In this document: piece by piece, positions 1-64,000 of the stretch
Layout: each line of letters starts with the position of its first letter
How positions within the stretch are numbered: the stretch's first letter is position 1
DNA from: Anaerolineales bacterium
GTDB taxonomy: Bacteria; Chloroflexota; Anaerolineae; Anaerolineales; UBA4823
Reading direction: 5' to 3'
Assembly (NCBI GenBank): GCA_016935755.1
Contig: JAFGQI010000015.1
Span: 1 to 64,000, forward strand
Length of the DNA stretch: 64,000 nucleotides
Position numbers and translations under genes: made by a program
Notes under the pieces: model-generated
Database searches by the model: none
What the model was told of the DNA's origin: nothing
What the model saw: only the letters and a program-made list of their open reading frames with translations

Positions 1-738
1 CTGGGGCGCCGAGGCGCCGCTCTTCCACTCCATCAGCTGGATCAGCAGGTGATACATGGGTATGGAGAGCCACTCGAGCAGATTGTCAGCCGGAGGCAGA
101 TCCTGCGCCGTGGTGTAGTACGGGGCGTCTGCCACCACCGCCTGGATTGCGCTCTGCTGGGCTGCTGCGGCGATGGCGATTTCCGCCCCGGTGGAGCAGC
201 CCAGCACGCCGATTTTGCCATTTGCCAGTTCCGGCCGGCCTTGCAGGTAGGCGATTGCGCCCTGCACATCGGCGACATCCCGCCAGCCCCAGCTGAGCGT
301 TTCGCCTTCGCTTTCGCCGCTGGCGCGCTGGTCGTACATCAGCACGGCGTAGCCATGCCGGGCGAGCATTTCTGCATAGGATTTGGTCGCCAGTCGGTGG
401 GAGGCGTAGCCATGCAGCAGGATCACCGCCGCGGCTGGCTGATCCTTGGCAGCCGATTGGGGCGGGATGTACCAGCCAACCAGTCGGATTCCATCCGGAG
501 CCGTCAGGCTGGCGTCTTCGTAGGTGAAGCCCCAGTCAGCCGGGGTCTCGCAGCACACCGGGCGTTTGGCCGGGCGGATTGACTGCACCGTGCCCATCAC
601 CGCCATCGCCACGGTCAGCGAGATATACAGGCTGATCAGGGCGAAGGCGATCAGCTTGAGCCAGTAAGCAGGTTTTTTCCAGGGACGTGTGCTGGCTGGC
701 TGGTTAGGTTTGGAGTGGAGACTTGTGCGCATGTGCAT
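1..738 (-). CDS. Alpha/beta hydrolase with N-terminal membrane anchor (partial, C-terminus beyond left edge)
   Basis: An open minus-strand frame runs from an ATG at 738 to the window edge without a stop, giving 246 residues. After a basic start there is one hydrophobic segment (about residues 29-48). An alpha/beta hydrolase core follows. The HGYASHR stretch fits the oxyanion loop, and GCSTG carries the presumed nucleophile Ser182 in a GxSxG elbow. The Asp and His of the triad would lie in the missing part. Similar proteins are annotated as dienelactone-hydrolase or prolyl-oligopeptidase-like esterases; the substrate cannot be told. The gene starts 2 bases after the stop of the membrane protein upstream, so the two are probably co-transcribed. 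The family is clear, the function is not. Confidence 0.85.
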   Translation of the reverse strand, partial: MHMRTSLHSKPNQPASTRPWKKPAYWLKLIAFALISLYISLTVAMAVMGTVQSIRPAKRPVCCETPADWGFTYEDASLTAPDGIRLVGWYIPPQSAAKDQPAAAVILLHGYASHRLATKSYAEMLARHGYAVLMYDQRASGESEGETLSWGWRDVADVQGAIAYLQGRPELANGKIGVLGCSTGAEIAIAAAAQQSAIQAVVADAPYYTTAQDLPPADNLLEWLSIPMYHLLIQLMEWKSGASAPQ

Positions 739-740
739 GA

Positions 741-1373
741 TTAACTGCGGTTGAATTTCTTCGCCCCCCAGGCCTGGATCAGGATGCTGACCAGCGAGGC
801 ATAGACGATGATCTTCTGCCCAACAACCTGGGTGACCAGCCCATCCGGGGTGTCATAGCCAGGGCCGAACTCCAGCAGCAGCACATACAGCACCAGCAGG
901 ATACCGAAGACGACGAACACCCAACCGTAGCGGCGCGGGTACTCTTTCTGGCTGAAGATAGCGATGGCGTACAAAAACACGGCGATGGGGAACAGGCGGA
1001 AAGCCCACAGGACGAAATACAGGTGCGGCTGCCGGTACACATCGGCGGGGGTGAAGGCGATTCCGATAAAGCAGATCCCTGCGGCTGCACCGAAGGCAGT
1101 CCCGCACCAGCTCAGCAGCCTGCCCCGCCGCGTGGTGGTGAAGAACTGTGGAAAGGCCATGAAGAACAGCACCAGCCCGGCGCCCGCCAGGCTGAGGGCG
1201 ATGAAGAACATCACCGAAGCGACCGGGTTAGGATAGCCGGCGCTGTTGTGGGTGTAGCCGAGCGCGCTGAAGAAGTTGCGGAAGAAGGAGTAGCCTCCGG
1301 GGTAGCGGCCATCCGGCCCAGGGTAGAACAGCATGGCGACCAGCGTCAGGATGATAAACAGCAGGCAGCCCAC
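741..1373 (-). CDS. Multi-spanning membrane protein, possibly DUF998-like
   Basis: This 210-residue protein has about six hydrophobic helices and no recognisable catalytic motif. The segment order, with a long loop after the first helix and two-helix hairpins later, resembles DUF998-type integral membrane proteins, but that is a guess. The start used is a GTG. In-frame coding-like sequence (FWRQTIFSLTLV) continues upstream without any ATG, GTG or TTG, so the true start may be a rarer codon or the N-terminus may have eroded. It precedes the hydrolase gene by 2 bases and probably shares its transcript. Confidence 0.6.
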   Translation of the reverse strand: MGCLLFIILTLVAMLFYPGPDGRYPGGYSFFRNFFSALGYTHNSAGYPNPVASVMFFIALSLAGAGLVLFFMAFPQFFTTTRRGRLLSWCGTAFGAAAGICFIGIAFTPADVYRQPHLYFVLWAFRLFPIAVFLYAIAIFSQKEYPRRYGWVFVVFGILLVLYVLLLEFGPGYDTPDGLVTQVVGQKIIVYASLVSILIQAWGAKKFNRS

Positions 1374-1600
1374 CAGGGTCAGGCTGAAGATCGTTTGCCG
1401 CCAGAAGGGTGAGGCCCGATTTTTGAGTAAAAAATAATTTTGGGGACTCAGGGTTGATGCCTCTATGTGCGAGATGAATTCTATCGGAGATGGTTGATTC
1501 TACCGCGAACCGTGCTGCCTGGCGGCCTGTCTTCTCAATCCCGGATCATCCGGAACCTGGAGCCGGTCTGGGTCGTCTGATGATGTAGAATCGACCTGTC

Positions 1601-4123
1601 ATGCGCCGTATAAAAACCACTCTGTTCATTTTCGCTGTTGTCCTGGCCGCGCTGGCTGCCGCCGGGATGGCCTGGCTGTTCACTGGCCTGCCCTCGCCAG
1701 ACAGCCTGCCAGAGCGCCTGAACACGCCCAGCGTGCGCATCACCGACCGCAATGGGAGGCTGCTGTACGACCTGCTGCCAGAGCAGGGCGGGCGGCACGC
1801 CGTGCTGCCCCTGGAGAGCATCCCACAGGAGCTTCAGCAGGCGACCATCGCCACCGAAGATCGCAGCTTCTACAGCAACCCCGGCGTGGATCTGCGGGGG
1901 GTCGCCCGGGCGGTGTGGCAGTATCTCAGCCAGGGGCAGGCGCTCTCCGGCGGCAGCACCCTGACCCAGCAGGTGGCCCGCAATCTATTGATGGAGCAGG
2001 GCGAGCGCGCCCAGCGCAGCCTGCGCCGCAAGCTGCGCGAGATGATCCTGGCCTGGCAGCTCACCCGCCGCCTGGAGAAAGACGAAATCCTGGCTCTGTA
2101 TCTCAACCAGACCTACTACGGCGGGATGGCTTATGGGGTGGAGGCGGCGGCGCAGACCTTCTTCGGCAAGCCCGCCAGCCAGCTGGACCTGGCCGAAAGC
2201 GCTTTGCTGGCCGGGCTGCCGCAGTCGCCTGCCCTGTACAACCCCTTTACTGACCCGCAGTCATCTAAAGAGCGTCAGATCATCGTGCTGGGCTTGATGG
2301 AGCAGGCCGGTTTCATCACCAGCGAAGAGCGCCAGCTGGCCGAGCGCGAGCCGCTGATCTTCACCGAGCAGCCCTACCCGATCGAAGCGCCGCATTTTGT
2401 GATGATGGTGCGCCGCCAGCTGGACAGCCTGTTCACCCCCGAGCTGATCTACCAGTCCGGCGGGTTGGTGGTGCGCACCAGCCTGGATTTAGACTGGCAG
2501 AAGCACGCCGAGCGCGCCATCCAGCGCCAGCTGGCGGCTCTGAAAGACAGCCAGGACGGGCAGGGTCACAATGTCAACTCCGCTGCCCTGGTGGCGCTGG
2601 ATCCAAACAGCGGCGAAATCCTGGCTCTGGTGGGCAGTCCAGATTTCTTTGATCCGCACAACGCCGGGGCGATCAACATGGTAACTTCGCCGCGCCAGCC
2701 TGGCTCGGCGCTGAAGCCCATCATCTATGCCGCCGCCCTCGATCCAACCACCCCGCCCAACACCGCCATCAGCGCGGTGCAGGGAACCTACCTGCCGCCC
2801 GCCCCCTGGACGGCGGCGACCATGTTGCTGGATGTGCGCACGGCTTTCCTGACCCACGAGGGGCTGACCTACCTGCCCGCCAACTACGATCTGCGCGAGC
2901 ATGGCCCGGTGCTGCTGCGCAACGCTCTAGGCTCCTCGCTCAATATCCCCGCCGTGCTGACCCTGGATCATGTCGGGCTGAAAAACCTGTTCACCCTGGC
3001 CTCTCGTCTGGGGATGACCACCTTTGGAGACCCGGAAAACTATGATCTCTCCCTGGCGCTGGGCGGCGGCGAAGTGCGCCTGCTGGAGCTTTCGGCGGCT
3101 TACGGCGCGCTGGCCAACGGCGGCTTCCGGGTGGACCCGGTCGCCATCCTGCAGGTCAGCGACCTGCAAGGGCAGGTCCTCTACGCCGCGCCGCCGCCCG
3201 CCCAGCAGCGCGTGCTGGATGAGCGCATCGCCTGGCTGGTCAGCGATATCCTCAGCGATGACGACGCCCGGCGGATTGGCTTCGGCGCGCACACCATCCT
3301 GAACCTGGACCGCCCGGCGGCGGTCAAGACCGGCACCACCTCCAATTTTCACGACAACTGGACGGTGGGCTACACCCCTTCGCTGGTGGTGGGGGTGTGG
3401 GCGGGCAACACCGACTTCCGCCCCATGCGAGATGTCAACGGGCTGACCGGCGCGGCGCCGGTCTGGCACCAGTTCATGCGCGCTGTGCTGACAGGCAGCC
3501 CCGTCCAGGAGTTCACCCGCCCGGAAGGACTGGAGCAGGTCGAGATTTGCGCTCTCTCCGGGCTGCTGCCAACCGAAGCCTGCGCCTACCGCCGCCTGGA
3601 GTGGTTTCTGGCGGGCACAGCCCCTACCCGGCTGGACAGCCTTTACCGTGAAGCGCTGATCGATATCGCTACCGGACAGCTGGCGGACGAGCAGGCCCCA
3701 CCTGAGCGGCGAAGGAAAATGATCGTGCTGGATCTGCCGGTGCAGGCCCAGCCCTGGGCCAGGAGCCAGGGGCTGACTCTATTCAGCGACCTGACCGCCC
3801 CGCTGATCCAGGCTGAGACCGCCTCGCCCGCAGAGGCGCAGACCTCCCTGCAGATCGTCTCGCCAGCCGCCAACGCGGTCTTCATCCTGTCGCCTGGGCT
3901 GAACCCCCAGGCGCAGCGCATCCGGCTGGAAGCCGTGGTCCGCCCAGGGCTGCGCCAGGTGCGGCTGGTGCTGGACGGGCAGGCGCTGGCCTCTTTCGAG
4001 AGCGGCCCCTACCTGGCCTGGTGGACTCTTGCCCCTGGCCAGCACCGCCTGTGGGCGGAGGCAGTAGATGAGAATGGGGCGCGGGTGGTCAGCCCGGTGG
4101 TGGTGTTTGAGGTGAGGAAGTAG
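1601..4123 (+). CDS. pbpC: Penicillin-binding protein 1C (bifunctional peptidoglycan glycosyltransferase/transpeptidase)
   Basis: The 840-residue class A PBP polymerises glycan strands and, in the family, cross-links peptides on the outer face of the membrane. It has a short cytoplasmic start and a membrane anchor (about residues 5-26). The GT51 domain contains ATEDRSFY (catalytic Glu86) and GGSTLTQQ. The transpeptidase domain contains SALK (nucleophile Ser369, Lys372), SLN (446-448) and KTGT (Lys576). The C-terminal 100 residues match the beta-sandwich BiPBP_C domain typical of PBP1C rather than PBP1A/B. No Shine-Dalgarno is visible, but a TAGAAT hexamer lies 10 bases before the ATG, so the mRNA may be leaderless. 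In Proteobacteria pbpC often sits next to an alpha-2-macroglobulin gene; here two such genes are in the same window but not adjacent. Confidence 0.95.
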   Translation: MRRIKTTLFIFAVVLAALAAAGMAWLFTGLPSPDSLPERLNTPSVRITDRNGRLLYDLLPEQGGRHAVLPLESIPQELQQATIATEDRSFYSNPGVDLRGVARAVWQYLSQGQALSGGSTLTQQVARNLLMEQGERAQRSLRRKLREMILAWQLTRRLEKDEILALYLNQTYYGGMAYGVEAAAQTFFGKPASQLDLAESALLAGLPQSPALYNPFTDPQSSKERQIIVLGLMEQAGFITSEERQLAEREPLIFTEQPYPIEAPHFVMMVRRQLDSLFTPELIYQSGGLVVRTSLDLDWQKHAERAIQRQLAALKDSQDGQGHNVNSAALVALDPNSGEILALVGSPDFFDPHNAGAINMVTSPRQPGSALKPIIYAAALDPTTPPNTAISAVQGTYLPPAPWTAATMLLDVRTAFLTHEGLTYLPANYDLREHGPVLLRNALGSSLNIPAVLTLDHVGLKNLFTLASRLGMTTFGDPENYDLSLALGGGEVRLLELSAAYGALANGGFRVDPVAILQVSDLQGQVLYAAPPPAQQRVLDERIAWLVSDILSDDDARRIGFGAHTILNLDRPAAVKTGTTSNFHDNWTVGYTPSLVVGVWAGNTDFRPMRDVNGLTGAAPVWHQFMRAVLTGSPVQEFTRPEGLEQVEICALSGLLPTEACAYRRLEWFLAGTAPTRLDSLYREALIDIATGQLADEQAPPERRRKMIVLDLPVQAQPWARSQGLTLFSDLTAPLIQAETASPAEAQTSLQIVSPAANAVFILSPGLNPQAQRIRLEAVVRPGLRQVRLVLDGQALASFESGPYLAWWTLAPGQHRLWAEAVDENGARVVSPVVVFEVRK

Positions 4124-4165
4124 CAGCGGAGTGCGCTGTGATGTACCCTGCCATACTCTCGTTCG

Positions 4166-4186
4166 CCCCGCAGCTGCACTGCGGGG
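4166..4186. terminator. Stem-loop between convergent genes
   Basis: Perfect 8-bp stem (CCCCGCAG / CTGCGGGG) with a 5-base loop, lying in the gap between pbpC and the convergent TPR/OmpA gene. There is no clear T-run on either side, so a terminator role is only suggested by position. Confidence 0.4.
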
Positions 4187-4230
4187 TAGAAGGCGCACGG
4201 CAGTACCGTAGAGTGTGTTACCAACGCCCC

Positions 4231-5361
4231 CTACGGATGAGCTGAAATGACGATCACCACCGTCCGGTTCCTCAGGCGGTTGGCGGTTGAGTCGTTCGGG
4301 TACGGCGCTGGCTCGTCCGCCTGCGGGTGGAGCGTAAACAGGCTGGCGGGGAGCTGGGTAGTGGCCCGCAGGTGGTCGTAGACCGCCAGGGCGCGCAGCA
4401 GGCCGAGGTCCAGGTAGCTTTCGGCCTCGTCATCGGCCTGGCAGCCAGTCAGGGTGACCTGGATTCTGGCGGTGTAAGGCTCCAGCGCCTGGCCCAGGCG
4501 GGTGAGCAGCGCCCGGCTCTCGGGTTTGAGCGTCCAGCCGTAGGCGAACAGCCCACCTTCGAATGTCAGGGTGACTCTCCTGTTCTCTTGCAGCACCCGG
4601 ATGCCGGGCATCTGGATGGCCAGATCCAGCGGGGGAACAGGTGTCTCCTGCAGGCTGGTGAGCAGTTCGCCCTGGCTGTTCTGGATTGCCAGCACCTGGT
4701 CGAACAGCGCATCCTGGGTGGCCTGGTTCAGGCGCACCTCGCCCAGCACGGCCTGCTGCATCAGTTCCAGGTCTGCTGAGGAGAGGCCGGGCGGCAGGGT
4801 CGGGTAAGGTGAGGCGGCGATCACCAGCGCAGTGGGGAGTGGGCGGGCGGCGCTGGTCTGCACTGCCGCCAGCTCATCCGACAGGGAAGCCAATCTGCCC
4901 TGCACCTCGCCCAGCCGGGACAGGCTCAGCCCCAGCAGCGCCAGGCCAACCAGGGCCAGCAGCCACAGCCAGGCGCGTCCTGACAGGAAGCCCAGGCGGA
5001 CGGGTTTCTGCTGGCGGGTGACATACTGCAGGCCTTCCAGGTAGGCCGGATTGGCTGGCTCCAGAGCCAGGGCTTTGCTCCACAGCGCCTCGGCCTCCGC
5101 CAGACGCCCCTGCTGGGCGCGCATGCGCGCCAGCAGATCCAGCGCCGCAGGGCGGCTTTCGATATCAGGCAGGGTCTCCAGCAGCCCTTCGGCCTGCTGG
5201 TATTGGCCCGACCTGGCAAGATGATGGGCGCGGGCCAGGGTAGCCTGTTCGATCAAGGGGGCCAGTTCGGGCGGTGCGTCTGGTATTGGTGCAGGCTCCG
5301 CCGGGGTGGACTGCAGGCCGGGCAGGTAGGGGCTTTCCAGGCTGTCGAAATCGGAGGACAT
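4231..5361 (-). CDS. TPR protein with one membrane helix and C-terminal OmpA-like domain
   Basis: The 376-residue protein has an N-terminal TPR-like helical region (about 35-115), a single membrane helix (about 130-150), a coiled/linker stretch and a C-terminal OmpA/MotB-like fold (about 245-375). The OmpA part shows the typical beta start (RVTLTFEGGLFAYG), the helix with LLRALAVYDHL and the end ANRLRNRTVVIVI. OmpA-like domains bind peptidoglycan, so the C-terminus should face the wall and the TPRs the cytoplasm. It is the last gene of the Hsp70 operon, 19 bases after the active Hsp70. The TPRs could dock the chaperones or clients to the envelope; this is an inference from position and architecture. 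Confidence 0.8.
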   Translation of the reverse strand: MSSDFDSLESPYLPGLQSTPAEPAPIPDAPPELAPLIEQATLARAHHLARSGQYQQAEGLLETLPDIESRPAALDLLARMRAQQGRLAEAEALWSKALALEPANPAYLEGLQYVTRQQKPVRLGFLSGRAWLWLLALVGLALLGLSLSRLGEVQGRLASLSDELAAVQTSAARPLPTALVIAASPYPTLPPGLSSADLELMQQAVLGEVRLNQATQDALFDQVLAIQNSQGELLTSLQETPVPPLDLAIQMPGIRVLQENRRVTLTFEGGLFAYGWTLKPESRALLTRLGQALEPYTARIQVTLTGCQADDEAESYLDLGLLRALAVYDHLRATTQLPASLFTLHPQADEPAPYPNDSTANRLRNRTVVIVISAHP

Positions 5362-5380
5362 GAGCTTGCTCCCTGAACGG

Positions 5381-7879
5381 CTAAATCACTCCAGAACCAA
5401 ACCCGCCGCGCAGTTCTTCCTGCTGGTCGGAGGGCAGCAGGGCGATCAGCTGCTGCACCACGGCTTTCAGGCGCTGGACATCGTTGTTCTGCATGGCGAT
5501 CTGCCCCTGAGCGAAGAGCTGGTCGGCCTGGGCGCGGTCGCGCATCAGCGAACGTTTCTCCTGCAGGTGCTGGAAGAAACCGCCCCAGAACTCTGGCTTT
5601 TCCACCAGGATGCGCAGCGCCAGGCCGTGGGCGTCTTCCACCAGGCGGCGCAGCTGGTCGACATCCCGGCTGCGAATGGCCTGCTGGATGCCCTGCTCCA
5701 GCTGATCCATCAGCTGGCGGTTGTCCTCATCGCCATAATCATGGATGATCTGGCGAGTGTTGGTGATTTGCTGTTGGGCTTCGGCCACCAGCGCCGGCCA
5801 TTCCAGAGCATCTTCCACCTGGTCGATGGTGACTTTTAGATCGATCAGGCGGTTTTGCGCCTTGTCGGCTGCGTCTCGGTCGCCCCCCGCGGCGGATAGC
5901 GAGGTGTCAATTTGTTCCACCATCTGCTCGCCTTCCACCTTTTCCTGGATGATGCGCTGGGCGGCTTCGTCGTTGGTTTCATGAGCCTTGCGCCGGGCGG
6001 CTTCCAGGCGTTTTTTCTCCCGCTCCAATTCGTCTTCCAGGCGGTCGATGTCGGGGGTGGGTTTGTCGAGCTTATGCACTTCTTCGACTTCCAAATCCAG
6101 GATGGGGATATAGGCCGAAGTCTTGAGCAGGCGGCTTTCGTCAATCTCGATAGTAACTTCCACATCACTGCCTGCTGGTACATCGCGGCGGATGCTGACT
6201 GCGGGAATGGACAGAGTGCCGATCAGCCGGTTGCGGTCGGCGCGGGCATTATCGCCCTCGATCACCGGCACATGGATAAACTCTCCAGCTGCGCCCATGT
6301 GGATGGTGGCGGCGGTCTTCAGGTCCCGGCGCTGACGGGCGGGGAGTGGAGTGCCCTTCTCAAAGAATTTTCGCACTTCGTTGTTCGCCAGCGCCACCCC
6401 CACGCTGTGGATCAATGGCGGGGCGTCGGGGGTGATGCCGATGGTGTAGTTGAAGTGGTCGGGCTGCACCAGCAGGCGCGCTCCGGAGGCGTCAAAAAGC
6501 TCGATGCGGAAGGTGTTGGACTTGCCGCGCTGCGCCCACAGGGTGGTCATAAAGGAGCCATTTGGGCCAAGATTGATCCTGCCGCTGCGCCAGGCAGGCT
6601 GGGCGCCAGGGTTGATGAACTCAATCGCCAGGCCATCCAGAGACTGGCCTTCTGGGGCCCGCACCTGCCCGCCCACTACCGGTTCAACGTCTGCCCCAAC
6701 CGGGTCGTATTCCAGTTCGATCTGATAGGTGGTCTTCTTCTCCTCCCCTGTCATGGGTACGCCCTCCAGACGTTGAGAGCTGGCGAAGATGGCTGCGCCT
6801 TGAGCAACCACTGTGAGTGGGTCGATGCTGAAGTCCAGCGGTATGCCTAACCCCTGGTGGGGGTCGTTCAGATGGTCGCGCACATAAGGTGCCAGGGTCG
6901 GCCCGCCCACCAGCACCACTTTTTGGATGGCGGTCATGCTCAGGCGTTTTTCGGCCAGGGCCTGGCGGCTGATATTGATCGTGCGTTGGATGAAGGGTTC
7001 GGCCAAACGGGCAACATCGGCGCGGCGCAGTTCATACTCGAAGGCCACCGCCTCACCGTTATCGTCATTGCACAGGTAATCGAGGTAGATCTGAACAGAG
7101 TCGTCCTGCGACAGGCGGATTTTAGCTTCTTCGGCTGCCAGTTTTAGCTTGGCAAATGCCTTGCGCCACTTCGGGTTGCTGCGCGCAAAATTGCCCAGGT
7201 GATGGTCGCGAGCAGCGGCCGGGGCAAGCAAGCTTTCAACGATCTCCCAATCGATCAGCTTGCCGCCCAGATGGTTGTCACCGGAGTGATTGACGATGCG
7301 GAAGGTGCCCTCACGGATCTGGATCACCGCAGCATCAAAAGTGCCGCCGCCAAAGTCATACACCAGCCAGAAAACCTTGTCCACCTGGGTCTGGAAAGCG
7401 TGCGCCATGGCAGCCGCGGTAGGTTCCATGATCAGCGGGCTGGTCTGGATGCCTGCCAGCTGGGCGGCGCGCTTGGTGGCCTCGCACTGCGGCAGCTCGA
7501 AGGCCGCCGGGACGGTGATCACAGCGGCTTGCAGGTCTTCGTTCAAGCGCTGCTGCACATCGGCGCGCAGCGACTTCAGGATTTCGGCGGAGAGATCTTC
7601 CGGGTGCATCACCCGCCCCGAGCGGGCAAAGCGGTATTCGGCCTGGGCGCCCATCTGCAGCTTGAACTCGGCGTAGGCGTCGTCCGGTTCCAGCTCGATG
7701 CGCTGCTTGGCAAAGCGACCCACCTTCATGTTGCCTTTGTTATCAATATAGACTGCCGAGGGGGTATAGTCCAGGTTATCGTTGTTCTTGATCACTGCGG
7801 CGCGTGTGCCATCCATCACCGCAATGGCGCTGTTGGTGGTGCCCAGGTCAATGCCGAAATCAATTGTCATTCTGCTCAT
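5381..7879 (-). CDS. Hsp70-family chaperone with intact ATPase motifs and coiled-coil C-terminus
   Basis: The 832-residue Hsp70 has a full actin-like nucleotide-binding domain in about residues 1-375. Phosphate-1 is DLGTTNS (Asp11). The catalytic-lysine equivalent is Lys73 in EFKLQMG, Glu152 sits in EPTAAA, phosphate-2 is DFGGGTFD (Asp175, Thr180) and the adenosine motif is VGGPTLAP. The C-terminal half is not a standard DnaK substrate domain: a beta-rich part (about 400-590) is followed by a long charged helical coiled-coil region. It starts inside the last codons of the degenerate Hsp70 (4-bp overlap), which suggests translational coupling and equal dosage. The presence of all ATPase residues argues that this is the active subunit of the pair. 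Confidence 0.93.
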   Translation of the reverse strand: MSRMTIDFGIDLGTTNSAIAVMDGTRAAVIKNNDNLDYTPSAVYIDNKGNMKVGRFAKQRIELEPDDAYAEFKLQMGAQAEYRFARSGRVMHPEDLSAEILKSLRADVQQRLNEDLQAAVITVPAAFELPQCEATKRAAQLAGIQTSPLIMEPTAAAMAHAFQTQVDKVFWLVYDFGGGTFDAAVIQIREGTFRIVNHSGDNHLGGKLIDWEIVESLLAPAAARDHHLGNFARSNPKWRKAFAKLKLAAEEAKIRLSQDDSVQIYLDYLCNDDNGEAVAFEYELRRADVARLAEPFIQRTINISRQALAEKRLSMTAIQKVVLVGGPTLAPYVRDHLNDPHQGLGIPLDFSIDPLTVVAQGAAIFASSQRLEGVPMTGEEKKTTYQIELEYDPVGADVEPVVGGQVRAPEGQSLDGLAIEFINPGAQPAWRSGRINLGPNGSFMTTLWAQRGKSNTFRIELFDASGARLLVQPDHFNYTIGITPDAPPLIHSVGVALANNEVRKFFEKGTPLPARQRRDLKTAATIHMGAAGEFIHVPVIEGDNARADRNRLIGTLSIPAVSIRRDVPAGSDVEVTIEIDESRLLKTSAYIPILDLEVEEVHKLDKPTPDIDRLEDELEREKKRLEAARRKAHETNDEAAQRIIQEKVEGEQMVEQIDTSLSAAGGDRDAADKAQNRLIDLKVTIDQVEDALEWPALVAEAQQQITNTRQIIHDYGDEDNRQLMDQLEQGIQQAIRSRDVDQLRRLVEDAHGLALRILVEKPEFWGGFFQHLQEKRSLMRDRAQADQLFAQGQIAMQNNDVQRLKAVVQQLIALLPSDQQEELRGGFGSGVI

Positions 7880-10344
7880 GGGGTTCTCCTTACAAGGAAG
7901 GTTTGTTTCAGGATTTCATTTTTTAGCTGGCAAAGGTCGCTCTCTGCGGCTGCGATCAGTTCTATCAGCTGGGGCAGCAGGCTTTCCAGGCGGTTGAGGT
8001 CAGCTTCAGCCAGCCCGGCCTGGATCTGCGCCTGCAGCTCGTCCAGCCGGGAACTGGTGGTTTGATCCTGGCCCTGAGCAATGAGCGCCTGCAGGCTGGT
8101 AAGCAGCGCGGCGCGCTCTGCCAGGATCGCGCTGGCGGCCTGCAGCAGCAGGGCGGTGGAATGCCCGGCTGAAGCCAGGCGGTCTTGCATTTCCTGGGCA
8201 TACAGCAGCTCAAATGCATCCAGTAAGCTGGAGAGCTGGCCGGATAGGTTGGCAGCCTGGGCGGCTGCCAGGTGGTCTCCCAGCGCGGCCAGGGCGATTT
8301 TTTCTTCGATCGCTTCAATCCAACTGCGCTCGTTCACCTGGGCCTGCCACAAACTCTGCATGGCGGGGCTGCCGGTGTGAGCCAGGCGCTCCTGCAGGCT
8401 GTGCTGGCGCTCCTTGAGCCGCACGAATTCAATTTCCAACGGGCGAGTGTCCGGAGGCGGCGGGGGTGGGGCAGGCAGCGCGGGTTCGGAGGGCGGTGTT
8501 GGCTGCTCCACCAGCAGGGCTTCTTCCGTATTGTCCGGCTCAGGCGTGGGCAGGGGAGATTCTGGCGCGATTGGGGCGGGCGGTTCGGGAACTGGCTCAG
8601 GGCGGGCTGACCCGATCCGGACGGTGTCCGCGGCCTGGGGAGTCGCAGCCAGCGTTTTAGCCGGCTGCTCCGGTTCTGGCAGTTCGATCTGCGTCACCGG
8701 GGGCTGCGGTGTGATAGCCTGCACCAGGTCGGTCTTGAATAAATCTGGTTCGAGCAGTTTGGCGGAAGGCAGCACCGCAGGCTGCACCGGTTCCTGTCCA
8801 GCCTGCGCTGGCTCTGCTGGCGCGGCTTCGGCTCCAGCTTCCAGGGCTTCGGCTGGCAGACGCACCGTCTTGGCGCCTTCGGCGGGGGGCGGGGCAGATT
8901 GGACGGCTGGCAGGACAACCCGGTCGGGCTCAACCAGGCAGCGCCGGCCGGATTTGTCGCTCAGTTCGATGCTGATCACATTTTCCTGGCCCTGTATGAT
9001 CCATAAGGCAGTGATGAAGCTGCCATCCTGTCCCAGGGTACGTTTTCCGCTGCGCCAGGGAGGCTGCATGGACGAGTTGATAAACTCGAGCTGATAACCT
9101 AATGGATTTCCCTCGCCCGGCGCCTGCACCTGCCCACTGATGATCGGTTCGGTATCATCTTTGTCGAGTGTTTCAATCTCCAGTGCGATAGTGCAGGTTT
9201 CTTGTTCATCAGGGACATTCTCATCCAACACCACAGGCTGGCGGCTGGCTAAAATGGCTGCCCCCTGGGCGATAACTGTCAAGGGGTCGATGCTGTATTC
9301 CAGCGGGATGCCCAATCCGTGTTGTGGATCGTTCAATTGGTCGCGCACGAAGGGCGACAATGCTGGTGCACCAACCAGGATGGCTTTCTGCAGGTTGGCC
9401 GGATCCAGGCCGGCTTGAGCTAAAACCTTCAGACTGAGGTCTATTGTACGCTGCACGAGCGGTTCGACCAGCCTGACCACCTCGCTCCGGCGCAGTTCAT
9501 ATTCAAATGCCACCGGGTCGCCGTTGGCATCTTTGCACAGGAAATCGATCACAATCTGGGTGGTCTCAGCCTGGATCAAGCGAAGCCGCGCCGCCTCGGC
9601 TTCCTGTTTCAGTTTGGCAAAGGCTTTGCGCCAGAGGGAGTTGGAACGGACGAAATCGCTCAGCTGGTGGTCGCGAGCAGCAGTTGGGGCGAGCAGGCTA
9701 TCCACGATCTCCCAATCGATCATCTTATCGCCAAGATGATTATCGCCATCGTATTGGGCCACGCGAATTTCCCCCTGGTATATCTCGACCACAGCCACCT
9801 CAAAGGACCAGCCTTTCAATTGATAGACCAGCCAGAACTGGCGCTCGGTGTTCTTCGTATCGGCATAAGCTGCCGCGGCGGCGGTTGGTTCAAGGATCAG
9901 CAAGCATTGCTTGATCCCAGCCAATTTAGCTGCCCGCCGCACCGCTTCGCACTGCGGCAGTTCAAAAGCTGCCGGGATGGTGATGACAGCAGCCTGCAGG
10001 TCTTCCTCCAGCCGCTGTTTGACATCTGCGCGCAGCGATTTGAGCAGTTCGGCTGCCAGTTCTTCTGCTCGCATTTGTTTACCGGCGCGGTTGAAACGGT
10101 ACTCGGCATCCGAGCCTATCCGTAAAAGAAAATCTGCATGTGCGTTATCTGGTTCCAGGGAGAGGCGCTGCCAGGCTTGCCGCCCAACCTTCAGAATACT
10201 ATTTTTGTCAATATAGACAGCCGAGGGAGTCAGATCATGTCCTTCATTGTTCTTTACCATCTCAGCCTGTTGGCCGTTAAACACGGCCACAGCGCAGTTC
10301 TCGCTGCCCAGGTAAATGCCAAAATCAATCTGAGTTCTTTCCAT
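7876..10344 (-). CDS. Degenerate (pseudo-ATPase) Hsp70-family protein
   Basis: This 822-residue paralogue aligns with the downstream Hsp70 without gaps through the first 190 residues, yet its catalytic positions are changed. Phosphate-1 DLGTTNS is YLGSENC (Asp11 to Tyr). Lys73 is Leu (DFLLRIG). Phosphate-2 DFGGGTFD is QLKGWSFE (Asp175 to Gln, Thr180 to Ser). The adenosine motif VGGP is VGAP. Glu152 and the overall fold are kept, and the frame is open, so this is not decay into a pseudogene. After the ATPase-like domain comes a beta-rich region, then a Pro/Ala/Glu-rich linker (about 500-660) and a helical tail. It probably binds nucleotide poorly or not at all and may serve as a scaffold or regulator of its active neighbour. 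Confidence 0.9.
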   Translation of the reverse strand: MERTQIDFGIYLGSENCAVAVFNGQQAEMVKNNEGHDLTPSAVYIDKNSILKVGRQAWQRLSLEPDNAHADFLLRIGSDAEYRFNRAGKQMRAEELAAELLKSLRADVKQRLEEDLQAAVITIPAAFELPQCEAVRRAAKLAGIKQCLLILEPTAAAAAYADTKNTERQFWLVYQLKGWSFEVAVVEIYQGEIRVAQYDGDNHLGDKMIDWEIVDSLLAPTAARDHQLSDFVRSNSLWRKAFAKLKQEAEAARLRLIQAETTQIVIDFLCKDANGDPVAFEYELRRSEVVRLVEPLVQRTIDLSLKVLAQAGLDPANLQKAILVGAPALSPFVRDQLNDPQHGLGIPLEYSIDPLTVIAQGAAILASRQPVVLDENVPDEQETCTIALEIETLDKDDTEPIISGQVQAPGEGNPLGYQLEFINSSMQPPWRSGKRTLGQDGSFITALWIIQGQENVISIELSDKSGRRCLVEPDRVVLPAVQSAPPPAEGAKTVRLPAEALEAGAEAAPAEPAQAGQEPVQPAVLPSAKLLEPDLFKTDLVQAITPQPPVTQIELPEPEQPAKTLAATPQAADTVRIGSARPEPVPEPPAPIAPESPLPTPEPDNTEEALLVEQPTPPSEPALPAPPPPPPDTRPLEIEFVRLKERQHSLQERLAHTGSPAMQSLWQAQVNERSWIEAIEEKIALAALGDHLAAAQAANLSGQLSSLLDAFELLYAQEMQDRLASAGHSTALLLQAASAILAERAALLTSLQALIAQGQDQTTSSRLDELQAQIQAGLAEADLNRLESLLPQLIELIAAAESDLCQLKNEILKQTFLVRRTP

Positions 10345-10350
10345 AGATTT

Positions 10351-11028
10351 TTATATCGTGTCGGCTGGAGGTTCTTGTGGGGGAGTTTCTGTCGAAACGG
10401 GGATGACCGGAGTCGCCACGATCACCTCACCCATTTGGATTAACCAACGGTTACTGTCTCGTTCGTAGTAAATGGAGGGCTTGATTGTCTCCGAGACCAC
10501 TTCACGCTGGATGCCTGGATGAGTTTCAAAGGTCACAACTTTTAAGTCCAGGCCCGAGTCATAAGGCTGGTTGGTGTGGTCAATGATGGTCACGCCAGAT
10601 TCCTGGAGCGTATCCCACACGCTCTGGAAATGGCGATACGCCCGGCGAACTTCTTCCAGCGGCTGGTCGCTGCCTGGCTGGAGCAGCTTCTGGCGCAGCC
10701 GCCACAGCCCGGTGCCCATGTCAGCCAACAGACGCATCTGTTCTTTGAAAAAATGGGATTCCTTCTGACCAGCCTCTGCTGCTGCGGCAGCTGGCGCTGT
10801 GCTGCCTGCCTGGCTGCTCGACTTAATATGGGTGACCAGGTTTTGGTACACCATATCGGCTTCAGTCTGGGACATCGGGCTGCCGATTTGTATCGAGCGG
10901 CTGAAGAGAAATTGAGTCAGGTCAGCTGCCAGGTCCCTGATCCAGGCGGTGTTAGGGACCGGGCGTTTGGCTGAAGGTAATCTCGGGGCAGGGGAGCCGC
11001 TTCTTCGGATGTTTCTGCTTCCAGACAT
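10351..11028 (-). CDS. Small cytoplasmic protein in the position of a GrpE-like exchange factor
   Basis: The 225-residue protein has a basic, Pro/Arg-rich start, a helical middle (about 30-140, with an Ala-rich loop) and a compact beta-rich C-terminal module (about 140-205) containing DHTNQPYDSGLDLKVV and IQMGEVIVATP. The shape (long helix, then small beta domain ending in a strand that reads EVIVATP) recalls GrpE, whose C-terminal beta domain docks on Hsp70. No decisive GrpE signature is visible, so this is inference from shape and operon position. It ends 7 bases before the degenerate Hsp70 gene begins. It could equally be an uncharacterised Hsp70 cofactor. Confidence 0.6.
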   Translation of the reverse strand: MSGSRNIRRSGSPAPRLPSAKRPVPNTAWIRDLAADLTQFLFSRSIQIGSPMSQTEADMVYQNLVTHIKSSSQAGSTAPAAAAAEAGQKESHFFKEQMRLLADMGTGLWRLRQKLLQPGSDQPLEEVRRAYRHFQSVWDTLQESGVTIIDHTNQPYDSGLDLKVVTFETHPGIQREVVSETIKPSIYYERDSNRWLIQMGEVIVATPVIPVSTETPPQEPPADTI

Positions 11029-11063
11029 GAGTGCTCGCTTTCTCCTGACAAGGGAATCCGTGA

Positions 11064-13466
11064 TCAGGTTACGAATTTAAACAGCTTCCCGATCCCGTAT
11101 GCCAGGATGGTGCCTAAAAGGGGAGCTGCCAAAAAGACGAAGGTGTTCTCTATGATCAAGATATTTGGTGAACTAAAGCTCAGAAAAAACAAGTTGATCC
11201 CATAGGTGATCAGATTCACCAGCACCAGGATCCCCAGGGTGAGCTTGGATTTACGGAACAGCCAGAAAGTCACACCCAGGATGAAGGGAGACAGGATAAA
11301 AAACGGGTTGGAGGCAACCGCGGTCGACTGGGTGAAGAAATCTGTCAGGGTAGCAGCCGTAGAGCGACGCGTGATGAGGTATGCCAGGTTGGCAGGCAGA
11401 CATATGACCGTACCCATGATGAAAGCGCCAAGTTGGGGATTGGTCGCAAAGGAAGATTCCAGGTTGGCCCTTAGCAGGATCAGAGGAATGAATGAAATGG
11501 TGATGATCAATATGCTGACGCCAATCGCCCGCCAGTTGCTGGCAGGTTGGCCTGGCGCACGGGGAGCGCTCTTTGTTCTGGCAGCAGCGCTGGGAGAACC
11601 GACTGCTGGCGATGGTACCGGTTGGGAGGTTTTTACTGGCTTTTGACTGGTTGTTCCCGCATCCCAGCGCGCTGGCAGAGATAGGTTGAGATCCTTGGCG
11701 ATTTTTCGAGTAGCTTCCAGGTTGCCGCGCACAATCTGGTTGTTGGGATCCAATTCCTGGGCGCGCATCAAATCTCGGGAGATCTCGATCAGGGCTTTCC
11801 CGAAGTTGCTCTTGCGACCCTCCATCTCGTGATCGTCCTCGGCGTTGCAGTTCGGGCAGATCAGGAATTTGGAGTTTTCATGGCTGAAAGTGATCCAGCG
11901 GGTGACATGGGCTCCGCAGGCCATGCACACCAATTGGCCCATCTGGGCGGCCATCTGTTCTGTGCCGCCTAATACAGCGCTGATCGTCATATAGAGAAAC
12001 TTATCTGCTGAGTCCAGGCGGCTCTTGATTTTCATGAAAATCCGCCGCGGCCGGTCAAGCTCCAGGGAGGCCACCCTAAGCAGGTCATTGGATCGCTGGT
12101 TCAAGGCGGTGCTGAGCGCTTTGTGCACCAGCTTGAGTTGGTGGGAATCCAGCGGAGGGCTGGCGGTGGTGAGCAGTCCTTCCAGGATGGGGATGGAATG
12201 TTCGTAATCGCTGCTCTTGTGGTGTTGGCGAGCCTTTTCCATCGGTTCCAGGATGTGGGGCGGCAGATCAAAATATCCCTCTCCGCACCAGTCATTGCCC
12301 GACTCGAGATTGCCCTTCAGCGTACTGACATTATCCTGCAGCCGGCTGCGCGCCGAGGGGCTGGCGGCGATTGCCAGGTATTGCTCCATCAAGCCAAGCG
12401 CCTCCTGCCAGTTCTCGGTGGTGTTGCCATACGAAACCAGGCAGCTCAATCCGCGCAGGGCAATCTCATCATGCAGCACCTGGCGGATAGTGGCAGTCTC
12501 AGGCAGCAGGCGGTCGATGATCTGCAGTAAGGGCTGGCACTGCTCCAGCAGGCCGCGCGCCACCTGATTGCCGCGCACAGGATCAGCCTCAGCCTGGGAC
12601 TCAGCGTTTTTGCAGTAGGTCTTGATGCGCTCACGCATTGGGCCGAGGGCGCGCTGCAGCGCGTCGCTGACCACTTCTGGTGGGAATTCAGCCAGTTGAA
12701 TGGTGCGCAGCTGCCTCTCAACCACGGCTTCATCACCGCGTTCGTAAGCCTGGATCGCCAGGCGCACATTGATCATCAGCAAGCCCATCGGCAGCATAGC
12801 GCGCATACTCTGCACAGTGCTGCCATCCAGGCGGGGGTCATCGAATTCGCGCACCCGGGCGGTCAACCGGCTCCAGAAGGCATCATGGTTGAGCAGGTTG
12901 CTCCAGCGACGAAAGGTCTGCCGCCAATAGATGTCCAGGTTTCTGAGTTGGCTTTCGCTGAGCGACCGGTCTTCCAGGATCTTCATTTCTAAATCCAGCG
13001 CCATCAGGTGCGAACGCACTGCCAGGTTATGGATCGAGACGTTGTCAGCGCTGTAATTGTTGGCGTAATTGCTCCAGATCTCAACCGCTTCTTCAACCTG
13101 ATCCTGGCGCAGAGCTGTCAGGGCTTCATCATTTTTACCATCGCCCAACTCATGGGGCCAAAACCAGAAGAACTCGTCAATGAAGCGCCTTTCCGGGTCT
13201 CGCAGGCGCTGCACCGCCTCGCCAATGCCATATTTATCCAGCGTTCGATCCAGGGGCAAAGCCCTGCCTGGGCCGGGTAGAGGCGGTACGCCGGTCTTTT
13301 GGGCGATCTCGATCACTTTCTGGCGTCTCGAGACATCCATCTCCCCGCAGTCCACTGGCAGTTCCAGCAGACGAAAGGCGTTTATCTGGTAGATATTAGG
13401 CTGGGCAGCCTCGATGAATAACTCTCCCAGGCTGGTCAGACTGGCAGTATGGTTTGATATCGGCAT
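11064..13466 (-). CDS. Membrane protein with degenerate J-like N-terminus, central zinc ribbon and C-terminal membrane helices
   Basis: Of the 800 residues, about 20-105 look like a J domain in layout: a start like NAFRLLELPVD, a long helix pair, and an end like LRDPERRFIDEFFWFWP. The HPD tripeptide required to stimulate Hsp70 is absent. A long helical solenoid follows. A zinc ribbon with two Cys pairs (CMACG and CPNCN) lies at about 510-545. Four or so hydrophobic helices fill about 655-800 after a Pro/Ala/Lys linker, so the bulk should be cytoplasmic and membrane tethered. It lies between the kinase gene (9 bases) and the GrpE-position gene. Context suggests a targeting factor for the two Hsp70s. 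Confidence 0.7.
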   Translation of the reverse strand: MPISNHTASLTSLGELFIEAAQPNIYQINAFRLLELPVDCGEMDVSRRQKVIEIAQKTGVPPLPGPGRALPLDRTLDKYGIGEAVQRLRDPERRFIDEFFWFWPHELGDGKNDEALTALRQDQVEEAVEIWSNYANNYSADNVSIHNLAVRSHLMALDLEMKILEDRSLSESQLRNLDIYWRQTFRRWSNLLNHDAFWSRLTARVREFDDPRLDGSTVQSMRAMLPMGLLMINVRLAIQAYERGDEAVVERQLRTIQLAEFPPEVVSDALQRALGPMRERIKTYCKNAESQAEADPVRGNQVARGLLEQCQPLLQIIDRLLPETATIRQVLHDEIALRGLSCLVSYGNTTENWQEALGLMEQYLAIAASPSARSRLQDNVSTLKGNLESGNDWCGEGYFDLPPHILEPMEKARQHHKSSDYEHSIPILEGLLTTASPPLDSHQLKLVHKALSTALNQRSNDLLRVASLELDRPRRIFMKIKSRLDSADKFLYMTISAVLGGTEQMAAQMGQLVCMACGAHVTRWITFSHENSKFLICPNCNAEDDHEMEGRKSNFGKALIEISRDLMRAQELDPNNQIVRGNLEATRKIAKDLNLSLPARWDAGTTSQKPVKTSQPVPSPAVGSPSAAARTKSAPRAPGQPASNWRAIGVSILIITISFIPLILLRANLESSFATNPQLGAFIMGTVICLPANLAYLITRRSTAATLTDFFTQSTAVASNPFFILSPFILGVTFWLFRKSKLTLGILVLVNLITYGINLFFLSFSSPNILIIENTFVFLAAPLLGTILAYGIGKLFKFVT

Positions 13467-13475
13467 ACTATTTTC

Positions 13476-14627
13476 CTACTTATTTGATGCGTTCCGGTCT
13501 GGCGGCATGGCAACAGTCATCACCCCCCGCCGCCACAGCGTCACCTGCCATTCGTATTCTTCGCGCAAATCGGGCCATTTATTGAAGGCCTCTTCCATTA
13601 AGTCAGCAGCTTCGCTCAACCTGTCTGCGCGGCGCGCCAGTTTGAGCGCTTTCTCTACCATTCCCCTGGCTTCACTCTGGTTCGGGCTGGAAACCGGTCC
13701 CAGGGCGTCTTTGTTGGTTTCGGTGATGACCATCTTGGCTGGACTGATCGAGCCGGGCTCGACCGGCTTCCATTTTTCCAGGTCAGCCAGCAGCTGGATG
13801 GCAGAGGGGTAACGGTTTTTGGGGTGAATAGCCAGGCAGCGGCAGACGATCTGGTCCAGGCCGGGATCTACCTGGATGTTGAGCTGGCTGGGAGGGATGA
13901 GCGGCTGGTCGAAATTAAAATCATCCACCAGGCTGGCCTGTCCAGGGTCACCGAAGGGGAAACGGTCGGTCAATAAAAGATACAGCGTGCAGCCGAGCGC
14001 CCAGACGTCCCCCATGCAGGAGTCTTTTTGATAATCCTTGAAGGTTTCGGGGGCCTTGAAGACGCGCGTGCCCTTCGCGCTGACCATCAGGGTCATCGGG
14101 TTGGCCCGCTTGGCCAGGCCGAAGTCGCTAACGCACACCCGCATACCGCCAGCATCGTAACCAATGAGCATGTTTTGCGGTTTGATGTCACGATGGACGA
14201 TTGGAGGTTTCTCGCTGTGGCCCACGGCAATGCCGCGGGATGCCTGGCGGACGATATCGACAGCATTCTCGACTGGCATCAGCTTCAACCCGAACGATTT
14301 CCAGTGGTGATCCAAGCTGCCGCCAGCCAGGTACTCCATGGTGAAATAACCGCACAGCCCTTTGCTGGTTTCGGCGATATTGGCGTCAAAGACCTGGATG
14401 ATATTACGATGGTGAATTTGCGAGAGCAGTACGGCTTCCTGGAGCATCTGCTCGATCTCTTCTATGGACATGCCGGTGGCTTTGAATACTTTCATCGCCT
14501 GACGTCCCAGAAAGCGGTGGCGGACGCGGTACACTTCTGCAAAGGCGCCTTCCCCCAGGAAGCGCTCAATGGTGTAGGATTGACCTATTACCTGGCCGTC
14601 TTTTAACAGCCGGATTTCTTCATCCAT
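13476..14627 (-). CDS. Eukaryotic-type serine/threonine protein kinase (cytoplasmic, no membrane helix)
   Basis: The 383-residue Hanks-type kinase has all key motifs: glycine loop GEGAFAEV (25-32), ATP lysine Lys46 in AMKVFK, helix-C Glu64, catalytic loop HRDIKPQN (145-152), DFG (168-170) and APE in FKAPETFK. The kinase domain ends near residue 290. The remaining 90 residues are helical and TPR-like (ALKLARRADRLSEAADLMEE). There is no membrane helix or PASTA domain, unlike PknB/PrkC. It is the second gene of the Hsp70 operon and overlaps nothing, with a 9-base gap to the next gene. Likely substrates are the neighbouring chaperones, which is inference. Confidence 0.93.
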   Translation of the reverse strand: MDEEIRLLKDGQVIGQSYTIERFLGEGAFAEVYRVRHRFLGRQAMKVFKATGMSIEEIEQMLQEAVLLSQIHHRNIIQVFDANIAETSKGLCGYFTMEYLAGGSLDHHWKSFGLKLMPVENAVDIVRQASRGIAVGHSEKPPIVHRDIKPQNMLIGYDAGGMRVCVSDFGLAKRANPMTLMVSAKGTRVFKAPETFKDYQKDSCMGDVWALGCTLYLLLTDRFPFGDPGQASLVDDFNFDQPLIPPSQLNIQVDPGLDQIVCRCLAIHPKNRYPSAIQLLADLEKWKPVEPGSISPAKMVITETNKDALGPVSSPNQSEARGMVEKALKLARRADRLSEAADLMEEAFNKWPDLREEYEWQVTLWRRGVMTVAMPPDRNASNK

Positions 14628-14717
14628 AAAAGACCTCTCATTTGTCGGTAATTTAAACCTGGTCCGGATGAATAGGTGTTCCTGGCAGGGGCTGCCAGAG
14701 GTTGTCAGCCAGTTTTT

Positions 14718-15230
14718 TCAGGCGACGCGCCGCCCACCCTTCAGCGCAGCAGTTAGCTTTTCGAACTCATCCCATTTCCCCTGGGCGGCCAAGGCTGCCT
14801 GTTCGGGCCAGGTAGTGGGATCCAGGAATTGCAGCCCGGCGGCGACCAGGATTTCTTTCAGCCGGACAACATCCGCGCCAGCCAGTTGTGCGAAGGTGGC
14901 GATGCCGGCTGCCTGTAGAATGGAGTTTACTTTGGGTCCGATGCCTTCCAGGATGGTCAGGTCATCTGGAACGAGGGGCTGCACTGGCAGGGGTTCAGTT
15001 TCAAAAGCGACCTCTTCTGTTCTGGTTGCGACAGGCTCCTCAACGTGGGGCAGTTCGGATTGCTCTTCGTGATGGGCTTCGATGTGCGGCGGCTCTTCGT
15101 TGGCGGAACGCGTCAGCCACCACCAGACCAGCAAAACCACGATAATGAAGAGAAGGATCCACACCCAGGGTGGAATGCCAGCATCTTGCTGCGCAGCCTG
15201 CACGAAAGGTAGATAATAACCGGAAATCAT
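14718..15230 (-). CDS. Membrane-anchored helix-hairpin-helix protein
   Basis: The 170-residue protein has an extracytoplasmic short start, one membrane helix (about 19-40, WVWILLFIIVVLLVWWWL), an acidic linker rich in Glu/His/Pro, and a C-terminal helix-hairpin-helix domain (about 88-165). This contains LTILEGIGPKVNSILQAAG and FAQLAGADVVRLKEIL, as in proteins annotated as flap-endonuclease-like helix-3-turn-helix (COG3743). Such domains bind DNA or rRNA-like backbones or mediate protein contacts. It is the first gene of the minus-strand run leading into the kinase, 90 bases upstream of it. Whether it belongs to the chaperone operon is uncertain. Confidence 0.75.
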   Translation of the reverse strand: MISGYYLPFVQAAQQDAGIPPWVWILLFIIVVLLVWWWLTRSANEEPPHIEAHHEEQSELPHVEEPVATRTEEVAFETEPLPVQPLVPDDLTILEGIGPKVNSILQAAGIATFAQLAGADVVRLKEILVAAGLQFLDPTTWPEQAALAAQGKWDEFEKLTAALKGGRRVA

Positions 15231-15378
15231 GGTTTAGGGGCCCTCCTTGCGCCGATTATGGAGATTAATGGATTTTCATTATTATACTTACTATTTGATC
15301 CTTTGCGCGGTCAAAGGGGAGTCAGAATCGGGGCTAGATCGAGATACAGATTATTTTGGGTTACAATCTGAGGTACCT

Positions 15379-16791
15379 ATGTTATACAACCAGCTTACCA
15401 CAACCCTTCAGGAGATAGTTGCCCGCTGGCAGGTTCCGGGATTATCCGTAGGCATCGTTCAGGATGGGGAAATAATCTTTTCTCATGTAATGGGGGTTCA
15501 AAGCTTATTTACGAAAACGCCGGTCTCTGCCGCCACGCGATTTTGCGTGGCTTCGATTGCAAAGATTTTTGTCGCTTCTGCCGTGATGCGGCTGGTGGAA
15601 GATGGCTGTATTGACCTGGATGCCCCCATCTGTGAATATCTGCATTATTTCACCCTGAACGACGAGCGCTATACACGCATCACAGTCTGTCACATCCTCA
15701 GCCACACCTCTGGGTTGCCGGACCTGGATGAGTTTGAGTACAACGCGCTGTGGGAAAACCCGGAGTTCGATGAAGCCGCCAGTGAGCGCTACGTGCGCGG
15801 ACTGAAGGGCTTGGAGCTGCGCACCAGCCCGGGAGAAGAGTTTCATTACAGCAATCTCGCTTTCAACGTGTTAGGTGATCTAATCACCAAAGTCTCCGGC
15901 AGCAATTTTGAATCTTATCTGCAGACGCGTGTCCTGGCGCCTGCTGGAATGCCAGACAGCACTTTCCTGCTGAGCGAAGTTCCTTCTGACCTCCTGGCTG
16001 TTCCGCACATTCATATTCCCGAGAAGGCAGTTAGCCCGATATATCCCTATCACCGCGCCGACGCCCCAAGCAGTACGCTGCACTCAACTTTAGGAGATAT
16101 GTGTCATTGGGCGATCATGTGTCTGGACGGAGGCCGTTTTAGGGGTGAAGCGGTTCTGCAGCCCGATACGATCGAACGAATGTGGACGCCAGTCGCCCGG
16201 CGTGGGGGTATCCTGTATGCAGACATGGGGTTGGGCTGGAACCTGGGTACCTACCGTGGACAGAAAGCCGTCAGTCACGGCGGTATGGGCGCCGGGCTGA
16301 CTGACTTTTTCGTGCTGCTGCCAGAAAAAAAGTTGGGGGCGATCATGATGTGCAACGAAGAATCTTACGCTATTGCCAGGGTGCGCGAGGCTGTACTGGA
16401 TGTCATGGTGGGAATGGAACCCCGGGTGGGCTCAGTCTCCTGGATGCTGCCCATAAGCCAGGCCCTGTTGAAGGGTGGGAGAGAGGCAGCCTGCGCCTGT
16501 TCTGCGCAGCTGCGCGCAAGTGAGTCGAAGGATTACGAGGTTGATGAAGAATCCCTTCTGATGCTGGCGATGCAGTTGGAAATGGTTGGCAGGTTGGAAC
16601 TGGCAATAGATGTGCTTGGACTGAATATCCAGGCATTCCCGGAATTTTTCGATACTTATATTTTGCTGGCAAATGTCTACCGACAGATGGGCTCTATCGA
16701 TTTGGCTGAAGGCACCTTGCAAAAAGCGCTTGCCCTTGATGCAGGGAATTTAGAGGCACTCGCTCTCTTGAAGAAACTGGTTAATAATTAG
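15379..16791 (+). CDS. Serine beta-lactamase/penicillin-binding-like hydrolase with C-terminal TPR
   Basis: I place the start at the ATG at 15379, which has GAGG 5 bases upstream, rather than an ATG 132 bases earlier whose added residues look non-coding. The resulting 470-residue protein belongs to the class C beta-lactamase/esterase (COG1680) family: nucleophile motif SIAK in CVASIAKIF, the YSN motif in EEFHYSNLAFN, and a C-terminal HGG in SHGGMGAG. The last 70 or so residues form TPR-like helices, an uncommon tail for this family. There is no obvious signal peptide, so it may act in the cytoplasm on esters or peptides instead of beta-lactams. It converges on the alpha-2-macroglobulin gene across a strong terminator. 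Confidence 0.87.
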   Translation: MLYNQLTTTLQEIVARWQVPGLSVGIVQDGEIIFSHVMGVQSLFTKTPVSAATRFCVASIAKIFVASAVMRLVEDGCIDLDAPICEYLHYFTLNDERYTRITVCHILSHTSGLPDLDEFEYNALWENPEFDEAASERYVRGLKGLELRTSPGEEFHYSNLAFNVLGDLITKVSGSNFESYLQTRVLAPAGMPDSTFLLSEVPSDLLAVPHIHIPEKAVSPIYPYHRADAPSSTLHSTLGDMCHWAIMCLDGGRFRGEAVLQPDTIERMWTPVARRGGILYADMGLGWNLGTYRGQKAVSHGGMGAGLTDFFVLLPEKKLGAIMMCNEESYAIARVREAVLDVMVGMEPRVGSVSWMLPISQALLKGGREAACACSAQLRASESKDYEVDEESLLMLAMQLEMVGRLELAIDVLGLNIQAFPEFFDTYILLANVYRQMGSIDLAEGTLQKALALDAGNLEALALLKKLVNN

Positions 16792-16811
16792 CTTTTGGTG
16801 TCCAAATAATC

Positions 16812-16852
16812 AGGATCACCCCGCTATATGATGTTTTCAGCGGGGTGATCCT
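16812..16852. terminator. Bidirectional rho-independent-type terminator
   Basis: A perfect 14-bp inverted repeat (AGGATCACCCCGCT and its complement) encloses a 13-base loop. It sits exactly between the stop of the beta-lactamase-family gene and the end of the convergent alpha-2-macroglobulin gene. Short A/T-rich stretches flank both sides, so it can serve both strands. Confidence 0.85.
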
Positions 16853-16928
16853 ATTTATATCCGGTTTACCCCCAATTGCCTGATCACGGATTACCTGATA
16901 ACCGTTTGACTTTTCGTCAATCTCTTCC

Positions 16929-19900
16929 CTAAGGGGCTACGGTAAACAAGCTGCCCTCCCCGCGTCCGTACACCTCCAGGAAATAGAACTCCGAGGCGGT
17001 AGGCGGGATAGCGCGGAAAACGCCCACCGTTGAGGCGCGTACCAGATAGGTAAAGATATACGTTCCGGCAGGCAGATAGCTGGCGGACAGCATCACCTTC
17101 TCATCGCGGTACTGCGTATGATCAAAGTACCACCAACCCCAGCCGCGCCAGAAGACATCCTCCCAGGAATAAGTCTGAGGCACCTCAACGGTCTGCGGGC
17201 TGGTGAGCAGCGATTGGTCGACGGCTTCCAGACCGGCGGGCAGCGGATCGTCCACCACCAGGTAGTGTACCGCGGTAGGCACAACAATAGTAAGCCGCGC
17301 CAGCAGCAGATCGCCCTGTCCCGCACTCGTGACAGGATTTTCCATATCATCTAACTGGTAATAGCTGCGCGAGATCACGATCCCCTGGTCCAGGGACTTG
17401 ATTTGTTCTACTGGCAGGTATGCCTTCAGATGGGCGGTGTAGTACAGATTGCCTGTTCCATCATCCCGTGCAAAGACCAGGCGATTAGCCTGATCGGTAA
17501 GCAGGTCGGCGATATCGACCTTCAACAGGGTGGTCTGACGCAGGGTCTCTGAATTGGCAATCCCGCTTCCCAATTGTTTACCGTTCAAGGAAACGGCGAA
17601 CTGGTAGTTGGCTTCCAACTCACCACTGGCAACCATCCAGCGGGTCAGTCCCATCAGCGTCCAGGCAGTCTCCTGCGTGCCTCGCCAGTAGCCGTTGGTG
17701 CGGCTGCTCATCAGCCAGCGCACCGCGTTGGCGTTGAGCGGGTTGCCAGGGTCGATCTGGCTAAGCGCAGACAGCACAATGGCGGTGGTGCGGGTGTCAG
17801 TATTCCAGTTCCAGCGGTCGGTAACTTTCTCCTCCCAGTGAGTGCCAGATGCAGATAGGAAGGCTGTACTGGCAAAGTCGGATAACAGGGTTTGGAGGCG
17901 CGGATCAGCTTCATCAATCCAATAGAACGTCTGGGCCAGGAAGGCGCGGGCATACAGGGCCATATTCTGGCGCTGTTCGTAAATCTGCACGCTGGAACTT
18001 ACTTCGGGCTTGCCAGCCCGGGCCAGCACATAGAGCAAGAAGGCCTGCCGGTTAAGCTTTTCCGGGTTGGTCAGTCCCACCGCTGAGATCAGGCGTCCAC
18101 GCAGGAAGCCCAGCCCTCGGCTGATGACATCCTGAGATACGGTGTAACCGGCTTCTTTGGCTTCTACCAGGCCCAGCACCACATAGGCTGAGGTCAGCGT
18201 TTCGCTCTTCTGATTGCGCCACCAGCCCCAACCACCATCGGCATTTTGCCAGTTGTACAGGCGCTGGAGGGCGATGCTGACCTGCTCTTGTAGATCTTCC
18301 TCAATCTCAGCATTGCTCAGCCCGGCGGCTTTCAATGCCTGGGTAGTGAGCACGTTGGGCAGGAAGCGCGAGATGGTTTGCTCTATACACTCGTATGGAT
18401 AATGCTTCAGGTAATCCAGCCCATCGGTCATCGAGGCCGCAAGGGAGGGAGAGACCTGAACCGTCAGCTCACCTTGTGATACTTTGAAGGTCGATGGCAG
18501 GTTGATCGCTTCCAACAGCGAGCCGCCTTCGGTCATCTGACCGGATGTGCCCACGGTTTCGGGGGCTTCGTAGCGATAGACCGGGATGCCCTGCTGATCC
18601 AGGGTTCCCATCGGTGGACGGCTGGCATCGCGATAGCCGCCGCCCTCAGCGCTGAAGATCAGGTCCACGCGCTGGGCTTCAGGCAGCACCGTCGCATCCC
18701 AGGTCACATATACCTGGCTTTTTGCATTAATCTGCACTGCCTGGCTGGCGGCCTGTTTCAGCTCAACGCCCTCGGTCTGCAGATTGGCGGAAATCTGGAG
18801 TGTTTGGTCGGTGTTATTTTGCACCGCCATACCCAAGACAACCTGGTCATTGGCGACAAAGAAGCGTGGGGTCTGCGGGCGAACCAGCAGCGACTTGGTG
18901 CTGACCAGATCGAAAACTGTCTGGCCTACACGGGTATCCTGTGTCACGGCGCGGGCATCCATGCGCCAGGTAGTCAGGTTGTCTGGCAGGCTGACAGTCA
19001 CACTGGCTATGCCGTCCTGGTTGGTGACAACCTGACCATCCCAGAAGGCTGTGTCGGGGAAATCCTGCCGGACTTCGACTACGCCCATGATGCCCTCGCC
19101 CTTAGCGCCGCCGCCGCTGCCGCCACGACCGCCCTCGACCATTTTTTCGGAAACATCAGCGTTATATTCTTCGATATTCATCGCGATTGGGACGGAGGTC
19201 CACACGCCCAGAGTGCGCTCGGAGTAGAAATAGTCCAAGATGGGGGACGAATTTGGCGGCAGCAATGATAAGGTTGCCAGATCGGACAGGCTGAGCGATA
19301 CCTCAGCGCTGACTGGCTGACCGTCCGCAGCAGTAGTCTTCACGGTGAAAGTTACTTTTTCTCCCGGCCCAGCCTGGGTCCGGTCGGATGTCAGGAGAAC
19401 ATTTAAGTTTTGCTGACTGGTGTCTACCATCAGTTCGAGGATGCCCATCTTGAAGTTGGGGCGCGGGTTAGTATCATCGACGCCCTTGACCACCACTACC
19501 GAGACATAGATATTGGGCGCCATGTTGGCAGTAATTGGCAGCTTGTATATGGTGCTGTTGCTATCCAGCAGAATGACATCCTGATAATGAACGCGGCCCC
19601 GTTCCACCGTTACCAGTGCGTACGCCTCGCCCTGGAAGGGAGATGCGATCAGAATCTCGGCAGTATCGCCGGGGGTGTAGCTCTTACGGTCAGAGACCAG
19701 GTCGAAGCTGCGGTCATTAGTTTGCCGCCAGGGGATATAGTCCTCGCTGGCGACCCACAGATATGCGGAGGCTTTCCCGGGGTTACCCAGCGCGTCCAGG
19801 GCGGTGACATAAGCGCGGAAGATACCACCATTGGGCGGTGTAAAACGCACAGTGGCCTGGCCTTTATCATCCAGGATAACCTCAGGGAAAATGTTTACCA

Positions 19901-22900
19901 GGATATCTTCTACGGTCGTCGTCCAGGAGATGCGGCCTTCGGCGTCTTGTTCTTGAACGCTGTACCAGCGGCGCTCGACGATCTCGACGGTTACCTTCTG
20001 TCCGGGGAGCAGTACGCCATTCCAGTCTACTGCCACGATCTCGAAGGCCTGTTCCTTACCAGCCTCACCCAGGTAGGTCTGCGGGCGGACGCCAGGATAC
20101 ACCTGGCTGCGATGAGCAGTGATCGCGGCGCGCCCACTGACCGAGTTTTGGGAAATATCCGTGACGGTAGCTTCCAGGGTGAGCCTGCGCCCGGTCTTGG
20201 CTTCGCCCAGGTTAGCGGGTAGGGTGAGGGATAGCCGCCCCTGGGCATTGGTAGCTCCGGTGCCTTCAGCCAACAATACGCTGCCGCTGTCATACTCCTG
20301 ATAGAAACCCATGTCCATGTCATCCGCTGTGAAGCTGTAAGCCGACAATTCATCCGGCGGCGTGAAGGTGAAGGGGTCTGAGGTCAGCATCCAGTACACT
20401 TCGGCATTGGCAACGCCTCCACCGGAGTAATAATCAGCCTGGATGGCGGCGGTAAAACTGTCGCCCGCCAGCACGTCCTCCGGCTCAGCATTCACGGTCA
20501 CCTGGAATTCCGGGCGGCGGTATTCGGCTACGGTGAAACCTACTGCTCCAATGATGGCTTCTTGCGCGGGGATTTGAACTTCGATGCTGTAATATCCCAG
20601 CGCGGCTTCGCTGTCTAGCAAGATTTGTCCCTCGAAGCTGCCATAATCTGATAGCGGCAGATCTTCTTCGTAGATGGTCTCCTGGTAATTACTGATTTTG
20701 ATATGGGCCTTGGCTGTATCGGGAATCTGGTAATCCAGGTCATCATCCAGACGGAGGATGCCTTTGAAGTAAACTGGCTGACCTGGGCGGTAGATGGGGC
20801 GCTCGGTGTATACATATGCCCGCGGCTGGTTGGCGGGGGAGTAGTAAGAGCCCCAGATGCCATAATCCCAGGTTGAGACACCGCTGCCCCACTGGCTGGA
20901 GGCAAAAGCCAGGTTTTTCATATCTTCGGTTGAGGCCAGGGCAAAGCGGTTATCGTAGGGATCCTCGGGCGCGGGCAGATCCAGATAAACCATGCCATCC
21001 TGATCGGTAGTGCCGACCTTGATCGTTTTGACAAAATCGTCATAGATGGTGACAGGGATATTCTCGATTGGCTCGCCGGTGTTCAGGTCGGTCAGCCAGA
21101 CCAGCGCATCCGTAGTGGTGGTTTTGAAGGTCAGGTTAGCGGTGGCAACCACCAACAGGCGGTGATCCAGGTAAGGACCGTAATGGAACACTTCGGGTGA
21201 ATCCAGGGCCAGGAAATAAAAACCTGGCAGGAGCTGTCTGCCCTCTGCTGTCTGCGGGGTGTACTTTTTCAGAATAATCTCGTCCAGCTCCCCCACGCTG
21301 GTTTCCTGCGCCTGCCAGATCAGGTTATCCTCTTGGGGGTAAAACTCATTTACCTGCAGCTTGCCATTCAGGAAGTGGATGAACTCGTTGACGGACAAGC
21401 GGTAAAGCCTGGCATCGAGGGTCTTGATATTGCGATAGGTGATATAAAATTCTTGCGGCCCCCCCAGGCGGAAGATAGCTGGCTCGTAGGGCATTTGCAA
21501 ACCGGCCGAAGGGGCATAAGGACCGGTTTGGAAGCGTACGGTTTGGCCCTGGGTGATCTGATTACCATAGATATCTTGCATACCAGGCAGCAGCCGGATT
21601 TCATAACTGGTAGAGGGCTGCAGGACATAGGCGATCATGCTCCAGTTCCACTCGTTGTACCACCACTGCACTTCTCCTGCAGGAGCCGGGGTGATGAGGA
21701 CGCGCTGCTTGACGGAGGCAATGTTCATCGGCGAAGCAAACTGAATGCGCAGCTGGCCTGAGTAAGTGTCCTGGGTGCTGTTATTGGTTGGAATAATTGT
21801 CTTGATCGCTGGAGGCGGTACGGTGGTAAAGTTCCAGGTCAATCCGTTTCGCAATCCCCCGCCATCGGCAGCCTGGGCGCTGGCATCCAGGTTTAGGATG
21901 TAGCTGGTGCCCAACGCCAGCCGTTGGGTAGGGGTGATCACCACCTGGGTGAAGCTGGTGTTCCATGAAGTTAGCCAATTCACCTTCTCACCACTTGTGC
22001 TGGTCAGGGAAAAAGCGGCTTCTGTGCTGATTGGGTCCATGGGTTGGAAGAAGCGCAGGCGGAAGTACTCATCTAACAAAACATTGCGGAAATTGTTTTC
22101 GGGGTTGACCCAACCGTTGGAAAGCTCAAATGATTCAATACTGGCGGTGATTGTGGTGAAACTCCAGGCGTAATCCTGGGTTAGCTCGCTTTCCTGACCG
22201 GCGTCCTCCAGGCCGGCTTTGACGGTCACGTTGTAAGTGGTGTTGCCCTTGAGGGGTTCATCGGCGCGGAAGGCGAATACCGAGGTGTTTACCCATTCGC
22301 CGCTGCCCGAAAGCGCAGGACTGATGCTCAAGGGTGCGGGCAGCTTGTCTTTTTCTTCGGCAATCACCAGCGGCACCACTGGCCGGTTGAAGATCACAGT
22401 GATCACAGCATTATTGGCGATATCGATGGCGCCATCGGCTGGGAAGACCTGGCTGACTTGAAGCTCGCTCACCGTGTTAAACTCGAACAATAAGGGCTCC
22501 TCAAGCGTTACGCCCTTGGCGCTGGCAGTCTGCAGTCCCAATTCAGCCTGGTATTGGCTGCCGCTCTGCAGCGACCGAGCGGGCTGAAAGCGCAGTGTGC
22601 GTGTGCTGGGCCAGGTGATTTTCCCTTCCACCTCTTTCCCGCTGGAATCAATCATAGTCCAGGCGGTGCTGGATTTTTCAATATCCATAGGCTGGTCGAA
22701 GGTGATCTGGATTTCACCCTTCGTGGAGAGCGGCTGTCCTCGATCAGGCTGGCGCTCAACCACCTGGGGGGGCAAGGGCGAGCCGTCATCGATGGCTTGG
22801 AACGCGGCGGTTGGCGAGGGGGGAATCGCCGTTGGCGTGGAAGTCAGAACGGGTCGAACTGTGACAGGAGGAACAACCGGCGCGGGCCGGCAGGCGCTAA

Positions 22901-22997
22901 CCAGCATCACCCCCACCAGGATTACCAGACACAGGCGGTATATCGAATGATTGACATGCCGGGAATTCAGGATTGTGGTAGATAGTTTTTTCATCAT
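16929..22997 (-). CDS. Bacterial alpha-2-macroglobulin lipoprotein (thioester protease trap)
   Basis: The 2022-residue protein begins with a lipoprotein signal (hydrophobic stretch ending VSAC), so it should be anchored outside the membrane. Domains in order are Ig-like repeats of the bacterial Big_5 type (about 80-500), macroglobulin MG domains (about 500-1250), a Gly-rich exposed stretch near 1280-1300 (GGRGGSGGGAKGEG) that fits a bait region, the A2M domain, and the thioester domain. The thioester is intact: Cys1537 and Gln1540 in CIEQ within YPYECIEQT. Family knowledge: proteases that cut the bait trigger covalent trapping. This is the YfhM-like long bacterial form. The following gene (minus-strand upstream) is an L,D-transpeptidase, 69 bases away. 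Confidence 0.93.
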   Translation of the reverse strand: MMKKLSTTILNSRHVNHSIYRLCLVILVGVMLVSACRPAPVVPPVTVRPVLTSTPTAIPPSPTAAFQAIDDGSPLPPQVVERQPDRGQPLSTKGEIQITFDQPMDIEKSSTAWTMIDSSGKEVEGKITWPSTRTLRFQPARSLQSGSQYQAELGLQTASAKGVTLEEPLLFEFNTVSELQVSQVFPADGAIDIANNAVITVIFNRPVVPLVIAEEKDKLPAPLSISPALSGSGEWVNTSVFAFRADEPLKGNTTYNVTVKAGLEDAGQESELTQDYAWSFTTITASIESFELSNGWVNPENNFRNVLLDEYFRLRFFQPMDPISTEAAFSLTSTSGEKVNWLTSWNTSFTQVVITPTQRLALGTSYILNLDASAQAADGGGLRNGLTWNFTTVPPPAIKTIIPTNNSTQDTYSGQLRIQFASPMNIASVKQRVLITPAPAGEVQWWYNEWNWSMIAYVLQPSTSYEIRLLPGMQDIYGNQITQGQTVRFQTGPYAPSAGLQMPYEPAIFRLGGPQEFYITYRNIKTLDARLYRLSVNEFIHFLNGKLQVNEFYPQEDNLIWQAQETSVGELDEIILKKYTPQTAEGRQLLPGFYFLALDSPEVFHYGPYLDHRLLVVATANLTFKTTTTDALVWLTDLNTGEPIENIPVTIYDDFVKTIKVGTTDQDGMVYLDLPAPEDPYDNRFALASTEDMKNLAFASSQWGSGVSTWDYGIWGSYYSPANQPRAYVYTERPIYRPGQPVYFKGILRLDDDLDYQIPDTAKAHIKISNYQETIYEEDLPLSDYGSFEGQILLDSEAALGYYSIEVQIPAQEAIIGAVGFTVAEYRRPEFQVTVNAEPEDVLAGDSFTAAIQADYYSGGGVANAEVYWMLTSDPFTFTPPDELSAYSFTADDMDMGFYQEYDSGSVLLAEGTGATNAQGRLSLTLPANLGEAKTGRRLTLEATVTDISQNSVSGRAAITAHRSQVYPGVRPQTYLGEAGKEQAFEIVAVDWNGVLLPGQKVTVEIVERRWYSVQEQDAEGRISWTTTVEDILVNIFPEVILDDKGQATVRFTPPNGGIFRAYVTALDALGNPGKASAYLWVASEDYIPWRQTNDRSFDLVSDRKSYTPGDTAEILIASPFQGEAYALVTVERGRVHYQDVILLDSNSTIYKLPITANMAPNIYVSVVVVKGVDDTNPRPNFKMGILELMVDTSQQNLNVLLTSDRTQAGPGEKVTFTVKTTAADGQPVSAEVSLSLSDLATLSLLPPNSSPILDYFYSERTLGVWTSVPIAMNIEEYNADVSEKMVEGGRGGSGGGAKGEGIMGVVEVRQDFPDTAFWDGQVVTNQDGIASVTVSLPDNLTTWRMDARAVTQDTRVGQTVFDLVSTKSLLVRPQTPRFFVANDQVVLGMAVQNNTDQTLQISANLQTEGVELKQAASQAVQINAKSQVYVTWDATVLPEAQRVDLIFSAEGGGYRDASRPPMGTLDQQGIPVYRYEAPETVGTSGQMTEGGSLLEAINLPSTFKVSQGELTVQVSPSLAASMTDGLDYLKHYPYECIEQTISRFLPNVLTTQALKAAGLSNAEIEEDLQEQVSIALQRLYNWQNADGGWGWWRNQKSETLTSAYVVLGLVEAKEAGYTVSQDVISRGLGFLRGRLISAVGLTNPEKLNRQAFLLYVLARAGKPEVSSSVQIYEQRQNMALYARAFLAQTFYWIDEADPRLQTLLSDFASTAFLSASGTHWEEKVTDRWNWNTDTRTTAIVLSALSQIDPGNPLNANAVRWLMSSRTNGYWRGTQETAWTLMGLTRWMVASGELEANYQFAVSLNGKQLGSGIANSETLRQTTLLKVDIADLLTDQANRLVFARDDGTGNLYYTAHLKAYLPVEQIKSLDQGIVISRSYYQLDDMENPVTSAGQGDLLLARLTIVVPTAVHYLVVDDPLPAGLEAVDQSLLTSPQTVEVPQTYSWEDVFWRGWGWWYFDHTQYRDEKVMLSASYLPAGTYIFTYLVRASTVGVFRAIPPTASEFYFLEVYGRGEGSLFTVAP

Positions 22998-23066
22998 TAC
23001 CTCGAATGTTTGACAAGGCCGTGGAAGAGGTTACAAATGTGATTGGTAGGCTAAAAATATAGCTGC

Positions 23067-24728
23067 TCAGGGTGTGATTTCAACCACCACACCGTTTTCG
23101 GCCCAGCCGTACAGCCACTCGGCTGTTTGTAAGTCCAGAATGATGCAGCCATAAGAAGCCGGGCTGCCGAGCACATTGGCCCACAGGCGCTGTCCGTTGG
23201 AAAGAGTTGGCAGACCGTGAATGCCGTTCATGAAACCAGGCCAGGCTTCGTAGATGCCCAGAAAATGTGGCATGTACAGATCCCAGACCGAAGCATAGGC
23301 ATTGGGATCATGGGTCTGCACCTGGAAAATGCCCGGCTGGGTGGGTGAGCGATCAATGCCCGTGCTGATGATGTGCTTGCTCAGCAAACTGCCGTCCTGG
23401 TAGGCGCGTAAGCGCTGCTGGCTGATGCTGATGACGATGCGCTTATTGGGGACGATGGGCAAGGGCAGCAGGTCGGTCTTTGCTGGAATGACCAGTTCGG
23501 CGCCTGCAGGCAGGCTGTCTGGATTGACAGATGGGTTGGCAGCCTGGATTATCCAATAGGGAAACCCCAACTTCCAGCCAATTTTGAGCAGAGTGTCGCC
23601 CTGCTGCACGACATAGGTGGTGGGGCTGTATTTTATATTCAAAGTGACTGGGATCCCTTGGCGGAGCGCCTCGGCAATTTGGGAGCCTTCAACGGGTTCA
23701 AGGGAACGGCCTGCGCCTAACTCGGCGCTCAAAGCAGGCAGGTAGGCAGTCAGTCTGGCTTCATCCAGTGTCAGGCGAGGGCCTTCCTGATCCGTTTCCA
23801 CCATCAGCCACGAAGCCAGGATCTCGCGCGGTACAGGCCATTGGCGCTGTTCATTCACGATAGGATCGTACGCCTGGAGGATAAAGGGGCGGTCTAACAA
23901 CTGCTGCGCTTCTGCCAGGGCCGCGGAGACATCATTAATTTGAGGAATCACCGGCTGGGGGGTCGTGTTCAGGATTCCGCTGGCAAAAACAATCTCAGGA
24001 GTCTCCTTCAGTAGATTCAGGGTCTCTTCAATATTTACTGTATAGCCAAGCTCACCCTCCACGGGGAAAATCTGGCCGTTTTCCACTCGTAAGCTGGCAT
24101 CGCGGGGTGATTGGCTTAGCGTGGGAGCCAGGTTTTGCAGCTCCTGGCGCGCCACTTCTACCTCCAGTTTAACTACCGGGATGATCTGCCAGCCGTCCTG
24201 GAAGGTAAGCGTCATCTGCGCCAGCTTTGCCAGGATGGAGCCGACTCTACCAATTTCATGAGCCTGTTGGGCAGTCTTGAGCGCGTCGATGCTCAGGCCT
24301 AACTGGGCTGGGCTTACAGATTGGCTTTTTGGACCATTCACCACCAGCAGGCGTGTTTCCTGGTTCCAGGCCAGATCCAGGGTGATTGCGGCTTGAGCCG
24401 GGGTCATCCCCTCCAGGTTGATATCGCCCACTCTTACACCTGGTAGAATACGCCCATTGGATTGGTAGTAAGCGTAGATGCCCCAGACACCCAGCAGCGC
24501 CAGCGCCATTAGACCGACCAGGGCAATCATGGCAATCAAGGATAAAACCATGAAAGGCGATGCCCGGGAGGTGCTTGGAGATATTGTCTGCGCAACCGGG
24601 TTAGCGCGGGCGCGTTTCTGGGATGGCTCTCCTGGCAGCTTGCGCCGCAATACCTGCGGAGACTGCATCGGCTGTGGTGCGTAGTAGGACATGTGATCAG
24701 GACGTCTTCTTGATCGCTTTTGTTCCAT
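23067..24728 (-). CDS. L,D-transpeptidase (YkuD) with LysM and PG-binding domains
   Basis: The 553-residue protein has a basic cytoplasmic tail, one membrane helix (about 60-90), an extracytoplasmic PG_binding_4/VanW-type region with two repeats (about 100-330), a LysM module (about 365-415, YVVQQGDTLLKIGWKLGFP) and a C-terminal YkuD domain (about 425-553). The catalytic motif reads HGLPTLSNG followed by GSPASYGCI, with nucleophile Cys528. The usual Ser-His-Gly-Cys has Tyr in place of His, seen in some family members. It should form 3-3 cross-links or attach proteins to peptidoglycan. It lies upstream of, and in the same direction as, the alpha-2-macroglobulin gene. Confidence 0.92.
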   Translation of the reverse strand: MEQKRSRRRPDHMSYYAPQPMQSPQVLRRKLPGEPSQKRARANPVAQTISPSTSRASPFMVLSLIAMIALVGLMALALLGVWGIYAYYQSNGRILPGVRVGDINLEGMTPAQAAITLDLAWNQETRLLVVNGPKSQSVSPAQLGLSIDALKTAQQAHEIGRVGSILAKLAQMTLTFQDGWQIIPVVKLEVEVARQELQNLAPTLSQSPRDASLRVENGQIFPVEGELGYTVNIEETLNLLKETPEIVFASGILNTTPQPVIPQINDVSAALAEAQQLLDRPFILQAYDPIVNEQRQWPVPREILASWLMVETDQEGPRLTLDEARLTAYLPALSAELGAGRSLEPVEGSQIAEALRQGIPVTLNIKYSPTTYVVQQGDTLLKIGWKLGFPYWIIQAANPSVNPDSLPAGAELVIPAKTDLLPLPIVPNKRIVISISQQRLRAYQDGSLLSKHIISTGIDRSPTQPGIFQVQTHDPNAYASVWDLYMPHFLGIYEAWPGFMNGIHGLPTLSNGQRLWANVLGSPASYGCIILDLQTAEWLYGWAENGVVVEITP

Positions 24729-24896
24729 AATGCTGACCCCTGAGCAGATGGATTTGGGCAGCTAGATGTCTGCTGTTGAAAAGCTCTACCAGCTTATGAA
24801 TTCAGCTTAGAGTTGATCCGGCACAATAGCTATAGTATATTATGAATCCTGCCTTCATGCAAAATGACTAATCAGGAATACAGGTGGATCAATATA

Positions 24897-24925
24897 TTGA
24901 CCTGCTCTCAGGCGCAAGTTATAAT
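24897..24925 (+). promoter_or_regulatory. Sigma-70-type promoter for the riboswitch/ribXY transcript
   Basis: TTGACC at 24897-24902 and TATAAT at 24920-24925 are separated by 17 bases. Transcription would begin near 24932, about 10 bases before the FMN aptamer. Confidence 0.8.
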
Positions 24926-24941
24926 TTCAGTGATTATATAG

Positions 24942-25067
24942 ACCTTCGGGGCAGGGTGAAAGCGCATGTTCTAGCGCTTATTCCCGATCGGCGGTAAAGC
25001 CCGCAAGCCTGGCGGCAGGATTCGGTGAAACTCCGGAGCCGACGGTATAGTCCGGATGAAAGAAGGT
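24942..25067 (+). ncRNA. FMN riboswitch (RFN element)
   Basis: The conserved FMN-aptamer sequence is easily read: CTTCGGGGCAGGGTGAA, then TTCCCGATCGGCGGTAAAGC, CCGCAAGC, GGTGAAACTCCGGAGCCGAC and AGTCCGGATGAAAGAAGGT. P1 pairs ACCTTC (24942-24947) with GAAGGT (25062-25067). It lies in the 447-base gap in front of a three-gene ABC transporter, as expected for riboflavin/FMN-responsive uptake genes. Binding of FMN should shut the operon off through the downstream hairpin. Confidence 0.95.
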
Positions 25068-25138
25068 GATCCTCTTCATGACCTGCTGGGCGCATTTTTT
25101 GCGCGAGTGGGTTGTGGGAAGGGCCGCATTTTTGATGG

Positions 25139-25170
25139 AGCCCCGAAGGTGTTTATTTTCGGGGCTTTGT
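25139..25170 (+). terminator. Riboswitch expression-platform terminator
   Basis: AGCCCCGAA (25139-25147) pairs with TTCGGGGCT (25158-25166), followed by a short TTG run. The left arm plus two bases (25140-25150) is also a perfect 11-base complement of 24942-24952 at the 5' end of the aptamer, so terminator and antiterminator would exclude one another. The T-run is weak for an intrinsic terminator. Confidence 0.7.
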
Positions 25171-25175
25171 GATAT

Positions 25176-25973
25176 ATGGATGTAAGGTGGTTTGATCGTT
25201 TGCGGGGCTGGTTGCTAAAGCGGCGAGGATTGCTGGTGCCTGTTTCGATTGTTCTGGCGATCCTGCTCTGGGGGATCGCCGTGCGTTGGTTCAGCTTTCC
25301 GGCCTTCATCTTGCCGCCTCCAGACCTGGTATGGCAGCGTTTTACCCAGGTATTACAGGATGGCAGCCTGATGCGTCACAGCTTTTTCACCCTGATGGAA
25401 GTGCTGCTCGGGCTTGCCCTGGGGGTGAGCATATCTACTGCCCTGGGCTACCTGCTGGCTCGATCAAAATCGATCGAGCGATTGCTCTCGCCATATATTG
25501 TTGCCAGCCAATCGGTGCCGATTGTAGCCATTGCCCCGCTGCTGGTGATCTGGTTTGGTCCGGGGATATTCTCAAAAGTGTTGATCTGCGCCTTGATCGT
25601 GTTTTTCCCGGTGCTGGTTAACACCGTGGTAGGATTACGTTCGGTGCCGGAAGATTTGCGGGATTTGATGCGCTCTTTGCAAGCCACTCGCTGGCAAACC
25701 TTCCGCCTGCTTGAGGTGCCAGCTGCTCTGCCGGTATTTTTGGGTGGTTTGCGGATTGGCGCTACCCTGTCCGTGATCGGAGCCGTGGTGGGTGAATTTG
25801 TCGGCGCTGATCGCGGCCTGGGGTTCATGATCAACCGGGCGCGCGGCCAATATGATACCTCGCTGGTGTTCGTGGCTGTGCTGACATTAATTATCATGGC
25901 AATGATTTTGTACGGTCTGGTGGTGCTGCTGGAGAGATGTATGCTTTCCTGGCGCGAACAGCCGGATATCTAG
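25176..25973 (+). CDS. ribX: ABC transporter permease, riboflavin-type (RibX)
   Basis: The 265-residue binding-protein-dependent permease has six predicted membrane helices and the cytoplasmic EAA-type loop (LRDLMRSLQATRWQTF...GADRGLGFMI) that contacts the ATPase. It belongs to the NitT/TauT/SsuC/ThiX group. An FMN riboswitch directly upstream and an NMT1/THI5-like binding protein downstream match the RibXY riboflavin transporter described in Chloroflexi. Specificity is therefore inferred from regulation and context. No good Shine-Dalgarno precedes the ATG at 25176, which lies 9 bases after the terminator hairpin; a TTG about 24 bases further in is an alternative start. Confidence 0.88.
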   Translation: MDVRWFDRLRGWLLKRRGLLVPVSIVLAILLWGIAVRWFSFPAFILPPPDLVWQRFTQVLQDGSLMRHSFFTLMEVLLGLALGVSISTALGYLLARSKSIERLLSPYIVASQSVPIVAIAPLLVIWFGPGIFSKVLICALIVFFPVLVNTVVGLRSVPEDLRDLMRSLQATRWQTFRLLEVPAALPVFLGGLRIGATLSVIGAVVGEFVGADRGLGFMINRARGQYDTSLVFVAVLTLIIMAMILYGLVVLLERCMLSWREQPDI

Positions 25974-26000
25974 ATGGAATTTTGATTGAGGAGTAATTAC

Positions 26001-26993
26001 ATGAAACGCTGGTTCATAATCTTCCTGTTGCTGGCTCTTACCCTTTCAGCCTGCGTTGGGCTGGCGGATGGCAAGCCTTCGTCAACATCTCAGCCTCTGA
26101 CCCATATACGCCTGCCGATGGGATATATCCCAAATGTGCAGTATGCGCCTTTCTATGTTGCTGTCGACAAGGGATATTATCGCCAGGCAGGCCTGGAGAT
26201 CGAGTTCGATTACAGCAGCGAGACAGATGGAGTGGCTCTGGTCGGAGCGAACGAACTGCAGTTTTCGGTGGTATCTGGCGAGCAGGTGCTGCTGGCACGC
26301 GCCCAGGGTTTGCCAGTGGTCTATGTGATGGCCTGGTGGCAGGATTATCCGGTGGCGGTGGCAGCATTATCTGATAAGGGCATCCGCACCCCGGCAGATT
26401 TGAGGGGTAGAAAAATCGGTCTGCCAGGCCCGTATGGCGCCAGCTATATCGGCCTGCGCGCTTTGTTGAGCGCGGGGGGATTGAAAGAAGAAGATATCAC
26501 TCTCGATTCCATTGGTTATACTCAGGTGGAAGCTCTGGTCGCCGGGCTGGAAGATGCTGTTGTGATCTATGCCAATAATGAGCCGATCCAGCTCCAGGAC
26601 AAGGGCTATACGGTAGATGTGATCCGGGTTGCAGATTATGCCCAATTAGCTTCCAACGGCTTGCTTACGAATGAAAATACGATCGCGGAAAATCCAGATT
26701 TAGTCCGGCGGATGGTCCAGGCTACGATCAAGGGGATCGCCTTCACCCTTGAACATCCTGACGAGGCCTACGAGATCTGCAAGAAATTTGTCGAAGGCCT
26801 GGAACAGGCGAACGAACAGGTGCAGAAACAGGTGCTGATCAGCTCGATTGAATTCTGGAAGACGGACGCGCTAGGGAAATCGGATCTGGAAGCCTGGGAA
26901 AATATGCAGGCAGTGTTATTGGAAATGGAGCTTCTCAAACAGCCGGTGGATTTAGAAAAAGCTTTCACCAACCAGTTTGTTGAGGATCGCTGA
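26001..26993 (+). CDS. ribY: ABC transporter substrate-binding lipoprotein, riboflavin-type (RibY)
   Basis: The ATG at 26001 is preceded by TGAGGAG at 8 bases, and the protein then starts with a lipoprotein signal (KRWFIIFLLLALTLSAC). The mature protein is an NMT1/THI5-like periplasmic-type binding fold: LPMGYIPNVQYAPFYVAVDK at the start, a TDGVALVGANELQF hinge segment, and RKIGLPGPYGASYIGL. ThiY, SsuA and RibY share this fold. The FMN riboswitch upstream favours a flavin or its precursor as ligand over thiamin pyrimidines. It follows the permease by 12 bases. Confidence 0.9.
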   Translation: MKRWFIIFLLLALTLSACVGLADGKPSSTSQPLTHIRLPMGYIPNVQYAPFYVAVDKGYYRQAGLEIEFDYSSETDGVALVGANELQFSVVSGEQVLLARAQGLPVVYVMAWWQDYPVAVAALSDKGIRTPADLRGRKIGLPGPYGASYIGLRALLSAGGLKEEDITLDSIGYTQVEALVAGLEDAVVIYANNEPIQLQDKGYTVDVIRVADYAQLASNGLLTNENTIAENPDLVRRMVQATIKGIAFTLEHPDEAYEICKKFVEGLEQANEQVQKQVLISSIEFWKTDALGKSDLEAWENMQAVLLEMELLKQPVDLEKAFTNQFVEDR

Positions 26994-27003
26994 GCTACGT
27001 AAT

Positions 27004-27774
27004 ATGAACTTGAAAGAAACACCGGTCATCCAGGCTCACGGACTCAGCGCTGTTTTTCCTAATGGAAATGGAGGGCTGCATGCTCTCGATCATGTATCCT
27101 TCTCCGTTCACTCCCAGGAGTTTGTCTGCGTCTTGGGCCCTTCTGGGAGCGGGAAGAGCACGCTTTTGAGGATTCTAGCTGGGCTCTTGAAGCCGACCGT
27201 AGGAGAGGTGCTGTATCATGGCGTCTTGCTGGCTGGGCCGCGTCAGGGAATCGGTTTCGTCTTTCAGAAAGCTAACCTGATGCCCTGGCGGTCGGTGTTG
27301 CAAAATATAACTTTACCATTGGAACTTCGCGGCATTCTGCAGGCTCAGGCAGTTGAGCGCGCCCAGGAGATGATAGAATTAGTTGGTCTGCAGGGTTTTG
27401 AGCAGTCTTTGCCGCGGGAGTTATCCGGCGGCATGGCGCAGCGGGTGGCGATTGGTCGTGCGTTGGTGCATGATCCAGAAGTGCTCCTCCTGGATGAGCC
27501 ATTTGGCTCCCTGGATGCCATGACTCGTGAGCGTATGGGTGGCGAGCTCTTACGCATCTGGCAGAAGCAGCGCAAGACGGTGATCATGGTGACCCACTCG
27601 ATTTCAGAAGCGCTCTTCCTGGCAGACCGGGTGCTGGTGCTTAGCCAGCGTCCAGGCCAGTTGAAGCTGGATATATCAGTTGACCTGCCTCGGCCACGTC
27701 AGGAGAGCATGCGCTACACCGCCAGATTTGGCACACTAGCCCAACAAGTACGAGCGTCGATTGGTGAAGCATAA
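27004..27774 (+). CDS. ABC transporter ATPase of the riboflavin-type importer
   Basis: I prefer the ATG at 27004 because an earlier in-frame TTG falls inside the binding-protein gene. The 256-residue ATPase has Walker A GPSGSGKST, Q-loop QKANLMPW, signature LSGGM, Walker B VLLLDEPFGSLD and the switch His in MVTHSISEA. It is of the TauB/SsuB type that pairs with this permease family. It completes the importer: riboswitch, permease, binding protein, ATPase. Original RibXY descriptions often lack a linked ATPase gene, so the linked copy here is informative. Confidence 0.92.
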   Translation: MNLKETPVIQAHGLSAVFPNGNGGLHALDHVSFSVHSQEFVCVLGPSGSGKSTLLRILAGLLKPTVGEVLYHGVLLAGPRQGIGFVFQKANLMPWRSVLQNITLPLELRGILQAQAVERAQEMIELVGLQGFEQSLPRELSGGMAQRVAIGRALVHDPEVLLLDEPFGSLDAMTRERMGGELLRIWQKQRKTVIMVTHSISEALFLADRVLVLSQRPGQLKLDISVDLPRPRQESMRYTARFGTLAQQVRASIGEA

Positions 27775-27791
27775 AAAGGATAGACAATATT

Positions 27792-28727
27792 ATGAAAACC
27801 GGTTTATGCATCCTCTTTATTTTTATGTTATTTTTGTTCCCTGCAGCTGTCCAGGCGCAACAAACGGTTGAATATGCTGCTGCGGTGGTTGAATTGTGGC
27901 CGGAATTCGATCAGCCCAGCATGTTGGTGATCTATCGGTTGGTTCTCTCACCGAAGGTTTCGCTTCCAACGGAAGTCATATTTCGCATCCCCTCGCGCGT
28001 TGGTAGACCCAATGCCGTGGCTGCCGGCCAGGCAGATGGATCGCTTGTCAATCTGTCCTATGACACGAATCATGTCGGTGAATGGACTCTGTTGGTTTTT
28101 CAGGCAACCACCCCCGATCTTCAAATTGAATTTTATGATCCAGGACTGATTAAAACAGGCGCGAGCCGCCATTATGAATACAGTTGGCCTGGAAATGCTG
28201 CGGTTGGTGAATTATCGATTCGGGTGCAGGAACCGGTAGGCGCCCGCCAGATGCGGATTTCTCCCAGCCTGGGTGGGGGCAGCACAGCTGCAGACGGCTT
28301 AGTGTATTATGAAGCTGATCTTGGAGCGCTGGTTGAGGGCCAAACTTTTTCGATTACGGTGGATTATGAGAAAGATACCGATGAGCTCAGTTCGCAAAGC
28401 GTTCCGATTGATGCCAGCGGTCCTCTGAATGATACAACTGCAGGACGGAGCACAATGCTTTCTGCCCTTCCCTGGGTTCTTGGAGCCGTGGGAGTACTTC
28501 TAATCGCTGGGGGTGGTTTATGGTACTATTTTTCTGGACGCCAGGTGGGTGGAACCAGCAGAATTCGCTCCTCTCGTATGCGCAAGCGGCGCAAACCTGC
28601 CCCTCAGACGCCTGGTGGCGTTGAAGATGGAAATGTTTACTGCCACCAATGCGGCAGGCGCGCCGTAGAAGGAGATCGCTTCTGCCGGGCCTGCGGCACA
28701 GAGCTGCGCATCGGCTCAGACAAGTAA
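27792..28727 (+). CDS. Signal-peptide membrane protein with beta-rich ectodomain and cytoplasmic zinc ribbon
   Basis: The 311-residue protein has a signal peptide (about 1-24), a beta-rich extracytoplasmic domain (about 25-205), one membrane helix (about 228-250, WVLGAVGVLLIAGGGLWYYF), a basic stretch, and a C-terminal double-Cys zinc ribbon (YCHQCG and FCRACG). It starts 17 bases after the transporter ATPase and ends at a terminator, so it belongs to the riboswitch-controlled transcript. The layout of beta domain, single helix and cytoplasmic tail is repeated in the dihaem cytochrome of the next operon. No function is known to me. Confidence 0.75.
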   Translation: MKTGLCILFIFMLFLFPAAVQAQQTVEYAAAVVELWPEFDQPSMLVIYRLVLSPKVSLPTEVIFRIPSRVGRPNAVAAGQADGSLVNLSYDTNHVGEWTLLVFQATTPDLQIEFYDPGLIKTGASRHYEYSWPGNAAVGELSIRVQEPVGARQMRISPSLGGGSTAADGLVYYEADLGALVEGQTFSITVDYEKDTDELSSQSVPIDASGPLNDTTAGRSTMLSALPWVLGAVGVLLIAGGGLWYYFSGRQVGGTSRIRSSRMRKRRKPAPQTPGGVEDGNVYCHQCGRRAVEGDRFCRACGTELRIGSDK

Positions 28728-28731
28728 ATAG

Positions 28732-28755
28732 TGGGTGGTAACGCCGCCCATTTTT
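28732..28755 (+). terminator. Rho-independent terminator after the ribXY operon
   Basis: TGGGTGG (28732-28738) and CCGCCCA (28744-28750) form a 7-bp stem with one G-T pair, followed directly by five T. It separates the transporter operon from the ccm operon. Confidence 0.75.
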
Positions 28756-28934
28756 GTAAGAGCCTGATATAGACTGGCTGCGTGGGGAGGCATTTCATAA
28801 TTCTATGTGAATATTTTTAAGACAGGGTGGCAATTGGCTTTCTCATGGGTTCTTTTACACGATCTCAGGTTGTATTAATCTATGTATGACAGAATGAAAC
28901 CGCTAAATTATCACAATTTGGAGGTAAATAGGAT

Positions 28935-29444
28935 ATGGAGCAAGCTGCTGATGAGCCGATTAACCCAGCCAGCCGGATAAAATTTATTATCGGAGGTTTG
29001 ATTATTGTCGCGGCAGTTTTGTATCTGATCATATCCAGTACCAAGGTCAGCGCTCAGTATTTTCTTACAATAAATGAACTCAACGATAAAGGGAGTGATA
29101 TTATCGGTCGCGACTTAAAAATCTCCGGAGCAGTTATTGGTGAGAGCATCCAATATGATGCCCAAGAGCTAACCCTTACCTTTTTAGTGGCTGATGTCCC
29201 CGGTGATAACAAGGTAATAGAAGCCCAGGGCGGCCTGGCTGAAGTGCTTCACCAGGCGGTCATTGATCCAAGCCGGCCGCGCTTGAAAGTCGTATATAAC
29301 GGGCCTAAGCCCGACTTGCTCCGGGATGAAGCGCAGGCGATTATGACTGGGAAATTGGGCGAAGATGGCGTTTTCTATGCGGAAGAACTCTTGTTGAAAT
29401 GTCCAACGAAGTATGAAGAAGCTATACCTGATCAAGTGGAATAA
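28935..29444 (+). CDS. ccmE: Cytochrome c maturation haem chaperone CcmE, Cys-type
   Basis: The 169-residue protein has an N-terminal membrane anchor (about 17-36) and the OB-fold of CcmE (about 40-150, including VSAQYFLTINEL and LLRDEAQAIMTGKLGEDGVF). Classical CcmE binds haem covalently at the His of an HxxxY motif. Here the motif is CPTKY, with Cys156 and Tyr160, the CxxxY variant known from Archaea and some Deltaproteobacteria. It accepts haem from CcmC/D and delivers it to CcmF/H. GGAGG lies 10 bases before the ATG. It opens the ccm operon. Confidence 0.93.
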   Translation: MEQAADEPINPASRIKFIIGGLIIVAAVLYLIISSTKVSAQYFLTINELNDKGSDIIGRDLKISGAVIGESIQYDAQELTLTFLVADVPGDNKVIEAQGGLAEVLHQAVIDPSRPRLKVVYNGPKPDLLRDEAQAIMTGKLGEDGVFYAEELLLKCPTKYEEAIPDQVE

Positions 29445-29456
29445 TCACATCTTATT

Positions 29457-31514
29457 ATGGTAGCAAATTTTGGATTTGGCGCCCTGGTAATCACGCTGCT
29501 CATCTCCTTATATGGGATTGGCGCATCCGCCTATGGATCGCGAAAAAATAAACCAGAATGGGTCGAGAGCGCCCGTCTGGCTATGCTGTTGACTTTTCCC
29601 CTGATCACATTATCGACCTTTAGTTTGATGTACTTGCTGGCCACAGGTCACTACGAGCTGGAGTTTGTCTCATCGGTGACCAGCAGCAGTATGCCGATGT
29701 ATCTGCGCCTGACATCTTTGTGGGGAGGGCAGTCTGGCTCGCTGGTTTTCTGGACCTGGCTGCTGTCAGGTTTTGCTACCGCGGTAACCTTGCGCAAATG
29801 GGATCGGGATCGAGAATTTCTCCCCTGGGTTATATTGGTTGCCATGATTACCCTGGTGTTCTTCTTGATTCTGGTTATCTTGTTTGAAAATCCCTTCGAG
29901 CGTCTGTGGCATTTACCCAGTGGCGATATCGTTGCTGCTATGTTCCAGCCTACTCGGGGAACTCTTTTTTACCCACAGGATGGGCAGGGGTTGAATCCCC
30001 TGCTCCGCCATCCAGGAATGATCATCCATCCGCCTATGCTGTATCTGGGTTTTGTTTCGTTTGTCATCCCCTATGCATTCGCGCTGGCAGCCCTGATCAC
30101 CGGGCGCACCGACGACCGCTGGATCCGCGTCACCCGCCGCTGGTCTCTGGTAGCCTGGTTGTTCCTGTCTCTTGGGCTTGTGTTGGGTGCACGCTGGGCT
30201 TATGATGTGCTGGGTTGGGGCGGCTACTGGGGTTGGGATCCAGTGGAAATTGCCGCCTTTATGCCCTGGCTTACAGGTACGGCTTTCCTACACTCCGTGA
30301 TGATCCAGGAAAAACGCGGCATGCTCAAACACTGGAATATGCTGCTGATCATCCTGACCTATTGTCTGGTTATATTTGGAACTTTCCTGACTCGCTCGGG
30401 CGTGCTCTCCTCGGTGCATGCCTTCGCCCAGAGTGCAGTCGGGCCGATGTTCTTCGGTTTCATTGGTTTGACCTTTATCGCTTCGTTGTTTTTACTGTTT
30501 TCGCGTTGGGACAGCCTTAAGGCCGAAACCCAGATGACCTCCATGCTTTCCCGCGAAGCGCTCTTCCTGCTCAACAATCTGCTCTTCATTGGCGTCCTGG
30601 TGGTGTGCTTTTGGGGAGTCATTTTCCCCTTGATATCGGAACTACTCACTGGCCAAAAAGTCACCGTAGGGCCACCTTTTTATGAGCAGGCAACTGGGCC
30701 TCTCTTTGCAGGATTGCTGCTGCTGATGGGCATTGCCCCTCTGGCAGCCTGGCGGCACTCGACGGTTAAAACGCTGGGCAAGGCTATCTGGAAACCCACC
30801 ATCTTCTCGCTGTTGGGCATCTTGCTGCCCTGGCTGGCAGGGATGCGAAATTGGGCGGCATTGCTAGGCTTTTGGCTGGTTGCTTTTGTTATATCGGTGA
30901 CGCTGTATGAATTCTACCGTGGGGCGGATGCTCGCCGCCGCAGGGCGGGTGAAAACTTTTTGCTGGCTTTGTGGCGTTTGGCAGAACGCAATCGCCGCCG
31001 CTATGGTGGATATATCATCCATCTGGGTGTGGTTTTGATGGCCATTGGCATTATCGGCATCGAGGTATTCCAGACTGAGACGCAGGGCACCTTACCGCAG
31101 GGCGGGCAGATCAGCCTGGGCGAATATACCTTGACTTACGATTCGCTGTCGATCTTCAATACGTCTGATGGACGCAACGTAGCTCGGGCGGTGATGGGCG
31201 TAACCAGGGATGGGAAATACCTGGGAGAGTTATACCCTCGGCGTGATTTTTATTATGAGTCGCAGCAGCCAGTAACTATTCCGGGTGTTCGCAGTACGAT
31301 GGAAGATGATTTATATGTCATCCTGGTGGATTGGCAGCCGGTTTCCTCACAAGGAGCGACTTTTAAGGTTTACCACAATCCGCTGGTAAACTGGCTCTGG
31401 TTGGGAGGAATCGTATTTATCTTGGGCACTTTGGTGGCTGCCTGGCCGGATAAAGAAGCTGACCTGGCTGCCGAACGAACACGCGAGCAGATATATGCCA
31501 GCGCTAAGGTTTGA
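29457..31514 (+). CDS. ccmF: Cytochrome c haem lyase subunit CcmF
   Basis: The 685-residue polytopic protein carries the tryptophan-rich WWD haem-handling motif (LGWGGYWGWDPVEIAAFMPW) between helices, and His residues in the flanking loops (HPPMLYLG, SSVHAF), as in CcmF. A large extracytoplasmic loop (about 540-650) precedes the last helix. CcmF reduces and transfers haem from holo-CcmE to apocytochrome held by CcmH. It follows ccmE by 12 bases and precedes ccmH. Confidence 0.95.
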   Translation: MVANFGFGALVITLLISLYGIGASAYGSRKNKPEWVESARLAMLLTFPLITLSTFSLMYLLATGHYELEFVSSVTSSSMPMYLRLTSLWGGQSGSLVFWTWLLSGFATAVTLRKWDRDREFLPWVILVAMITLVFFLILVILFENPFERLWHLPSGDIVAAMFQPTRGTLFYPQDGQGLNPLLRHPGMIIHPPMLYLGFVSFVIPYAFALAALITGRTDDRWIRVTRRWSLVAWLFLSLGLVLGARWAYDVLGWGGYWGWDPVEIAAFMPWLTGTAFLHSVMIQEKRGMLKHWNMLLIILTYCLVIFGTFLTRSGVLSSVHAFAQSAVGPMFFGFIGLTFIASLFLLFSRWDSLKAETQMTSMLSREALFLLNNLLFIGVLVVCFWGVIFPLISELLTGQKVTVGPPFYEQATGPLFAGLLLLMGIAPLAAWRHSTVKTLGKAIWKPTIFSLLGILLPWLAGMRNWAALLGFWLVAFVISVTLYEFYRGADARRRRAGENFLLALWRLAERNRRRYGGYIIHLGVVLMAIGIIGIEVFQTETQGTLPQGGQISLGEYTLTYDSLSIFNTSDGRNVARAVMGVTRDGKYLGELYPRRDFYYESQQPVTIPGVRSTMEDDLYVILVDWQPVSSQGATFKVYHNPLVNWLWLGGIVFILGTLVAAWPDKEADLAAERTREQIYASAKV

Positions 31515-31529
31515 TGATTCGGTTGTGTT

Positions 31530-32066
31530 ATGCGGCTCAAAGGCAATCATTCGGTAGAGGCCATGAATGTGAAGAAGTCTGTGAGAGCAAATCATTGGCT
31601 GATGATAACATTTCTGCTCCTGGCAACGCTGATAATTGTCAGCCCCGCTCTGGCTCAGGAGCCAACCCGCCTGCCCACGGATGACGAGGTAAATGCCGTC
31701 GCCAGACAGCTATACTGCCCAGTGTGCGAAAATACCCCTCTGGATGTTTGCCCCACTCAGGCTTGCGCTGAATGGCGTAATCTGATCCGGGATAAACTGG
31801 CGCAGGGGTGGACTGCCCAGCAGGTCAAAGATTATTTTGTTGAGCAGTATGGGGACCGGGTGCTGGCAACACCGCCAGCGCGTGGACTCAACTGGTTGGT
31901 CTATATTGTCCCTCCGTTGGCCTTCCTGGCAGGGTTCTTTATCCTGGCGCGCGCATTACGAATGTGGCGAAGTGCGCCTGCTCAGGCTGAGGCGCCTACA
32001 GCACCCCAGATCACCTCAGATGATGGATATGTCGAACGTCTGGAAGAAGAACTGCGAAAAATGTAG
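31530..32066 (+). CDS. ccmH: Cytochrome c maturation protein CcmH (apocytochrome thioreductase)
   Basis: The 178-residue protein has a signal/anchor helix (about 23-43), the three-helix redox domain and a C-terminal membrane helix (about 118-138). The usual LRCxxCQN motif is replaced by LYCPVCENTP with two more cysteines, giving Cys63, Cys66, Cys74 and Cys79 in a 17-residue stretch. The domain keeps the TRLPTDDEV start and the WTAQQVKDYFVEQYGDRVL end typical of CcmH. The start is uncertain: an ATG 33 bases further in is also possible. It works with CcmF and the next-gene thioredoxin CcmG. Confidence 0.92.
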   Translation: MRLKGNHSVEAMNVKKSVRANHWLMITFLLLATLIIVSPALAQEPTRLPTDDEVNAVARQLYCPVCENTPLDVCPTQACAEWRNLIRDKLAQGWTAQQVKDYFVEQYGDRVLATPPARGLNWLVYIVPPLAFLAGFFILARALRMWRSAPAQAEAPTAPQITSDDGYVERLEEELRKM

Positions 32067-32074
32067 GAGTCTGC

Positions 32075-32647
32075 ATGTCTTCCGATAATCAAGAAATAGT
32101 CACGAACGGCTCTCTGGTGAGTGAACGCCCCCACTGGGGGCGCATTCTTGCCTGGGTGGGGTTGGCAGCGCTCTTGGTATTATTATTTTTAGGCTTGCTC
32201 AGGACCCAGCAAGGACCTGTCGCGGTGGGCAGTAAGGCGCCGGATTTCACCCTGACCAGTTTCGATGGACAGCAGTATCGCCTGGCGGATTTGCGGGGGA
32301 AAGTTGTGTTGGTCAACTTTTGGGCATCCTGGTGCAAGCCCTGTGAGCAGGAAGCGGCTGATCTGGAAGCTGCCTGGCGCTACTACCAGCCGCGCGGCGA
32401 TGTGATCTTCCTGGGTGTGGATTGGACGGATACCGAAAAGAACGCCATGGGATATCTGGCAAGGTTCGATATTACCTTTCCCAACGGGCCTGACCTGGGG
32501 ACGCGCATTTCCCAGGCCTATCGCACAACAGGTGTTCCTGAGACCTACATCATTGACCGGAATGGAATTCTGGCTTATGTAAAACTCAGCCCGTTCCTTT
32601 CTCTTAATGAAATTCTCCAGGCGATTGACAGCCTGCTATCGGAGTAA
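32075..32647 (+). CDS. ccmG: Membrane-anchored thioredoxin-like protein CcmG/ResA
   Basis: The 190-residue protein has a single N-terminal membrane helix (about 27-47) and an extracytoplasmic thioredoxin fold with the active site WASWCKPCEQE. The cis-Pro region reads GVPETYIID. It keeps apocytochrome CxxCH cysteines reduced. Its place between CcmH and the CcmI-like gene supports CcmG over a general ResA. Confidence 0.94.
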   Translation: MSSDNQEIVTNGSLVSERPHWGRILAWVGLAALLVLLFLGLLRTQQGPVAVGSKAPDFTLTSFDGQQYRLADLRGKVVLVNFWASWCKPCEQEAADLEAAWRYYQPRGDVIFLGVDWTDTEKNAMGYLARFDITFPNGPDLGTRISQAYRTTGVPETYIIDRNGILAYVKLSPFLSLNEILQAIDSLLSE

Positions 32648-32653
32648 TCCAGC

Positions 32654-33217
32654 GTGGATATCGGCTCACTTTTTCTCATTGTCGCCTTGCTGATCTTGGT
32701 GGCTTTATTCATCAGCCGCCCTCTATTCGAGCGCCTAACCACCGCACCAGGTGGAACTCCAAGCCAGGATGAGCTGGGCATATCTCCCCTGCTGGCGGAA
32801 CGAGATCGCCTGCTGGAGGCATTGCATGAGCTGGATTTCGACCATGCACTGGGAAAGATACCCGTTGAAGATTATCCTGCACAAAGAGCGCAGTTGCTGA
32901 GCAAAGGAGCGGATATTTTACGACGTCTGGATGCTGTTCAACCTCGAGTACTCCAGGAAACAATAGCTGAAGACCGCCTGGAAGCTGCCATCGCCGCCCG
33001 TCGCGCCGATGGAGCCCAGGTGAGCGGCAATGGACGCAAAGCAGCCCGCGGGGTCAGCACTGATATCGCTGATCCATCGGACGACCTGGAAGTGATGCTG
33101 GCTAATCGGCGCAGGGTGCGGCAGGAGAAAGCAGCCGGTTTTTGCCCAAAATGCGGCAGCCCACTGCAAAAATCGGACCTGTTCTGTCCTCGCTGCGGCG
33201 CCCGGAATGCCGGCTGA
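32654..33217 (+). CDS. CcmI-like membrane protein with C-terminal zinc ribbon
   Basis: The gene starts with GTG. The 187-residue protein has an N-terminal membrane helix (about 5-23). A helical stretch of the CcmI type (LLEALHELDFDHALGKIPVEDYPAQRAQLL, read in two parts) follows, then a linker and a C-terminal zinc ribbon (FCPKCG and FCPRCG). CcmI proteins hold the C-terminal helix of apocytochromes; the zinc ribbon is not part of the classical protein. It overlaps the next frame only if the cytochrome gene starts early. Confidence 0.75.
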   Translation: MDIGSLFLIVALLILVALFISRPLFERLTTAPGGTPSQDELGISPLLAERDRLLEALHELDFDHALGKIPVEDYPAQRAQLLSKGADILRRLDAVQPRVLQETIAEDRLEAAIAARRADGAQVSGNGRKAARGVSTDIADPSDDLEVMLANRRRVRQEKAAGFCPKCGSPLQKSDLFCPRCGARNAG

Positions 33218-33257
33218 GAGCTTGGATACCAGCAGAGAGATTGGTATATCAAACCGG

Positions 33258-35150
33258 ATGAAATTATCACGCCTGTTTCCTTTCCTACTTATCCTGATCC
33301 TTTCAGCCTGTAATTTTTCTCTGGCTGGCGATGTAACCCCGCCGCCTGGCTACCAACCTCCGGTAGAACAGGTATCCCAGGTTGAAGCCACCTCTGGACC
33401 GCTTTTCCCGCTGCTGCCCCCCGATCCATCCAGAGGACAGCCCATCTATGTCGAGAAATGCGCTCCCTGTCACGGAGACTCTGGTCTGGGAAATGGCTCC
33501 CGTGCTGCGCAGCTGGCAAATCCGGTGCCCGCCCTGAGCGCTCCAGAATTGGCTCGCCTGTCGCGGCCTGTGGATTGGTATCAGACAGTCACTCAGGGAA
33601 ACCTGGAAAAATTCATGCCCGCTTTCAAGAGCTTGAGCGATCGCCAGCGCTGGGATGTGGTGGCCTATCTCTATAGTCTTAGCACGACACCCGCGACTCT
33701 GCTGATGGGAGCTGAAATCTACCAGGCAAACTGTGTTGAATGTCATGGGAAAGATGGCAAAGGAGGCATGCCAGACCAGGCCAGTGCGCCAGATCTTACC
33801 AATCAAGAGTTGATGGCAAGCAAGTCGGGATCAGATCTTTTCCAGGTGATCCGGCAGGGTGCCGGGCCTGCAATGCCTGCCTTTGCAGATAAACTAAGCC
33901 TTGATGAGAGTTGGGCTTTGACCGATTATCTGCGCTCTTTAACCTTTGCTCCTGCATCAGACCAGGTCGCAGCAGCAACAGCTGTGACTGCCCAGGAAAC
34001 ACCGGCTGATCAGCTCACTCCATCCGTAGAAATCACCCCCACTCAAGAGATCAGCAGCACAGACAGCCTGGGCATCATATCGGGGCAGATCACATATGAG
34101 GGCGATTTGCAAATCCCGCTGGGGTTGACAGTTACTCTGCATGGCTTCGACCAGATGCAGCTCATCATCACTAGAACCGCCACGCTTCAGCCTGACGGTG
34201 TTTATACCTTCCCCAGTATTGAGATGCCCGAGGGGCGAATGTTCCTGTCAACGCTGCAATTTCAGGGTATCACCTATGGCTCGGAGGTTCTAACGGTGGA
34301 GCCTGGGATGACCTCGTTGGAGATGCCCATCCTGGTCTACGATAGAACCTCTGACTCATCCATCCTGGTAGTAGACCGCCTGCACTATTTTTTTGAACTG
34401 GTAGATGAAAAGACGTTGCGGGTGGTTGAACTATATGTGATTTCCAATCCCAGCAGTAAAACCCTGGCAGCTGCCGAAGAAGGCCAGCCTGTTTTATCGT
34501 TCGCGCTACCGCAAGGCGCCGCCAACCTGGAGTTCCAGGATGGTGTGTTGGGAGAGCGTTATCTGCCCACCGAGGATGGCTTTGCCGATACTTATCCAGT
34601 TCGCCCTGGCATAGGCAGCTACCAGGTGCTGTTTACTTATGACATGCCCTACGACGGCAGATTGGAGCTTGTGCGCCCGATTCGTATGCCAACCAGCGCA
34701 GTTGTGATTCTTGTACCAGAAGATGGCCTGGGTATCAAAGGTGACACCATCCAGGATGCTGGGGTGCGTGATGTGCAAGGCATACAATACCACATGTATA
34801 ATGGCAGCGCCATGCAGGTTGGACAGTCATTCGAGATATCCATCTCGGGCAAGCAAGGAAATACAGACCTGAATTCAAGCCTGATCGTTGGTCTGGCCTC
34901 GTTAGGAATTGCTTTAATTATCGCTGGCGTTTGGTTTTACCGCAGAAATATATTGGATAAAGATCTAGAGCCTGAGGTTGCTCCACTCTCAAATGCTAAT
35001 GAAACCCCCGAGGCAATTATGGACGCGATTCTGGCTTTGGATGATCTCTACCAGGAAGGGCAGCTGCCTGAAGATGCTTATAAAATCCGGCGTGCGGAGC
35101 TAAAAGCCCGGCTGCAAGAAACAATGACAGGCTCCACCTCTGGTGGTTAG
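33258..35150 (+). CDS. Dihaem cytochrome c lipoprotein with beta domain and membrane-anchored cytoplasmic tail
   Basis: I place the start at the ATG at 33258 since the lipoprotein signal (KLSRLFPFLLILILSAC) begins there; the frame is open from 33207. Two class I cytochrome domains carry CAPCH (33459-33473) and CVECH (33732-33746), each with a later Met suited as axial ligand (EKFMPAF, GPAMPAF). A Thr/Pro linker, a beta-rich domain (about residues 270-540), one membrane helix (LVGLASLGIALIIAGVWFY) and a helical cytoplasmic tail of CcmI/SHOCT flavour (DDLYQEGQLPEDAY) follow. It is a likely electron carrier and substrate of the Ccm system that encloses it. Confidence 0.88.
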   Translation: MKLSRLFPFLLILILSACNFSLAGDVTPPPGYQPPVEQVSQVEATSGPLFPLLPPDPSRGQPIYVEKCAPCHGDSGLGNGSRAAQLANPVPALSAPELARLSRPVDWYQTVTQGNLEKFMPAFKSLSDRQRWDVVAYLYSLSTTPATLLMGAEIYQANCVECHGKDGKGGMPDQASAPDLTNQELMASKSGSDLFQVIRQGAGPAMPAFADKLSLDESWALTDYLRSLTFAPASDQVAAATAVTAQETPADQLTPSVEITPTQEISSTDSLGIISGQITYEGDLQIPLGLTVTLHGFDQMQLIITRTATLQPDGVYTFPSIEMPEGRMFLSTLQFQGITYGSEVLTVEPGMTSLEMPILVYDRTSDSSILVVDRLHYFFELVDEKTLRVVELYVISNPSSKTLAAAEEGQPVLSFALPQGAANLEFQDGVLGERYLPTEDGFADTYPVRPGIGSYQVLFTYDMPYDGRLELVRPIRMPTSAVVILVPEDGLGIKGDTIQDAGVRDVQGIQYHMYNGSAMQVGQSFEISISGKQGNTDLNSSLIVGLASLGIALIIAGVWFYRRNILDKDLEPEVAPLSNANETPEAIMDAILALDDLYQEGQLPEDAYKIRRAELKARLQETMTGSTSGG

Positions 35151-35162
35151 CAGATCCCGCCT

Positions 35163-35879
35163 ATGGGTGGTTACGGCATGATTGAAACTCGTAAGCTCGT
35201 CAAGCGGTTTGGTTTGAAGACCGTGCTGCGGGGGGTTGATTTTCAAGTCCAAGAAGGAGAGTTTGTAGCTCTGCTGGGCCCAAACGGAGCCGGAAAGACC
35301 ACATTTTTACGCATTTTAGCTTCTCTTTCACGCCCCTCGATGGGGGAGGTGCGCATCGCCGGGCATCGCCTGCCTGAGCAGGCAGCTCACGTTCGCCGCA
35401 CCCTGGGTGTGGTCTCACACTTGCCTTTGCTGTACGGGGATCTTTCAGCGGAAGAAAACCTGCAGTTTTACGGTCGTATGTACAGTGTGCCAGATCTGGT
35501 GCACCGGATAGACGAGGTGTTGGTCATGGTTGATCTGGCCTCGCGCCGCCGGGATTTGGTGCGCACCTTTTCGCGCGGCATGCAGCAGCGTCTGGCAATC
35601 GGGCGGGCAGTGCTGCATGATCCGCTGGTGATGCTCCTGGATGAACCGCATACTGGACTGGATCAGGATGCGTGTGTCATGTTGGACAATGTGCTGCGCG
35701 AGGTGGCGGCCCGGGGGCGGACGGTGGTGATGACCTCGCATGACCTGGCCCGTGCAGCGGATTTGGCCTCCCGTTTTGATATTCTCTCGCGCGGAACGAT
35801 CATAGCTTCAGCCAGGCGCGGCGAGCTGGCCCCCGACCATCTGCTGGCCTTTTACCAGCAGGCGCTGAAGGAGGCATAA
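35163..35879 (+). CDS. ccmA: Haem exporter ATPase CcmA
   Basis: The 238-residue ABC ATPase has Walker A GPNGAGKTT, signature FSRGMQQR, Walker B VMLLDEPHTGLD and switch TSHD. The signature variant SRGM and the neighbouring ccmB and ccmC make CcmA the best call. It powers release of holo-CcmE from CcmC. A second ATG 15 bases in is an equally good start. It ends 1 base before ccmB. Confidence 0.93.
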   Translation: MGGYGMIETRKLVKRFGLKTVLRGVDFQVQEGEFVALLGPNGAGKTTFLRILASLSRPSMGEVRIAGHRLPEQAAHVRRTLGVVSHLPLLYGDLSAEENLQFYGRMYSVPDLVHRIDEVLVMVDLASRRRDLVRTFSRGMQQRLAIGRAVLHDPLVMLLDEPHTGLDQDACVMLDNVLREVAARGRTVVMTSHDLARAADLASRFDILSRGTIIASARRGELAPDHLLAFYQQALKEA

Positions 35880-35880
35880 G

Positions 35881-36555
35881 ATGCGCTCCTTCTTGCGGGC
35901 TTTGTGGGCAATTGTTTGGAAGGACCTGGCGGCTGAGCTGCGTAGCCGAGAACTGCTCTCGGCGATGCTGGTGTTTGCTTTGTTGGTGATTCTGATCTTC
36001 TACTTTGCCTTAGAGTTGGACCCTGGAACTCGCCAGAAGGTCGCCTCAGGAGTATTGTGGGTAACTTTTGTTTTTGCAGGCACCCTGGGGCTGAATCGCT
36101 CCATGGCAATGGAAAAAGATCGCGGCTGTTTGGATGGTTTACTGCTTGCGCCAGTGGATCGCAGCGCGATATATTTTGGTAAGACCCTGGGCAATCTCAT
36201 TTTTATGTTAATCGTTGAAGCGATCATATTGCCAGTATACAGCATTTTCTACAACACTAATGTAATCAGCCCGGGAATGATCGCGATTGCTCTGCTGGGC
36301 TCGATCGGATATGTGGTGGTTGGTACGCTGCTGTCCAGCATGGCTGTGCAGACCCGCACCCGGGATGTGCTGCTGCCAATCCTGCTTTTCCCCGTGATTA
36401 TTCCCGTCTTTATCGCCTCGGTGAAGGCCAGCAGTGGTTTTCTCCAGGGCCTCCAGATGAGTGAAATCTGGCCCTGGATGAACCTGTTGATTGTGTATGA
36501 TGTGATATTTACTGCGATCGCTTTCATGGTTTTTGATTATGTGGTGGAAGAATAA
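35881..36555 (+). CDS. ccmB: Haem exporter permease CcmB
   Basis: The 224-residue protein has six hydrophobic helices and the CcmB start (LRALWAIVWKDLAAELRSRE), typical GLNRSMAMEKDRGCLDGLL and the helix with LLPILLFPVIIPVFIA. It forms the membrane part of CcmABCD. Its ATG follows the ccmA stop by 1 base. Confidence 0.94.
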   Translation: MRSFLRALWAIVWKDLAAELRSRELLSAMLVFALLVILIFYFALELDPGTRQKVASGVLWVTFVFAGTLGLNRSMAMEKDRGCLDGLLLAPVDRSAIYFGKTLGNLIFMLIVEAIILPVYSIFYNTNVISPGMIAIALLGSIGYVVVGTLLSSMAVQTRTRDVLLPILLFPVIIPVFIASVKASSGFLQGLQMSEIWPWMNLLIVYDVIFTAIAFMVFDYVVEE

Positions 36556-36569
36556 AAAGGAGTAATGAT

Positions 36570-37268
36570 TTGAATGCTAAACCTCGGCTGTTAACGAGTC
36601 TGGATATTGTCACGGTTTTACTGCTGATTGCCGCCACGGCTATGGTATTTTTCTATGCCCCTCTCGAAGCGGTGATGGGCCAGGTGCAGAAGGTTTTCTA
36701 TTTCCACGTTGCGGCAGGTTGGGTGGGCATGTTGGGTTTCCTGGCAGCCGCCATCGCAGGATTTGCATATCTTCGCACCGCTAATCGGGAGTGGGATATC
36801 ATCGGGCTATCCGCCGTGGAAATCGGTATGGTTTTTGCTTTGATAAATATCATCACCGGCTCGATCTGGGCGCGGCCGATCTGGAATACCTGGTGGACCT
36901 GGGACCCGCGCCTGACCACTGCCATGATCATGGAACTGATCTACGCGGCATACTTGATGCTGCGTTCAGGCATCGAAGACCCTGACCGGAGAGCCCGCTT
37001 TGGGGCGGTGTATGCTATTATTGGTTTTGTCAGCGTTCCACTCACATTCTTCTCTGCGCGCCTGTTTCGCACCATCCATCCCGTGATCATTGGCACAAAT
37101 CAGCCCGGCGCGACAGGCGCTTTCGATATGACGCCGAAAATGCTGCATACCTTTCTATTCAGTCTATTGGTATTTTCATTAATTTTTATTGATTTGCTCT
37201 GGCGCCGTGTGCGTTTGGGTCGCCTTTCGGATCAAGTGGAACAACTGAAGCTGAAAACGATGAGTTAA
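36570..37268 (+). CDS. ccmC: Haem exporter/holo-CcmE-forming protein CcmC
   Basis: The 232-residue six-helix protein has the WWD motif (NTWWTWDPRLTTAMIMEL) and flanking His residues (FYFHVAAGWVG and RTIHPVI), the haem-handling set of CcmC. It attaches haem to CcmE. The start is a TTG with AGGAG 7 bases upstream; an ATG just before it is out of frame and closes at once. Confidence 0.95.
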   Translation: MNAKPRLLTSLDIVTVLLLIAATAMVFFYAPLEAVMGQVQKVFYFHVAAGWVGMLGFLAAAIAGFAYLRTANREWDIIGLSAVEIGMVFALINIITGSIWARPIWNTWWTWDPRLTTAMIMELIYAAYLMLRSGIEDPDRRARFGAVYAIIGFVSVPLTFFSARLFRTIHPVIIGTNQPGATGAFDMTPKMLHTFLFSLLVFSLIFIDLLWRRVRLGRLSDQVEQLKLKTMS

Positions 37269-37313
37269 CCATCCGCTCAAATCATGATGGTTTATTATCC
37301 CCAGGAGATTGCG

Positions 37314-37478
37314 ATGTTATTTCAAGAAGGCCCTGCTGAGACAACTGTGTATTTGATTGCTGGCTATGTAGTTATTTTCGGTGCAATGTTTGTCTATCTG
37401 ATCAGTATGATCATCCGTTCCCGCAATCTAAAGCAGGATCTGCTGGCATTACAGGAGCTGGAGGAGCGGCAGAAATGA
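37314..37478 (+). CDS. ccmD: Small CcmD-like membrane protein
   Basis: From the ATG at 37314, with AGGAG 6 bases upstream, this encodes 54 residues. There is one membrane helix (TVYLIAGYVVIFGAMFVYLI) and a charged cytoplasmic tail (RNLKQDLLALQELEE). Size, topology and position right after ccmC match CcmD, which helps release holo-CcmE. Sequence conservation in CcmD is too low for proof. It appears to be the last gene of the operon. Confidence 0.75.
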   Translation: MLFQEGPAETTVYLIAGYVVIFGAMFVYLISMIIRSRNLKQDLLALQELEERQK

Positions 37479-37613
37479 GCATATTTTCTACCTGAACTCA
37501 GCTTGAAATAGTTGTGTTTTTTCGCAAGCCGCAGCTGCCTAAAATATTGCGATGTATCGATGATGCGCTGAACTTTTGGGCGGCGCTCCGTTTTTCACTA
37601 ATATAAAACTGCC

Positions 37614-38051
37614 TCAACCGCGATGTTCCAGGGGGAGGATGATGCGGGCAATAAAAAAGGCGATAATGGCGCTGGCGAACTGCCAGATCACCCGCACGAC
37701 AGTCAGATCAGGGACGATCCAGAAGGCTAACTGCGATAATAGACCAAACAACCCGCCGAACAGCGCCCAGCGGAAAGCCCCTTTGCGTCCATAATAAGCC
37801 TCGCCAAAGAACTGGTAGAGCCAGTAGGCTGCCAATGACACCAGAGCTACCAGTGCCAGTATGATGATGGCTGCCAGGGCAATTATATCCGTGGAACGTC
37901 CCAGGTTTTCCGGATGGGCCACGATCGAGCGCAGATCACCTGATATCCAGTAGGGCAGCAGGATGTTTAGAAAGGCGCTTACCAGGGTGTAAGTAATAAC
38001 AGCAATGCAGCTTAAGATCAGGGCGCTTTTTTTGCTTTTTTTCAGGTTCAT
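37614..38051 (-). CDS. Small membrane protein of unknown function
   Basis: The 145-residue protein has four hydrophobic helices, a basic start (MNLKKSKKSAL) and no motif I recognise. It follows the NUDIX hydrolase gene in the same direction by 20 bases and may be co-transcribed with it. The 135 bases between it and the convergent ccmD gene hold nothing I can support. Confidence 0.6.
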   Translation of the reverse strand: MNLKKSKKSALILSCIAVITYTLVSAFLNILLPYWISGDLRSIVAHPENLGRSTDIIALAAIIILALVALVSLAAYWLYQFFGEAYYGRKGAFRWALFGGLFGLLSQLAFWIVPDLTVVRVIWQFASAIIAFFIARIILPLEHRG

Positions 38052-38071
38052 GGTTGTCTTCTTCTCAACAA

Positions 38072-38581
38072 TCAGATGATCTCGAACTCGTTCTGGTGGA
38101 ACATATCGATCAATACGGCTGGCAGGTGGGCGCGCAGCGTTTCCGCCCGCTGGATCACTTCCCGCAGCCAGTAGCCCTGAGGGAAGAGAACCAGCGCTTC
38201 ATCCGCGCTGACCCAACGCATCTCGGAGTGTTCCGCGCCGAAGCGGATTTCATCCGGGTTGAGGATGGTGCAGCCATAGAGCACGCTGAGCAGTTCGTAT
38301 TCTGGTGTAGCAGGGCCGCGGTAGAAATGGGATGTGCCGACGATAAAGTCGATCTGCACCCGACCTCCGATCTCTTCGCCCACCTCGCGGTGTAGAGACT
38401 GGGCAAAGCTCTCGCCCTGATCTACTCGCCCGGTGACGCACTCCCAACGGTCTGCGCCGAAATCCCGGTCGGAGGCGCGGCGCAGGAGCAGGTAGCGCTG
38501 GGTCTGCGGGTCATAGATCAGCGCCGCGATCCCAGCCAGGAAGCGGCCGATATGAGGGGAAGGGGAGGCTTTTTCGCTCAT
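38072..38581 (-). CDS. NUDIX hydrolase
   Basis: The 169-residue protein contains a complete NUDIX box, from GRVDQGE through REVGEEIGG, matching Gx5Ex7REUxEExGU. Such enzymes cleave nucleoside diphosphates linked to another group; the substrate here is unknown. The sequence before the box (PQTQRYLLLRRASDRDFGADRWECVTG) is typical of MutT/dATP-pyrophosphohydrolase-like members. It diverges from the DUF2089 gene. Confidence 0.9.
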   Translation of the reverse strand: MSEKASPSPHIGRFLAGIAALIYDPQTQRYLLLRRASDRDFGADRWECVTGRVDQGESFAQSLHREVGEEIGGRVQIDFIVGTSHFYRGPATPEYELLSVLYGCTILNPDEIRFGAEHSEMRWVSADEALVLFPQGYWLREVIQRAETLRAHLPAVLIDMFHQNEFEII

Positions 38582-38701
38582 GGATGAGTGAACTCCTTGA
38601 GGTAGTGGCTAGAAGGGGTCAGATATCGAGCAGGCTCATTCTATCATATCCATGCCTGGCAAGCGTATCCATAGAATCCGAGCGAAATATCAAAATTGTT
38701 G

Positions 38702-38730
38702 TTGACAAGACAAATATATTGGTGTATGAT
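38702..38730 (+). promoter_or_regulatory. Strong sigma-70-type promoter before the DUF2089 gene
   Basis: TTGACA (38702-38707) and TATGAT (38725-38730) with a 17-base spacer. The ATG of the DUF2089 gene lies 30 bases downstream with AAAGGAG in front. Confidence 0.8.
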
Positions 38731-38759
38731 AAAAATTATTGAAACTGAAAGGAGCGAGC

Positions 38760-39167
38760 ATGCCAAAACAGCCCAAAAAATGTCCAGCCTGCAATGGCGA
38801 CCTGATCGTCACCCGGTTAAGCTGTCCGGACTGCGGAACCGAGGTGACGGGTTCATTCGAACCCGATTTATTCTCCCGTCTCAGCCCGAACGATTTCGAT
38901 TTTGTGGTTATGTTTGTCAAATCGAAGGGCAACATCAAGGAGATGGAGCGCGAATTGGGCATCTCCTACTGGACGATCCGCAGCAAGCTGGGCGAGATCG
39001 TGGCTCAGTTAGGCCTGGGCGCGCAAGAAGCTGAGCCAGAAGAGCCTGGTGAAGCCCGGCAGGATCCTGCTGTACGGCGTCAGGCCATTTTGGAGCAGCT
39101 GAACGCTGGCTTGCTGACTGCCCAGGAGGCTGCCGTTTTGCTGGAAAAACTGAAGAACAAACCTTGA
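38760..39167 (+). CDS. DUF2089 zinc-ribbon/HTH protein with C-terminal helical hairpin
   Basis: From the ATG at 38760, placed by the AAAGGAG upstream, this encodes 135 residues. The N-terminus is a zinc ribbon (CPACNG and CPDCG). An HTH-like domain follows (FVKSKGNIKEMERELGISYWTIRSKL) as in DUF2089 proteins, which are probable transcription regulators. The last 30 residues (VRRQAILEQLNAGLLTAQEA) form a helix-turn-helix hairpin that also begins the next gene's protein. It likely regulates itself and that gene. Confidence 0.85.
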   Translation: MPKQPKKCPACNGDLIVTRLSCPDCGTEVTGSFEPDLFSRLSPNDFDFVVMFVKSKGNIKEMERELGISYWTIRSKLGEIVAQLGLGAQEAEPEEPGEARQDPAVRRQAILEQLNAGLLTAQEAAVLLEKLKNKP

Positions 39168-39186
39168 GAGATTACGATCGGAGTTC

Positions 39187-40638
39187 ATGATGAGTCACGA
39201 GAAGATGATGATTCTAGAAATGCTGAGCAATGGTAAGATCACTGCCGCTGAGGCGATGACCTTGTTGAATGCTTTAGATGAAAGCCTGTCGTCTGCCGGC
39301 CAGGGGGGCATTGAAGGCAGTGTTGAGGAACAGGCGCAAGCGGCCTGGCAGGATCTGCCTGACGCCGGCAATGAGTTTACTGGATCGGATGAGGGCGAGC
39401 ATCCCGGTAAATTTTTCAGGGTGAGGTCTGTTCCCGTCCCAATTCCTGTGCCACCCATCCCCCCACTGCCGCCTATTCCTCCCCTGCCTTCCATATCTGT
39501 GCGCCCACCTCGTCCGCCTCGCCCGCCTCGGCCTCCCCGCCACCGCAAGGTCTTTTTAGGGCGCCGCCCGCGCCATCCAGATCCCTCTTACGCCGCAGCG
39601 ATCAAACGAGATGATATCGAATTCACCCCCGAGCAGATCATTGATCTGCAGGAAGCGGATGTCACCCCGCAGGAGTTGGATGATCTGTTGGCAGTGCGCC
39701 GCCGGGAGTGGAGTACGGATGATTTGGTGGAACTGTTGGAGCACCAGGTGCCTCCAGCATATATCCTGGAACTGCACGAGTTGGGCCTGGGTGATCTGGA
39801 TATTGATCAGATGGTGGAGTTTGCTGATCACGGACTGAGCGCCGAAACCATCCGCCAGGTGCTGGCTTTACAGCTGGATGATTTCGATCTGGATGATCTG
39901 CTTGAGTTCGGCATCCATTCGGTGGACCTGGAGGCGGTGCGAGAAGCCCAACGATTGGGTCCGGTGACTGCAGAGGATGCTGTTGAGATGGGCGTCCACA
40001 ACCTGAGCGCGAGCTATGTGCGCGGTATGGTTGAGACCGGGCTGTCAGATCTCGATGTGGAAAACTTGATCGAAATGCGCATCCACGGCGTTTCTCCCAA
40101 GTTTGTTGCCCACATGATGGAGCAGGGGCTGAGCCATCTGACCTGCGAGCAGCTGATTGAAATGAAGATCCACGGGGTGCGTCCTGATGACGCCCGCTTG
40201 CTGAAGGAGTTCATCGGGAAGGACCTCTCGGTGGAAGAATTTGTGGAAATGCGCATTCATAACGTCAGCCCGGAATATTTCGAGGCGATGAAAGGGCTGG
40301 GCCTGCCCGATCTGGATGTCGATCAGCTGGTAGAACTGCGCATCCACAACATCGACCCAGAATATGTGCGGGCAATGCATGACCTGGGCCTTGAAGCTCT
40401 GGATTATGACCAGATCATCGAGTTTGGCATCCATCATGTCGATCCGGAGTATGTGCGCGCCATTTACAGCCTGGAACTGCCGGATTTGGACGCAGAGCAG
40501 ATCATCGAAATGCGCATCCACCATGTCACCATCGAGCAAGCTCGATTGGCGAAGGAGGTCTACGGCGATCAGCTCACCGCTGAAGACCTGGTGGATAAGG
40601 CCGTGCAAGGCACGCTGCGCAAGCTGAAACGAAGCTGA
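39187..40638 (+). CDS. Repeat protein: SHOCT-like start, Pro/Arg-rich linker and eleven or so 29-residue repeats
   Basis: The 483-residue protein starts with a short hairpin (KMMILEMLSNGKITAAEAM) similar to the end of the preceding protein. A long Pro/Arg-rich linker (about 85-120, PPRPPRPPRPP) follows. From about residue 145 to the end there are about eleven repeats of 29 residues with the pattern (V/A)-E-x-L-(I/V)-E-(M/L)-R-I-H-N-V-(S/D)-P-E-Y-V-R-x-M-x-x-L-G-L-x-D-L-D. Related repeats occur in M56/BlaR-type and anti-sigma-like proteins. It is cytoplasmic with no membrane helix. It forms a two-gene operon with the DUF2089 gene; a role as its sensor or partner is inference. Confidence 0.82.
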   Translation: MMSHEKMMILEMLSNGKITAAEAMTLLNALDESLSSAGQGGIEGSVEEQAQAAWQDLPDAGNEFTGSDEGEHPGKFFRVRSVPVPIPVPPIPPLPPIPPLPSISVRPPRPPRPPRPPRHRKVFLGRRPRHPDPSYAAAIKRDDIEFTPEQIIDLQEADVTPQELDDLLAVRRREWSTDDLVELLEHQVPPAYILELHELGLGDLDIDQMVEFADHGLSAETIRQVLALQLDDFDLDDLLEFGIHSVDLEAVREAQRLGPVTAEDAVEMGVHNLSASYVRGMVETGLSDLDVENLIEMRIHGVSPKFVAHMMEQGLSHLTCEQLIEMKIHGVRPDDARLLKEFIGKDLSVEEFVEMRIHNVSPEYFEAMKGLGLPDLDVDQLVELRIHNIDPEYVRAMHDLGLEALDYDQIIEFGIHHVDPEYVRAIYSLELPDLDAEQIIEMRIHHVTIEQARLAKEVYGDQLTAEDLVDKAVQGTLRKLKRS

Positions 40639-40662
40639 AGCGTTTGTTTTTTTCCCTCCTCG

Positions 40663-40693
40663 GATTGCCCGGCAGTTCAACTGCCGGGCAATC
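40663..40693. repeat. Perfect hairpin (copy 1 of a related pair around higA)
   Basis: GATTGCCCGGCAG and its complement form a 13-bp perfect stem with loop TTCAA. No T-run follows on the plus strand, so it is a weak terminator candidate for the repeat-protein gene. The sequence CAACTGCCGGGC recurs in the hairpin at 41165. Confidence 0.7.
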
Positions 40694-40732
40694 GGTCGTT
40701 CTCGTGGTAACTCTGTCAGCAAGTATGTACGC

Positions 40733-40761
40733 TTGACGATATTATCGGAGCATGATACGCT
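40733..40761 (+). promoter_or_regulatory. Possible promoter of the higA-like gene
   Basis: TTGACG (40733-40738), 17-base spacer, TACGCT (40756-40761). The -10 match is partial. It lies 23 bases before the start codon. Confidence 0.4.
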
Positions 40762-40784
40762 ACCATTCATGAAAGAGCAAATAT

Positions 40785-41093
40785 ATGGATAATAAGTTGT
40801 CCCCAATTCATCCTGGTGAGATCCTCTTAGAAGATTTCATCAAGCCGCTTGGAATCACACGATATCGTCTGGCCCGAGATATTGGCGTACCTCCGATTCG
40901 GATCAGCCAGATAATTCGCGGCGAGCGAGCAATTACCGTGGATACAGCCATGCGGCTGGCGCGCTACTTTGGCACGAGCGCGGCTGTCTGGCTGAGGCTG
41001 CAGGTTCGTTATGATCTCGAATCGGCTGAAGTCACTCTAGGGCCGCGCATCGCCCAAGAAGTGAAGGTTCTACAGACTCCTATCATTTCGTAG
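40785..41093 (+). CDS. higA: HigA-family antitoxin-like XRE regulator (no adjacent toxin)
   Basis: The 102-residue protein has the HigA/VapI signature: HPGEILLEDFIKPLGIT at the start, the HTH (RLARDIGVPPIRISQIIRGE) and the end RYFGTSAAVWLRLQ. HigA normally represses a higBA operon and neutralises the HigB ribonuclease. No HigB frame is present in the 146 bases upstream or the 157 bases downstream, so it is an orphan antitoxin or a free regulator. It is flanked by two similar hairpins. Confidence 0.9.
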   Translation: MDNKLSPIHPGEILLEDFIKPLGITRYRLARDIGVPPIRISQIIRGERAITVDTAMRLARYFGTSAAVWLRLQVRYDLESAEVTLGPRIAQEVKVLQTPIIS

Positions 41094-41164
41094 TACGGGT
41101 TATAAAGACTCCCGAGTAAAAGAGGTCAATGACCAGGCAGAGGGCATCGCCCCTGGACTCAGAA

Positions 41165-41202
41165 CGCCCGACAGGTCAACTGCCGGGCGATTGCATTTTT
41201 TT
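41165..41202 (+). terminator. Rho-independent terminator after higA (copy 2 of the hairpin pair)
   Basis: CGCCCGACAG (41165-41174) and CTGCCGGGCG (41180-41189) form a 10-bp stem with one A-C mismatch and loop GTCAA, followed by ATTGCA and a seven-T run. Confidence 0.8.
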
Positions 41203-41207
41203 GATTA

Positions 41208-41216
41208 TGGTATAAT
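41208..41216 (+). promoter_or_regulatory. Extended -10 promoter of vapBC
   Basis: TGGTATAAT has the TGn extension plus a consensus -10. There is no well-placed -35. It starts about 35 bases before the vapB ATG, which has TAGGAG in front. Confidence 0.6.
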
Positions 41217-41250
41217 CGTATTACGTTCTCAATATCGATAGGAGAAATGT

Positions 41251-41460
41251 ATGAATTCTGTTACTATTTCAACAAAATATCAGGTTGTTATCCCGCGGGA
41301 AGCGCGCAAACACCTGCGAATTAAGCCAGGACAGAAAATGCAGGTGATCCTGTATGACAATCGCGTTGTGCTGATCCCCATCCGCCCGATTTCAGAAGCG
41401 CGTGGATCGCTGAGAGGGCTGAACACCGATGTCCAGCGGGATGAGGAAGACCGGGTATGA
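41251..41460 (+). CDS. vapB: AbrB/MazE-family antitoxin of a VapBC pair
   Basis: The 69-residue swapped-hairpin AbrB protein has the usual core (NSVTISTKYQVVIPREARKH, then LRIKPGQKMQVILYDNRVVL) that binds DNA as a dimer. The last 20 residues are the flexible toxin-binding tail. Its stop overlaps the start of the PIN toxin by 4 bases (ATGA), so the pair is translationally coupled and autoregulated by family analogy. Confidence 0.9.
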   Translation: MNSVTISTKYQVVIPREARKHLRIKPGQKMQVILYDNRVVLIPIRPISEARGSLRGLNTDVQRDEEDRV

Positions 41461-41831
41461 ATATTGTCGATTCCTCGGGCTGGTTGGAATATTTCGCCGA
41501 TGGTCGAAATGCCGGTTTCTTCGCTCCTGTGATCGAAGATACTGACCAGCTGTTGGTCCCGGTGATCTGTGTTTATGAAGTGTTCAAACGCATTCTGCAG
41601 CAGCAGGGTTTAGGCGCTGCTGAAACACGCATCGCGGATTTATATAAGGGCACCTTGATCGAGGTGACGGCTCCACTGGCGATCAGCGCGGCGGTTATTT
41701 CAGCTGAGATGAAGCTACCGATGGCTGACAGCCTGATCCTGGCCGCTGCCCGTGCCAATCAGGCTGCCCTCTGGACGCAGGATGAGCATTTCAAGGGCAT
41801 CCCTGGGGTTAATTTCATCGCCGTAAATTAG
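41457..41831 (+). CDS. vapC: VapC-family PIN-domain ribonuclease toxin
   Basis: The 124-residue PIN domain shows the acidic active-site residues in order: Asp in VDSSGWLEY, Glu in CVYEVFKR, Asp in MADSLILAAA, and Asp in LWTQDEHF. VapC toxins cut tRNA or rRNA and are held inactive by VapB. All catalytic acids are kept, so the toxin is probably active. Confidence 0.93.
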   Translation: MNIVDSSGWLEYFADGRNAGFFAPVIEDTDQLLVPVICVYEVFKRILQQQGLGAAETRIADLYKGTLIEVTAPLAISAAVISAEMKLPMADSLILAAARANQAALWTQDEHFKGIPGVNFIAVN

Positions 41832-41900
41832 GAGAGACAGGATCAGTAGGTAGGCAACAAAGCCAGAAATTCAATGACAAGGCTCTGGTTATGCAAGTAT

Positions 41901-44900
41901 TTACGGGACTACCGTCAGTGTCTCCGGCTTCGCCTCTCCCGCCACATTCGGATTATAGTAATCATACGCGCTGCTGGCAGGGGTTTGCGCCAGCAGGGGG
42001 AACAGGGCGCGCAGGCGGAAGCTGAACTGCAGCGGGCTGCCGAAGCTCAGGTTGCTGACATAGATCATGATCTGCCGCCCGGTCAATTCGTAGCGCTGGA
42101 TGGTGGGCAAGGCGTAGTCTTCGGGCACATCGTTGAAGCGGGCGATCGGCGCCTGCAGGTCTTCCGTCAGAACGGTGAAGCCAGGCGGCAGCCCCAGGTC
42201 GATCAAGGCCGATTCGGCTTTCCCACCCGGCTCGTTGAGCGTGATGGTCACGTTTACGTTGACGGTGTCGTTCACCGCCAGCTCGGTGCGGTCGTAGTCC
42301 ACCTGGATGGTGACCAGCTCCTGAGTTGGAACCAGCTCCGGGTAGAGCGCCAGCTTCTCCCAGGGCAGGTAGTAGCCGCCGGTGATCTGGTACATCAGAT
42401 TGCCCTCGCCCTGCATTTCGATCTGCACCAGGTTGTCTTTGCCGGGGTTGAGGTCATCAAAGGACAGCAGCTGCACCACGTCGAAATTTTCCTGGTTGAC
42501 CTGCACGCTGCGCTTCTGCCCGCCGTTCAGGGTGATCGTCACGCTTGCATCAGTGCTTTCTCCGCCTGCTCGCACGCTCTGGATCAGGGCCTTCAGGGCC
42601 AGCACGGTCGCCTGGGTGCTGTACCAGGTGCCGAAGTTGTCCTTCTGCTGCACCAGGTAGAGCAGGGCGGCGTTGCCCAGGTCAGGGTGGGTGTTCGAGC
42701 GCAGGAAGGCCAGGGCTACCAGGGCGGTGGTCTCGATGCTGCCAGTTTGCCCCTCGCTGCCCATGAAGGTCGCCACACCGCTGGGCCAGTATGCGCCATT
42801 GCCTTCTGCTACTGCCAGCTGCGCCAGGCGATCCAGCACGGCTTCCGTCCCTGGGGTAACTTTCTCGCCGCTCTGCATATCCGCCGCCACCAGGGCGTTG
42901 GCGACCAGCGCCAGCACATAGGCATCTTCGGCTTTGGAACTGTTCTCGCGCACATAAGCAATGCCCGCTTTGGTGCGGGATTCGTCGCCATAACCGGCTT
43001 CCACCAGGCTCCAGGCGATGTAGGCGGTCACCGGCAGGCGATCATCCCCCAGGCTCGACCAGGTGTTCTCGTGCACCAGGCCGCGATCGTTCTCCCACGA
43101 GCCGTCCGAGGCCTGCTGGTTGAGCAGCCACTCGGCGGCGCGCTGCACCAGGGCCGGGTCGATATCGTACACCCGGCTCATATCGGCGAACTCCTGCAGA
43201 CCATAAGCGGTCAGCATGCGGTCAGCCGGGGCTTCACCGAAAAGGGAGAAGCCACCGCTGGACTGCACCTCGAAGGTGGTCAGGCGCTGGTAGCCCAGGT
43301 TGATGTACTCCTCGGCTTTCATCTGCACCTCGGGGGAAGCCTGGTTGGTGGTCTTGAGGTAATCCAGCACCAGCGCATTCGGGTAGGTGATGGAGGTGGT
43401 CTGCTCGAAGCAGCCGTAGGGCATGCGCAGGATGCTGTCCAGGCCTTCCACAACCTGGCTCAGGATGCCGGGGTAGATCTTGACCAGCAGGGTCTGCGTG
43501 CCGGGGATCACTTCGCCGGGGATGACCACGCTCTGGCTGACGGGCTGGCCGGGCTCCAACCGGTCGGATTGCGTATAGCTGATGTGCTTGCCATTGGGAT
43601 AGACGTGCACCTCTTTCAGGATGGCATCGGACATCTTGGAGCCTAGCGCGGTGACTTTGAAGGGCTGCAGGCCGAAATCGACCGCCTTAATGCGGAAATA
43701 CACCACGCTGATGTCGTTGGCGGCGATCTCGATCTGTTTGACCGGCTCATCCAGCAGCTGGAACCAGTCTGCCTGCTCAAGTTCAAGCTGCACGGTCTGG
43801 GGTTCTGCCAGGTAGTTGAACACGCCTACCGGGATGGAGATTTCGTCATCTACCGTTAGCGCTAACGGCAGATCGAGATCGATAAAGAAATCCTGGAAGA
43901 CGCGCAGCCCGGCGGTGGTCGAGCCGAAGCGGCCATCCTGAGTGGAGGCCAGGGCAGTGATGCGCCAGGTGGTGATGCTGTCTGCCACGGGGAAATCCAG
44001 TTCCAGCGCGCCATCTGGCCCCGTTTCGGCGTCAGGGATCCACAGCATGGTTTCGGGGAAATACTGGCGCAGGCGAGGAGCCTGGCTGGTCTGGGCTTCG
44101 TCGGCTTCACTCGGCGGTGCAGCTCCCGTTTCAACTTCTTTCATCACATCAACTTCCTCCACTACCGGCAAAGCGCCATTCAGCAGACCAGCTGGGCGAG
44201 GGGCCTGCATCATCAGATCCTCCATGCCTCCAGCGGACCTCATATTGAAAGAAAGAGAAGGGATAGCAACCGCGCCAAAGATCAGGAAAATAGCGCTCAA
44301 GAAAGCTGCCAGGCCGGGGAAGATCTGGCGCTGACGGAGAAAATCACCACTGCGCAGCAAAAAGGCCAGCGGCAGGCAAGCCAGGGAGACCAGCCCCAGA
44401 ACGATGTAGCCTTCATCAGGCGATAAGCCAGACTGAGCGAGGGCGAAAACCATGAAGCCCAGCACAACAAAGAACAGCGCCAGCAAGCCCAGGCTCCAGC
44501 CCAGGCTGGCCTCCCGGCGCTTCCAGGCGATGCCGATCAGGGTGAATAGACCGAGCAGAGAGAGCAAGGCCAAAATGGCTAACATCCATGAATTTTGGTA
44601 GAACAGCCACTCCATCAATAATCCCAGACGATCTGCTGGCGTACGCGCCCATTCCGCATCCTGACCCAAAGGCCACAGCAGAACGAGCAGCGCGATAACT
44701 GCAAGCAGGGCCAATACAATTGCCAGGCTGCTTCCCAGACTCTTCTTCTTCCACAAGGTGAAGCCGTTTAGCCCCAGGACAGCCAGGGGGATCAGCAGGA
44801 AGAATACGAACAGCACCTTGCTCAATCCGCTGAATGCTTCGGCTTGCTTCTGGATCGCCCGCATCTGGGCATCTATGTGCGAGTTGGCTTCCAGGCTGAA

Positions 44901-46868
44901 AGCAGCCCCCTGGCGGGTCGCAGCAGCCAGGGAGGCCTGGGCGGTATCTTCGATCGCCGTCAGCAGTTCTGGGCTGTCAACCGGGACGCCTTTCACCAGT
45001 TCTGGCACGCTGAAGCCGTGCAGGTCATAGCGGGGAACGAGCAGTTCCTGCTCGAGCATGAAATACAGCTTGGCAAAGCCAGGGTCCTGTTCCGCCAGGG
45101 CGAAGACGGCTTCATCCACAATTGCCAGCCCCAAGGCCGCCCGAGCGCCGGCGCCATCCTGCCCATTGACCTGGATCATCAGGCTGGCGGGATCGCCGGG
45201 GCGGTAGACCTCCTGGGAGGGGTTGAACTGGATGCTCAGATCATCCGCGTGGTCGACCACCACCAGACGGGTGTCGCGGGTGGTAGCTCCAGAGCGCAGG
45301 ATTTTATAGGCATGCAGTTCGAGCGTGCCGTACAGGTCGGGGGTGAGATCGACGATCACTTCTGCCTTACCGTTGTCGACCTCAACGCTGCGTGTGCTGA
45401 CTGTTTGTCCCTCGCGCACGATATCCAGGTAAACCGTGCCCTTGGGCTGGGAGGTCATTAGATACAGGCGCATTGCGTCGCCGACCCGGTAAACCGGCTT
45501 CTCTGGACGCAGCAGGACGCTCTCTTGGCTGTATTCGCCTTCGAAATAGAACTCGCGCTGGGCGGTGTGGCCCTGCAGGTCACGCGCCTCGATCAGGATT
45601 TGCTGGTAAGGGTATTGAGGGTTCAGGCGGACTTCAGCCAGTCCATACGCGCCCGTCTCAGCTTGCAGATTTTGGTTATTTTCATTGTAAAAAGTTAGGC
45701 TCAACGATGCCTGGGCGGGCGCGCCATCTGGATAGCTGACCAGCACATACAGGATGTTCTCCAGCCCGGAGCGGAATTTCCCGCCCTCCGGGATGGCTTC
45801 GATCACCAGGGCGCTGCCCGAAACGGGTAAGGAGAGATTGGCAACCTCGCTGTGTAGGGCCTGGTCGGTGACCATCGCCTCCAGGTAGAAACGCCCCAGC
45901 CCGCCCTCCAGCTCGCTGCCCGTAAGATATCCCGGCAGGTCAAACTCGAAGCTGAAGTCGCCGTTGGCGTCCGTGGTTCCCTGCAGGTTGAAGGCCAGGT
46001 TTTTCTGCACATCGAAGGTATAGCCTTCCAGTCTCACCTGCCCTGCAGAGACTGGTTTCCCAAAGAAATAGTTCGCTTTCAGAGCACCCTTGACGTGCTC
46101 ACCGGGGAGATAAAAAGCCCGTTCGGTCTCGAGCGTGACCGCGAACTTGGGCAGCACATAATGCTCCACGGTGACTGTTTTTTCGGAAGAGGTGTTGCCC
46201 AGGGCAGCAGTTATCTTATAGGCGCCGCTGTTGACCTCGCTGGCAAGCTGGAAATCCACCCAGGCAGCCCCAAACTCACTGGTGGTGAGCTTCTTGCGAA
46301 AGACGCGGTTGCCCTTGCCATCGGCAATCATGATTTCCAATTCCTGCCCGGCGGCAGGCTGCAGGTCAAAAGTGCTCAACGCCAGCGCCCGCAGGTGGAT
46401 GACCTGCCCCGGCTGGTAGAGCGGCTTATCGGTGGAGAGCAAGATGCGGTAATCCCGGGCAACCGTGACAGGCCGCTCAAGTGTGTCCGACCCCAGGCTG
46501 GAACTGGTCTTCACTTCCAGCACCTGATCTGGAGCCAGCTCCTCAGGCACCTGAAACGCTACCGCCGCGCTGCCTTGAGCGTCTGTGCGCCCGCGGTAAA
46601 CCAGCAGGGTTTTGCCTCCCTGGCTGGGGCGCAAGGCCAGTTCGATCTCTGCGTCTGGCAGGGGCGCGCCATCCCGGCTATCGCGCACCAGCACACGCAG
46701 GTTTGCCTGGCTGCCAGGTGTAAAGCGGTTTTGACCTAATACAATCGTCTCGTGTTGGCTCAGGCGATTGGGTAGATCCTGCACATACGAGGAGTAGGCA
46801 AAAAGCCCTACGATCGCCATCGGGATCAATAGGGCGAAGAAAATCTTGAGCAGGCGCTTCTTGGACAT
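41901..46868 (-). CDS. Alpha-2-macroglobulin family protein with internal multi-helix membrane block
   Basis: The 1655-residue protein starts with a membrane helix (about 7-26; no lipobox) and MG domains (about 40-650). At about residues 680-865 it has a block of six or so membrane helices. The A2M and thioester domains follow, with intact thioester Cys1153 and Gln1156 in YGCFEQT, then the receptor-like C-terminal domain. Ordinary bacterial A2Ms are secreted or lipidated and have a bait region in this middle part. The start has AAGGAGG upstream. Two paralogous lipoproteins lie just upstream in the same direction. It may trap proteases at the membrane; the role of the membrane block is unknown. 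Confidence 0.9.
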   Translation of the reverse strand: MSKKRLLKIFFALLIPMAIVGLFAYSSYVQDLPNRLSQHETIVLGQNRFTPGSQANLRVLVRDSRDGAPLPDAEIELALRPSQGGKTLLVYRGRTDAQGSAAVAFQVPEELAPDQVLEVKTSSSLGSDTLERPVTVARDYRILLSTDKPLYQPGQVIHLRALALSTFDLQPAAGQELEIMIADGKGNRVFRKKLTTSEFGAAWVDFQLASEVNSGAYKITAALGNTSSEKTVTVEHYVLPKFAVTLETERAFYLPGEHVKGALKANYFFGKPVSAGQVRLEGYTFDVQKNLAFNLQGTTDANGDFSFEFDLPGYLTGSELEGGLGRFYLEAMVTDQALHSEVANLSLPVSGSALVIEAIPEGGKFRSGLENILYVLVSYPDGAPAQASLSLTFYNENNQNLQAETGAYGLAEVRLNPQYPYQQILIEARDLQGHTAQREFYFEGEYSQESVLLRPEKPVYRVGDAMRLYLMTSQPKGTVYLDIVREGQTVSTRSVEVDNGKAEVIVDLTPDLYGTLELHAYKILRSGATTRDTRLVVVDHADDLSIQFNPSQEVYRPGDPASLMIQVNGQDGAGARAALGLAIVDEAVFALAEQDPGFAKLYFMLEQELLVPRYDLHGFSVPELVKGVPVDSPELLTAIEDTAQASLAAATRQGAAFSLEANSHIDAQMRAIQKQAEAFSGLSKVLFVFFLLIPLAVLGLNGFTLWKKKSLGSSLAIVLALLAVIALLVLLWPLGQDAEWARTPADRLGLLMEWLFYQNSWMLAILALLSLLGLFTLIGIAWKRREASLGWSLGLLALFFVVLGFMVFALAQSGLSPDEGYIVLGLVSLACLPLAFLLRSGDFLRQRQIFPGLAAFLSAIFLIFGAVAIPSLSFNMRSAGGMEDLMMQAPRPAGLLNGALPVVEEVDVMKEVETGAAPPSEADEAQTSQAPRLRQYFPETMLWIPDAETGPDGALELDFPVADSITTWRITALASTQDGRFGSTTAGLRVFQDFFIDLDLPLALTVDDEISIPVGVFNYLAEPQTVQLELEQADWFQLLDEPVKQIEIAANDISVVYFRIKAVDFGLQPFKVTALGSKMSDAILKEVHVYPNGKHISYTQSDRLEPGQPVSQSVVIPGEVIPGTQTLLVKIYPGILSQVVEGLDSILRMPYGCFEQTTSITYPNALVLDYLKTTNQASPEVQMKAEEYINLGYQRLTTFEVQSSGGFSLFGEAPADRMLTAYGLQEFADMSRVYDIDPALVQRAAEWLLNQQASDGSWENDRGLVHENTWSSLGDDRLPVTAYIAWSLVEAGYGDESRTKAGIAYVRENSSKAEDAYVLALVANALVAADMQSGEKVTPGTEAVLDRLAQLAVAEGNGAYWPSGVATFMGSEGQTGSIETTALVALAFLRSNTHPDLGNAALLYLVQQKDNFGTWYSTQATVLALKALIQSVRAGGESTDASVTITLNGGQKRSVQVNQENFDVVQLLSFDDLNPGKDNLVQIEMQGEGNLMYQITGGYYLPWEKLALYPELVPTQELVTIQVDYDRTELAVNDTVNVNVTITLNEPGGKAESALIDLGLPPGFTVLTEDLQAPIARFNDVPEDYALPTIQRYELTGRQIMIYVSNLSFGSPLQFSFRLRALFPLLAQTPASSAYDYYNPNVAGEAKPETLTVVP

Positions 46869-46949
46869 ACAGACCTCCTTAGGTTGGACGTGGCCTGCAT
46901 CCAGGACGATGCCCGTTCGAGAATTGTTCCTGAATGAAGTATCTTTGAT

Positions 46950-48083
46950 CTATGGGCCCAGGAAGCGGACTTTCAGGGCGTTGTAAATATAGTTCTCCCA
47001 GACCAGCTTCATGGTGTTAAAGGTCAAACTGTGAGAAGAAAAAGTCTGCAGGATCAGTTTGCGCTCCATGCATACAGTCACTGTCCCATGGCTGGTCGTG
47101 TTGCCGGCAGTCGTGCCAACCAGCAGTTGGGCGTCTCCTCCGCCGGTGATCTTTAACCAATCACCCTCATCAATATCTGTCTTGGATTTGGCGACGTACC
47201 AGTAGCTGGTCGTGGCAGTGAATGACAGGGTGTTGGGTGTATTCAGGATCGGGTCATCCGAGACCAGTGGAAACATTGCCAGCGCGGCGGGAGGTACGTT
47301 GATCCAATTTCGATCTAAATCCACACCGCATTTCGATAACAGCGAATGCGCCGCCCCGCCAGCCATCTCATTGATATACCAGACCTCAAAAATGACCGAT
47401 GTGCCCTTGGATATAGCATCTTCGACGTAATCAAAAAACTCTCCCTGCCAGCCGCCCTTAATTTCTGCTGCGATGATGATTAAGTCCCAGGGCTTTCCGC
47501 CCGGTGCGCCGCTGGTGACATCGGATTTAAGCCAACCCTTAGCGCTGCCATCATCTTTATATGGCAGCCCCATTCCATCCAGCGTATCTTTGACATAGCG
47601 GTTGGTGTCCAGCTTCCCAACCATATCCTCGTAGAGCAGGATATTGGCGGATTTCATCATGCTATCAAGATCGGACACAGCGGTGGGTGGGATTGGTGTG
47701 CTGGCTTCTGTAGCATCCAATGGCGTGGCCGGTTGGGTAACCTGGAGTGATTGAACTGTCATCTGGGCAGCCTGAGCTGCATCGATGGTCGGACTGGCCT
47801 GCTGCGCGATGCGCGTTTCTTGGTCAATCGCCTCCAATGTGGATTGCTGCGCCTGGCGGGTATTCTCCAGATCTACATCTACCTCTTGCTGAGACTGGAG
47901 GGTCTGTTGGACATTCAGCTCCAGTTCTGTCTCCCGAAGGGCAGGATCCCGCGTGGTGATGAGGGATGAACAACTCCCCGATATCACCGCCAAAGCCAGG
48001 CTGGTGATCAACAGCATCGGATAGATGATCTTCTGATGGGTCGATATGCGCCAGTCATATCCCTGGCGGTGAAATCTCTTCAT
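46950..48083 (-). CDS. Lipoprotein, paralogue 1 (GATase-like ectodomain)
   Basis: I place the start at 48083 (TGGAGG 7 bases upstream), 33 bases inside the longest frame. The 377-residue protein has a lipoprotein signal ending ISGSC, a Gln/Ala-rich coiled-coil stretch (about 35-110), a Pro/Thr linker, and a globular alpha/beta domain (about 140-370). The latter begins ANILLYEDMVGKLDTNRYVK and contains GMGLPYKDDGSAKGWLKSDV and PWDLIIIAAEIKGG. The alternation resembles a class I GATase/ThuA-like flavodoxin-type fold, but no catalytic triad is evident. It is a clear duplicate of the next gene. Confidence 0.75.
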   Translation of the reverse strand: MKRFHRQGYDWRISTHQKIIYPMLLITSLALAVISGSCSSLITTRDPALRETELELNVQQTLQSQQEVDVDLENTRQAQQSTLEAIDQETRIAQQASPTIDAAQAAQMTVQSLQVTQPATPLDATEASTPIPPTAVSDLDSMMKSANILLYEDMVGKLDTNRYVKDTLDGMGLPYKDDGSAKGWLKSDVTSGAPGGKPWDLIIIAAEIKGGWQGEFFDYVEDAISKGTSVIFEVWYINEMAGGAAHSLLSKCGVDLDRNWINVPPAALAMFPLVSDDPILNTPNTLSFTATTSYWYVAKSKTDIDEGDWLKITGGGDAQLLVGTTAGNTTSHGTVTVCMERKLILQTFSSHSLTFNTMKLVWENYIYNALKVRFLGP

Positions 48084-48143
48084 CTGGTTGCCTCCAGAAT
48101 CCTTCCCGAGCACCAATAAATTCGAACCGGATAACTTGCTGCG

Positions 48144-49280
48144 TTACGGCGATCCTTGCAGCCGCCACCTCAGGGCATTGTAAATATAATTCTCCCATAA
48201 CGGATACATCACATTATATGGGAATGAGTGGCTGCTGAAGGTCTGGATAATCAGCTGCCCGCCTTTACAGACTGCCAGGGCGCCATCCTGGTATTCTTTG
48301 GTGGCGTTGGTTCCCAGGAGCAGCATCGCGTCGCCGGTTCCGGTCAGGGCCATCAACGAGCCCAGGTCGAAGGAGAACAGCCATTTATCGCGGGCCTTGG
48401 TGAAGCTCATCCCGCTGTTGGGTTCGTTAAGAATAGGATGGCTGACCCCGGAGAGCGGCCAGATAACCACATCATTGACCGTCCCGGTCTTGGGGAAATA
48501 GGGATAGATTTGCACACCGCAATCCGCCAGGATGGGGCTGATGGTGCCTTCAGAGATGGCATCCAGGTGCCAGGCTTCCAGGATCACGGCTGATCCTTTG
48601 TTCAGCACATCCTGAAGATATTCGAAATATTCTCCCGAGACACCGCCGCGCACCTCAATCGCCAGGATCACCAAATCCCAGGGCTGTCCATTCGGACCGT
48701 TGCCCAGCAGGTCAGTTTTCAGCCAGCCTTTGGCGCTGCCATCATCTTTATAATTCAATCCCATCGCATCCAGGGTGCGTTGAGCGTAGCGGTATTCGCT
48801 TGGATCGTTAACGATATCTTCGAACAGCAAAATGCTGGCTTGTTTCATGCGCGCATTGAAATCTTCTGGAGGAACAACTGGAGTATCTGGTGGCGCAAAA
48901 GGAGTATCTGGTGGCGCTTCAATGGGGATGGCCGTCTCGCCTGGCGGCGGAGTGATCTCGACCGGAGGTAGTTGGGCTGCCATCGTCTGCTGCACGGAGC
49001 CAGCAATCTGGGTCGCCATCAGGTCGGGCGTGGGAGGAACACCAAGGGCATCAATGGTGGCCTGCTGGGCCTGGACAGTGCCTTGCAGGTCGCCCTCAGC
49101 CTTGGTCGCCAGATCGGTTTGTTGGATCGAGATGGCTGTTTGGGTTTCCTGGAGGGAATCACCGCTTTCAAGATCAAAGTTGCACGATGCGATGCCCAGG
49201 CTGAAAATCAGGATAAAAACAGCCAGCCAGGATATTGTTTTTACGTTTCGACCAGTGGGAATATTAGGGGTGGTTCGCAT
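48144..49280 (-). CDS. Lipoprotein, paralogue 2 (GATase-like ectodomain)
   Basis: The 378-residue protein has a lipoprotein signal ending LGIASC, a Gln/Thr-rich helical stretch, a Pro-rich linker (PPDTPFAPPDTPVVPP) and the same alpha/beta domain as its neighbour. Identical or near-identical blocks include YKDDGSAKGWLK, PWD(L)V/I-I, LIIQTFSSHSFPYNVM and LWENYIYNALRWRL. GGAGG precedes the ATG by 7 bases. Gap to paralogue 1 is 60 bases. The pair precedes the membrane alpha-2-macroglobulin gene and may form a surface complex with it; this is inference from order and cell location only. Confidence 0.75.
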   Translation of the reverse strand: MRTTPNIPTGRNVKTISWLAVFILIFSLGIASCNFDLESGDSLQETQTAISIQQTDLATKAEGDLQGTVQAQQATIDALGVPPTPDLMATQIAGSVQQTMAAQLPPVEITPPPGETAIPIEAPPDTPFAPPDTPVVPPEDFNARMKQASILLFEDIVNDPSEYRYAQRTLDAMGLNYKDDGSAKGWLKTDLLGNGPNGQPWDLVILAIEVRGGVSGEYFEYLQDVLNKGSAVILEAWHLDAISEGTISPILADCGVQIYPYFPKTGTVNDVVIWPLSGVSHPILNEPNSGMSFTKARDKWLFSFDLGSLMALTGTGDAMLLLGTNATKEYQDGALAVCKGGQLIIQTFSSHSFPYNVMYPLWENYIYNALRWRLQGSP

Positions 49281-49524
49281 GATCTGCCTCCATTATCAAC
49301 TCGTGCAAGCACAAAGACTCGCCTTCGACATGGAAAATCTCGGATTGGAACCAATCACATTTTCCGGGAACCTAATTTGTTCGATGTTAGTATTTTTATT
49401 ATAACCTACCAGAGACGTACTTTGACGATATTTGTTTTTGGGTTCTAACCAACTGGGCGCCCCTGATCAGAAGGCGACTTCACAAATATGGTATGATTGG
49501 CAGGCAGATTCTGGAGATAACATA

Positions 49525-50412
49525 GTGCTGCATCGCTTATTACCGCAAAACAGGGTTGCCCTAGGTATTGCTCTCGGAACTGCGCTCCTGGCGTTGTTTT
49601 TACTCACATCTGGTCTCGAACAGTTGCAGCTCAATGCGGGAACGTTATCTTCCACGCGTACCATCTCGGAAGTGAGTGATCTGTTGGATCAGTTCAATGG
49701 GTGGCGGGTTTTTAGGTTTTGGGTGGGATTCCTGCTGCTGGTCGCAGTTCTGTATCTGGTTTTCTCGCCTAAACAAAAAACAGTCCCTTCTGATGAAGCC
49801 CCTCGGAAGAAATCCAATTATCGAGTATGGTTGATTTTGCTGCTTCTGGCGGCGATCTTTATGTTCTTCAGGTCGGGAAAACAGTTACAAGCTACACCGG
49901 TTGTCTCTGCTACTGCCGAAGATATCCCTGAGTCAGCGCAAATGGCAACCGAAGTGGCCTTGGGCGAGAGTAATCCGATTAGTCCTACCACGATCACTGA
50001 CAGTATTGCATATTTGGTCAGCCTGATAATTTTATTGATCGCCTTTACTGCCTGGTATATGATCAAAGCGCGACAAGCGCCAGACGCCCATGATCTGCTG
50101 GCCCAACAGGCTCGCCATGCATTGGGAGAACTGCAGATGGGAGGCAATTTTCGCAGCATTATCCTGCGCTGCTATGCGGAGATGGAGCGCATCCTGGCCC
50201 AGCAGCGAGGGGTCAAGCGCAAGCCAGGCATGACTGTGCGGGAGTTTGAACTGCGCCTGGTTGGTTTGGGTTTCCCTGAAAAGCCGGTGCAGCAGTTAAT
50301 TTATCTCTTTGAGGGGGTGCGCTATGGAGACAAGGATCCTGGCGTCGAGGGAGAAGCCGAAGCTGTGGCGTGCCTGGAGATGATTGCCCGATCTGTAGAG
50401 GTGCAGGCGTGA
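49525..50412 (+). CDS. Membrane protein with C-terminal DUF4129-like domain
   Basis: The frame is open from 49432, but a TATGAT promoter-like hexamer sits at 49491-49496 and a GTG at 49525 has GGAG 8 bases upstream, so I use 49525. The 295-residue protein has three membrane helices (about 10-30, 65-80, 100-115, plus one near 175) and a cytoplasmic C-terminal domain (about 195-285, RHALGELQMGGNFRSIILRC) of the DUF4129 type. Such proteins accompany MoxR ATPases and DUF58 proteins. It opens a five-gene operon with short overlaps. Confidence 0.75.
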   Translation: MLHRLLPQNRVALGIALGTALLALFLLTSGLEQLQLNAGTLSSTRTISEVSDLLDQFNGWRVFRFWVGFLLLVAVLYLVFSPKQKTVPSDEAPRKKSNYRVWLILLLLAAIFMFFRSGKQLQATPVVSATAEDIPESAQMATEVALGESNPISPTTITDSIAYLVSLIILLIAFTAWYMIKARQAPDAHDLLAQQARHALGELQMGGNFRSIILRCYAEMERILAQQRGVKRKPGMTVREFELRLVGLGFPEKPVQQLIYLFEGVRYGDKDPGVEGEAEAVACLEMIARSVEVQA

Positions 50413-51029
50413 AAAATTACCTGCAAGGACGACAGATCTGGCTTATCCTGGTGTTGCCGGTTGCAGCAGCGCTGGCTGCTATCCTCCTGCGTTCATTGGT
50501 ACGCACTTATCTCCTGGAGCCAGTCATCTATCTCTTCCGAGCAGGTAAAGTGATTTTTGAGGCCTTGCCGCAAGCTTATTGTTGGAACAGCTGGCTGGTG
50601 ATTTTACTCCCCCTGGCGATCTGGAGCCTGTTGTTGCACTCGAGAAAACCTGACCGATCTCCCAACCAGAATGAGCGTTTGAGCCGCGTCAGGGACTGGG
50701 AGGAGCTGCTGCGCCAGGCACAGCGATCTAAATACTGTAGATGGCTGTTAGCCCTCCGGCTGGCAGATCTGGCGGTAGATATCCTGGCATACCAGGAGCG
50801 GCTCTCGCCAGAACAGACGCGCCTGGCTGTTCATCATGGGAAGCTGCACATCCCGGAGGATATCCGGGCTTACCTGGATTTTGTCCAGGAAGTCCCCTCA
50901 TATCGCCGCTATTCAGAATTGGTCAGCGCAAGAGGTCGCGAGATACCAGGCACAGCGCTGATCTCACAGCCGCGTAAAATTATCGAATATCTGGAAACCC
51001 GGATGGAAACAGGAGAAAATTCTTCATGA
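50409..51029 (+). CDS. Membrane protein of the MoxR operon, unknown function
   Basis: The GTG at 50409 overlaps the previous stop (GTGA), giving 206 residues. There are two membrane helices (about 10-30 and 60-77) and a cytoplasmic helical tail (RVRDWEELLRQAQRSKYCRW). No motif is recognised. It stands where a DUF4350-type gene is often found in MoxR operons. The next gene starts inside its stop (4-bp overlap). Confidence 0.65.
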   Translation: MKNYLQGRQIWLILVLPVAAALAAILLRSLVRTYLLEPVIYLFRAGKVIFEALPQAYCWNSWLVILLPLAIWSLLLHSRKPDRSPNQNERLSRVRDWEELLRQAQRSKYCRWLLALRLADLAVDILAYQERLSPEQTRLAVHHGKLHIPEDIRAYLDFVQEVPSYRRYSELVSARGREIPGTALISQPRKIIEYLETRMETGENSS

Positions 51030-51994
51030 ACAACATTGATATCGCTGATGTATCGTCTATCAGCCTGCAGGTCATCCGTGAGGTTGAAAGCGCGATAGTT
51101 GGAAAAACAGATATGATCCGCCGGGTGATGGCTGCCTGCCTGGCAGGGGGGCATATCCTGCTGGAAGATTACCCCGGGCTGGCAAAAACGTTGCTGGCAA
51201 AAAGCCTGGCAGCGGCCTTGGGGCTGGATTTCAAACGCATCCAGTTCACTCCTGATTTATTGCCGGGGGATATTACAGGCAGCTATTGGTTCGACCGGCA
51301 GCAAAATTGTTTTGAGCTGCGCAGGGGACCAATTTTTACCCACATTGTTCTGGCAGATGAGATCAATCGCGCCTCGCCCAAGACCCAATCGGCCCTGCTG
51401 GAAGCGATGCAGGAGCTTCAGGTGACTTTAGAGGGTGAGACGATGCGATTGCCAGAACCTTTTATCGTTATTGCCACCCAAAATCCCATTGAATATGAGG
51501 GCACTTTCCCGCTGCCGGAAGCGCAGTTGGATCGCTTCCTGGTAAAGCTGACCATTGGCTACCCCAGCCTGGAGGATGAGCAGGAAATCTTGCGCCGCCG
51601 GCGGGAGAGGAAACGCGATGATGTGCCTATCCAAAAGGTATGTGATGTCGAAACCCTGCTTGGGATGCAGCAGGCCATCGAGCAGGTGCATGTAGCAGCA
51701 GATGTTGAGCGCTATATCTCAAGCCTCGTGCATGCTACCCGCCAGGATCGGCGCGTGCTGGTTGGTTCCAGCCCGAGGGGTTCGCTGGCGCTGCTGAAAC
51801 TTGGGCGCGCCCAGGCTGCTCTGGAGGGGCGTGATTATGTCATACCTGATGATATCAAGATGTACTTTGTCCCGGCCCTGGCACATCGATTAATCTTGGA
51901 ACCAGATTACTGGATGAGACGGCAAGCCGTGGATGATATCCTGCGCCAGATCCTGGAGCAGGTGCCGGTCCCGGTGCTGCCAAAGGAAAAATAA
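51026..51994 (+). CDS. MoxR-family AAA+ ATPase
   Basis: The 322-residue AAA+ protein has the MoxR Walker A variant EDYPGLAKT, Walker B HIVLADEINRASPKTQ, sensor 1 IATQNPIEYEGTFPLPEAQL and the arginine-containing sensor 2 region SPRGSLALLK. MoxR ATPases act with VWA/DUF58 proteins in metal insertion or complex maturation. Here it lies between the DUF4350-position protein and a DUF58 protein with overlapping ends. Confidence 0.95.
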   Translation: MNNIDIADVSSISLQVIREVESAIVGKTDMIRRVMAACLAGGHILLEDYPGLAKTLLAKSLAAALGLDFKRIQFTPDLLPGDITGSYWFDRQQNCFELRRGPIFTHIVLADEINRASPKTQSALLEAMQELQVTLEGETMRLPEPFIVIATQNPIEYEGTFPLPEAQLDRFLVKLTIGYPSLEDEQEILRRRRERKRDDVPIQKVCDVETLLGMQQAIEQVHVAADVERYISSLVHATRQDRRVLVGSSPRGSLALLKLGRAQAALEGRDYVIPDDIKMYFVPALAHRLILEPDYWMRRQAVDDILRQILEQVPVPVLPKEK

Positions 51995-53280
51995 TGGGAA
52001 GGTTAGCGCTGGTTGGCGCTCTGGTCTACCTGTTAATTTTTTGGGGCCTGACAGCTTTTCAACCGGGCTTGTTAGTGCTGGCTATCCTCCTGGTGGTTTA
52101 CCTGGGGGCAGCAATCTTATTTCACCCTACTAATATTAACTTGAGGGTCGAGCGGACGATATCTCCAACGCGTGCCCACGTTCACACTCCTGTCACCGTT
52201 CACCTGGTGATAACCAATCTTGGCGCCAATCTGGCTGAAGTACATATACAGGATGTCATCCCCGCTCGCTTACAGCCGCTGGAGGGCGCTTCTGACCTGT
52301 TGACCGAGCTGAAAGCTGGCCAGACGATAGATATGACCTATACCTTGAGCGGGGAGCGTGGAATTTTCGAGTTTACTGCACTACGGATCGTAATAAATGA
52401 CCGGTTGAGCCTGTTCCAACGAACGATTCTCGCACCGGCTGCCGGGCAGCTTTTCTTGCTGCCTAATGTCCCGCCTCTCAAGCGGGTGGCGATCCGTCCG
52501 AGACAGACCCGCGTGTATGCAGGCAGCATCCCGTCTCGGCAGGGTGGTCCAGGGGTGGATTTTTACGGTGTGCGTGAGTTCCAGCCAGGAGACTCGTTGA
52601 ACCAGGTCAACTGGCGGCTGAGCGCCCGCTATCCAGGATCACTCTTCAGCAATGCTTATGAACACGAGCGTGTTGCCAATGTCTGGATCATCTTAGATGC
52701 ACGAAAGCGCAGCGATATCCAGGTTAATGGCGAGGCGCTTTTTGAACACGCCGTGATGGCAGCCGCCAGCCTGGGCCAGGCCTTGCTGCAGGATGGTAAC
52801 CGGGTGGGGTTATTGGTGTATGGGAGTTACCTGGATCGCACTTTTCCCGGTTATGGTTATGTTCAAAATGAGCGGATACTGCGCGCCCTGGCACGCGCAC
52901 AGCCTGGGGAGAGCATGGTGTTCGACCAATTGGAAAATCTACCTACCCGGCTCTTCCCGCTGCATTCACAGTTGATTGTGATCAGCCCACTGCACAGCGA
53001 TGATTTGCATCATCTTGTCCGTTTGCGGGCGCGTGGATATGCTCTGATAACCATCAGCCCTGATCCGATAACCTTTGAGCTAGCCTCTCAGCAGACAGAC
53101 CCATACAGAATGCTAGCCGCGCGCCTGACAAGCCTGGAACGCCAACTGCTCAAAGCGCGCTTGCTGCAAGCGGGAGTGCAGGTGTATGACTGGGATGTCA
53201 GCATACCCTTCCACCAGGCATTGAATCATCTGCTCAGCCGAGCAATGCCTGGTTATGTTGGACAAAGAGGCCGATCATGA
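51994..53280 (+). CDS. DUF58 domain protein
   Basis: The 428-residue protein has two N-terminal membrane helices (about 5-45), a beta-rich region, and the DUF58 core with the hallmark FYGVREFQPGDSLNQVNW and ERVANVWIILDARKRSD (VWA-like, MIDAS-type Asp). It shares one base with the MoxR stop. The known partnership is that MoxR ATPase acts on the DUF58/VWA protein. The target process here is not shown by the sequence. Confidence 0.92.
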   Translation: MGRLALVGALVYLLIFWGLTAFQPGLLVLAILLVVYLGAAILFHPTNINLRVERTISPTRAHVHTPVTVHLVITNLGANLAEVHIQDVIPARLQPLEGASDLLTELKAGQTIDMTYTLSGERGIFEFTALRIVINDRLSLFQRTILAPAAGQLFLLPNVPPLKRVAIRPRQTRVYAGSIPSRQGGPGVDFYGVREFQPGDSLNQVNWRLSARYPGSLFSNAYEHERVANVWIILDARKRSDIQVNGEALFEHAVMAAASLGQALLQDGNRVGLLVYGSYLDRTFPGYGYVQNERILRALARAQPGESMVFDQLENLPTRLFPLHSQLIVISPLHSDDLHHLVRLRARGYALITISPDPITFELASQQTDPYRMLAARLTSLERQLLKARLLQAGVQVYDWDVSIPFHQALNHLLSRAMPGYVGQRGRS

Positions 53281-53771
53281 TCAGGGCTTATCTTCCCGGC
53301 GCGACCTACCTGGCAGCGAGCGGGGTATTTTTCATCCTGGGATTCAGCAGGGCAGGCTTTTGGCCATTTTCTCTGGCAATTGCTGCCTTGGGACTCCTTT
53401 GGGCAGGCAGCCTGTGGAAGCATTGGGTTTCTCCGATATTTCTGCTGGCGGGGGTTGGGCTGGCGGTGGGCGGCGTGTGGCTGGGCGCGTCCATCCTATG
53501 GATCGTGTTTGGTCTGGCGGCGGCTGTCGCTGCCTGGGATTTGCTGGAGTTTAGCTGGCGTCTGAGGGCAGCCCAGAAAGTTGAGCATCTGGATCGATTG
53601 ATGATCCGCCATCTAATCCACCTGAGCTGGGTGATGCTTGCTGGCACAAGCCTGGCGCTTGCCAGCTGGTTGGTGAAGCTTAATCTCGATTATCCTGTGC
53701 TGCTCTTCTTGAGCGGATTGGTTGTGGTGGGTCTTGCAGCTACCCTGCGAATGAATCATCGCCAGAACTAA
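53277..53771 (+). CDS. Small membrane protein closing the MoxR operon
   Basis: The 164-residue protein has five or six hydrophobic segments and a short cytoplasmic loop (EFSWRLRAAQKVEHLDRL). It overlaps the DUF58 gene by 4 bases. No family is recognised. Confidence 0.7.
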   Translation: MIRAYLPGATYLAASGVFFILGFSRAGFWPFSLAIAALGLLWAGSLWKHWVSPIFLLAGVGLAVGGVWLGASILWIVFGLAAAVAAWDLLEFSWRLRAAQKVEHLDRLMIRHLIHLSWVMLAGTSLALASWLVKLNLDYPVLLFLSGLVVVGLAATLRMNHRQN

Positions 53772-53795
53772 TCATGTCTCACATGTTCCGTCTTT

Positions 53796-54443
53796 TTATC
53801 CCGACCTGCTTCCCAAGAGACGAAAAACGCATTGTGGCACACCTTGTGCGTCGCGCTCCAACCGAGAGGTTTGTTTGACGGCTGTCCCAGTTAGATATTC
53901 CAATAAGTAACTGTCCAACAGGCAAAGCTCGGGGTGGTCGGCCAGGATAGCTGCATAAGGGCAGTGACCAAAGATCACATGGGGAGCATCGCGGTGGGCT
54001 TCCCAGCGCGGCTGGTAGTGCATCTCATTCAAACGTTGGATAGCGGCGTTCAATCGTTGGGTCAGGTGCCCAGCGCCTGCAGGGATTATCTGGCGGCTGG
54101 TATGAGAATTGGATCCTTGGGCCATATGCCGGGCAAGCCGCTCTAACATGCTTTGGTATTCCTCGCCCGTTAACGATGAGCCCAACTCGGTTAGCAGGGC
54201 GCTTGCAAGCCGATCGAGGTTGTGTCCTAAGACCGACTCAGAGATGCTATAAACCAGAGACGGACGTCCTTGCCCCAGCAGCTGGCGTTTCCCAATGATA
54301 TCTACCAATCCCTGGGATCTTAAAATGCCCAGGTGGCGGCGTGCATTCGCTTCGGTCATCTGCAAAGCCAAACTGATCTCAGTGGCAGTGGCAGCCCGGT
54401 GAGCACGGATAAACTCCCAAATTTGTTGGCGCACGGTTTTCAT
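53796..54443 (-). CDS. SufR-like winged-helix regulator with Fe-S-type cysteines
   Basis: The 215-residue protein has an N-terminal winged helix (ATATEISLALQMTEANARRH, then GLVDII) and a C-terminal domain in which Cys161 and Cys174 are spaced CX12C (GHCPYAAILADHPELC), with Cys205 near the end. The CX12C spacing and overall plan match SufR, the [4Fe-4S]-sensing repressor of Fe-S assembly genes; one of SufR's four cysteines is missing. It diverges from iscX-nuoB-nuoCD-nuoI across a region with an 18-bp palindrome, so it probably controls these genes and itself. Confidence 0.82.
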   Translation of the reverse strand: MKTVRQQIWEFIRAHRAATATEISLALQMTEANARRHLGILRSQGLVDIIGKRQLLGQGRPSLVYSISESVLGHNLDRLASALLTELGSSLTGEEYQSMLERLARHMAQGSNSHTSRQIIPAGAGHLTQRLNAAIQRLNEMHYQPRWEAHRDAPHVIFGHCPYAAILADHPELCLLDSYLLEYLTGTAVKQTSRLERDAQGVPQCVFRLLGSRSG

Positions 54444-54472
54444 AGGGTGATTATACCTTTATATGGTAATTT

Positions 54473-54490
54473 CGCAAATATATATTTGCG
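54473..54490. promoter_or_regulatory. 18-bp perfect palindrome, candidate operator of the SufR-like regulator
   Basis: CGCAAATATATATTTGCG is a perfect inverted repeat located 29 bases upstream of the regulator's start and 10 bases upstream of the -35 of the iscX promoter, as expected for a shared operator in a divergent pair. Confidence 0.7.
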
Positions 54491-54500
54491 TTACTAGACG

Positions 54501-54528
54501 TTGACCTTTTCTTGAAAGAGAGTATAAT
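54501..54528 (+). promoter_or_regulatory. Promoter of iscX-nuo genes, probably leaderless
   Basis: TTGACC (54501-54506) and TATAAT (54523-54528) with a 16-base spacer. The start of transcription would be near 54535, only about 3 bases before the iscX ATG at 54538, and no Shine-Dalgarno is present, so the mRNA is likely leaderless. Confidence 0.75.
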
Positions 54529-54537
54529 TACGCCTGT

Positions 54538-54741
54538 ATGTTGACCTGGGAAGATTCATATGCTATAGCCCTGGCGTTGCGTCAAGAGCATCCGCACATC
54601 AGGTTAGAAGAAGTCTCCTTAGGGATGGTCTATCGTTGGACGCTTGAACTGGCTGAGTTCTACGATGACCTTAATCTGGCCAATGAAGCAATTCTGGAAT
54701 CCATTTATCAGGAATGGTTTGAGGAGGTTAATCCCGTATGA
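54538..54741 (+). CDS. iscX: IscX/YfhJ-family Fe-S assembly accessory protein
   Basis: The 67-residue protein matches IscX along its length: [19 protein letters not shown], then a [20 protein letters not shown] end with the acidic patch that contacts IscS and iron. IscX modulates cysteine desulfurase. It is usually found in isc operons; here it heads a complex I gene set and overlaps nuoB by 4 bases. No iscS/iscU is in the window. Confidence 0.93.
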
Positions 54742-55415
54742 GTGACATGAGGCGAGATAATATCAACAACACCAGGTATGATATTCCTCCTGAGCTAGAG
54801 GGGCAGGTGGCGATAACCACCCTGGATAAGATCTACAACTGGGGGCGCAGGTCATCCTTGTGGCCGATTATGTTTGGCCTGGCCTGCTGTGCAATTGAGA
54901 TGATCTGTACAGCTGCCAGCCGCTATGATTTTGCTCGCTTTGGCATGGAAATTATGCGTCCCAGCCCGAGACAGAGCGATTTGATGATTGTAGCTGGAAC
55001 GGTGACCAAGAAGATGGTCCCGCAGATTGTGCGTCTGTACAACCAGATGCCAGAACCGAAATACGTAGTGGCAATGGGCGCCTGTGCTTCAGGGGGTGGG
55101 CCCTTCAAGGAGGGATATAATGTTGTCTCTGGGATCGATAATTACATCCCAGTGGATGTGTATATCCCAGGCTGCCCTCCCACACCGCAGGCGCTGATCC
55201 ATGGTTTGATCACACTGCAGAGATTGATCGATACTCAGTCCATCAAGCGTGTGCGCTGGTATGGCAAGGATCCGATCCCGGAAATTCCAGTGCCAGTGCT
55301 TGGCCCAGACCTCATGGATCCTCGTCAGTATGAACTGATGCGTGAGGTGGCTGCCCGGCGCAAAGCCGAGCTGGAAGCTGCTGAAGCTGTGAGCGCGGGA
55401 AGCGTGGAAGCCTGA
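54738..55415 (+). CDS. nuoB: NADH dehydrogenase-like subunit NuoB
   Basis: The 225-residue protein has the N2-cluster ligands in the usual pattern: tandem Cys50-Cys51 ([10 protein letters not shown]), Cys116 ([10 protein letters not shown]) and Cys146 ([10 protein letters not shown]). In complex I it carries the last cluster before quinone. The C-terminal 60 residues form a longer, Ala/Glu-rich tail than usual. It is followed by nuoCD and nuoI, but no nuoA precedes it. Confidence 0.96.
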
Positions 55416-55427
55416 GGGAGTTGAGAC

Positions 55428-57185
55428 ATGACTGAAAAAATTGCATCGCCTCTGGAAGAAATGCGACAAGACGAGCTGGTTGCTCGCTTCCCGGAGTATA
55501 TTACGGCTGATCCCCGTAAAGGCTATTCAGGCTATCTGGTTAAAGCGGAAAAATTGGTTGAGGTTGCCACTTCCATCCGCGATGACCTGGGTTATGATCT
55601 TCTGTCTTCCGTTACCGGGGTGGATTATCTGCCGGATGGTTTGATGGAAGTGGTCTATCACGCTTTGCGAACTACCGGGGGATCGCCTCTTGTATTCAAA
55701 GTCCAGGTGCCTCGGGATGATCCGGTCCTGCCTTCCCTGGTATCCGTTTACCCTGGGGCTGATCTACAGGAACGCGAAGCCTGGGATTTGCTGGGCATCC
55801 GGTTCGAAGGTCACCCAGATTTACGGCGCATCCTGATGTGGGAGGGCTTTGCCGGATTCCCCTTGCGCAAGGATTGGCGGGAAGTGTATTTTGAGGAGGA
55901 AAGCAAACCCTTTAAGAGCCGCTGGCCGGATGGACATGTGCGCCGGGCAGAAGATCAGAATCCATTTGGCAAGAACATTGATTTTTCCGTTGATTTTGAC
56001 CCGGACGGTTGGACTGCGGAGAAAGACAGTCTGCTCTATGCCAGCCTGGCTCGATCTAATCGCCCAGATGGCTCTTCGTTGATAAAAACCGACACGGTTG
56101 TCGTAAATTTGGGGCCTCAACATCCTTCCACACATGGTGTATTTCGCGTAGTGGTGGCAATGGATGGAGAGACGATTGTCGGGTTAAAACCGGTGATGGG
56201 TTATCTGCACCGCAATCACGAGAAAATTGGCGAACGCAATACTTTTTTGCAGAATATGCCCTTCACGGATCGCCTGGATTACCTTTCTTCGATGAGCAAT
56301 AACTTTGGCTATGCCCTGGCGGTGGAGAAATTGATGGGCGTGCGCCCTCCCGAGCGCGCCGAGTACTTGCGCGTGATCATGGTGGAATTAACCCGGATCA
56401 GCAACCACCTGATGGCCATTGGCGCTTTGTTGAACGACCTGGGGGCGTACTTTACCCCGATGCTATATGCTCTTGAGGAGCGCGAACTAATCCTGGATAT
56501 CTTCGAAGCTACGGCGGGTTCGCGCATGATGTGCAACTACTTCCGCTTTGGTGGGGTGGCGCGCGATTTACCTGACGGGATTTTAGACAAAATCCGCAAA
56601 TTGGCTGGCGACCGCCTGCCGCGCCGGATCGATGAAATTGATCTGTTCCTGACGAATAACGAAATCGTCCGTTCTCGAGCGCAGGGCGTGGGCGTGCTGA
56701 CTTCCGAGCAGGCGATTGCTTACTCCGCCACCGGCCCGCTGCTGCGTGCTTCAGGCGTTCCTTATGATATCCGCCGCGCCGACCCTTATGGAATCTACGA
56801 TCGCTTTGATTTTGATGTGGCAGTGCGCTATCATGGCGACATTTATGATCGTTATATGATCCGCATCGATGAGATGCGGCAGAGCTGCCGGATCATTCAG
56901 CAAGCTGCGCGCGATATCCCTGAGGGTCCGATTCAGGAGGGAAAACCACAATATCAAGTACGTGTTCCTGCTGGTGAGTCGTATGGCCGTGTAGAAGGGC
57001 CCAAGGGTGAGCTGGGTTACTATATCATATCGAATGGAAAGCCTAATCCCTGGCGCTATCATGTACGCGCCCCTTCTTTTATCAACCTGACTCCGCTGGA
57101 AACGATGTGCGTGGGTAATAAAGTAGCGGATGTGGTAGGGATACTCGGCTCGATTGATATCGTTCTGGGTGAAACAGATCGCTGA
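55428..57185 (+). CDS. nuoCD: Fused NuoCD subunit
   Basis: The 585-residue protein joins NuoC (about 1-190, ERREAWDLLGI-like ligation region with DLLGIRFEGHPDLRRILM) to NuoD (about 215-585). NuoD motifs are intact: GPQHPSTHGVFR (His at the quinone site), DRLDYLSSMSNN (Tyr), and the end SIDIVLGETDR. This is the 49-kDa subunit, homologous to hydrogenase large subunits but lacking the Ni-binding cysteines. Fusion of C and D is known from Enterobacteria and others. No membrane subunit genes are near. Confidence 0.95.
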   Translation: MTEKIASPLEEMRQDELVARFPEYITADPRKGYSGYLVKAEKLVEVATSIRDDLGYDLLSSVTGVDYLPDGLMEVVYHALRTTGGSPLVFKVQVPRDDPVLPSLVSVYPGADLQEREAWDLLGIRFEGHPDLRRILMWEGFAGFPLRKDWREVYFEEESKPFKSRWPDGHVRRAEDQNPFGKNIDFSVDFDPDGWTAEKDSLLYASLARSNRPDGSSLIKTDTVVVNLGPQHPSTHGVFRVVVAMDGETIVGLKPVMGYLHRNHEKIGERNTFLQNMPFTDRLDYLSSMSNNFGYALAVEKLMGVRPPERAEYLRVIMVELTRISNHLMAIGALLNDLGAYFTPMLYALEERELILDIFEATAGSRMMCNYFRFGGVARDLPDGILDKIRKLAGDRLPRRIDEIDLFLTNNEIVRSRAQGVGVLTSEQAIAYSATGPLLRASGVPYDIRRADPYGIYDRFDFDVAVRYHGDIYDRYMIRIDEMRQSCRIIQQAARDIPEGPIQEGKPQYQVRVPAGESYGRVEGPKGELGYYIISNGKPNPWRYHVRAPSFINLTPLETMCVGNKVADVVGILGSIDIVLGETDR

Positions 57186-57218
57186 GCGAGACGCCAGCAA
57201 AGGAGACGGAGCTGACCT

Positions 57219-57821
57219 ATGGACGGATGGGGTATTCTTAAAGGGCTGGGTGTCACCCTGAAACGATTTGTTGACACTTATCTCGATGATATTCGCTGGT
57301 TGGGAAAGCGCTACTACACACGTGAGGGCCTGGCTAACCGCAGCAGCTATGAGGGAAGCGGTATTTTCACGATCCAATATCCGGAGGAGAAACTGCCTAC
57401 ACCGGAAGAATTCCGTTTTACACCCTTCCTGGTTTATGATGTTGGAGAGAACGGAGAAAGAAAGGATCGCTGCACTTCGTGCGGTATTTGCGCTAAAGTC
57501 TGCCCACCGCAATGTATTTGGATTGTCCGCACTAATGATCCAATCACTGGACGCCCGATTCCAGAGCCAGCGGAATTTTATATTGATGTGGATATTTGTA
57601 TGAATTGTGGTCTCTGCGCCGAATATTGCCCGTTTGACGCAATAAAAATGGATCACGATTATGAGTTATCGGTGTATGATCGTCAGTCTAAAAATATATA
57701 TAATAAAGAAAGGCTATCCAGGCCGGTTTCGTATTATGCCAGCATCCGGCCGGTAAATTACGCCCGTGAAGAGGCGGCCCGCGCCGAAGCCGCTGCGGCA
57801 AAGGCTGCCAAGAAAGGTTAG
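57219..57821 (+). CDS. nuoI: NuoI-like 2[4Fe-4S] ferredoxin subunit
   Basis: The 200-residue protein has two classical [4Fe-4S] motifs: Cys85, 88, 91, 95 (CTSCGICAKVC) and Cys127, 130, 133, 137 (CMNCGLCAEYC). The N-terminal amphipathic helix (ILKGLGVTLKRFVDTYL) fits NuoI. A basic, Ala-rich tail (EEAARAEAAAAKAAKKG) ends the protein. It passes electrons to NuoB. Gap to nuoCD is 33 bases with AAAGGAG near the start region. Confidence 0.94.
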   Translation: MDGWGILKGLGVTLKRFVDTYLDDIRWLGKRYYTREGLANRSSYEGSGIFTIQYPEEKLPTPEEFRFTPFLVYDVGENGERKDRCTSCGICAKVCPPQCIWIVRTNDPITGRPIPEPAEFYIDVDICMNCGLCAEYCPFDAIKMDHDYELSVYDRQSKNIYNKERLSRPVSYYASIRPVNYAREEAARAEAAAAKAAKKG

Positions 57822-57845
57822 CCTAATAATTTTTGAAAGGGAACC

Positions 57846-58934
57846 ATGAATAAGCAAGTTAAGATTACCTCTGAAGCAGTACTTGATGCACTAAGTAAGG
57901 TGCAGGAACCCGAACTGCATAAGGATCTGGTTACGTTGAACATGATCCGCGATCTAAAGATTGATGGAGATCGGGTTAGTTTTACGATTGTTTTAACCAC
58001 TCCCGCCTGCCCTATGCGCGGCAAGATCGAGCAGAATGCTCGCCAGGCTGTGGAAAGCATCCCGGGGGTGGGCGCCGTTGAGGTCAAGATGGATGCCAAT
58101 GTGCCCAGCGATGGCCGGGCACGTGGATTGCTCCAACTGCCGATTCGCAATGCGATTGCAGTTGCCTCGGGCAAAGGCGGGGTTGGCAAGAGCACTGTGG
58201 CAGTGAACATTGCCGTTGTGCTTGCCCAGTATGGCGCCAGGGTAGGATTGCTGGACGCTGATATTTATGGCCCCAATATCCCAACCATGATGGGCGTTCA
58301 GCAGTTGCCGCCTGCTCATGATGATAAGTTGGCGCCAGCTGAATCGTACGGCGTCAAGATCATGTCCATTGGCTTCCTGGTCAAACCTGACCAACCCCTA
58401 ATCTGGCGCGGGCCTATGCTTCATTCCGCTATCCGGCAGTTCTTGACCGATGTTGCCTGGGGCGAGTTGGATTACCTGATCGTAGATTTGCCCCCTGGCA
58501 CTGGTGATGCAGCTCTGAGTCTGGCGCAATCCTTACCACTCAGCGGCGGCATAATCGTCACCCTGCCTCAGCAGGTTTCGCTGGATGATGCCCGCCGAGG
58601 CCTGGAGATGTTCCGCCAGTTGGATGTGCCATTATTTGGTGTGGTGGAAAACATGAGCTACCTGGATCTGCCGGATGGCACCCGTATGGATGTGTTTGGT
58701 TCTGGTGGTGGTGAGCGCCTGGCACGAGAATCAGGCGTACCATATATTGGAGCGATACCGATCGATCCAACTGTTCGCCAGGGCGGCGATCAGGGTAAGC
58801 CGGTGGTTATCACCCATCCAGATTCGCCAGTGTCCCAGGCATTGAAGCATATTGCTGAGGATATTGCTGCTAAGATCAGCGTCGCGGCTGTCCAGCAGAA
58901 TGATAATATTATCCCGATTACTATGGTCGACTGA
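57846..58934 (+). CDS. mrp: Mrp/ApbC-type P-loop Fe-S carrier ATPase
   Basis: The 362-residue protein has an N-terminal DUF59/MIP18 domain (about 1-90) with one Cys (TPACPMRGK) and a ParA-like P-loop domain with the deviant Walker [11 protein letters not shown]. The CxxC pair that holds a bridging cluster in ApbC is missing: the region after VENMSYLDL reads PDGTRMD. It could still act as in SalA-like members without CxxC. Position after nuoI fits Fe-S delivery. Confidence 0.92.
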
Positions 58935-58937
58935 TAG

Positions 58938-58978
58938 ATAACAGGGTGAGGCCTGGTACAGATCTTACCCTGTTATCC
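58938..58978. repeat. 11-bp inverted repeat between mrp and the PSP1 gene
   Basis: GATAACAGGGT (58938-58948) and ACCCTGTTATC (58968-58978) with a 19-base loop that can extend the stem by three more pairs. No T-run follows. It may be an attenuating hairpin or RNA-processing site. Confidence 0.55.
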
Positions 58979-58991
58979 CTGGAATGAGTTA

Positions 58992-59984
58992 ATGGAACCT
59001 TTTATTGTTGGAATTCGTTTTCAAAAAACTGGTAAGATTTACCATTTTGATGCCAGCGCGTGCAAGAATATCCAGATTGGAGATTTTGCTGTTGTAGAAA
59101 CCAGCCGTGGGCGCCAGTTGGGTGAGGTGATCCAGTTCATCCAAAATCCATCTCCTCCCCCGGAGGGATCCTGGAAAGCGATCAATCGGAAAGCCACTGC
59201 GCGTGACCTGGTATTGCGCCAGCTTTGGCAGAAGAAAGAATTGGAGGCAATGATCAACTGCCGCTCCAAGGTGGCAGAATCTGGCCTGCAGGGAGTAAAA
59301 ATCGTCGCAGCCGAATTCACATTCGACGGAGCTCGCCTTTCTATTCTTTACAGCACCGAAACAGAGGGCAGTAAGATTGATCTGCGCAACCTGCGAAATG
59401 CCATGCAGCGGCTGTATCCACGCTCCAATGTCGAGATGCGCCAGATCGGACCGCGCGATGTAGCCAAATTACTGGGGGGAATGGGCGCATGCGGCCTGGA
59501 AAATCGCTGCTGCTCGATGTTCCTGAGTGATTTTAGCCCGATCTCGATCAAGATGGCGAAGGAGCAGGGCATTTCCCTGACCCCCTCAGAAATTACGGGC
59601 ATGTGTGGCCGGCTGCGCTGCTGTTTGGTGTACGAATACGAACACTATGTGCAGGCGCGCAATACCCTTCCCAAACGCAATAAGCGGGTGATTACACCGC
59701 AGGGGGAAGGGAAGATCATAGATGTCTATCCACTAAAGCAAGCTGTGATGGTTGAGTTCGACAATGGGCAGCATAAAGAATATCCTGCTGAGGATCTGCA
59801 GCCCTGGGATGAGGTGGAAGCCCTGCGGAGAAAGGCTGAACAACCATGTGCGCAGTGCGATGATGGAGAGGACGAGTATGGTCAACCTGATCCACCTGCC
59901 AGCTCTGAGAGCGTTCCTCCAATCAGGAGAGCCCCCAACCCATCTGCCGGGAGATATCCACCGAGAAAGAAGAAGAAGAAATAA
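58992..59984 (+). CDS. PSP1/RicT-family protein
   Basis: The 330-residue protein has the PSP1 core (about 1-275): IGDFAVVETSRGRQLGEV, and the Cys sets GACGLENRCCS and MCGRLRCCLVYE. In B. subtilis RicT (YaaT) such cysteines help hold [4Fe-4S] clusters in the RicAFT complex that affects mRNA maturation by RNase Y. The C-terminal tail is acidic, then Pro-rich, ending in a run of Lys. RicA and RicF partners are not in the window. Confidence 0.9.
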   Translation: MEPFIVGIRFQKTGKIYHFDASACKNIQIGDFAVVETSRGRQLGEVIQFIQNPSPPPEGSWKAINRKATARDLVLRQLWQKKELEAMINCRSKVAESGLQGVKIVAAEFTFDGARLSILYSTETEGSKIDLRNLRNAMQRLYPRSNVEMRQIGPRDVAKLLGGMGACGLENRCCSMFLSDFSPISIKMAKEQGISLTPSEITGMCGRLRCCLVYEYEHYVQARNTLPKRNKRVITPQGEGKIIDVYPLKQAVMVEFDNGQHKEYPAEDLQPWDEVEALRRKAEQPCAQCDDGEDEYGQPDPPASSESVPPIRRAPNPSAGRYPPRKKKKK

Positions 59985-59986
59985 GT

Positions 59987-60700
59987 ATGTGGGAAGAGTG
60001 GCCTGTACCTCAACGCATTCTGGTGGTCTTAGCTCATCCTGATGATCCGGAGTTTTTTTGCGGCGCGACGATTGCCCGTTGGACCGCAGCTGGGCATCAG
60101 GTTGTATACTGGCTCCTTACCTGCGGTGATAAGGGGGGAAATGATCTCACCATCTCCCCGGGAGAGCTGTGTGGGGCGCGCTTTGAAGAACAGCGTCTTG
60201 CAGCGCAGGTCCTGGGTGTTCATGAAGTAAACTTTCTAAATTACCCGGACGGGCATCTGGTTCCAGACCTGACCCTGCGCTGCGATGTTACTCGCCTGAT
60301 CCGCAAGGAACGCCCTGATATCCTGGTAACCTGCGACCCACGGACATTATTTTTCGGCGAATATCGCATCAATCACCCGGATCATCGTGCTGCGGGCCAG
60401 GCGGTTTTAGATGCGGTCTTCCCAGCTGCTGGAAATCCCTACTACTTTCCTGAATTGCTAGATGAAGGGCTTCAACCGCACACCCCACGCGAGGTCTGGT
60501 TTTCGTTGACCCTGGATGCCAATGTCCAGCTGGATGTGACCGACCTGTGGGAGACGAAAATACGCGCCCTTACTGAACATAAAAGCCAGATTGGTGATCC
60601 TGCGAAGCTGGCAGAGCGTATGCGCAGCCGTCATACATCGGACAGCAGCCCGGAAAATCCACGCTATGAAGAAGCCTTTCGCCGCATTATTTTGACCTGA
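59987..60700 (+). CDS. PIG-L/LmbE-family deacetylase
   Basis: The 237-residue protein has the zinc motif AHPDDPEFF near the start and NHPDHRAAG (about 125-133), the two hallmark metal/catalytic segments. Family members deacetylate GlcNAc-type sugars (BshB, MshB, PIG-L). No bacillithiol or mycothiol partner gene is in the window, so the substrate is open. It starts 2 bases after the PSP1 stop. Confidence 0.92.
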   Translation: MWEEWPVPQRILVVLAHPDDPEFFCGATIARWTAAGHQVVYWLLTCGDKGGNDLTISPGELCGARFEEQRLAAQVLGVHEVNFLNYPDGHLVPDLTLRCDVTRLIRKERPDILVTCDPRTLFFGEYRINHPDHRAAGQAVLDAVFPAAGNPYYFPELLDEGLQPHTPREVWFSLTLDANVQLDVTDLWETKIRALTEHKSQIGDPAKLAERMRSRHTSDSSPENPRYEEAFRRIILT

Positions 60701-60777
60701 TGCCAGCGCAATTTGTACGTTGATTATAAAAAGTTTACAGATAATACCCCCGCTCTCGGGAAAATGCAGGAGCAGAT

Positions 60778-61950
60778 ATGATGTCAATATTACAAGAAGC
60801 CGAGTCGCTATTCACTTACACCCAATCTCTGCGCCGAGATTTTCATCGGCATCCGGAATTGGGTTTCAAAGAATTCAGGACGGCTTCCATTGTTGCTCAG
60901 GAACTGCGCAAGTTGACCCTGGATGTGACCACTGGCGTTGGAGAAACTGGGGTTGTGACCACGATTGAAGGCGCTTCGCCGGGTGAGGTGGCATTGCTCC
61001 GATTTGATATGGACGCGCTGCCTATCACCGAGCAAACTGGAGCAGAGTACGCTTCAGAAAATCCGGGTGTGATGCATGCTTGTGGGCATGATGCGCACAC
61101 GGCGATAGGCCTGACAGTGGCGCGCTTGCTCCACGCCCATCGCCAGGAAATTCACGGCTCAGTCAAGCTGGTTTTTCAGCCTGCTGAGGAGGGCATGGGC
61201 GGCGCTGAGAAGATGATTGAGCAGGGTGTGTTGGAGAATCCCAGACCCAATTTCACGTTGGCGCTGCATATGTGGAATGAACGCCCGGTAGGATGGATTG
61301 GGGTGACATCTGGGCCAGCCATGGCGGCGGCAGAAATATTCCACATGCGCATCACTGGCAAGGGAGGGCATGGCGCGGTACCGCACCTGGCAACTGATCC
61401 GATTGCTGCTGCCGCGCAAATCGTCACTGCCTTGCAGACGATTGTCTCTCGCAATGTTGCCCCGCTGCAAACCGCTGTGGTCAGCGTAACCATGATTCAT
61501 GGCGGGGAAGCCTTCAATGTAATCCCACCAGAAGTCGAACTGCAGGGCACGATCCGCACCTTTGAGCCGGCAACCCGCCAGCTGGTAATCCAGCGATTTG
61601 AGCAGATCGTCTCCGGTATTGCCTCTGCCATGGGCTGCCAGGTTGAACTGAAGATAGAATCCCTGACACCGGCAGTGATCAATGACGCTCAGCTGTCCGC
61701 CCGCATCCGCGAGGTTGCCACCAAAATATTCCCCACGGATGAAGTGGCTGGCGATTTTCGCACGATGGGTTCTGAGGATATGGCCTTCATGATGCGCGAT
61801 ATCCCGGGTTGTTATTTTTTCATTGGTTCTGCAAACCATGAAAAGGGATTGGACGCGTCTCATCATCACCCTCGCTTTGATGTTGACGAACGAGCTTTGC
61901 CGCGCGGGGCTGCTCTGATGGCCGCGGCTGTATTGGAACTTTTGCGATAA
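60778..61950 (+). CDS. M20-family amidohydrolase/aminoacylase-like peptidase
   Basis: The 390-residue protein is an M20D-type metallohydrolase: RRDFHRHPELGF at the start, metal motifs MHACGHDAHTA and QPAEEGMGGA, and the dimerisation/His region GGHGAVPHLATDP. The last metal residue fits SHHHPRFDVDE. Such enzymes cleave N-acyl amino acids, indole-amino-acid conjugates or diaminopimelate derivatives. AGGAG lies 5 bases before the ATG. Confidence 0.94.
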   Translation: MMSILQEAESLFTYTQSLRRDFHRHPELGFKEFRTASIVAQELRKLTLDVTTGVGETGVVTTIEGASPGEVALLRFDMDALPITEQTGAEYASENPGVMHACGHDAHTAIGLTVARLLHAHRQEIHGSVKLVFQPAEEGMGGAEKMIEQGVLENPRPNFTLALHMWNERPVGWIGVTSGPAMAAAEIFHMRITGKGGHGAVPHLATDPIAAAAQIVTALQTIVSRNVAPLQTAVVSVTMIHGGEAFNVIPPEVELQGTIRTFEPATRQLVIQRFEQIVSGIASAMGCQVELKIESLTPAVINDAQLSARIREVATKIFPTDEVAGDFRTMGSEDMAFMMRDIPGCYFFIGSANHEKGLDASHHHPRFDVDERALPRGAALMAAAVLELLR

Positions 61951-61989
61951 AAACATACTGCTTGAAGCGACGATAAGAAGGGGCGCCGA

Positions 61990-62898
61990 ATGGCTAATAA
62001 TGGTCATGTGAAAATCCTGCAATTTACTCGCCCGCCCCAACGGGTGGTCTCACTGGTCCCCTCGCTTACCGAAAGCCTTTTTGATCTGGGGTGCGGCCAG
62101 GCAGTGGTGGGTATCACTGACTACTGCGTTCACCCTGCCGAATCCCTGGTGAACCTGCCCCGGTTGGGTGGGCCAAAAAATCCACGCCTGGATGATATTG
62201 TAGCTCTCGAGCCAGACCTGGTGCTGGCGAACCAGGAGGAAAACTCCCTCCAGGACGTAGAAGCCCTGGAAGCTAAAGGTGTACCGGTGTGGGTTACTTT
62301 CCCCAAAAAGGTTTCACAGGCGATGGAGGTGCTGTGGAAGCTGGCCGAACTTTTCCGCAGCCCCGCAGCCGCCGTTCGCCTGGAAATGCTGGAGCGCAGT
62401 TTGGAATGGACAGCTTCAGCTGTCAGAGAGCGTTCATCAGAGCGCTATTTTTGCCCGATCTGGTACGACACAGCCCCTGGCGAGAAAAACTGGTGGATGA
62501 CTTTTAATGGCGATACCTATTGTCATGATCTGCTGGCAACTATGGGTGGGGTAAATATCTTTGCAGGTCGTGCTCGGCATTATCCGTTGGAGGCAGACCT
62601 GGGGCGAGGAATCCCCGAGGATCCCGGTTCACGTGATACCCGCTACCCCCGCATCACCCTGGAAGAGATCGAGGCAGCCCAGCCCGAGATTATCTTGCTG
62701 CCAGATGAACCATTTTCGTTCGATCAAGCACACCTTGAGCAGTTATCCTCTCTCTTGCCCGATACCCCTGCGGTAAGGAATGCTCGCGTGCATCTCGTGC
62801 AGGGCAGCCTGATTACCTGGCATGGCACGCGCCTCGCCCGCGCCTTGCGCGAGTTGCCAGCCCTATTTGATCTTTCAAGCGAGGCTGCCGGGCAATGA
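61990..62898 (+). CDS. BtuF-like helical-backbone metal-chelate receptor without signal peptide
   Basis: The 302-residue protein has the BtuF/FhuD-type start (PPQRVVSLVPSLTESLFDLG, then VVGITDYCVHPAESL), the long backbone helix, and the second lobe with TRYPRITLEEIEAAQPEIIL. ABC importer proteins of this type are exported, yet this one begins MANNGHVKILQFTRPP with no signal peptide. No permease or ATPase is next to it. A cytoplasmic cobalamin or metal-chelate role is possible. Confidence 0.85.
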   Translation: MANNGHVKILQFTRPPQRVVSLVPSLTESLFDLGCGQAVVGITDYCVHPAESLVNLPRLGGPKNPRLDDIVALEPDLVLANQEENSLQDVEALEAKGVPVWVTFPKKVSQAMEVLWKLAELFRSPAAAVRLEMLERSLEWTASAVRERSSERYFCPIWYDTAPGEKNWWMTFNGDTYCHDLLATMGGVNIFAGRARHYPLEADLGRGIPEDPGSRDTRYPRITLEEIEAAQPEIILLPDEPFSFDQAHLEQLSSLLPDTPAVRNARVHLVQGSLITWHGTRLARALRELPALFDLSSEAAGQ

Positions 62899-63003
62899 TG
62901 GGGCACAAAAAATACTCTATCACCGGAACTGATCAGAAAAAAGGTAACAACAATATTTGATAAGAGGCAATGAATTTCGGGAGATTTTATCTAAGGAGTC
63001 GAT

Positions 63004-64000
63004 ATGTCTGAAAAACAAACATCAGTAGAAGCACAAACGGTCAGTGCTGCACATCATGTGGTGAATGATTTCTCTATCACAGTCGCAACAGTGAATGGCT
63101 CGGGCAGTCAGACTTCCAACCTGACGATCTTACGGGCGATTTTTAAAATGGGTGTTCCTGTTTCTGGGAAAAATCTATTCCCCTCCAATATTCAGGGTTT
63201 GCCGACCTGGTATACCATTCGCGTCAGCAAAGACGGTTTCCTGGCGCGTCGAGATGTACACGAGATTGTCATTTCGTTAAATCCAGCCTCTTTTGCTCAA
63301 GATCTGGCTGATGTTGACCCTGGTGGGGTTTTCCTATATGCGGATGATATCCGTATGCCGATCGAACGGAAAGATATTTCTGTGTATCCGATGCCGGTAA
63401 AGAGCATCGTCAAAGATTCTGATGCTCCCATTAATCTGCGAGACTATGTGGCTAACATGGTTTATGTAGGTGTACTGGCGTGGGTTCTAAACATTGATCT
63501 GGAAAAAATCTATCAGGCCTTGAGCTTCCATTTCAAGGGCAAAACCAAGCCCATTGATCTGAATTATGGTGTGGTGAAAACCTCGTTTGATTGGGCTTCG
63601 CAGAACCTGGTAAAACAGGATCCTTATCACCTGGAGCCGATGAACCTCACTGAGGGGTACATCATGGCTGACGGGAATACAGCCGCGGCGATTGGGTCTA
63701 TTTATGGTGGCGTACAGTTCGCTGCCTGGTATCCGATCACACCAGCTACCAGTCTGGCGGAATCCCTGGTGGAGTACCTGGGTATCTTGCGCAAGGATAC
63801 TGAGTCGAACCAAAAAAATACCTATGTTGTTCTGCAGGCTGAAGACGAACTGGCTGCTATTGGTATGACGGTGGGAGCTGGATTTTCAGGCTTGCGAGCC
63901 ATGACTTCCACCTCTGGGCCTGGGCTCAGCCTGATGGCGGAATTTGCGGGTCTGGCTTATTTTGCTGAAGTTCCGATCGTGGTGTGGGATGTCCAGCGAG
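63004..64000 (+). CDS. korA: 2-oxoacid:ferredoxin oxidoreductase alpha subunit (gamma-alpha fusion, partial)
   Basis: An open frame from ATG 63004 (AAGGAG upstream) runs to the right edge: 332 residues. Residues about 15-190 are a gamma-type domain (NGSGSQTSNLTILRAIFKMG, VSGKNLFPSNIQGLPTWY). From about 215 comes the alpha domain (IMADGNTAAAIGSIYGGVQF, YPITPATSLAE, TSTSGPGLSL). This is the KorA/PorA plan with fused gamma, as in 2-oxoglutarate-type enzymes. The beta subunit is presumably beyond the edge. It reduces ferredoxin with release of CO2 and acyl-CoA. Confidence 0.93.
   Translation, partial: MSEKQTSVEAQTVSAAHHVVNDFSITVATVNGSGSQTSNLTILRAIFKMGVPVSGKNLFPSNIQGLPTWYTIRVSKDGFLARRDVHEIVISLNPASFAQDLADVDPGGVFLYADDIRMPIERKDISVYPMPVKSIVKDSDAPINLRDYVANMVYVGVLAWVLNIDLEKIYQALSFHFKGKTKPIDLNYGVVKTSFDWASQNLVKQDPYHLEPMNLTEGYIMADGNTAAAIGSIYGGVQFAAWYPITPATSLAESLVEYLGILRKDTESNQKNTYVVLQAEDELAAIGMTVGAGFSGLRAMTSTSGPGLSLMAEFAGLAYFAEVPIVVWDVQR

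Follow-up and report, generated by a model that had tools for sequence, protein, structure and literature searches.

A seven-gene operon encoding divergent Hsp70-cycle components

The window analyzed here is a 64,000-nucleotide stretch of an Anaerolineales contig (JAFGQI010000015.1, positions 1 to 64,000) and contains seven tightly packed reading frames, all of them open, that run on the minus strand from 15230 to 4231. In order of transcription, these encode an HHH-domain membrane protein (170 residues, 14718..15230), a Ser/Thr protein kinase (383 residues, 13476..14627), a J-like protein (800 residues, 11064..13466), a GrpE-like predicted exchange factor (225 residues, 10351..11028), an Hsp70 predicted to be a pseudo-ATPase (822 residues, 7876..10344), an intact, active-type Hsp70 (832 residues, 5381..7879) and a TPR protein with one predicted transmembrane (TM) helix and a weak OmpA/MotB-like C-terminus (376 residues, 4231..5361). 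The gaps are 90 bp (HHH–kinase), 9 bp (kinase–J-like), 35 bp (J-like–GrpE-like), 6 bp (GrpE-like–first Hsp70) and 19 bp (Hsp70–TPR), and the two Hsp70 genes overlap by 4 bp. The arrangement of seven same-strand genes with short gaps, as described in the initial annotation, is thus confirmed, with no gap above 90 bp. A promoter and terminator scan found nothing above chance.

Searches of Pfam and NCBIfam identify the kinase (Pkinase, 4.6e-41), the active and inactive Hsp70s (HSP70, 2.2e-82 and 4e-56, respectively) and the TPR protein (4.6e-5), and the 800- and 225-residue proteins match no curated family in either collection. The OmpA-like, HHH and zinc-ribbon assignments in the window all fall under the cut-off. 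The HHH assignment is based on HHH_5 (E=0.0047) and an N-terminal hydrophobic stretch, and we rejected this first gene as a core component because none of the other module loci described below has a homologue.

The surroundings of the operon include genes for a PBP1C-type transglycosylase/transpeptidase (1601-4123), two alpha-2-macroglobulins (16929-22997 and 41901-46868) and an L,D-transpeptidase (23067-24728). The operon may have been inserted between the two members of a pbpC–alpha-2-macroglobulin gene pair.

A J-domain-related protein lacking the HPD motif

The 800-residue protein begins with a J-domain-like region lacking the HPD motif (∼residues 15–110), continues as a helical solenoid to ∼residue 390, and then carries a putative zinc ribbon (CMAC at 514 and CPNC at 537) followed by C-terminal TM helices predicted by hydropathy. 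In an AF2 model of residues 1–400 (pLDDT 88.7), residues 30–99 form four helices, the first short and the second long, and the remainder is an all-helical solenoid. When compared by hhalign with the J domains of canonical DnaJ proteins taken from the same genomes, the N-terminus aligns over the helix II/III region with P=3e-6; four other segments of the protein, used as controls, gave values of 0.13–0.35. Yeast Ydj1 is among the weak profile matches in the PDB (E=0.34) and covers the same residues. A Foldseek search with the whole model returned no J domain, the best matches being TPR solenoids. Because these solenoids dominate the structural search, the evidence for a J domain comes from profile comparison and the order of the helices. 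By these measures the N-terminus is related to J domains and is predicted to have lost HPD, a motif that is absent from every aligned member of the family. Conservation is instead strongest in two motifs, R-x-IDE-(F/I)-FWFWP where the J region ends and HN-x-A within the solenoid.

The homologues likewise have no convincing match to curated families in Pfam or NCBIfam. Several members have CxxC pairs, and 16 of 19 full-length members have hydrophobic helices at the C-terminus (by hydropathy only). The family also varies in architecture and copy number. Long N-terminal arrays of Sel1 repeats occur in the J-like proteins of Syntrophaceae (L010, 5040-7952 and 8105-11323) and Smithella (L014, 8189-12094); two J-like genes lie in tandem at the Syntrophaceae locus, and a verrucomicrobial locus (L017, 9935-17345) has one at each end of the operon.

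A GrpE homologue by predicted fold

The 225-residue protein occupies the position expected for GrpE. An AF2 model built from 12 homologues is well predicted for ∼residues 80–208 and consists of long helices followed by a six-strand beta domain. The top 11 matches of this model in a Foldseek search of the PDB are all GrpE or GrpEL1 (best E=1.2e-5), with nothing else near, and the family profile ranks Geobacillus GrpE (4ani) first among PDB entries (E=0.0054). The Pfam GrpE family does not match the window protein and weakly touches 3 of the 12 homologues at E≤0.01 (best 9.6e-4). The model indicates that this protein is a GrpE homologue by fold. The initial annotation had proposed a divergent J partner and a protein in the position of GrpE, and both assignments are borne out by these comparisons.

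The active-type Hsp70 lacks the linker and the residues of the classical J-protein contact

The 832-residue Hsp70 has a canonical nucleotide-binding domain, but the DVLLLDV interdomain linker is replaced by a beta-rich stretch (∼residues 385–480), which is followed by a region resembling SBD-beta and a helical C-terminus ending in GGFGSGVI. The same organization is found in relatives from other genomes: the DVLLLDV linker is absent from all module Hsp70s, and ∼100 residues of beta-rich sequence precede the SBD-beta-like region in its place. The catalytic residues D8, K70, E171, T199 and D201 are retained in all 27 module Hsp70s compared. In contrast, R167, N170 and R151, present in 7/7 DnaK, HscA and HscC sequences, are found in none of the 27, and position 167 is most often proline (19/27).

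The contact between HPD, Arg167 and the linker is regarded as central to the Hsp70 cycle and as general for Hsp70s. For DnaK, the contact of R167 with Asp35 of the HPD motif was inferred from mutagenesis and modelling (PMC5519331). Since R167 is gone from the module Hsp70s and HPD is missing from their J-like partners, both sides of the classical J–Hsp70 contact have been lost within one module. This paired loss provides evidence, at the level of sequence, for a rewired cycle.

In a tree with canonical DnaKs and E. coli DnaK, HscA and HscC, the module Hsp70s form one clade with a support of 100/100 and a long stem, and we therefore rejected the assignment of the operon Hsp70 to any of these three types. 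The join of this clade to HscC is a long-branch case and is unsure. A main review of prokaryotic Hsp70s lists only DnaK, HscA and HscC (PMC8215388).

The Hsp70 and GrpE-like proteins have no predicted TM helix and should therefore be cytosolic. In most bacterial members of the module, the Hsp70 C-terminus consists of RG[YFV]xS and a few further residues, encoded immediately ahead of the TPR gene (for example, 5381-5410 in the window); this tail is missing from the inactive copy. One idea, by analogy with the eukaryotic EEVD motif, is that the tail might act as a TPR-docking signal.

The inactive Hsp70 is a lineage-specific duplicate

The 822-residue Hsp70 carries the substitutions D8Y, K70L, T199S and D201E, and the second half of its SBD-beta is replaced by a Pro-rich stretch. 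On the basis of these residues it is predicted to be a true pseudo-ATPase, and the distinction drawn in the initial annotation between a degenerate and a normal Hsp70 is accurate. In the tree it is sister to the adjacent active copy (support 100/99), on a branch ∼4 times longer.

A pseudogene is the obvious alternative for such a sequence. The frame is open across 822 codons and shares 4 bp with the gene that follows, and the differences between the two copies by codon position (0.29, 0.18 and 0.55) are highest at third positions. The open frame, the overlap and the third-position excess, in a comparison made between the two copies, disfavor a pseudogene and indicate that the inactive Hsp70 is probably a maintained protein.

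The two unequal Hsp70s named in the initial annotation are not part of the general plan of the machine. Every other module locus has one active Hsp70 and no second, inactive one; the apparent pair at L089 is a single gene broken into two pieces. We therefore rejected the inactive copy as a conserved component, and the comparison indicates that it is a local, lineage-specific duplicate found only in the window. The GAP1-N2 systems, which are distinct from this module, include cases of a second HSP70 that lacks the peptide-binding domain (PMC7159879), and these may by analogy serve as a precedent for a regulatory role of the inactive copy.

A linked kinase and a TPR protein with a predicted membrane anchor

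The window kinase has intact motifs (GEGAFAEVY, VHRDIKPQN and SDFGLA) and carries a module-specific C-terminal tail, EAADLMEEAFNKWP..LREEYEWQVTLWRRG. The tail is conserved in bacterial homologues from Chloroflexota on, with a consensus of approximately EAADLMEEAFNKxPxLRxKYxxQVKLWRCGISM, and is weaker yet recognizable in archaeal copies. A kinase gene lies upstream in 23 of 33 loci, in agreement with the conserved kinase linkage anticipated in the initial annotation. Kinase control does not appear to be universal, since no kinase adjoins the core in two Verrucomicrobiae loci (L060 and L061) and two Methanobacteriaceae loci (L085 and L088). A calcineurin-like phosphatase gene lies downstream in 10 Methanobacteriaceae loci. 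A kinase that is fixed in the operon and has a tail of its own, joined in archaea by a phosphatase, is most simply explained by phosphorylation control, which is plausible on this evidence. In the Dehalococcoidia locus (L009, 5114-5818), an FHA domain fused to an OmpR-type DNA-binding domain is encoded a few genes upstream of the kinase; this protein is a possible phospho-reader for the kinase of the same locus. At the Planctomycete locus (L018, 2762-9748), the kinase near the J-like gene is fused to an FGE-sulfatase-like domain, and the vicinity has neither an Hsp70 nor a GrpE-like gene.

Homologues of the TPR protein follow the Hsp70 in L008-L011, L014, L015, L017, L019, L020, L029, L059, L060, L082 and L084, and 8 of 10 TPR proteins have a TM helix (by hydropathy only). 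Together with the C-terminal helices of the J-like family, these predictions support a membrane association of two components, the J-like and TPR proteins. The C-terminus of the window TPR protein resembles OmpA/MotB (5.7e-7 to a MotB subfamily, under the cut-off). The only other OmpA-like wall-binding domain is in the Syntrophaceae locus L010 (2.9e-14), and most of the remaining TPR proteins carry a membrane helix and lack this domain. Of the membrane and wall-binding parts described in the initial annotation, the former recur in most members (16/19 J-like and 8/10 TPR proteins) and the latter do not.

These observations bear on the proposal that the operon encodes a chaperone for envelope clients, such as the products of the neighboring PBP and alpha-2-macroglobulin genes. 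The proposal draws on the membrane helices of the J-like and TPR proteins, on the OmpA-like domains of the window and L010, and on the proximity of the PBP1C, alpha-2-macroglobulin and L,D-transpeptidase genes. However, no PBP or alpha-2-macroglobulin homologue lies near the module at any other locus, so these clients are not supported; moreover, the wall-binding domain is mostly missing elsewhere, and the Hsp70 and GrpE-like parts are expected to be cytosolic. We consider an envelope chaperone improbable. The parts of the earlier proposal that survive are a dedicated Hsp70 machine, the divergence of its J and GrpE proteins, the linkage to a kinase and the membrane parts; the clients do not.

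The genes form a conserved but patchily distributed module

With a profile built from two J-like sequences, a scan covering a single genome for each GTDB species yielded 18 loci. HMM searches found matches in 11 of 286 genomes from the class of the verrucomicrobial carrier (∼8 of them full-length), 14 of 139 Methanobacteriaceae, 3 of 155 genomes from the class of the Syntrophaceae carrier, and 2 of 400 Chloroflexota. The Chloroflexota relatives include the Dehalococcoidia genome (L009), and the module is absent from the sampled order-level relatives of the window genome. Two loci (L005 and L006) are weak matches, and the frames beside L005 are unrelated to the module.

Linkage was counted in 34 J-like loci, partly non-independent, from five bacterial phyla and the Methanobacteriaceae. 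Of 29 testable loci, 28 have an Hsp70 gene just downstream of the J-like gene; a GrpE-like gene adjoins in 27/29, and an Hsp100 or stand-alone Clp_N gene is present in 20/25. The gene order is shared across at least five bacterial phyla and methane-making archaea, and the distribution is sporadic. Scattered, unlinked homologues had been named beforehand as the finding that would speak against a dedicated machine; the homologues are instead linked, in the same order, in other phyla and in archaea. In a Mantel test, the pairwise distances of module parts correlate with r = 0.77–0.92 overall and 0.49–0.85 for bacteria alone (permutation p ≤ 0.0006), values that still include shared ancestry between taxa. 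Together, linkage and distances indicate that the operon parts are co-inherited as a conserved module.

The linked Hsp100 is a ClpA/B/C-type double AAA+ protein (758–784 residues) whose gene immediately precedes that of the kinase in Syntrophaceae, Smithella and Methanobrevibacter. It has both Walker sites and pore loops, and the gap of ∼80 residues between AAA_lid_9 and AAA_2 indicates that it has no room for the ClpB middle domain. Stand-alone Clp_N genes are frequent in loci lacking an Hsp100 (L009, L011, L012, L013, L017 and L059). In the window, neither an Hsp100 nor a Clp_N gene adjoins the operon; the genome encodes four proteins with a ClpB D2-small domain away from it. In two archaeal genomes, the operon Hsp100 is the sole protein found with this domain. 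The Hsp100/Clp_N component, the loss of R167, R151 and the linker in step with HPD, and the archaeal spread were all missing from the initial annotation.

Further genes accompany the module in Methanobacteriaceae. One subgroup has a TPR gene with an M78 (IrrE-like) metallopeptidase domain downstream of the phosphatase (L022, 16378-17775; homologues in L023, L081, L083, L086 and L087), and carriers G662, G663, G1004, G1018, G1029, G1032 and G1041 encode an extra Hsp70 of ∼1165–1210 residues outside the module. In four loci, a fusion of TIR to a Chlamydia-PMP-type beta-helix repeat region (L019 3982-6087, L020 3982-6087, L082 14835-16502 and L084 14643-16385) is encoded directly upstream of the ClpB-like gene on the same strand.

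The TIR–beta-helix genes adjoining Hsp100 and the patchy distribution across phyla would fit a conflict or immunity system in which an Hsp70/kinase core sets the threshold of an effector, a role already suggested in the GAP1-N2 GTPase systems. There is published precedent for HSP70 and GrpE in such systems, a subset of them with a second HSP70 lacking the peptide-binding domain, in overlapping phyla (PMC7159879), and the window kinase matches the PADLOC kinases mad6 and PD-T4-6. These kinase matches, however, reflect the similarity that Pkinase domains share in general, and none of the other operon proteins has a convincing match. The window operon has no GAP1 GTPase, FNIII or vWA domain, and most loci have no effector. 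A search of plasmids with the J-like protein and a scan of viral contigs found no relative, and thus there is no evidence of phage or plasmid carriage. A conflict system is the main competing explanation, but we regard it as unlikely.

A more conservative interpretation takes the locus for a duplicated stress chaperone operon of the ordinary kind, next to which the kinase and membrane genes lie by chance. Hsp70, GrpE and J proteins are the usual chaperone set, and four loci have no kinase. Chance neighbors would not account for a gene order retained across bacteria and archaea or for a module-specific tail on the kinase, and the Hsp70 clade lies far from DnaK, its linker and J-contact residues lost along with HPD in all J-like partners. 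This interpretation is highly improbable.

A model for a second, kinase-wired Hsp70 machine

We consider it probable that the locus is a Chloroflexota member of a patchily spread, membrane-associated, kinase-wired second Hsp70 machine. Canonical DnaK is present in nearly all carriers checked, and the module would therefore be a machine parallel to the housekeeping DnaK. Its J-like, GrpE-like and Hsp70 proteins would run alongside DnaK and be wired to a Ser/Thr kinase of their own, with the J-like and TPR proteins providing the membrane anchor. The Hsp70 would bind client segments at the inner face of the membrane, with the J-like solenoid as a putative adaptor. ATP turnover would be coupled to client capture via a contact other than HPD–Arg167–linker, and the GrpE-like protein would reset the nucleotide state. 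The kinase, docked via its conserved tail and joined in archaea by the phosphatase, could switch client or partner binding. Released clients may be refolded or handed to Hsp100, an unfoldase to which the machine would be coupled outside the window. The inactive Hsp70 of the window is probably a non-cycling scaffold or decoy acting on the same partners.

A bolder version of this model is conceivable, though we hold it only tentatively. The module Hsp70 would represent a fourth prokaryotic type, with an ATPase cycle that runs without the HPD–Arg167–linker switch. Coupling would go through the HPD-less J-like membrane adaptor and gating through the dedicated kinase, and the module would so constitute a phosphorylation-driven, membrane-bound Hsp70–Hsp100 unfoldase common to bacteria and archaea. 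A natural machine that is missing both sides of the contact, yet has kept the catalytic site and its GrpE and J-derived partners, makes alternative Hsp70–client coupling directly testable. The same holds for the question of whether an Hsp70 of bacteria and archaea is gated by a kinase dedicated to it.

Comparison with known systems

The module resembles the DnaK–DnaJ–GrpE system, with its partner ClpB, in having an Hsp70 with intact catalytic residues, a GrpE-fold partner, a J-domain-derived partner and, at several loci, an adjoining Hsp100 gene. It differs in that its Hsp70 belongs to a separate clade, has a beta-rich replacement of the linker and has lost R167, N170 and R151. Its J protein lacks HPD, a kinase is part of the operon, and the linked Hsp100 appears to lack the ClpB middle domain. 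E. coli HscC, with tail-anchored DjlB and DjlC, is likewise a specialized second Hsp70 with membrane-anchored J partners. Unlike the module Hsp70, HscC keeps R167 and a linker, has no kinase and is separate in the tree, and it is said not to use GrpE (PMC8215388).

The GAP1-N2 systems combine HSP70 and GrpE with a J or TPR partner and sometimes a second HSP70 without a peptide-binding domain (PMC7159879), and the phyla that carry them include Chloroflexi, Verrucomicrobia and Planctomycetes (Kaur et al. 2020, PMC7159879). In contrast to the module, they are built on a GAP1 GTPase and an FNIII protein, neither of which was found in the window operon or in the scanned flanking genes of related loci, and the survey describes their kinase theme as separate from the HSP70 theme (PMC7159879).

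CJD1, ARC6 and Tim16/Pam16 provide precedent for a J-like domain without HPD in a membrane-associated protein. The J-like domain of CJD1 showed no Hsp70 binding in yeast two-hybrid assays (PMC3196505). Unlike CJD1, the module J-like gene is fixed in an Hsp70 operon whose Hsp70 has lost the matching contact. Full-text searches of open-licence papers found no description of the operon. Set against these systems, the module appears to be an Hsp70 machine that combines a new type of Hsp70, a J partner lacking HPD and a built-in kinase.

Follow-up and report, generated by a model that had tools for sequence, protein, structure and literature searches.

A tandem Hsp70 paralogue without a recognisable nucleotide site in a bacterial chaperone-kinase operon, and its possible engagement of shared co-chaperones

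Few ATPases are as conserved as the NBDs of Hsp70s, and even Ssz1, the non-catalytic Hsp70 studied best, is still able to bind ATP. The locus described here raises the question of what keeps a long, intact Hsp70 gene in a bacterial genome when its product has lost the ATP site and an active-site-intact copy is encoded next to it. The window analysed is a stretch of 64,000 nucleotides (positions 1 to 64,000, forward strand, of contig JAFGQI010000015.1, assembly GCA_016935755.1) from an Anaerolineales bacterium, whose metagenome-assembled genome comprises 177 contigs and is 87.5% complete, with 7.45% contamination. The gene order on the minus strand of the window is P0005 (kinase), P0004, P0003, P0001, P0002 and P0006; their coordinates are given in Table 1. 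An earlier note, made from the DNA letters, had singled out P0001 as a pseudo-ATPase coupled to an active paralogue, and the coordinates, the intact frame and the 4-bp overlap that it reported for this gene were all correct. A promoter and terminator scan returned no more sites than chance.

Table 1. Coordinates (in the window) of the genes, domains and signals of the operon
Feature	Position	Strand	Remarks
P0006, TPR, TM, OmpA/MotB-like C-terminus	4231..5361	-	
P0002, active-site-intact Hsp70, 832 aa	5381..7879	-	NBD 6770-7879, insert 6422-6742, SBD-beta 6065-6418, helical lid and tail
P0001, pseudo-Hsp70, 822 aa	7876..10344	-	NBD with destroyed ATP site, Ig-like insert, disordered Pro/Ala linker, C-terminal helices
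P0001 residues 1-370, actin-like NBD, fold kept	9235..10344	-	AF2 pLDDT mostly >90
P0001 residues 378-486, beta-sandwich (Ig-like) insert common to the family	8887..9213	-	42% identical to P0002
P0001 residues 487-632, Pro/Ala-rich linker replacing SBD-beta	8449..8886	-	37 Pro in 146
P0001 residues 633-822, helical C-terminal part	7879..8448	-	weak similarity to P0002 C-terminal helices
ATGA stop/start overlap P0001/P0002	7876-7879	-	read from sequence
Shine-Dalgarno-like AAGGAG	7886-7891	-	inside P0001 frame, 6 nt ahead of P0002 start
P0003, GrpE-like protein, 225 aa	10351..11028	-	homologue PF01025 matches, PDB profile match to GrpE 4ani
P0004, J-like/TPR-type helical protein, 800 aa, zinc-ribbon-like and membrane segments	11064..13466	-	J-like N-terminus without HPD
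P0005, Ser/Thr protein kinase	13476..14627	-	HRD, DFG, lysine motifs intact

The overall identity of P0001 and P0002 is 42%, and their NBDs (370 residues, 61% identical) align without gaps, as had been claimed for the N-terminal domains. Tyr11, Leu73, Gln175 and Ser180 of P0001 stand exactly as described against Asp11, Lys73, Asp175 and Thr180 of P0002; the reported loss of the phosphate-2 GGG (KGW in P0001) and retention of Glu152 were also borne out. The damage to the ATP site extends beyond these changes (D11Y, K73L, D175Q, G177K, G179W and T180S), since T14S, T15E, D182E, G206D, K253R and G326A were found as well. Both Mg-coordinating aspartates, the catalytic lysine and the phosphate-1 threonines are jointly gone, and two phosphate-2 glycines have been replaced, one by Lys and one by Trp; E152, G200-D201, E250, G325 and the overall fold of the cleft are retained. 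When near-invariant columns were compared, 11 of 16 at the ATP site were altered in P0001 against 7 of the 40 others in the NBD (18 of 56 in total), a difference unlikely to be due to chance (Fisher p = 4 × 10–4, with the ATP-contacting positions mapped by us from knowledge of DnaK and Hsc70). By sequence, P0001 therefore lacks the ATP/Mg-binding and catalytic residues of an Hsp70 chaperone. The DFG..N and GGG pattern expected for active members is present in three further Hsp70-like proteins that this genome encodes (C66, C35 and C145).

P0001 belongs to the Hsp70 superfamily, as indicated by its match to PF00012 (190.9 bits) and by an AlphaFold2 (AF2) model built with 65 family sequences, the NBD of which matches DnaK NBDs (the best being the M. 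genitalium DnaK-NBD, 5oby; TM 0.89, rmsd 2.7). The NBD, the insert and the C-terminal helices were modelled with confidence, in agreement with the earlier claim that the NBD fold is kept, while residues 487-573 and 576-621 (pLDDT <50) are predicted to be disordered. The earlier note had overlooked that P0001 has no SBD-beta: the corresponding stretch shows 12% identity and cannot be aligned, the family median being 45%, so that the peptide-binding part of an Hsp70 chaperone is missing too.

To place the pair among its relatives, a three-sequence profile was searched against 84,980 species genomes, which rendered 149 loci with relatives; 80 were kept. These 80 relatives of the pair's Hsp70 are found in about a dozen phyla, including Actinomycetota, Verrucomicrobiota, Acidobacteriota, Planctomycetota, Bacteroidota, Chloroflexota and Thermodesulfobacteriota. 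Most of the loci contain a conserved operon encoding a kinase, a J-like/TPR protein, a GrpE-like protein, an Hsp70 and a TPR/OmpA-like protein, although the order differs in some lineages (e.g. Actinomadura); the GrpE-like gene lies directly upstream of the single Hsp70 gene in 72 of the 75 loci where it is recognisable. No second Hsp70 was detected within about 10 kb in any of the 80 loci when all reading frames were searched with a profile, the one extra match being a fragment of a frameshifted gene in locus L108. An alignment was then made of 82 single-copy-type sequences (the 80 loci, a copy in genome G235 that duplicates L055, and P0002), in which the sites of interest are covered by P0002 and 79 orthologues, the frameshifted L108 sequence lacking its first part. 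D11, T14, K73, E152, D175, G177-G179, T180, D182 and G326 are kept by every covering sequence, and T15 is replaced by Ser in one; P0001 is the sole departure. The system is rare in the phylum of the window's genome: searches with P0002 found it in 2 of 301, 3 of 400 and 4 of 396 genomes of the phylum, order and class, respectively (overlapping sets that include the window's genome), and these, together with a search of 400 phylum genomes with P0004, returned rare single-copy relatives only.

In the family tree, P0001 and P0002 are sisters with a support of 100/100, which places the duplication in this lineage, after its split from all other sampled members. The copy without an ATP site is thus a tandem duplicate, so far private to this lineage; no orthologue of P0001 was found in the contigs of the genome, in 61 relatives or in 38 family genomes. 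The two copies diverged asymmetrically, the P0001 branch (0.87) being about five times longer than that of P0002 (0.18), a divergence that rules out the recent mutation of a single strain against which the earlier note had cautioned. That note had also looked to orthologues for conservation of the four substitutions. All relatives detected are single-copy Hsp70s with their catalytic residues intact; this limits the loss to the present lineage, where it is so far seen in one genome.

The partners encoded in the operon bear on any role proposed for P0001. P0003 itself has no Pfam match, but 18 of 38 homologues match PF01025 (best E = 1.2 × 10–4) and its best PDB profile match is GrpE 4ani (E = 0.029); these profile scores are weak but consistent with a GrpE-like protein. 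The N-terminus of P0004 is J-like (hhalign E = 3.3 × 10–6 in a single comparison, probability 88%) and has no HPD at the HPD position, so it falls outside J domains proper. The remainder of P0004 is confidently predicted as a TPR-like helical array, for which Foldseek returned TPR-like matches only, none with E <0.001. The HPD-less J-like domain is conserved across the P0004 family, with near-invariant W, P and G residues. With PADLOC models no anti-phage defence system was recognised, the kinase alone giving matches, to generic kinase models.

If P0001 no longer uses nucleotide, the parts of its NBD that remain constrained might reveal what it does. With ATP-site positions left out, P0001 and P0002 are 68% identical in lobe IIB and 51% in lobe IIA; for comparison, P0002 and any of the 80 other members share at most 59% in lobe IIB. 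At +0.17, the IIB-minus-IIA difference is larger than in any of 565 family pairs with a comparable overall identity (median –0.16, maximum +0.05), with the qualification that these pairs are non-independent and that an alignment to DnaK supplied the limits of the subdomains. Since the two copies have their genome and a recent ancestor in common, while the comparison pairs come from different genomes, shared history could account for part of the signal. Recent gene conversion was considered as its cause and rejected, as pS is even along the NBD (0.58-0.72). In DnaK, GrpE contacts lobes IB and IIB (1dkg structure); the constraint on IIB would most simply mean that one GrpE-like protein is still bound by both copies. 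The earlier note had favoured a stoichiometric regulator or scaffold of the active Hsp70; the conserved lobe IIB points rather to a shared GrpE-like co-chaperone than to a heteromer with that protein.

These results are consistent with the idea, to which we give about an even chance, that P0001 is a non-catalytic Hsp70 that engages shared co-chaperones as a decoy or scaffold. The Hsp70 gene of a conserved chaperone operon was duplicated in tandem in this lineage, and the upstream copy has lost its nucleotide site and SBD-beta while retaining the NBD fold with its lobe IB/IIB surface. The product would be a nucleotide-independent, Hsp70-shaped protein, presumably translated together with the active P0002, whose NBD may still bind the GrpE-like protein of the operon and possibly the J-like/TPR protein too; by occupying or scaffolding these co-chaperones it could set the activity or the location of the active Hsp70. 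Were this so, a bacterial Hsp70 with a constrained surface and no recognisable nucleotide site would uncouple the fold's role in protein docking from that as an ATPase. T15E and G177K lie on opposite sides of what was the phosphate site and, at a guess, might form a salt bridge that replaces the nucleotide. An elaboration that we regard as a long shot is that this E15-K177 bridge, together with the Pro-rich tail that replaces the SBD and acts as a pseudo-substrate for the active paralogue, would hold P0001 in a permanent nucleotide-free Hsp70/GrpE/TPR regulatory complex, analogous to eukaryotic RAC and of independent origin.

As a tentative alternative, rather unlikely on balance, P0001 could pair directly and stoichiometrically with P0002 through their NBDs, as a heterodimer or scaffold comparable to the cooperation of Ssz1 with Ssb or to nucleotide exchange by Hsp110 on Hsc70. 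The paralogue is adjacent and translationally coupled, the fold is kept, and Hsp110-Hsc70 complexes are an established precedent; however, the region-specific constraint falls on IIB, the lobe contacted by GrpE in DnaK, and exchange of the Hsp110 type requires a nucleotide-bound Hsp110, a state that the site of P0001 should not support. That P0001 might instead act as a ligand-gated switch, its remodelled cleft still taking up a nucleotide or some other small molecule, seems improbable: the residues and cleft fold that survive would suit such a role, but the Mg aspartates, the catalytic lysine, the phosphate-1 threonines and two phosphate-2 glycines have all been lost together.

It is also very doubtful that P0001 is a functionless duplicate on its way to decay and simply not yet broken, as its accelerated branch, the loss of its active site and SBD-beta and the failure to find orthologues might suggest. 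Its 822 codons contain no stop codon, whereas about 30 were produced (minimum 16, 500 runs) in a neutral simulation run at the observed fourfold divergence, and NBD identity was 0.61 against 0.18 in the simulation. An absence of stops and an identity so far above neutral indicate that the gene has been kept as a protein. Between the NBDs of P0001 and P0002, pS was 0.66 and pN 0.24, giving a dN/dS of about 0.18, a rough value since dS is near saturation, and constraint differs non-randomly by lobe. A pseudogene was rejected on the counts of stops and the dN/dS. The observation on P0001 is real and not a product of decay, so far private to one genome. Of the earlier proposal that the loss of catalysis looks selected, what stands is that the ATP site was specifically lost in an NBD under purifying selection, a loss tolerated or selected. 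An assembly or binning artefact is scarcely credible despite the fragmented genome (177 contigs) and an arrangement seen in no other, since the pair lies inside a 166-kb contig, in frame with the ATGA overlap, P0001 groups as sister to P0002 and is not a foreign sequence, and a chimera would not give clustered ATP-site changes in an open frame.

The closest analogues of P0001 appear to be yeast Ssz1 and, in bacterial GAP1-N2 systems, the second Hsp70 that has no SBD. Ssz1, which acts with Zuo1 in the ribosome-associated complex as a partner of Ssb, is likewise a non-catalytic paralogue accompanying an active Hsp70 and a J protein, with a reduced substrate-binding part. It binds ATP but does not hydrolyse it, and its rudimentary SBD retains an SBD-beta (PMC7083937). 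In contrast, P0001 has neither SBD-beta nor the ATP-binding residues, so binding without hydrolysis would not be expected of it; the J-like protein of the operon has no HPD, there is no link to the ribosome, and P0001 and Ssz1 are related only through the NBD that Hsp70s have in common. For some GAP1-N2 systems, the passage of Kaur et al. (2020) on them describes a second HSP70-domain gene without a peptide-binding domain, beside genes for Hsp70, GrpE and DnaJ/TPR proteins, and that passage makes no mention of catalytic-residue loss (PMC7159879). As defined there, those systems differ in having GAP1-N2 and GTPase genes with FNIII-repeat proteins (PMC7159879). No such genes were recognised, with profiles other than that of GAP1-N2 itself, in the window operon or among the 25 commonest Pfam families listed for 52 flanking genes of related loci. 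Hsp110/Grp170 proteins resemble P0001 as diverged Hsp70s that act on an active Hsp70; an extended SBD is retained in Hsp110, which also binds ATP. The composition of the operon (Hsp70, GrpE-like, J-like) recalls DnaK-DnaJ-GrpE, from which it differs by the added kinase and TPR/OmpA proteins, the HPD-less J-like domain and the Ig-like insert between the NBD and SBD of its Hsp70. Neither this five-gene operon nor a bacterial Hsp70 without an ATP site was found described in the limited collection of literature searched, and the locus draws attention to a widespread chaperone-kinase operon.

Several minor observations were made during the survey. The five-gene operon (4231-14627 in the window; loci L048-L127) has a patchy, transfer-like distribution over its dozen or so phyla. 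No match was found in the viral contigs searched, and the plasmids searched gave distant Hsp70s only, one of them on Haliscomenobacter plasmid L134 (NC_015512.1), beside the BREX genes brxL and pglZ. The operon kinase is split into two frames in a Dehalococcoidia genome (L042:6974-8062, the same as L055). Besides canonical DnaKs (C131 and C57), the genome of the window encodes the atypical Hsp70-like proteins C35 (L006:1123-3762), C66 (L005:1051-2643) and C145 (L008:946-2436), among which one is fused to HEAT-like repeats, one is encoded beside a WD40-like gene and one has an N-terminal extension. In two related loci a gene for a ClpB-like AAA disaggregase adjoins the operon (L118:13470-18022 and L099:13549-15834), followed in L118 by a gene for a DnaJ-TPR protein, which raises the possibility that the operon belongs to an alternative disaggregase set.
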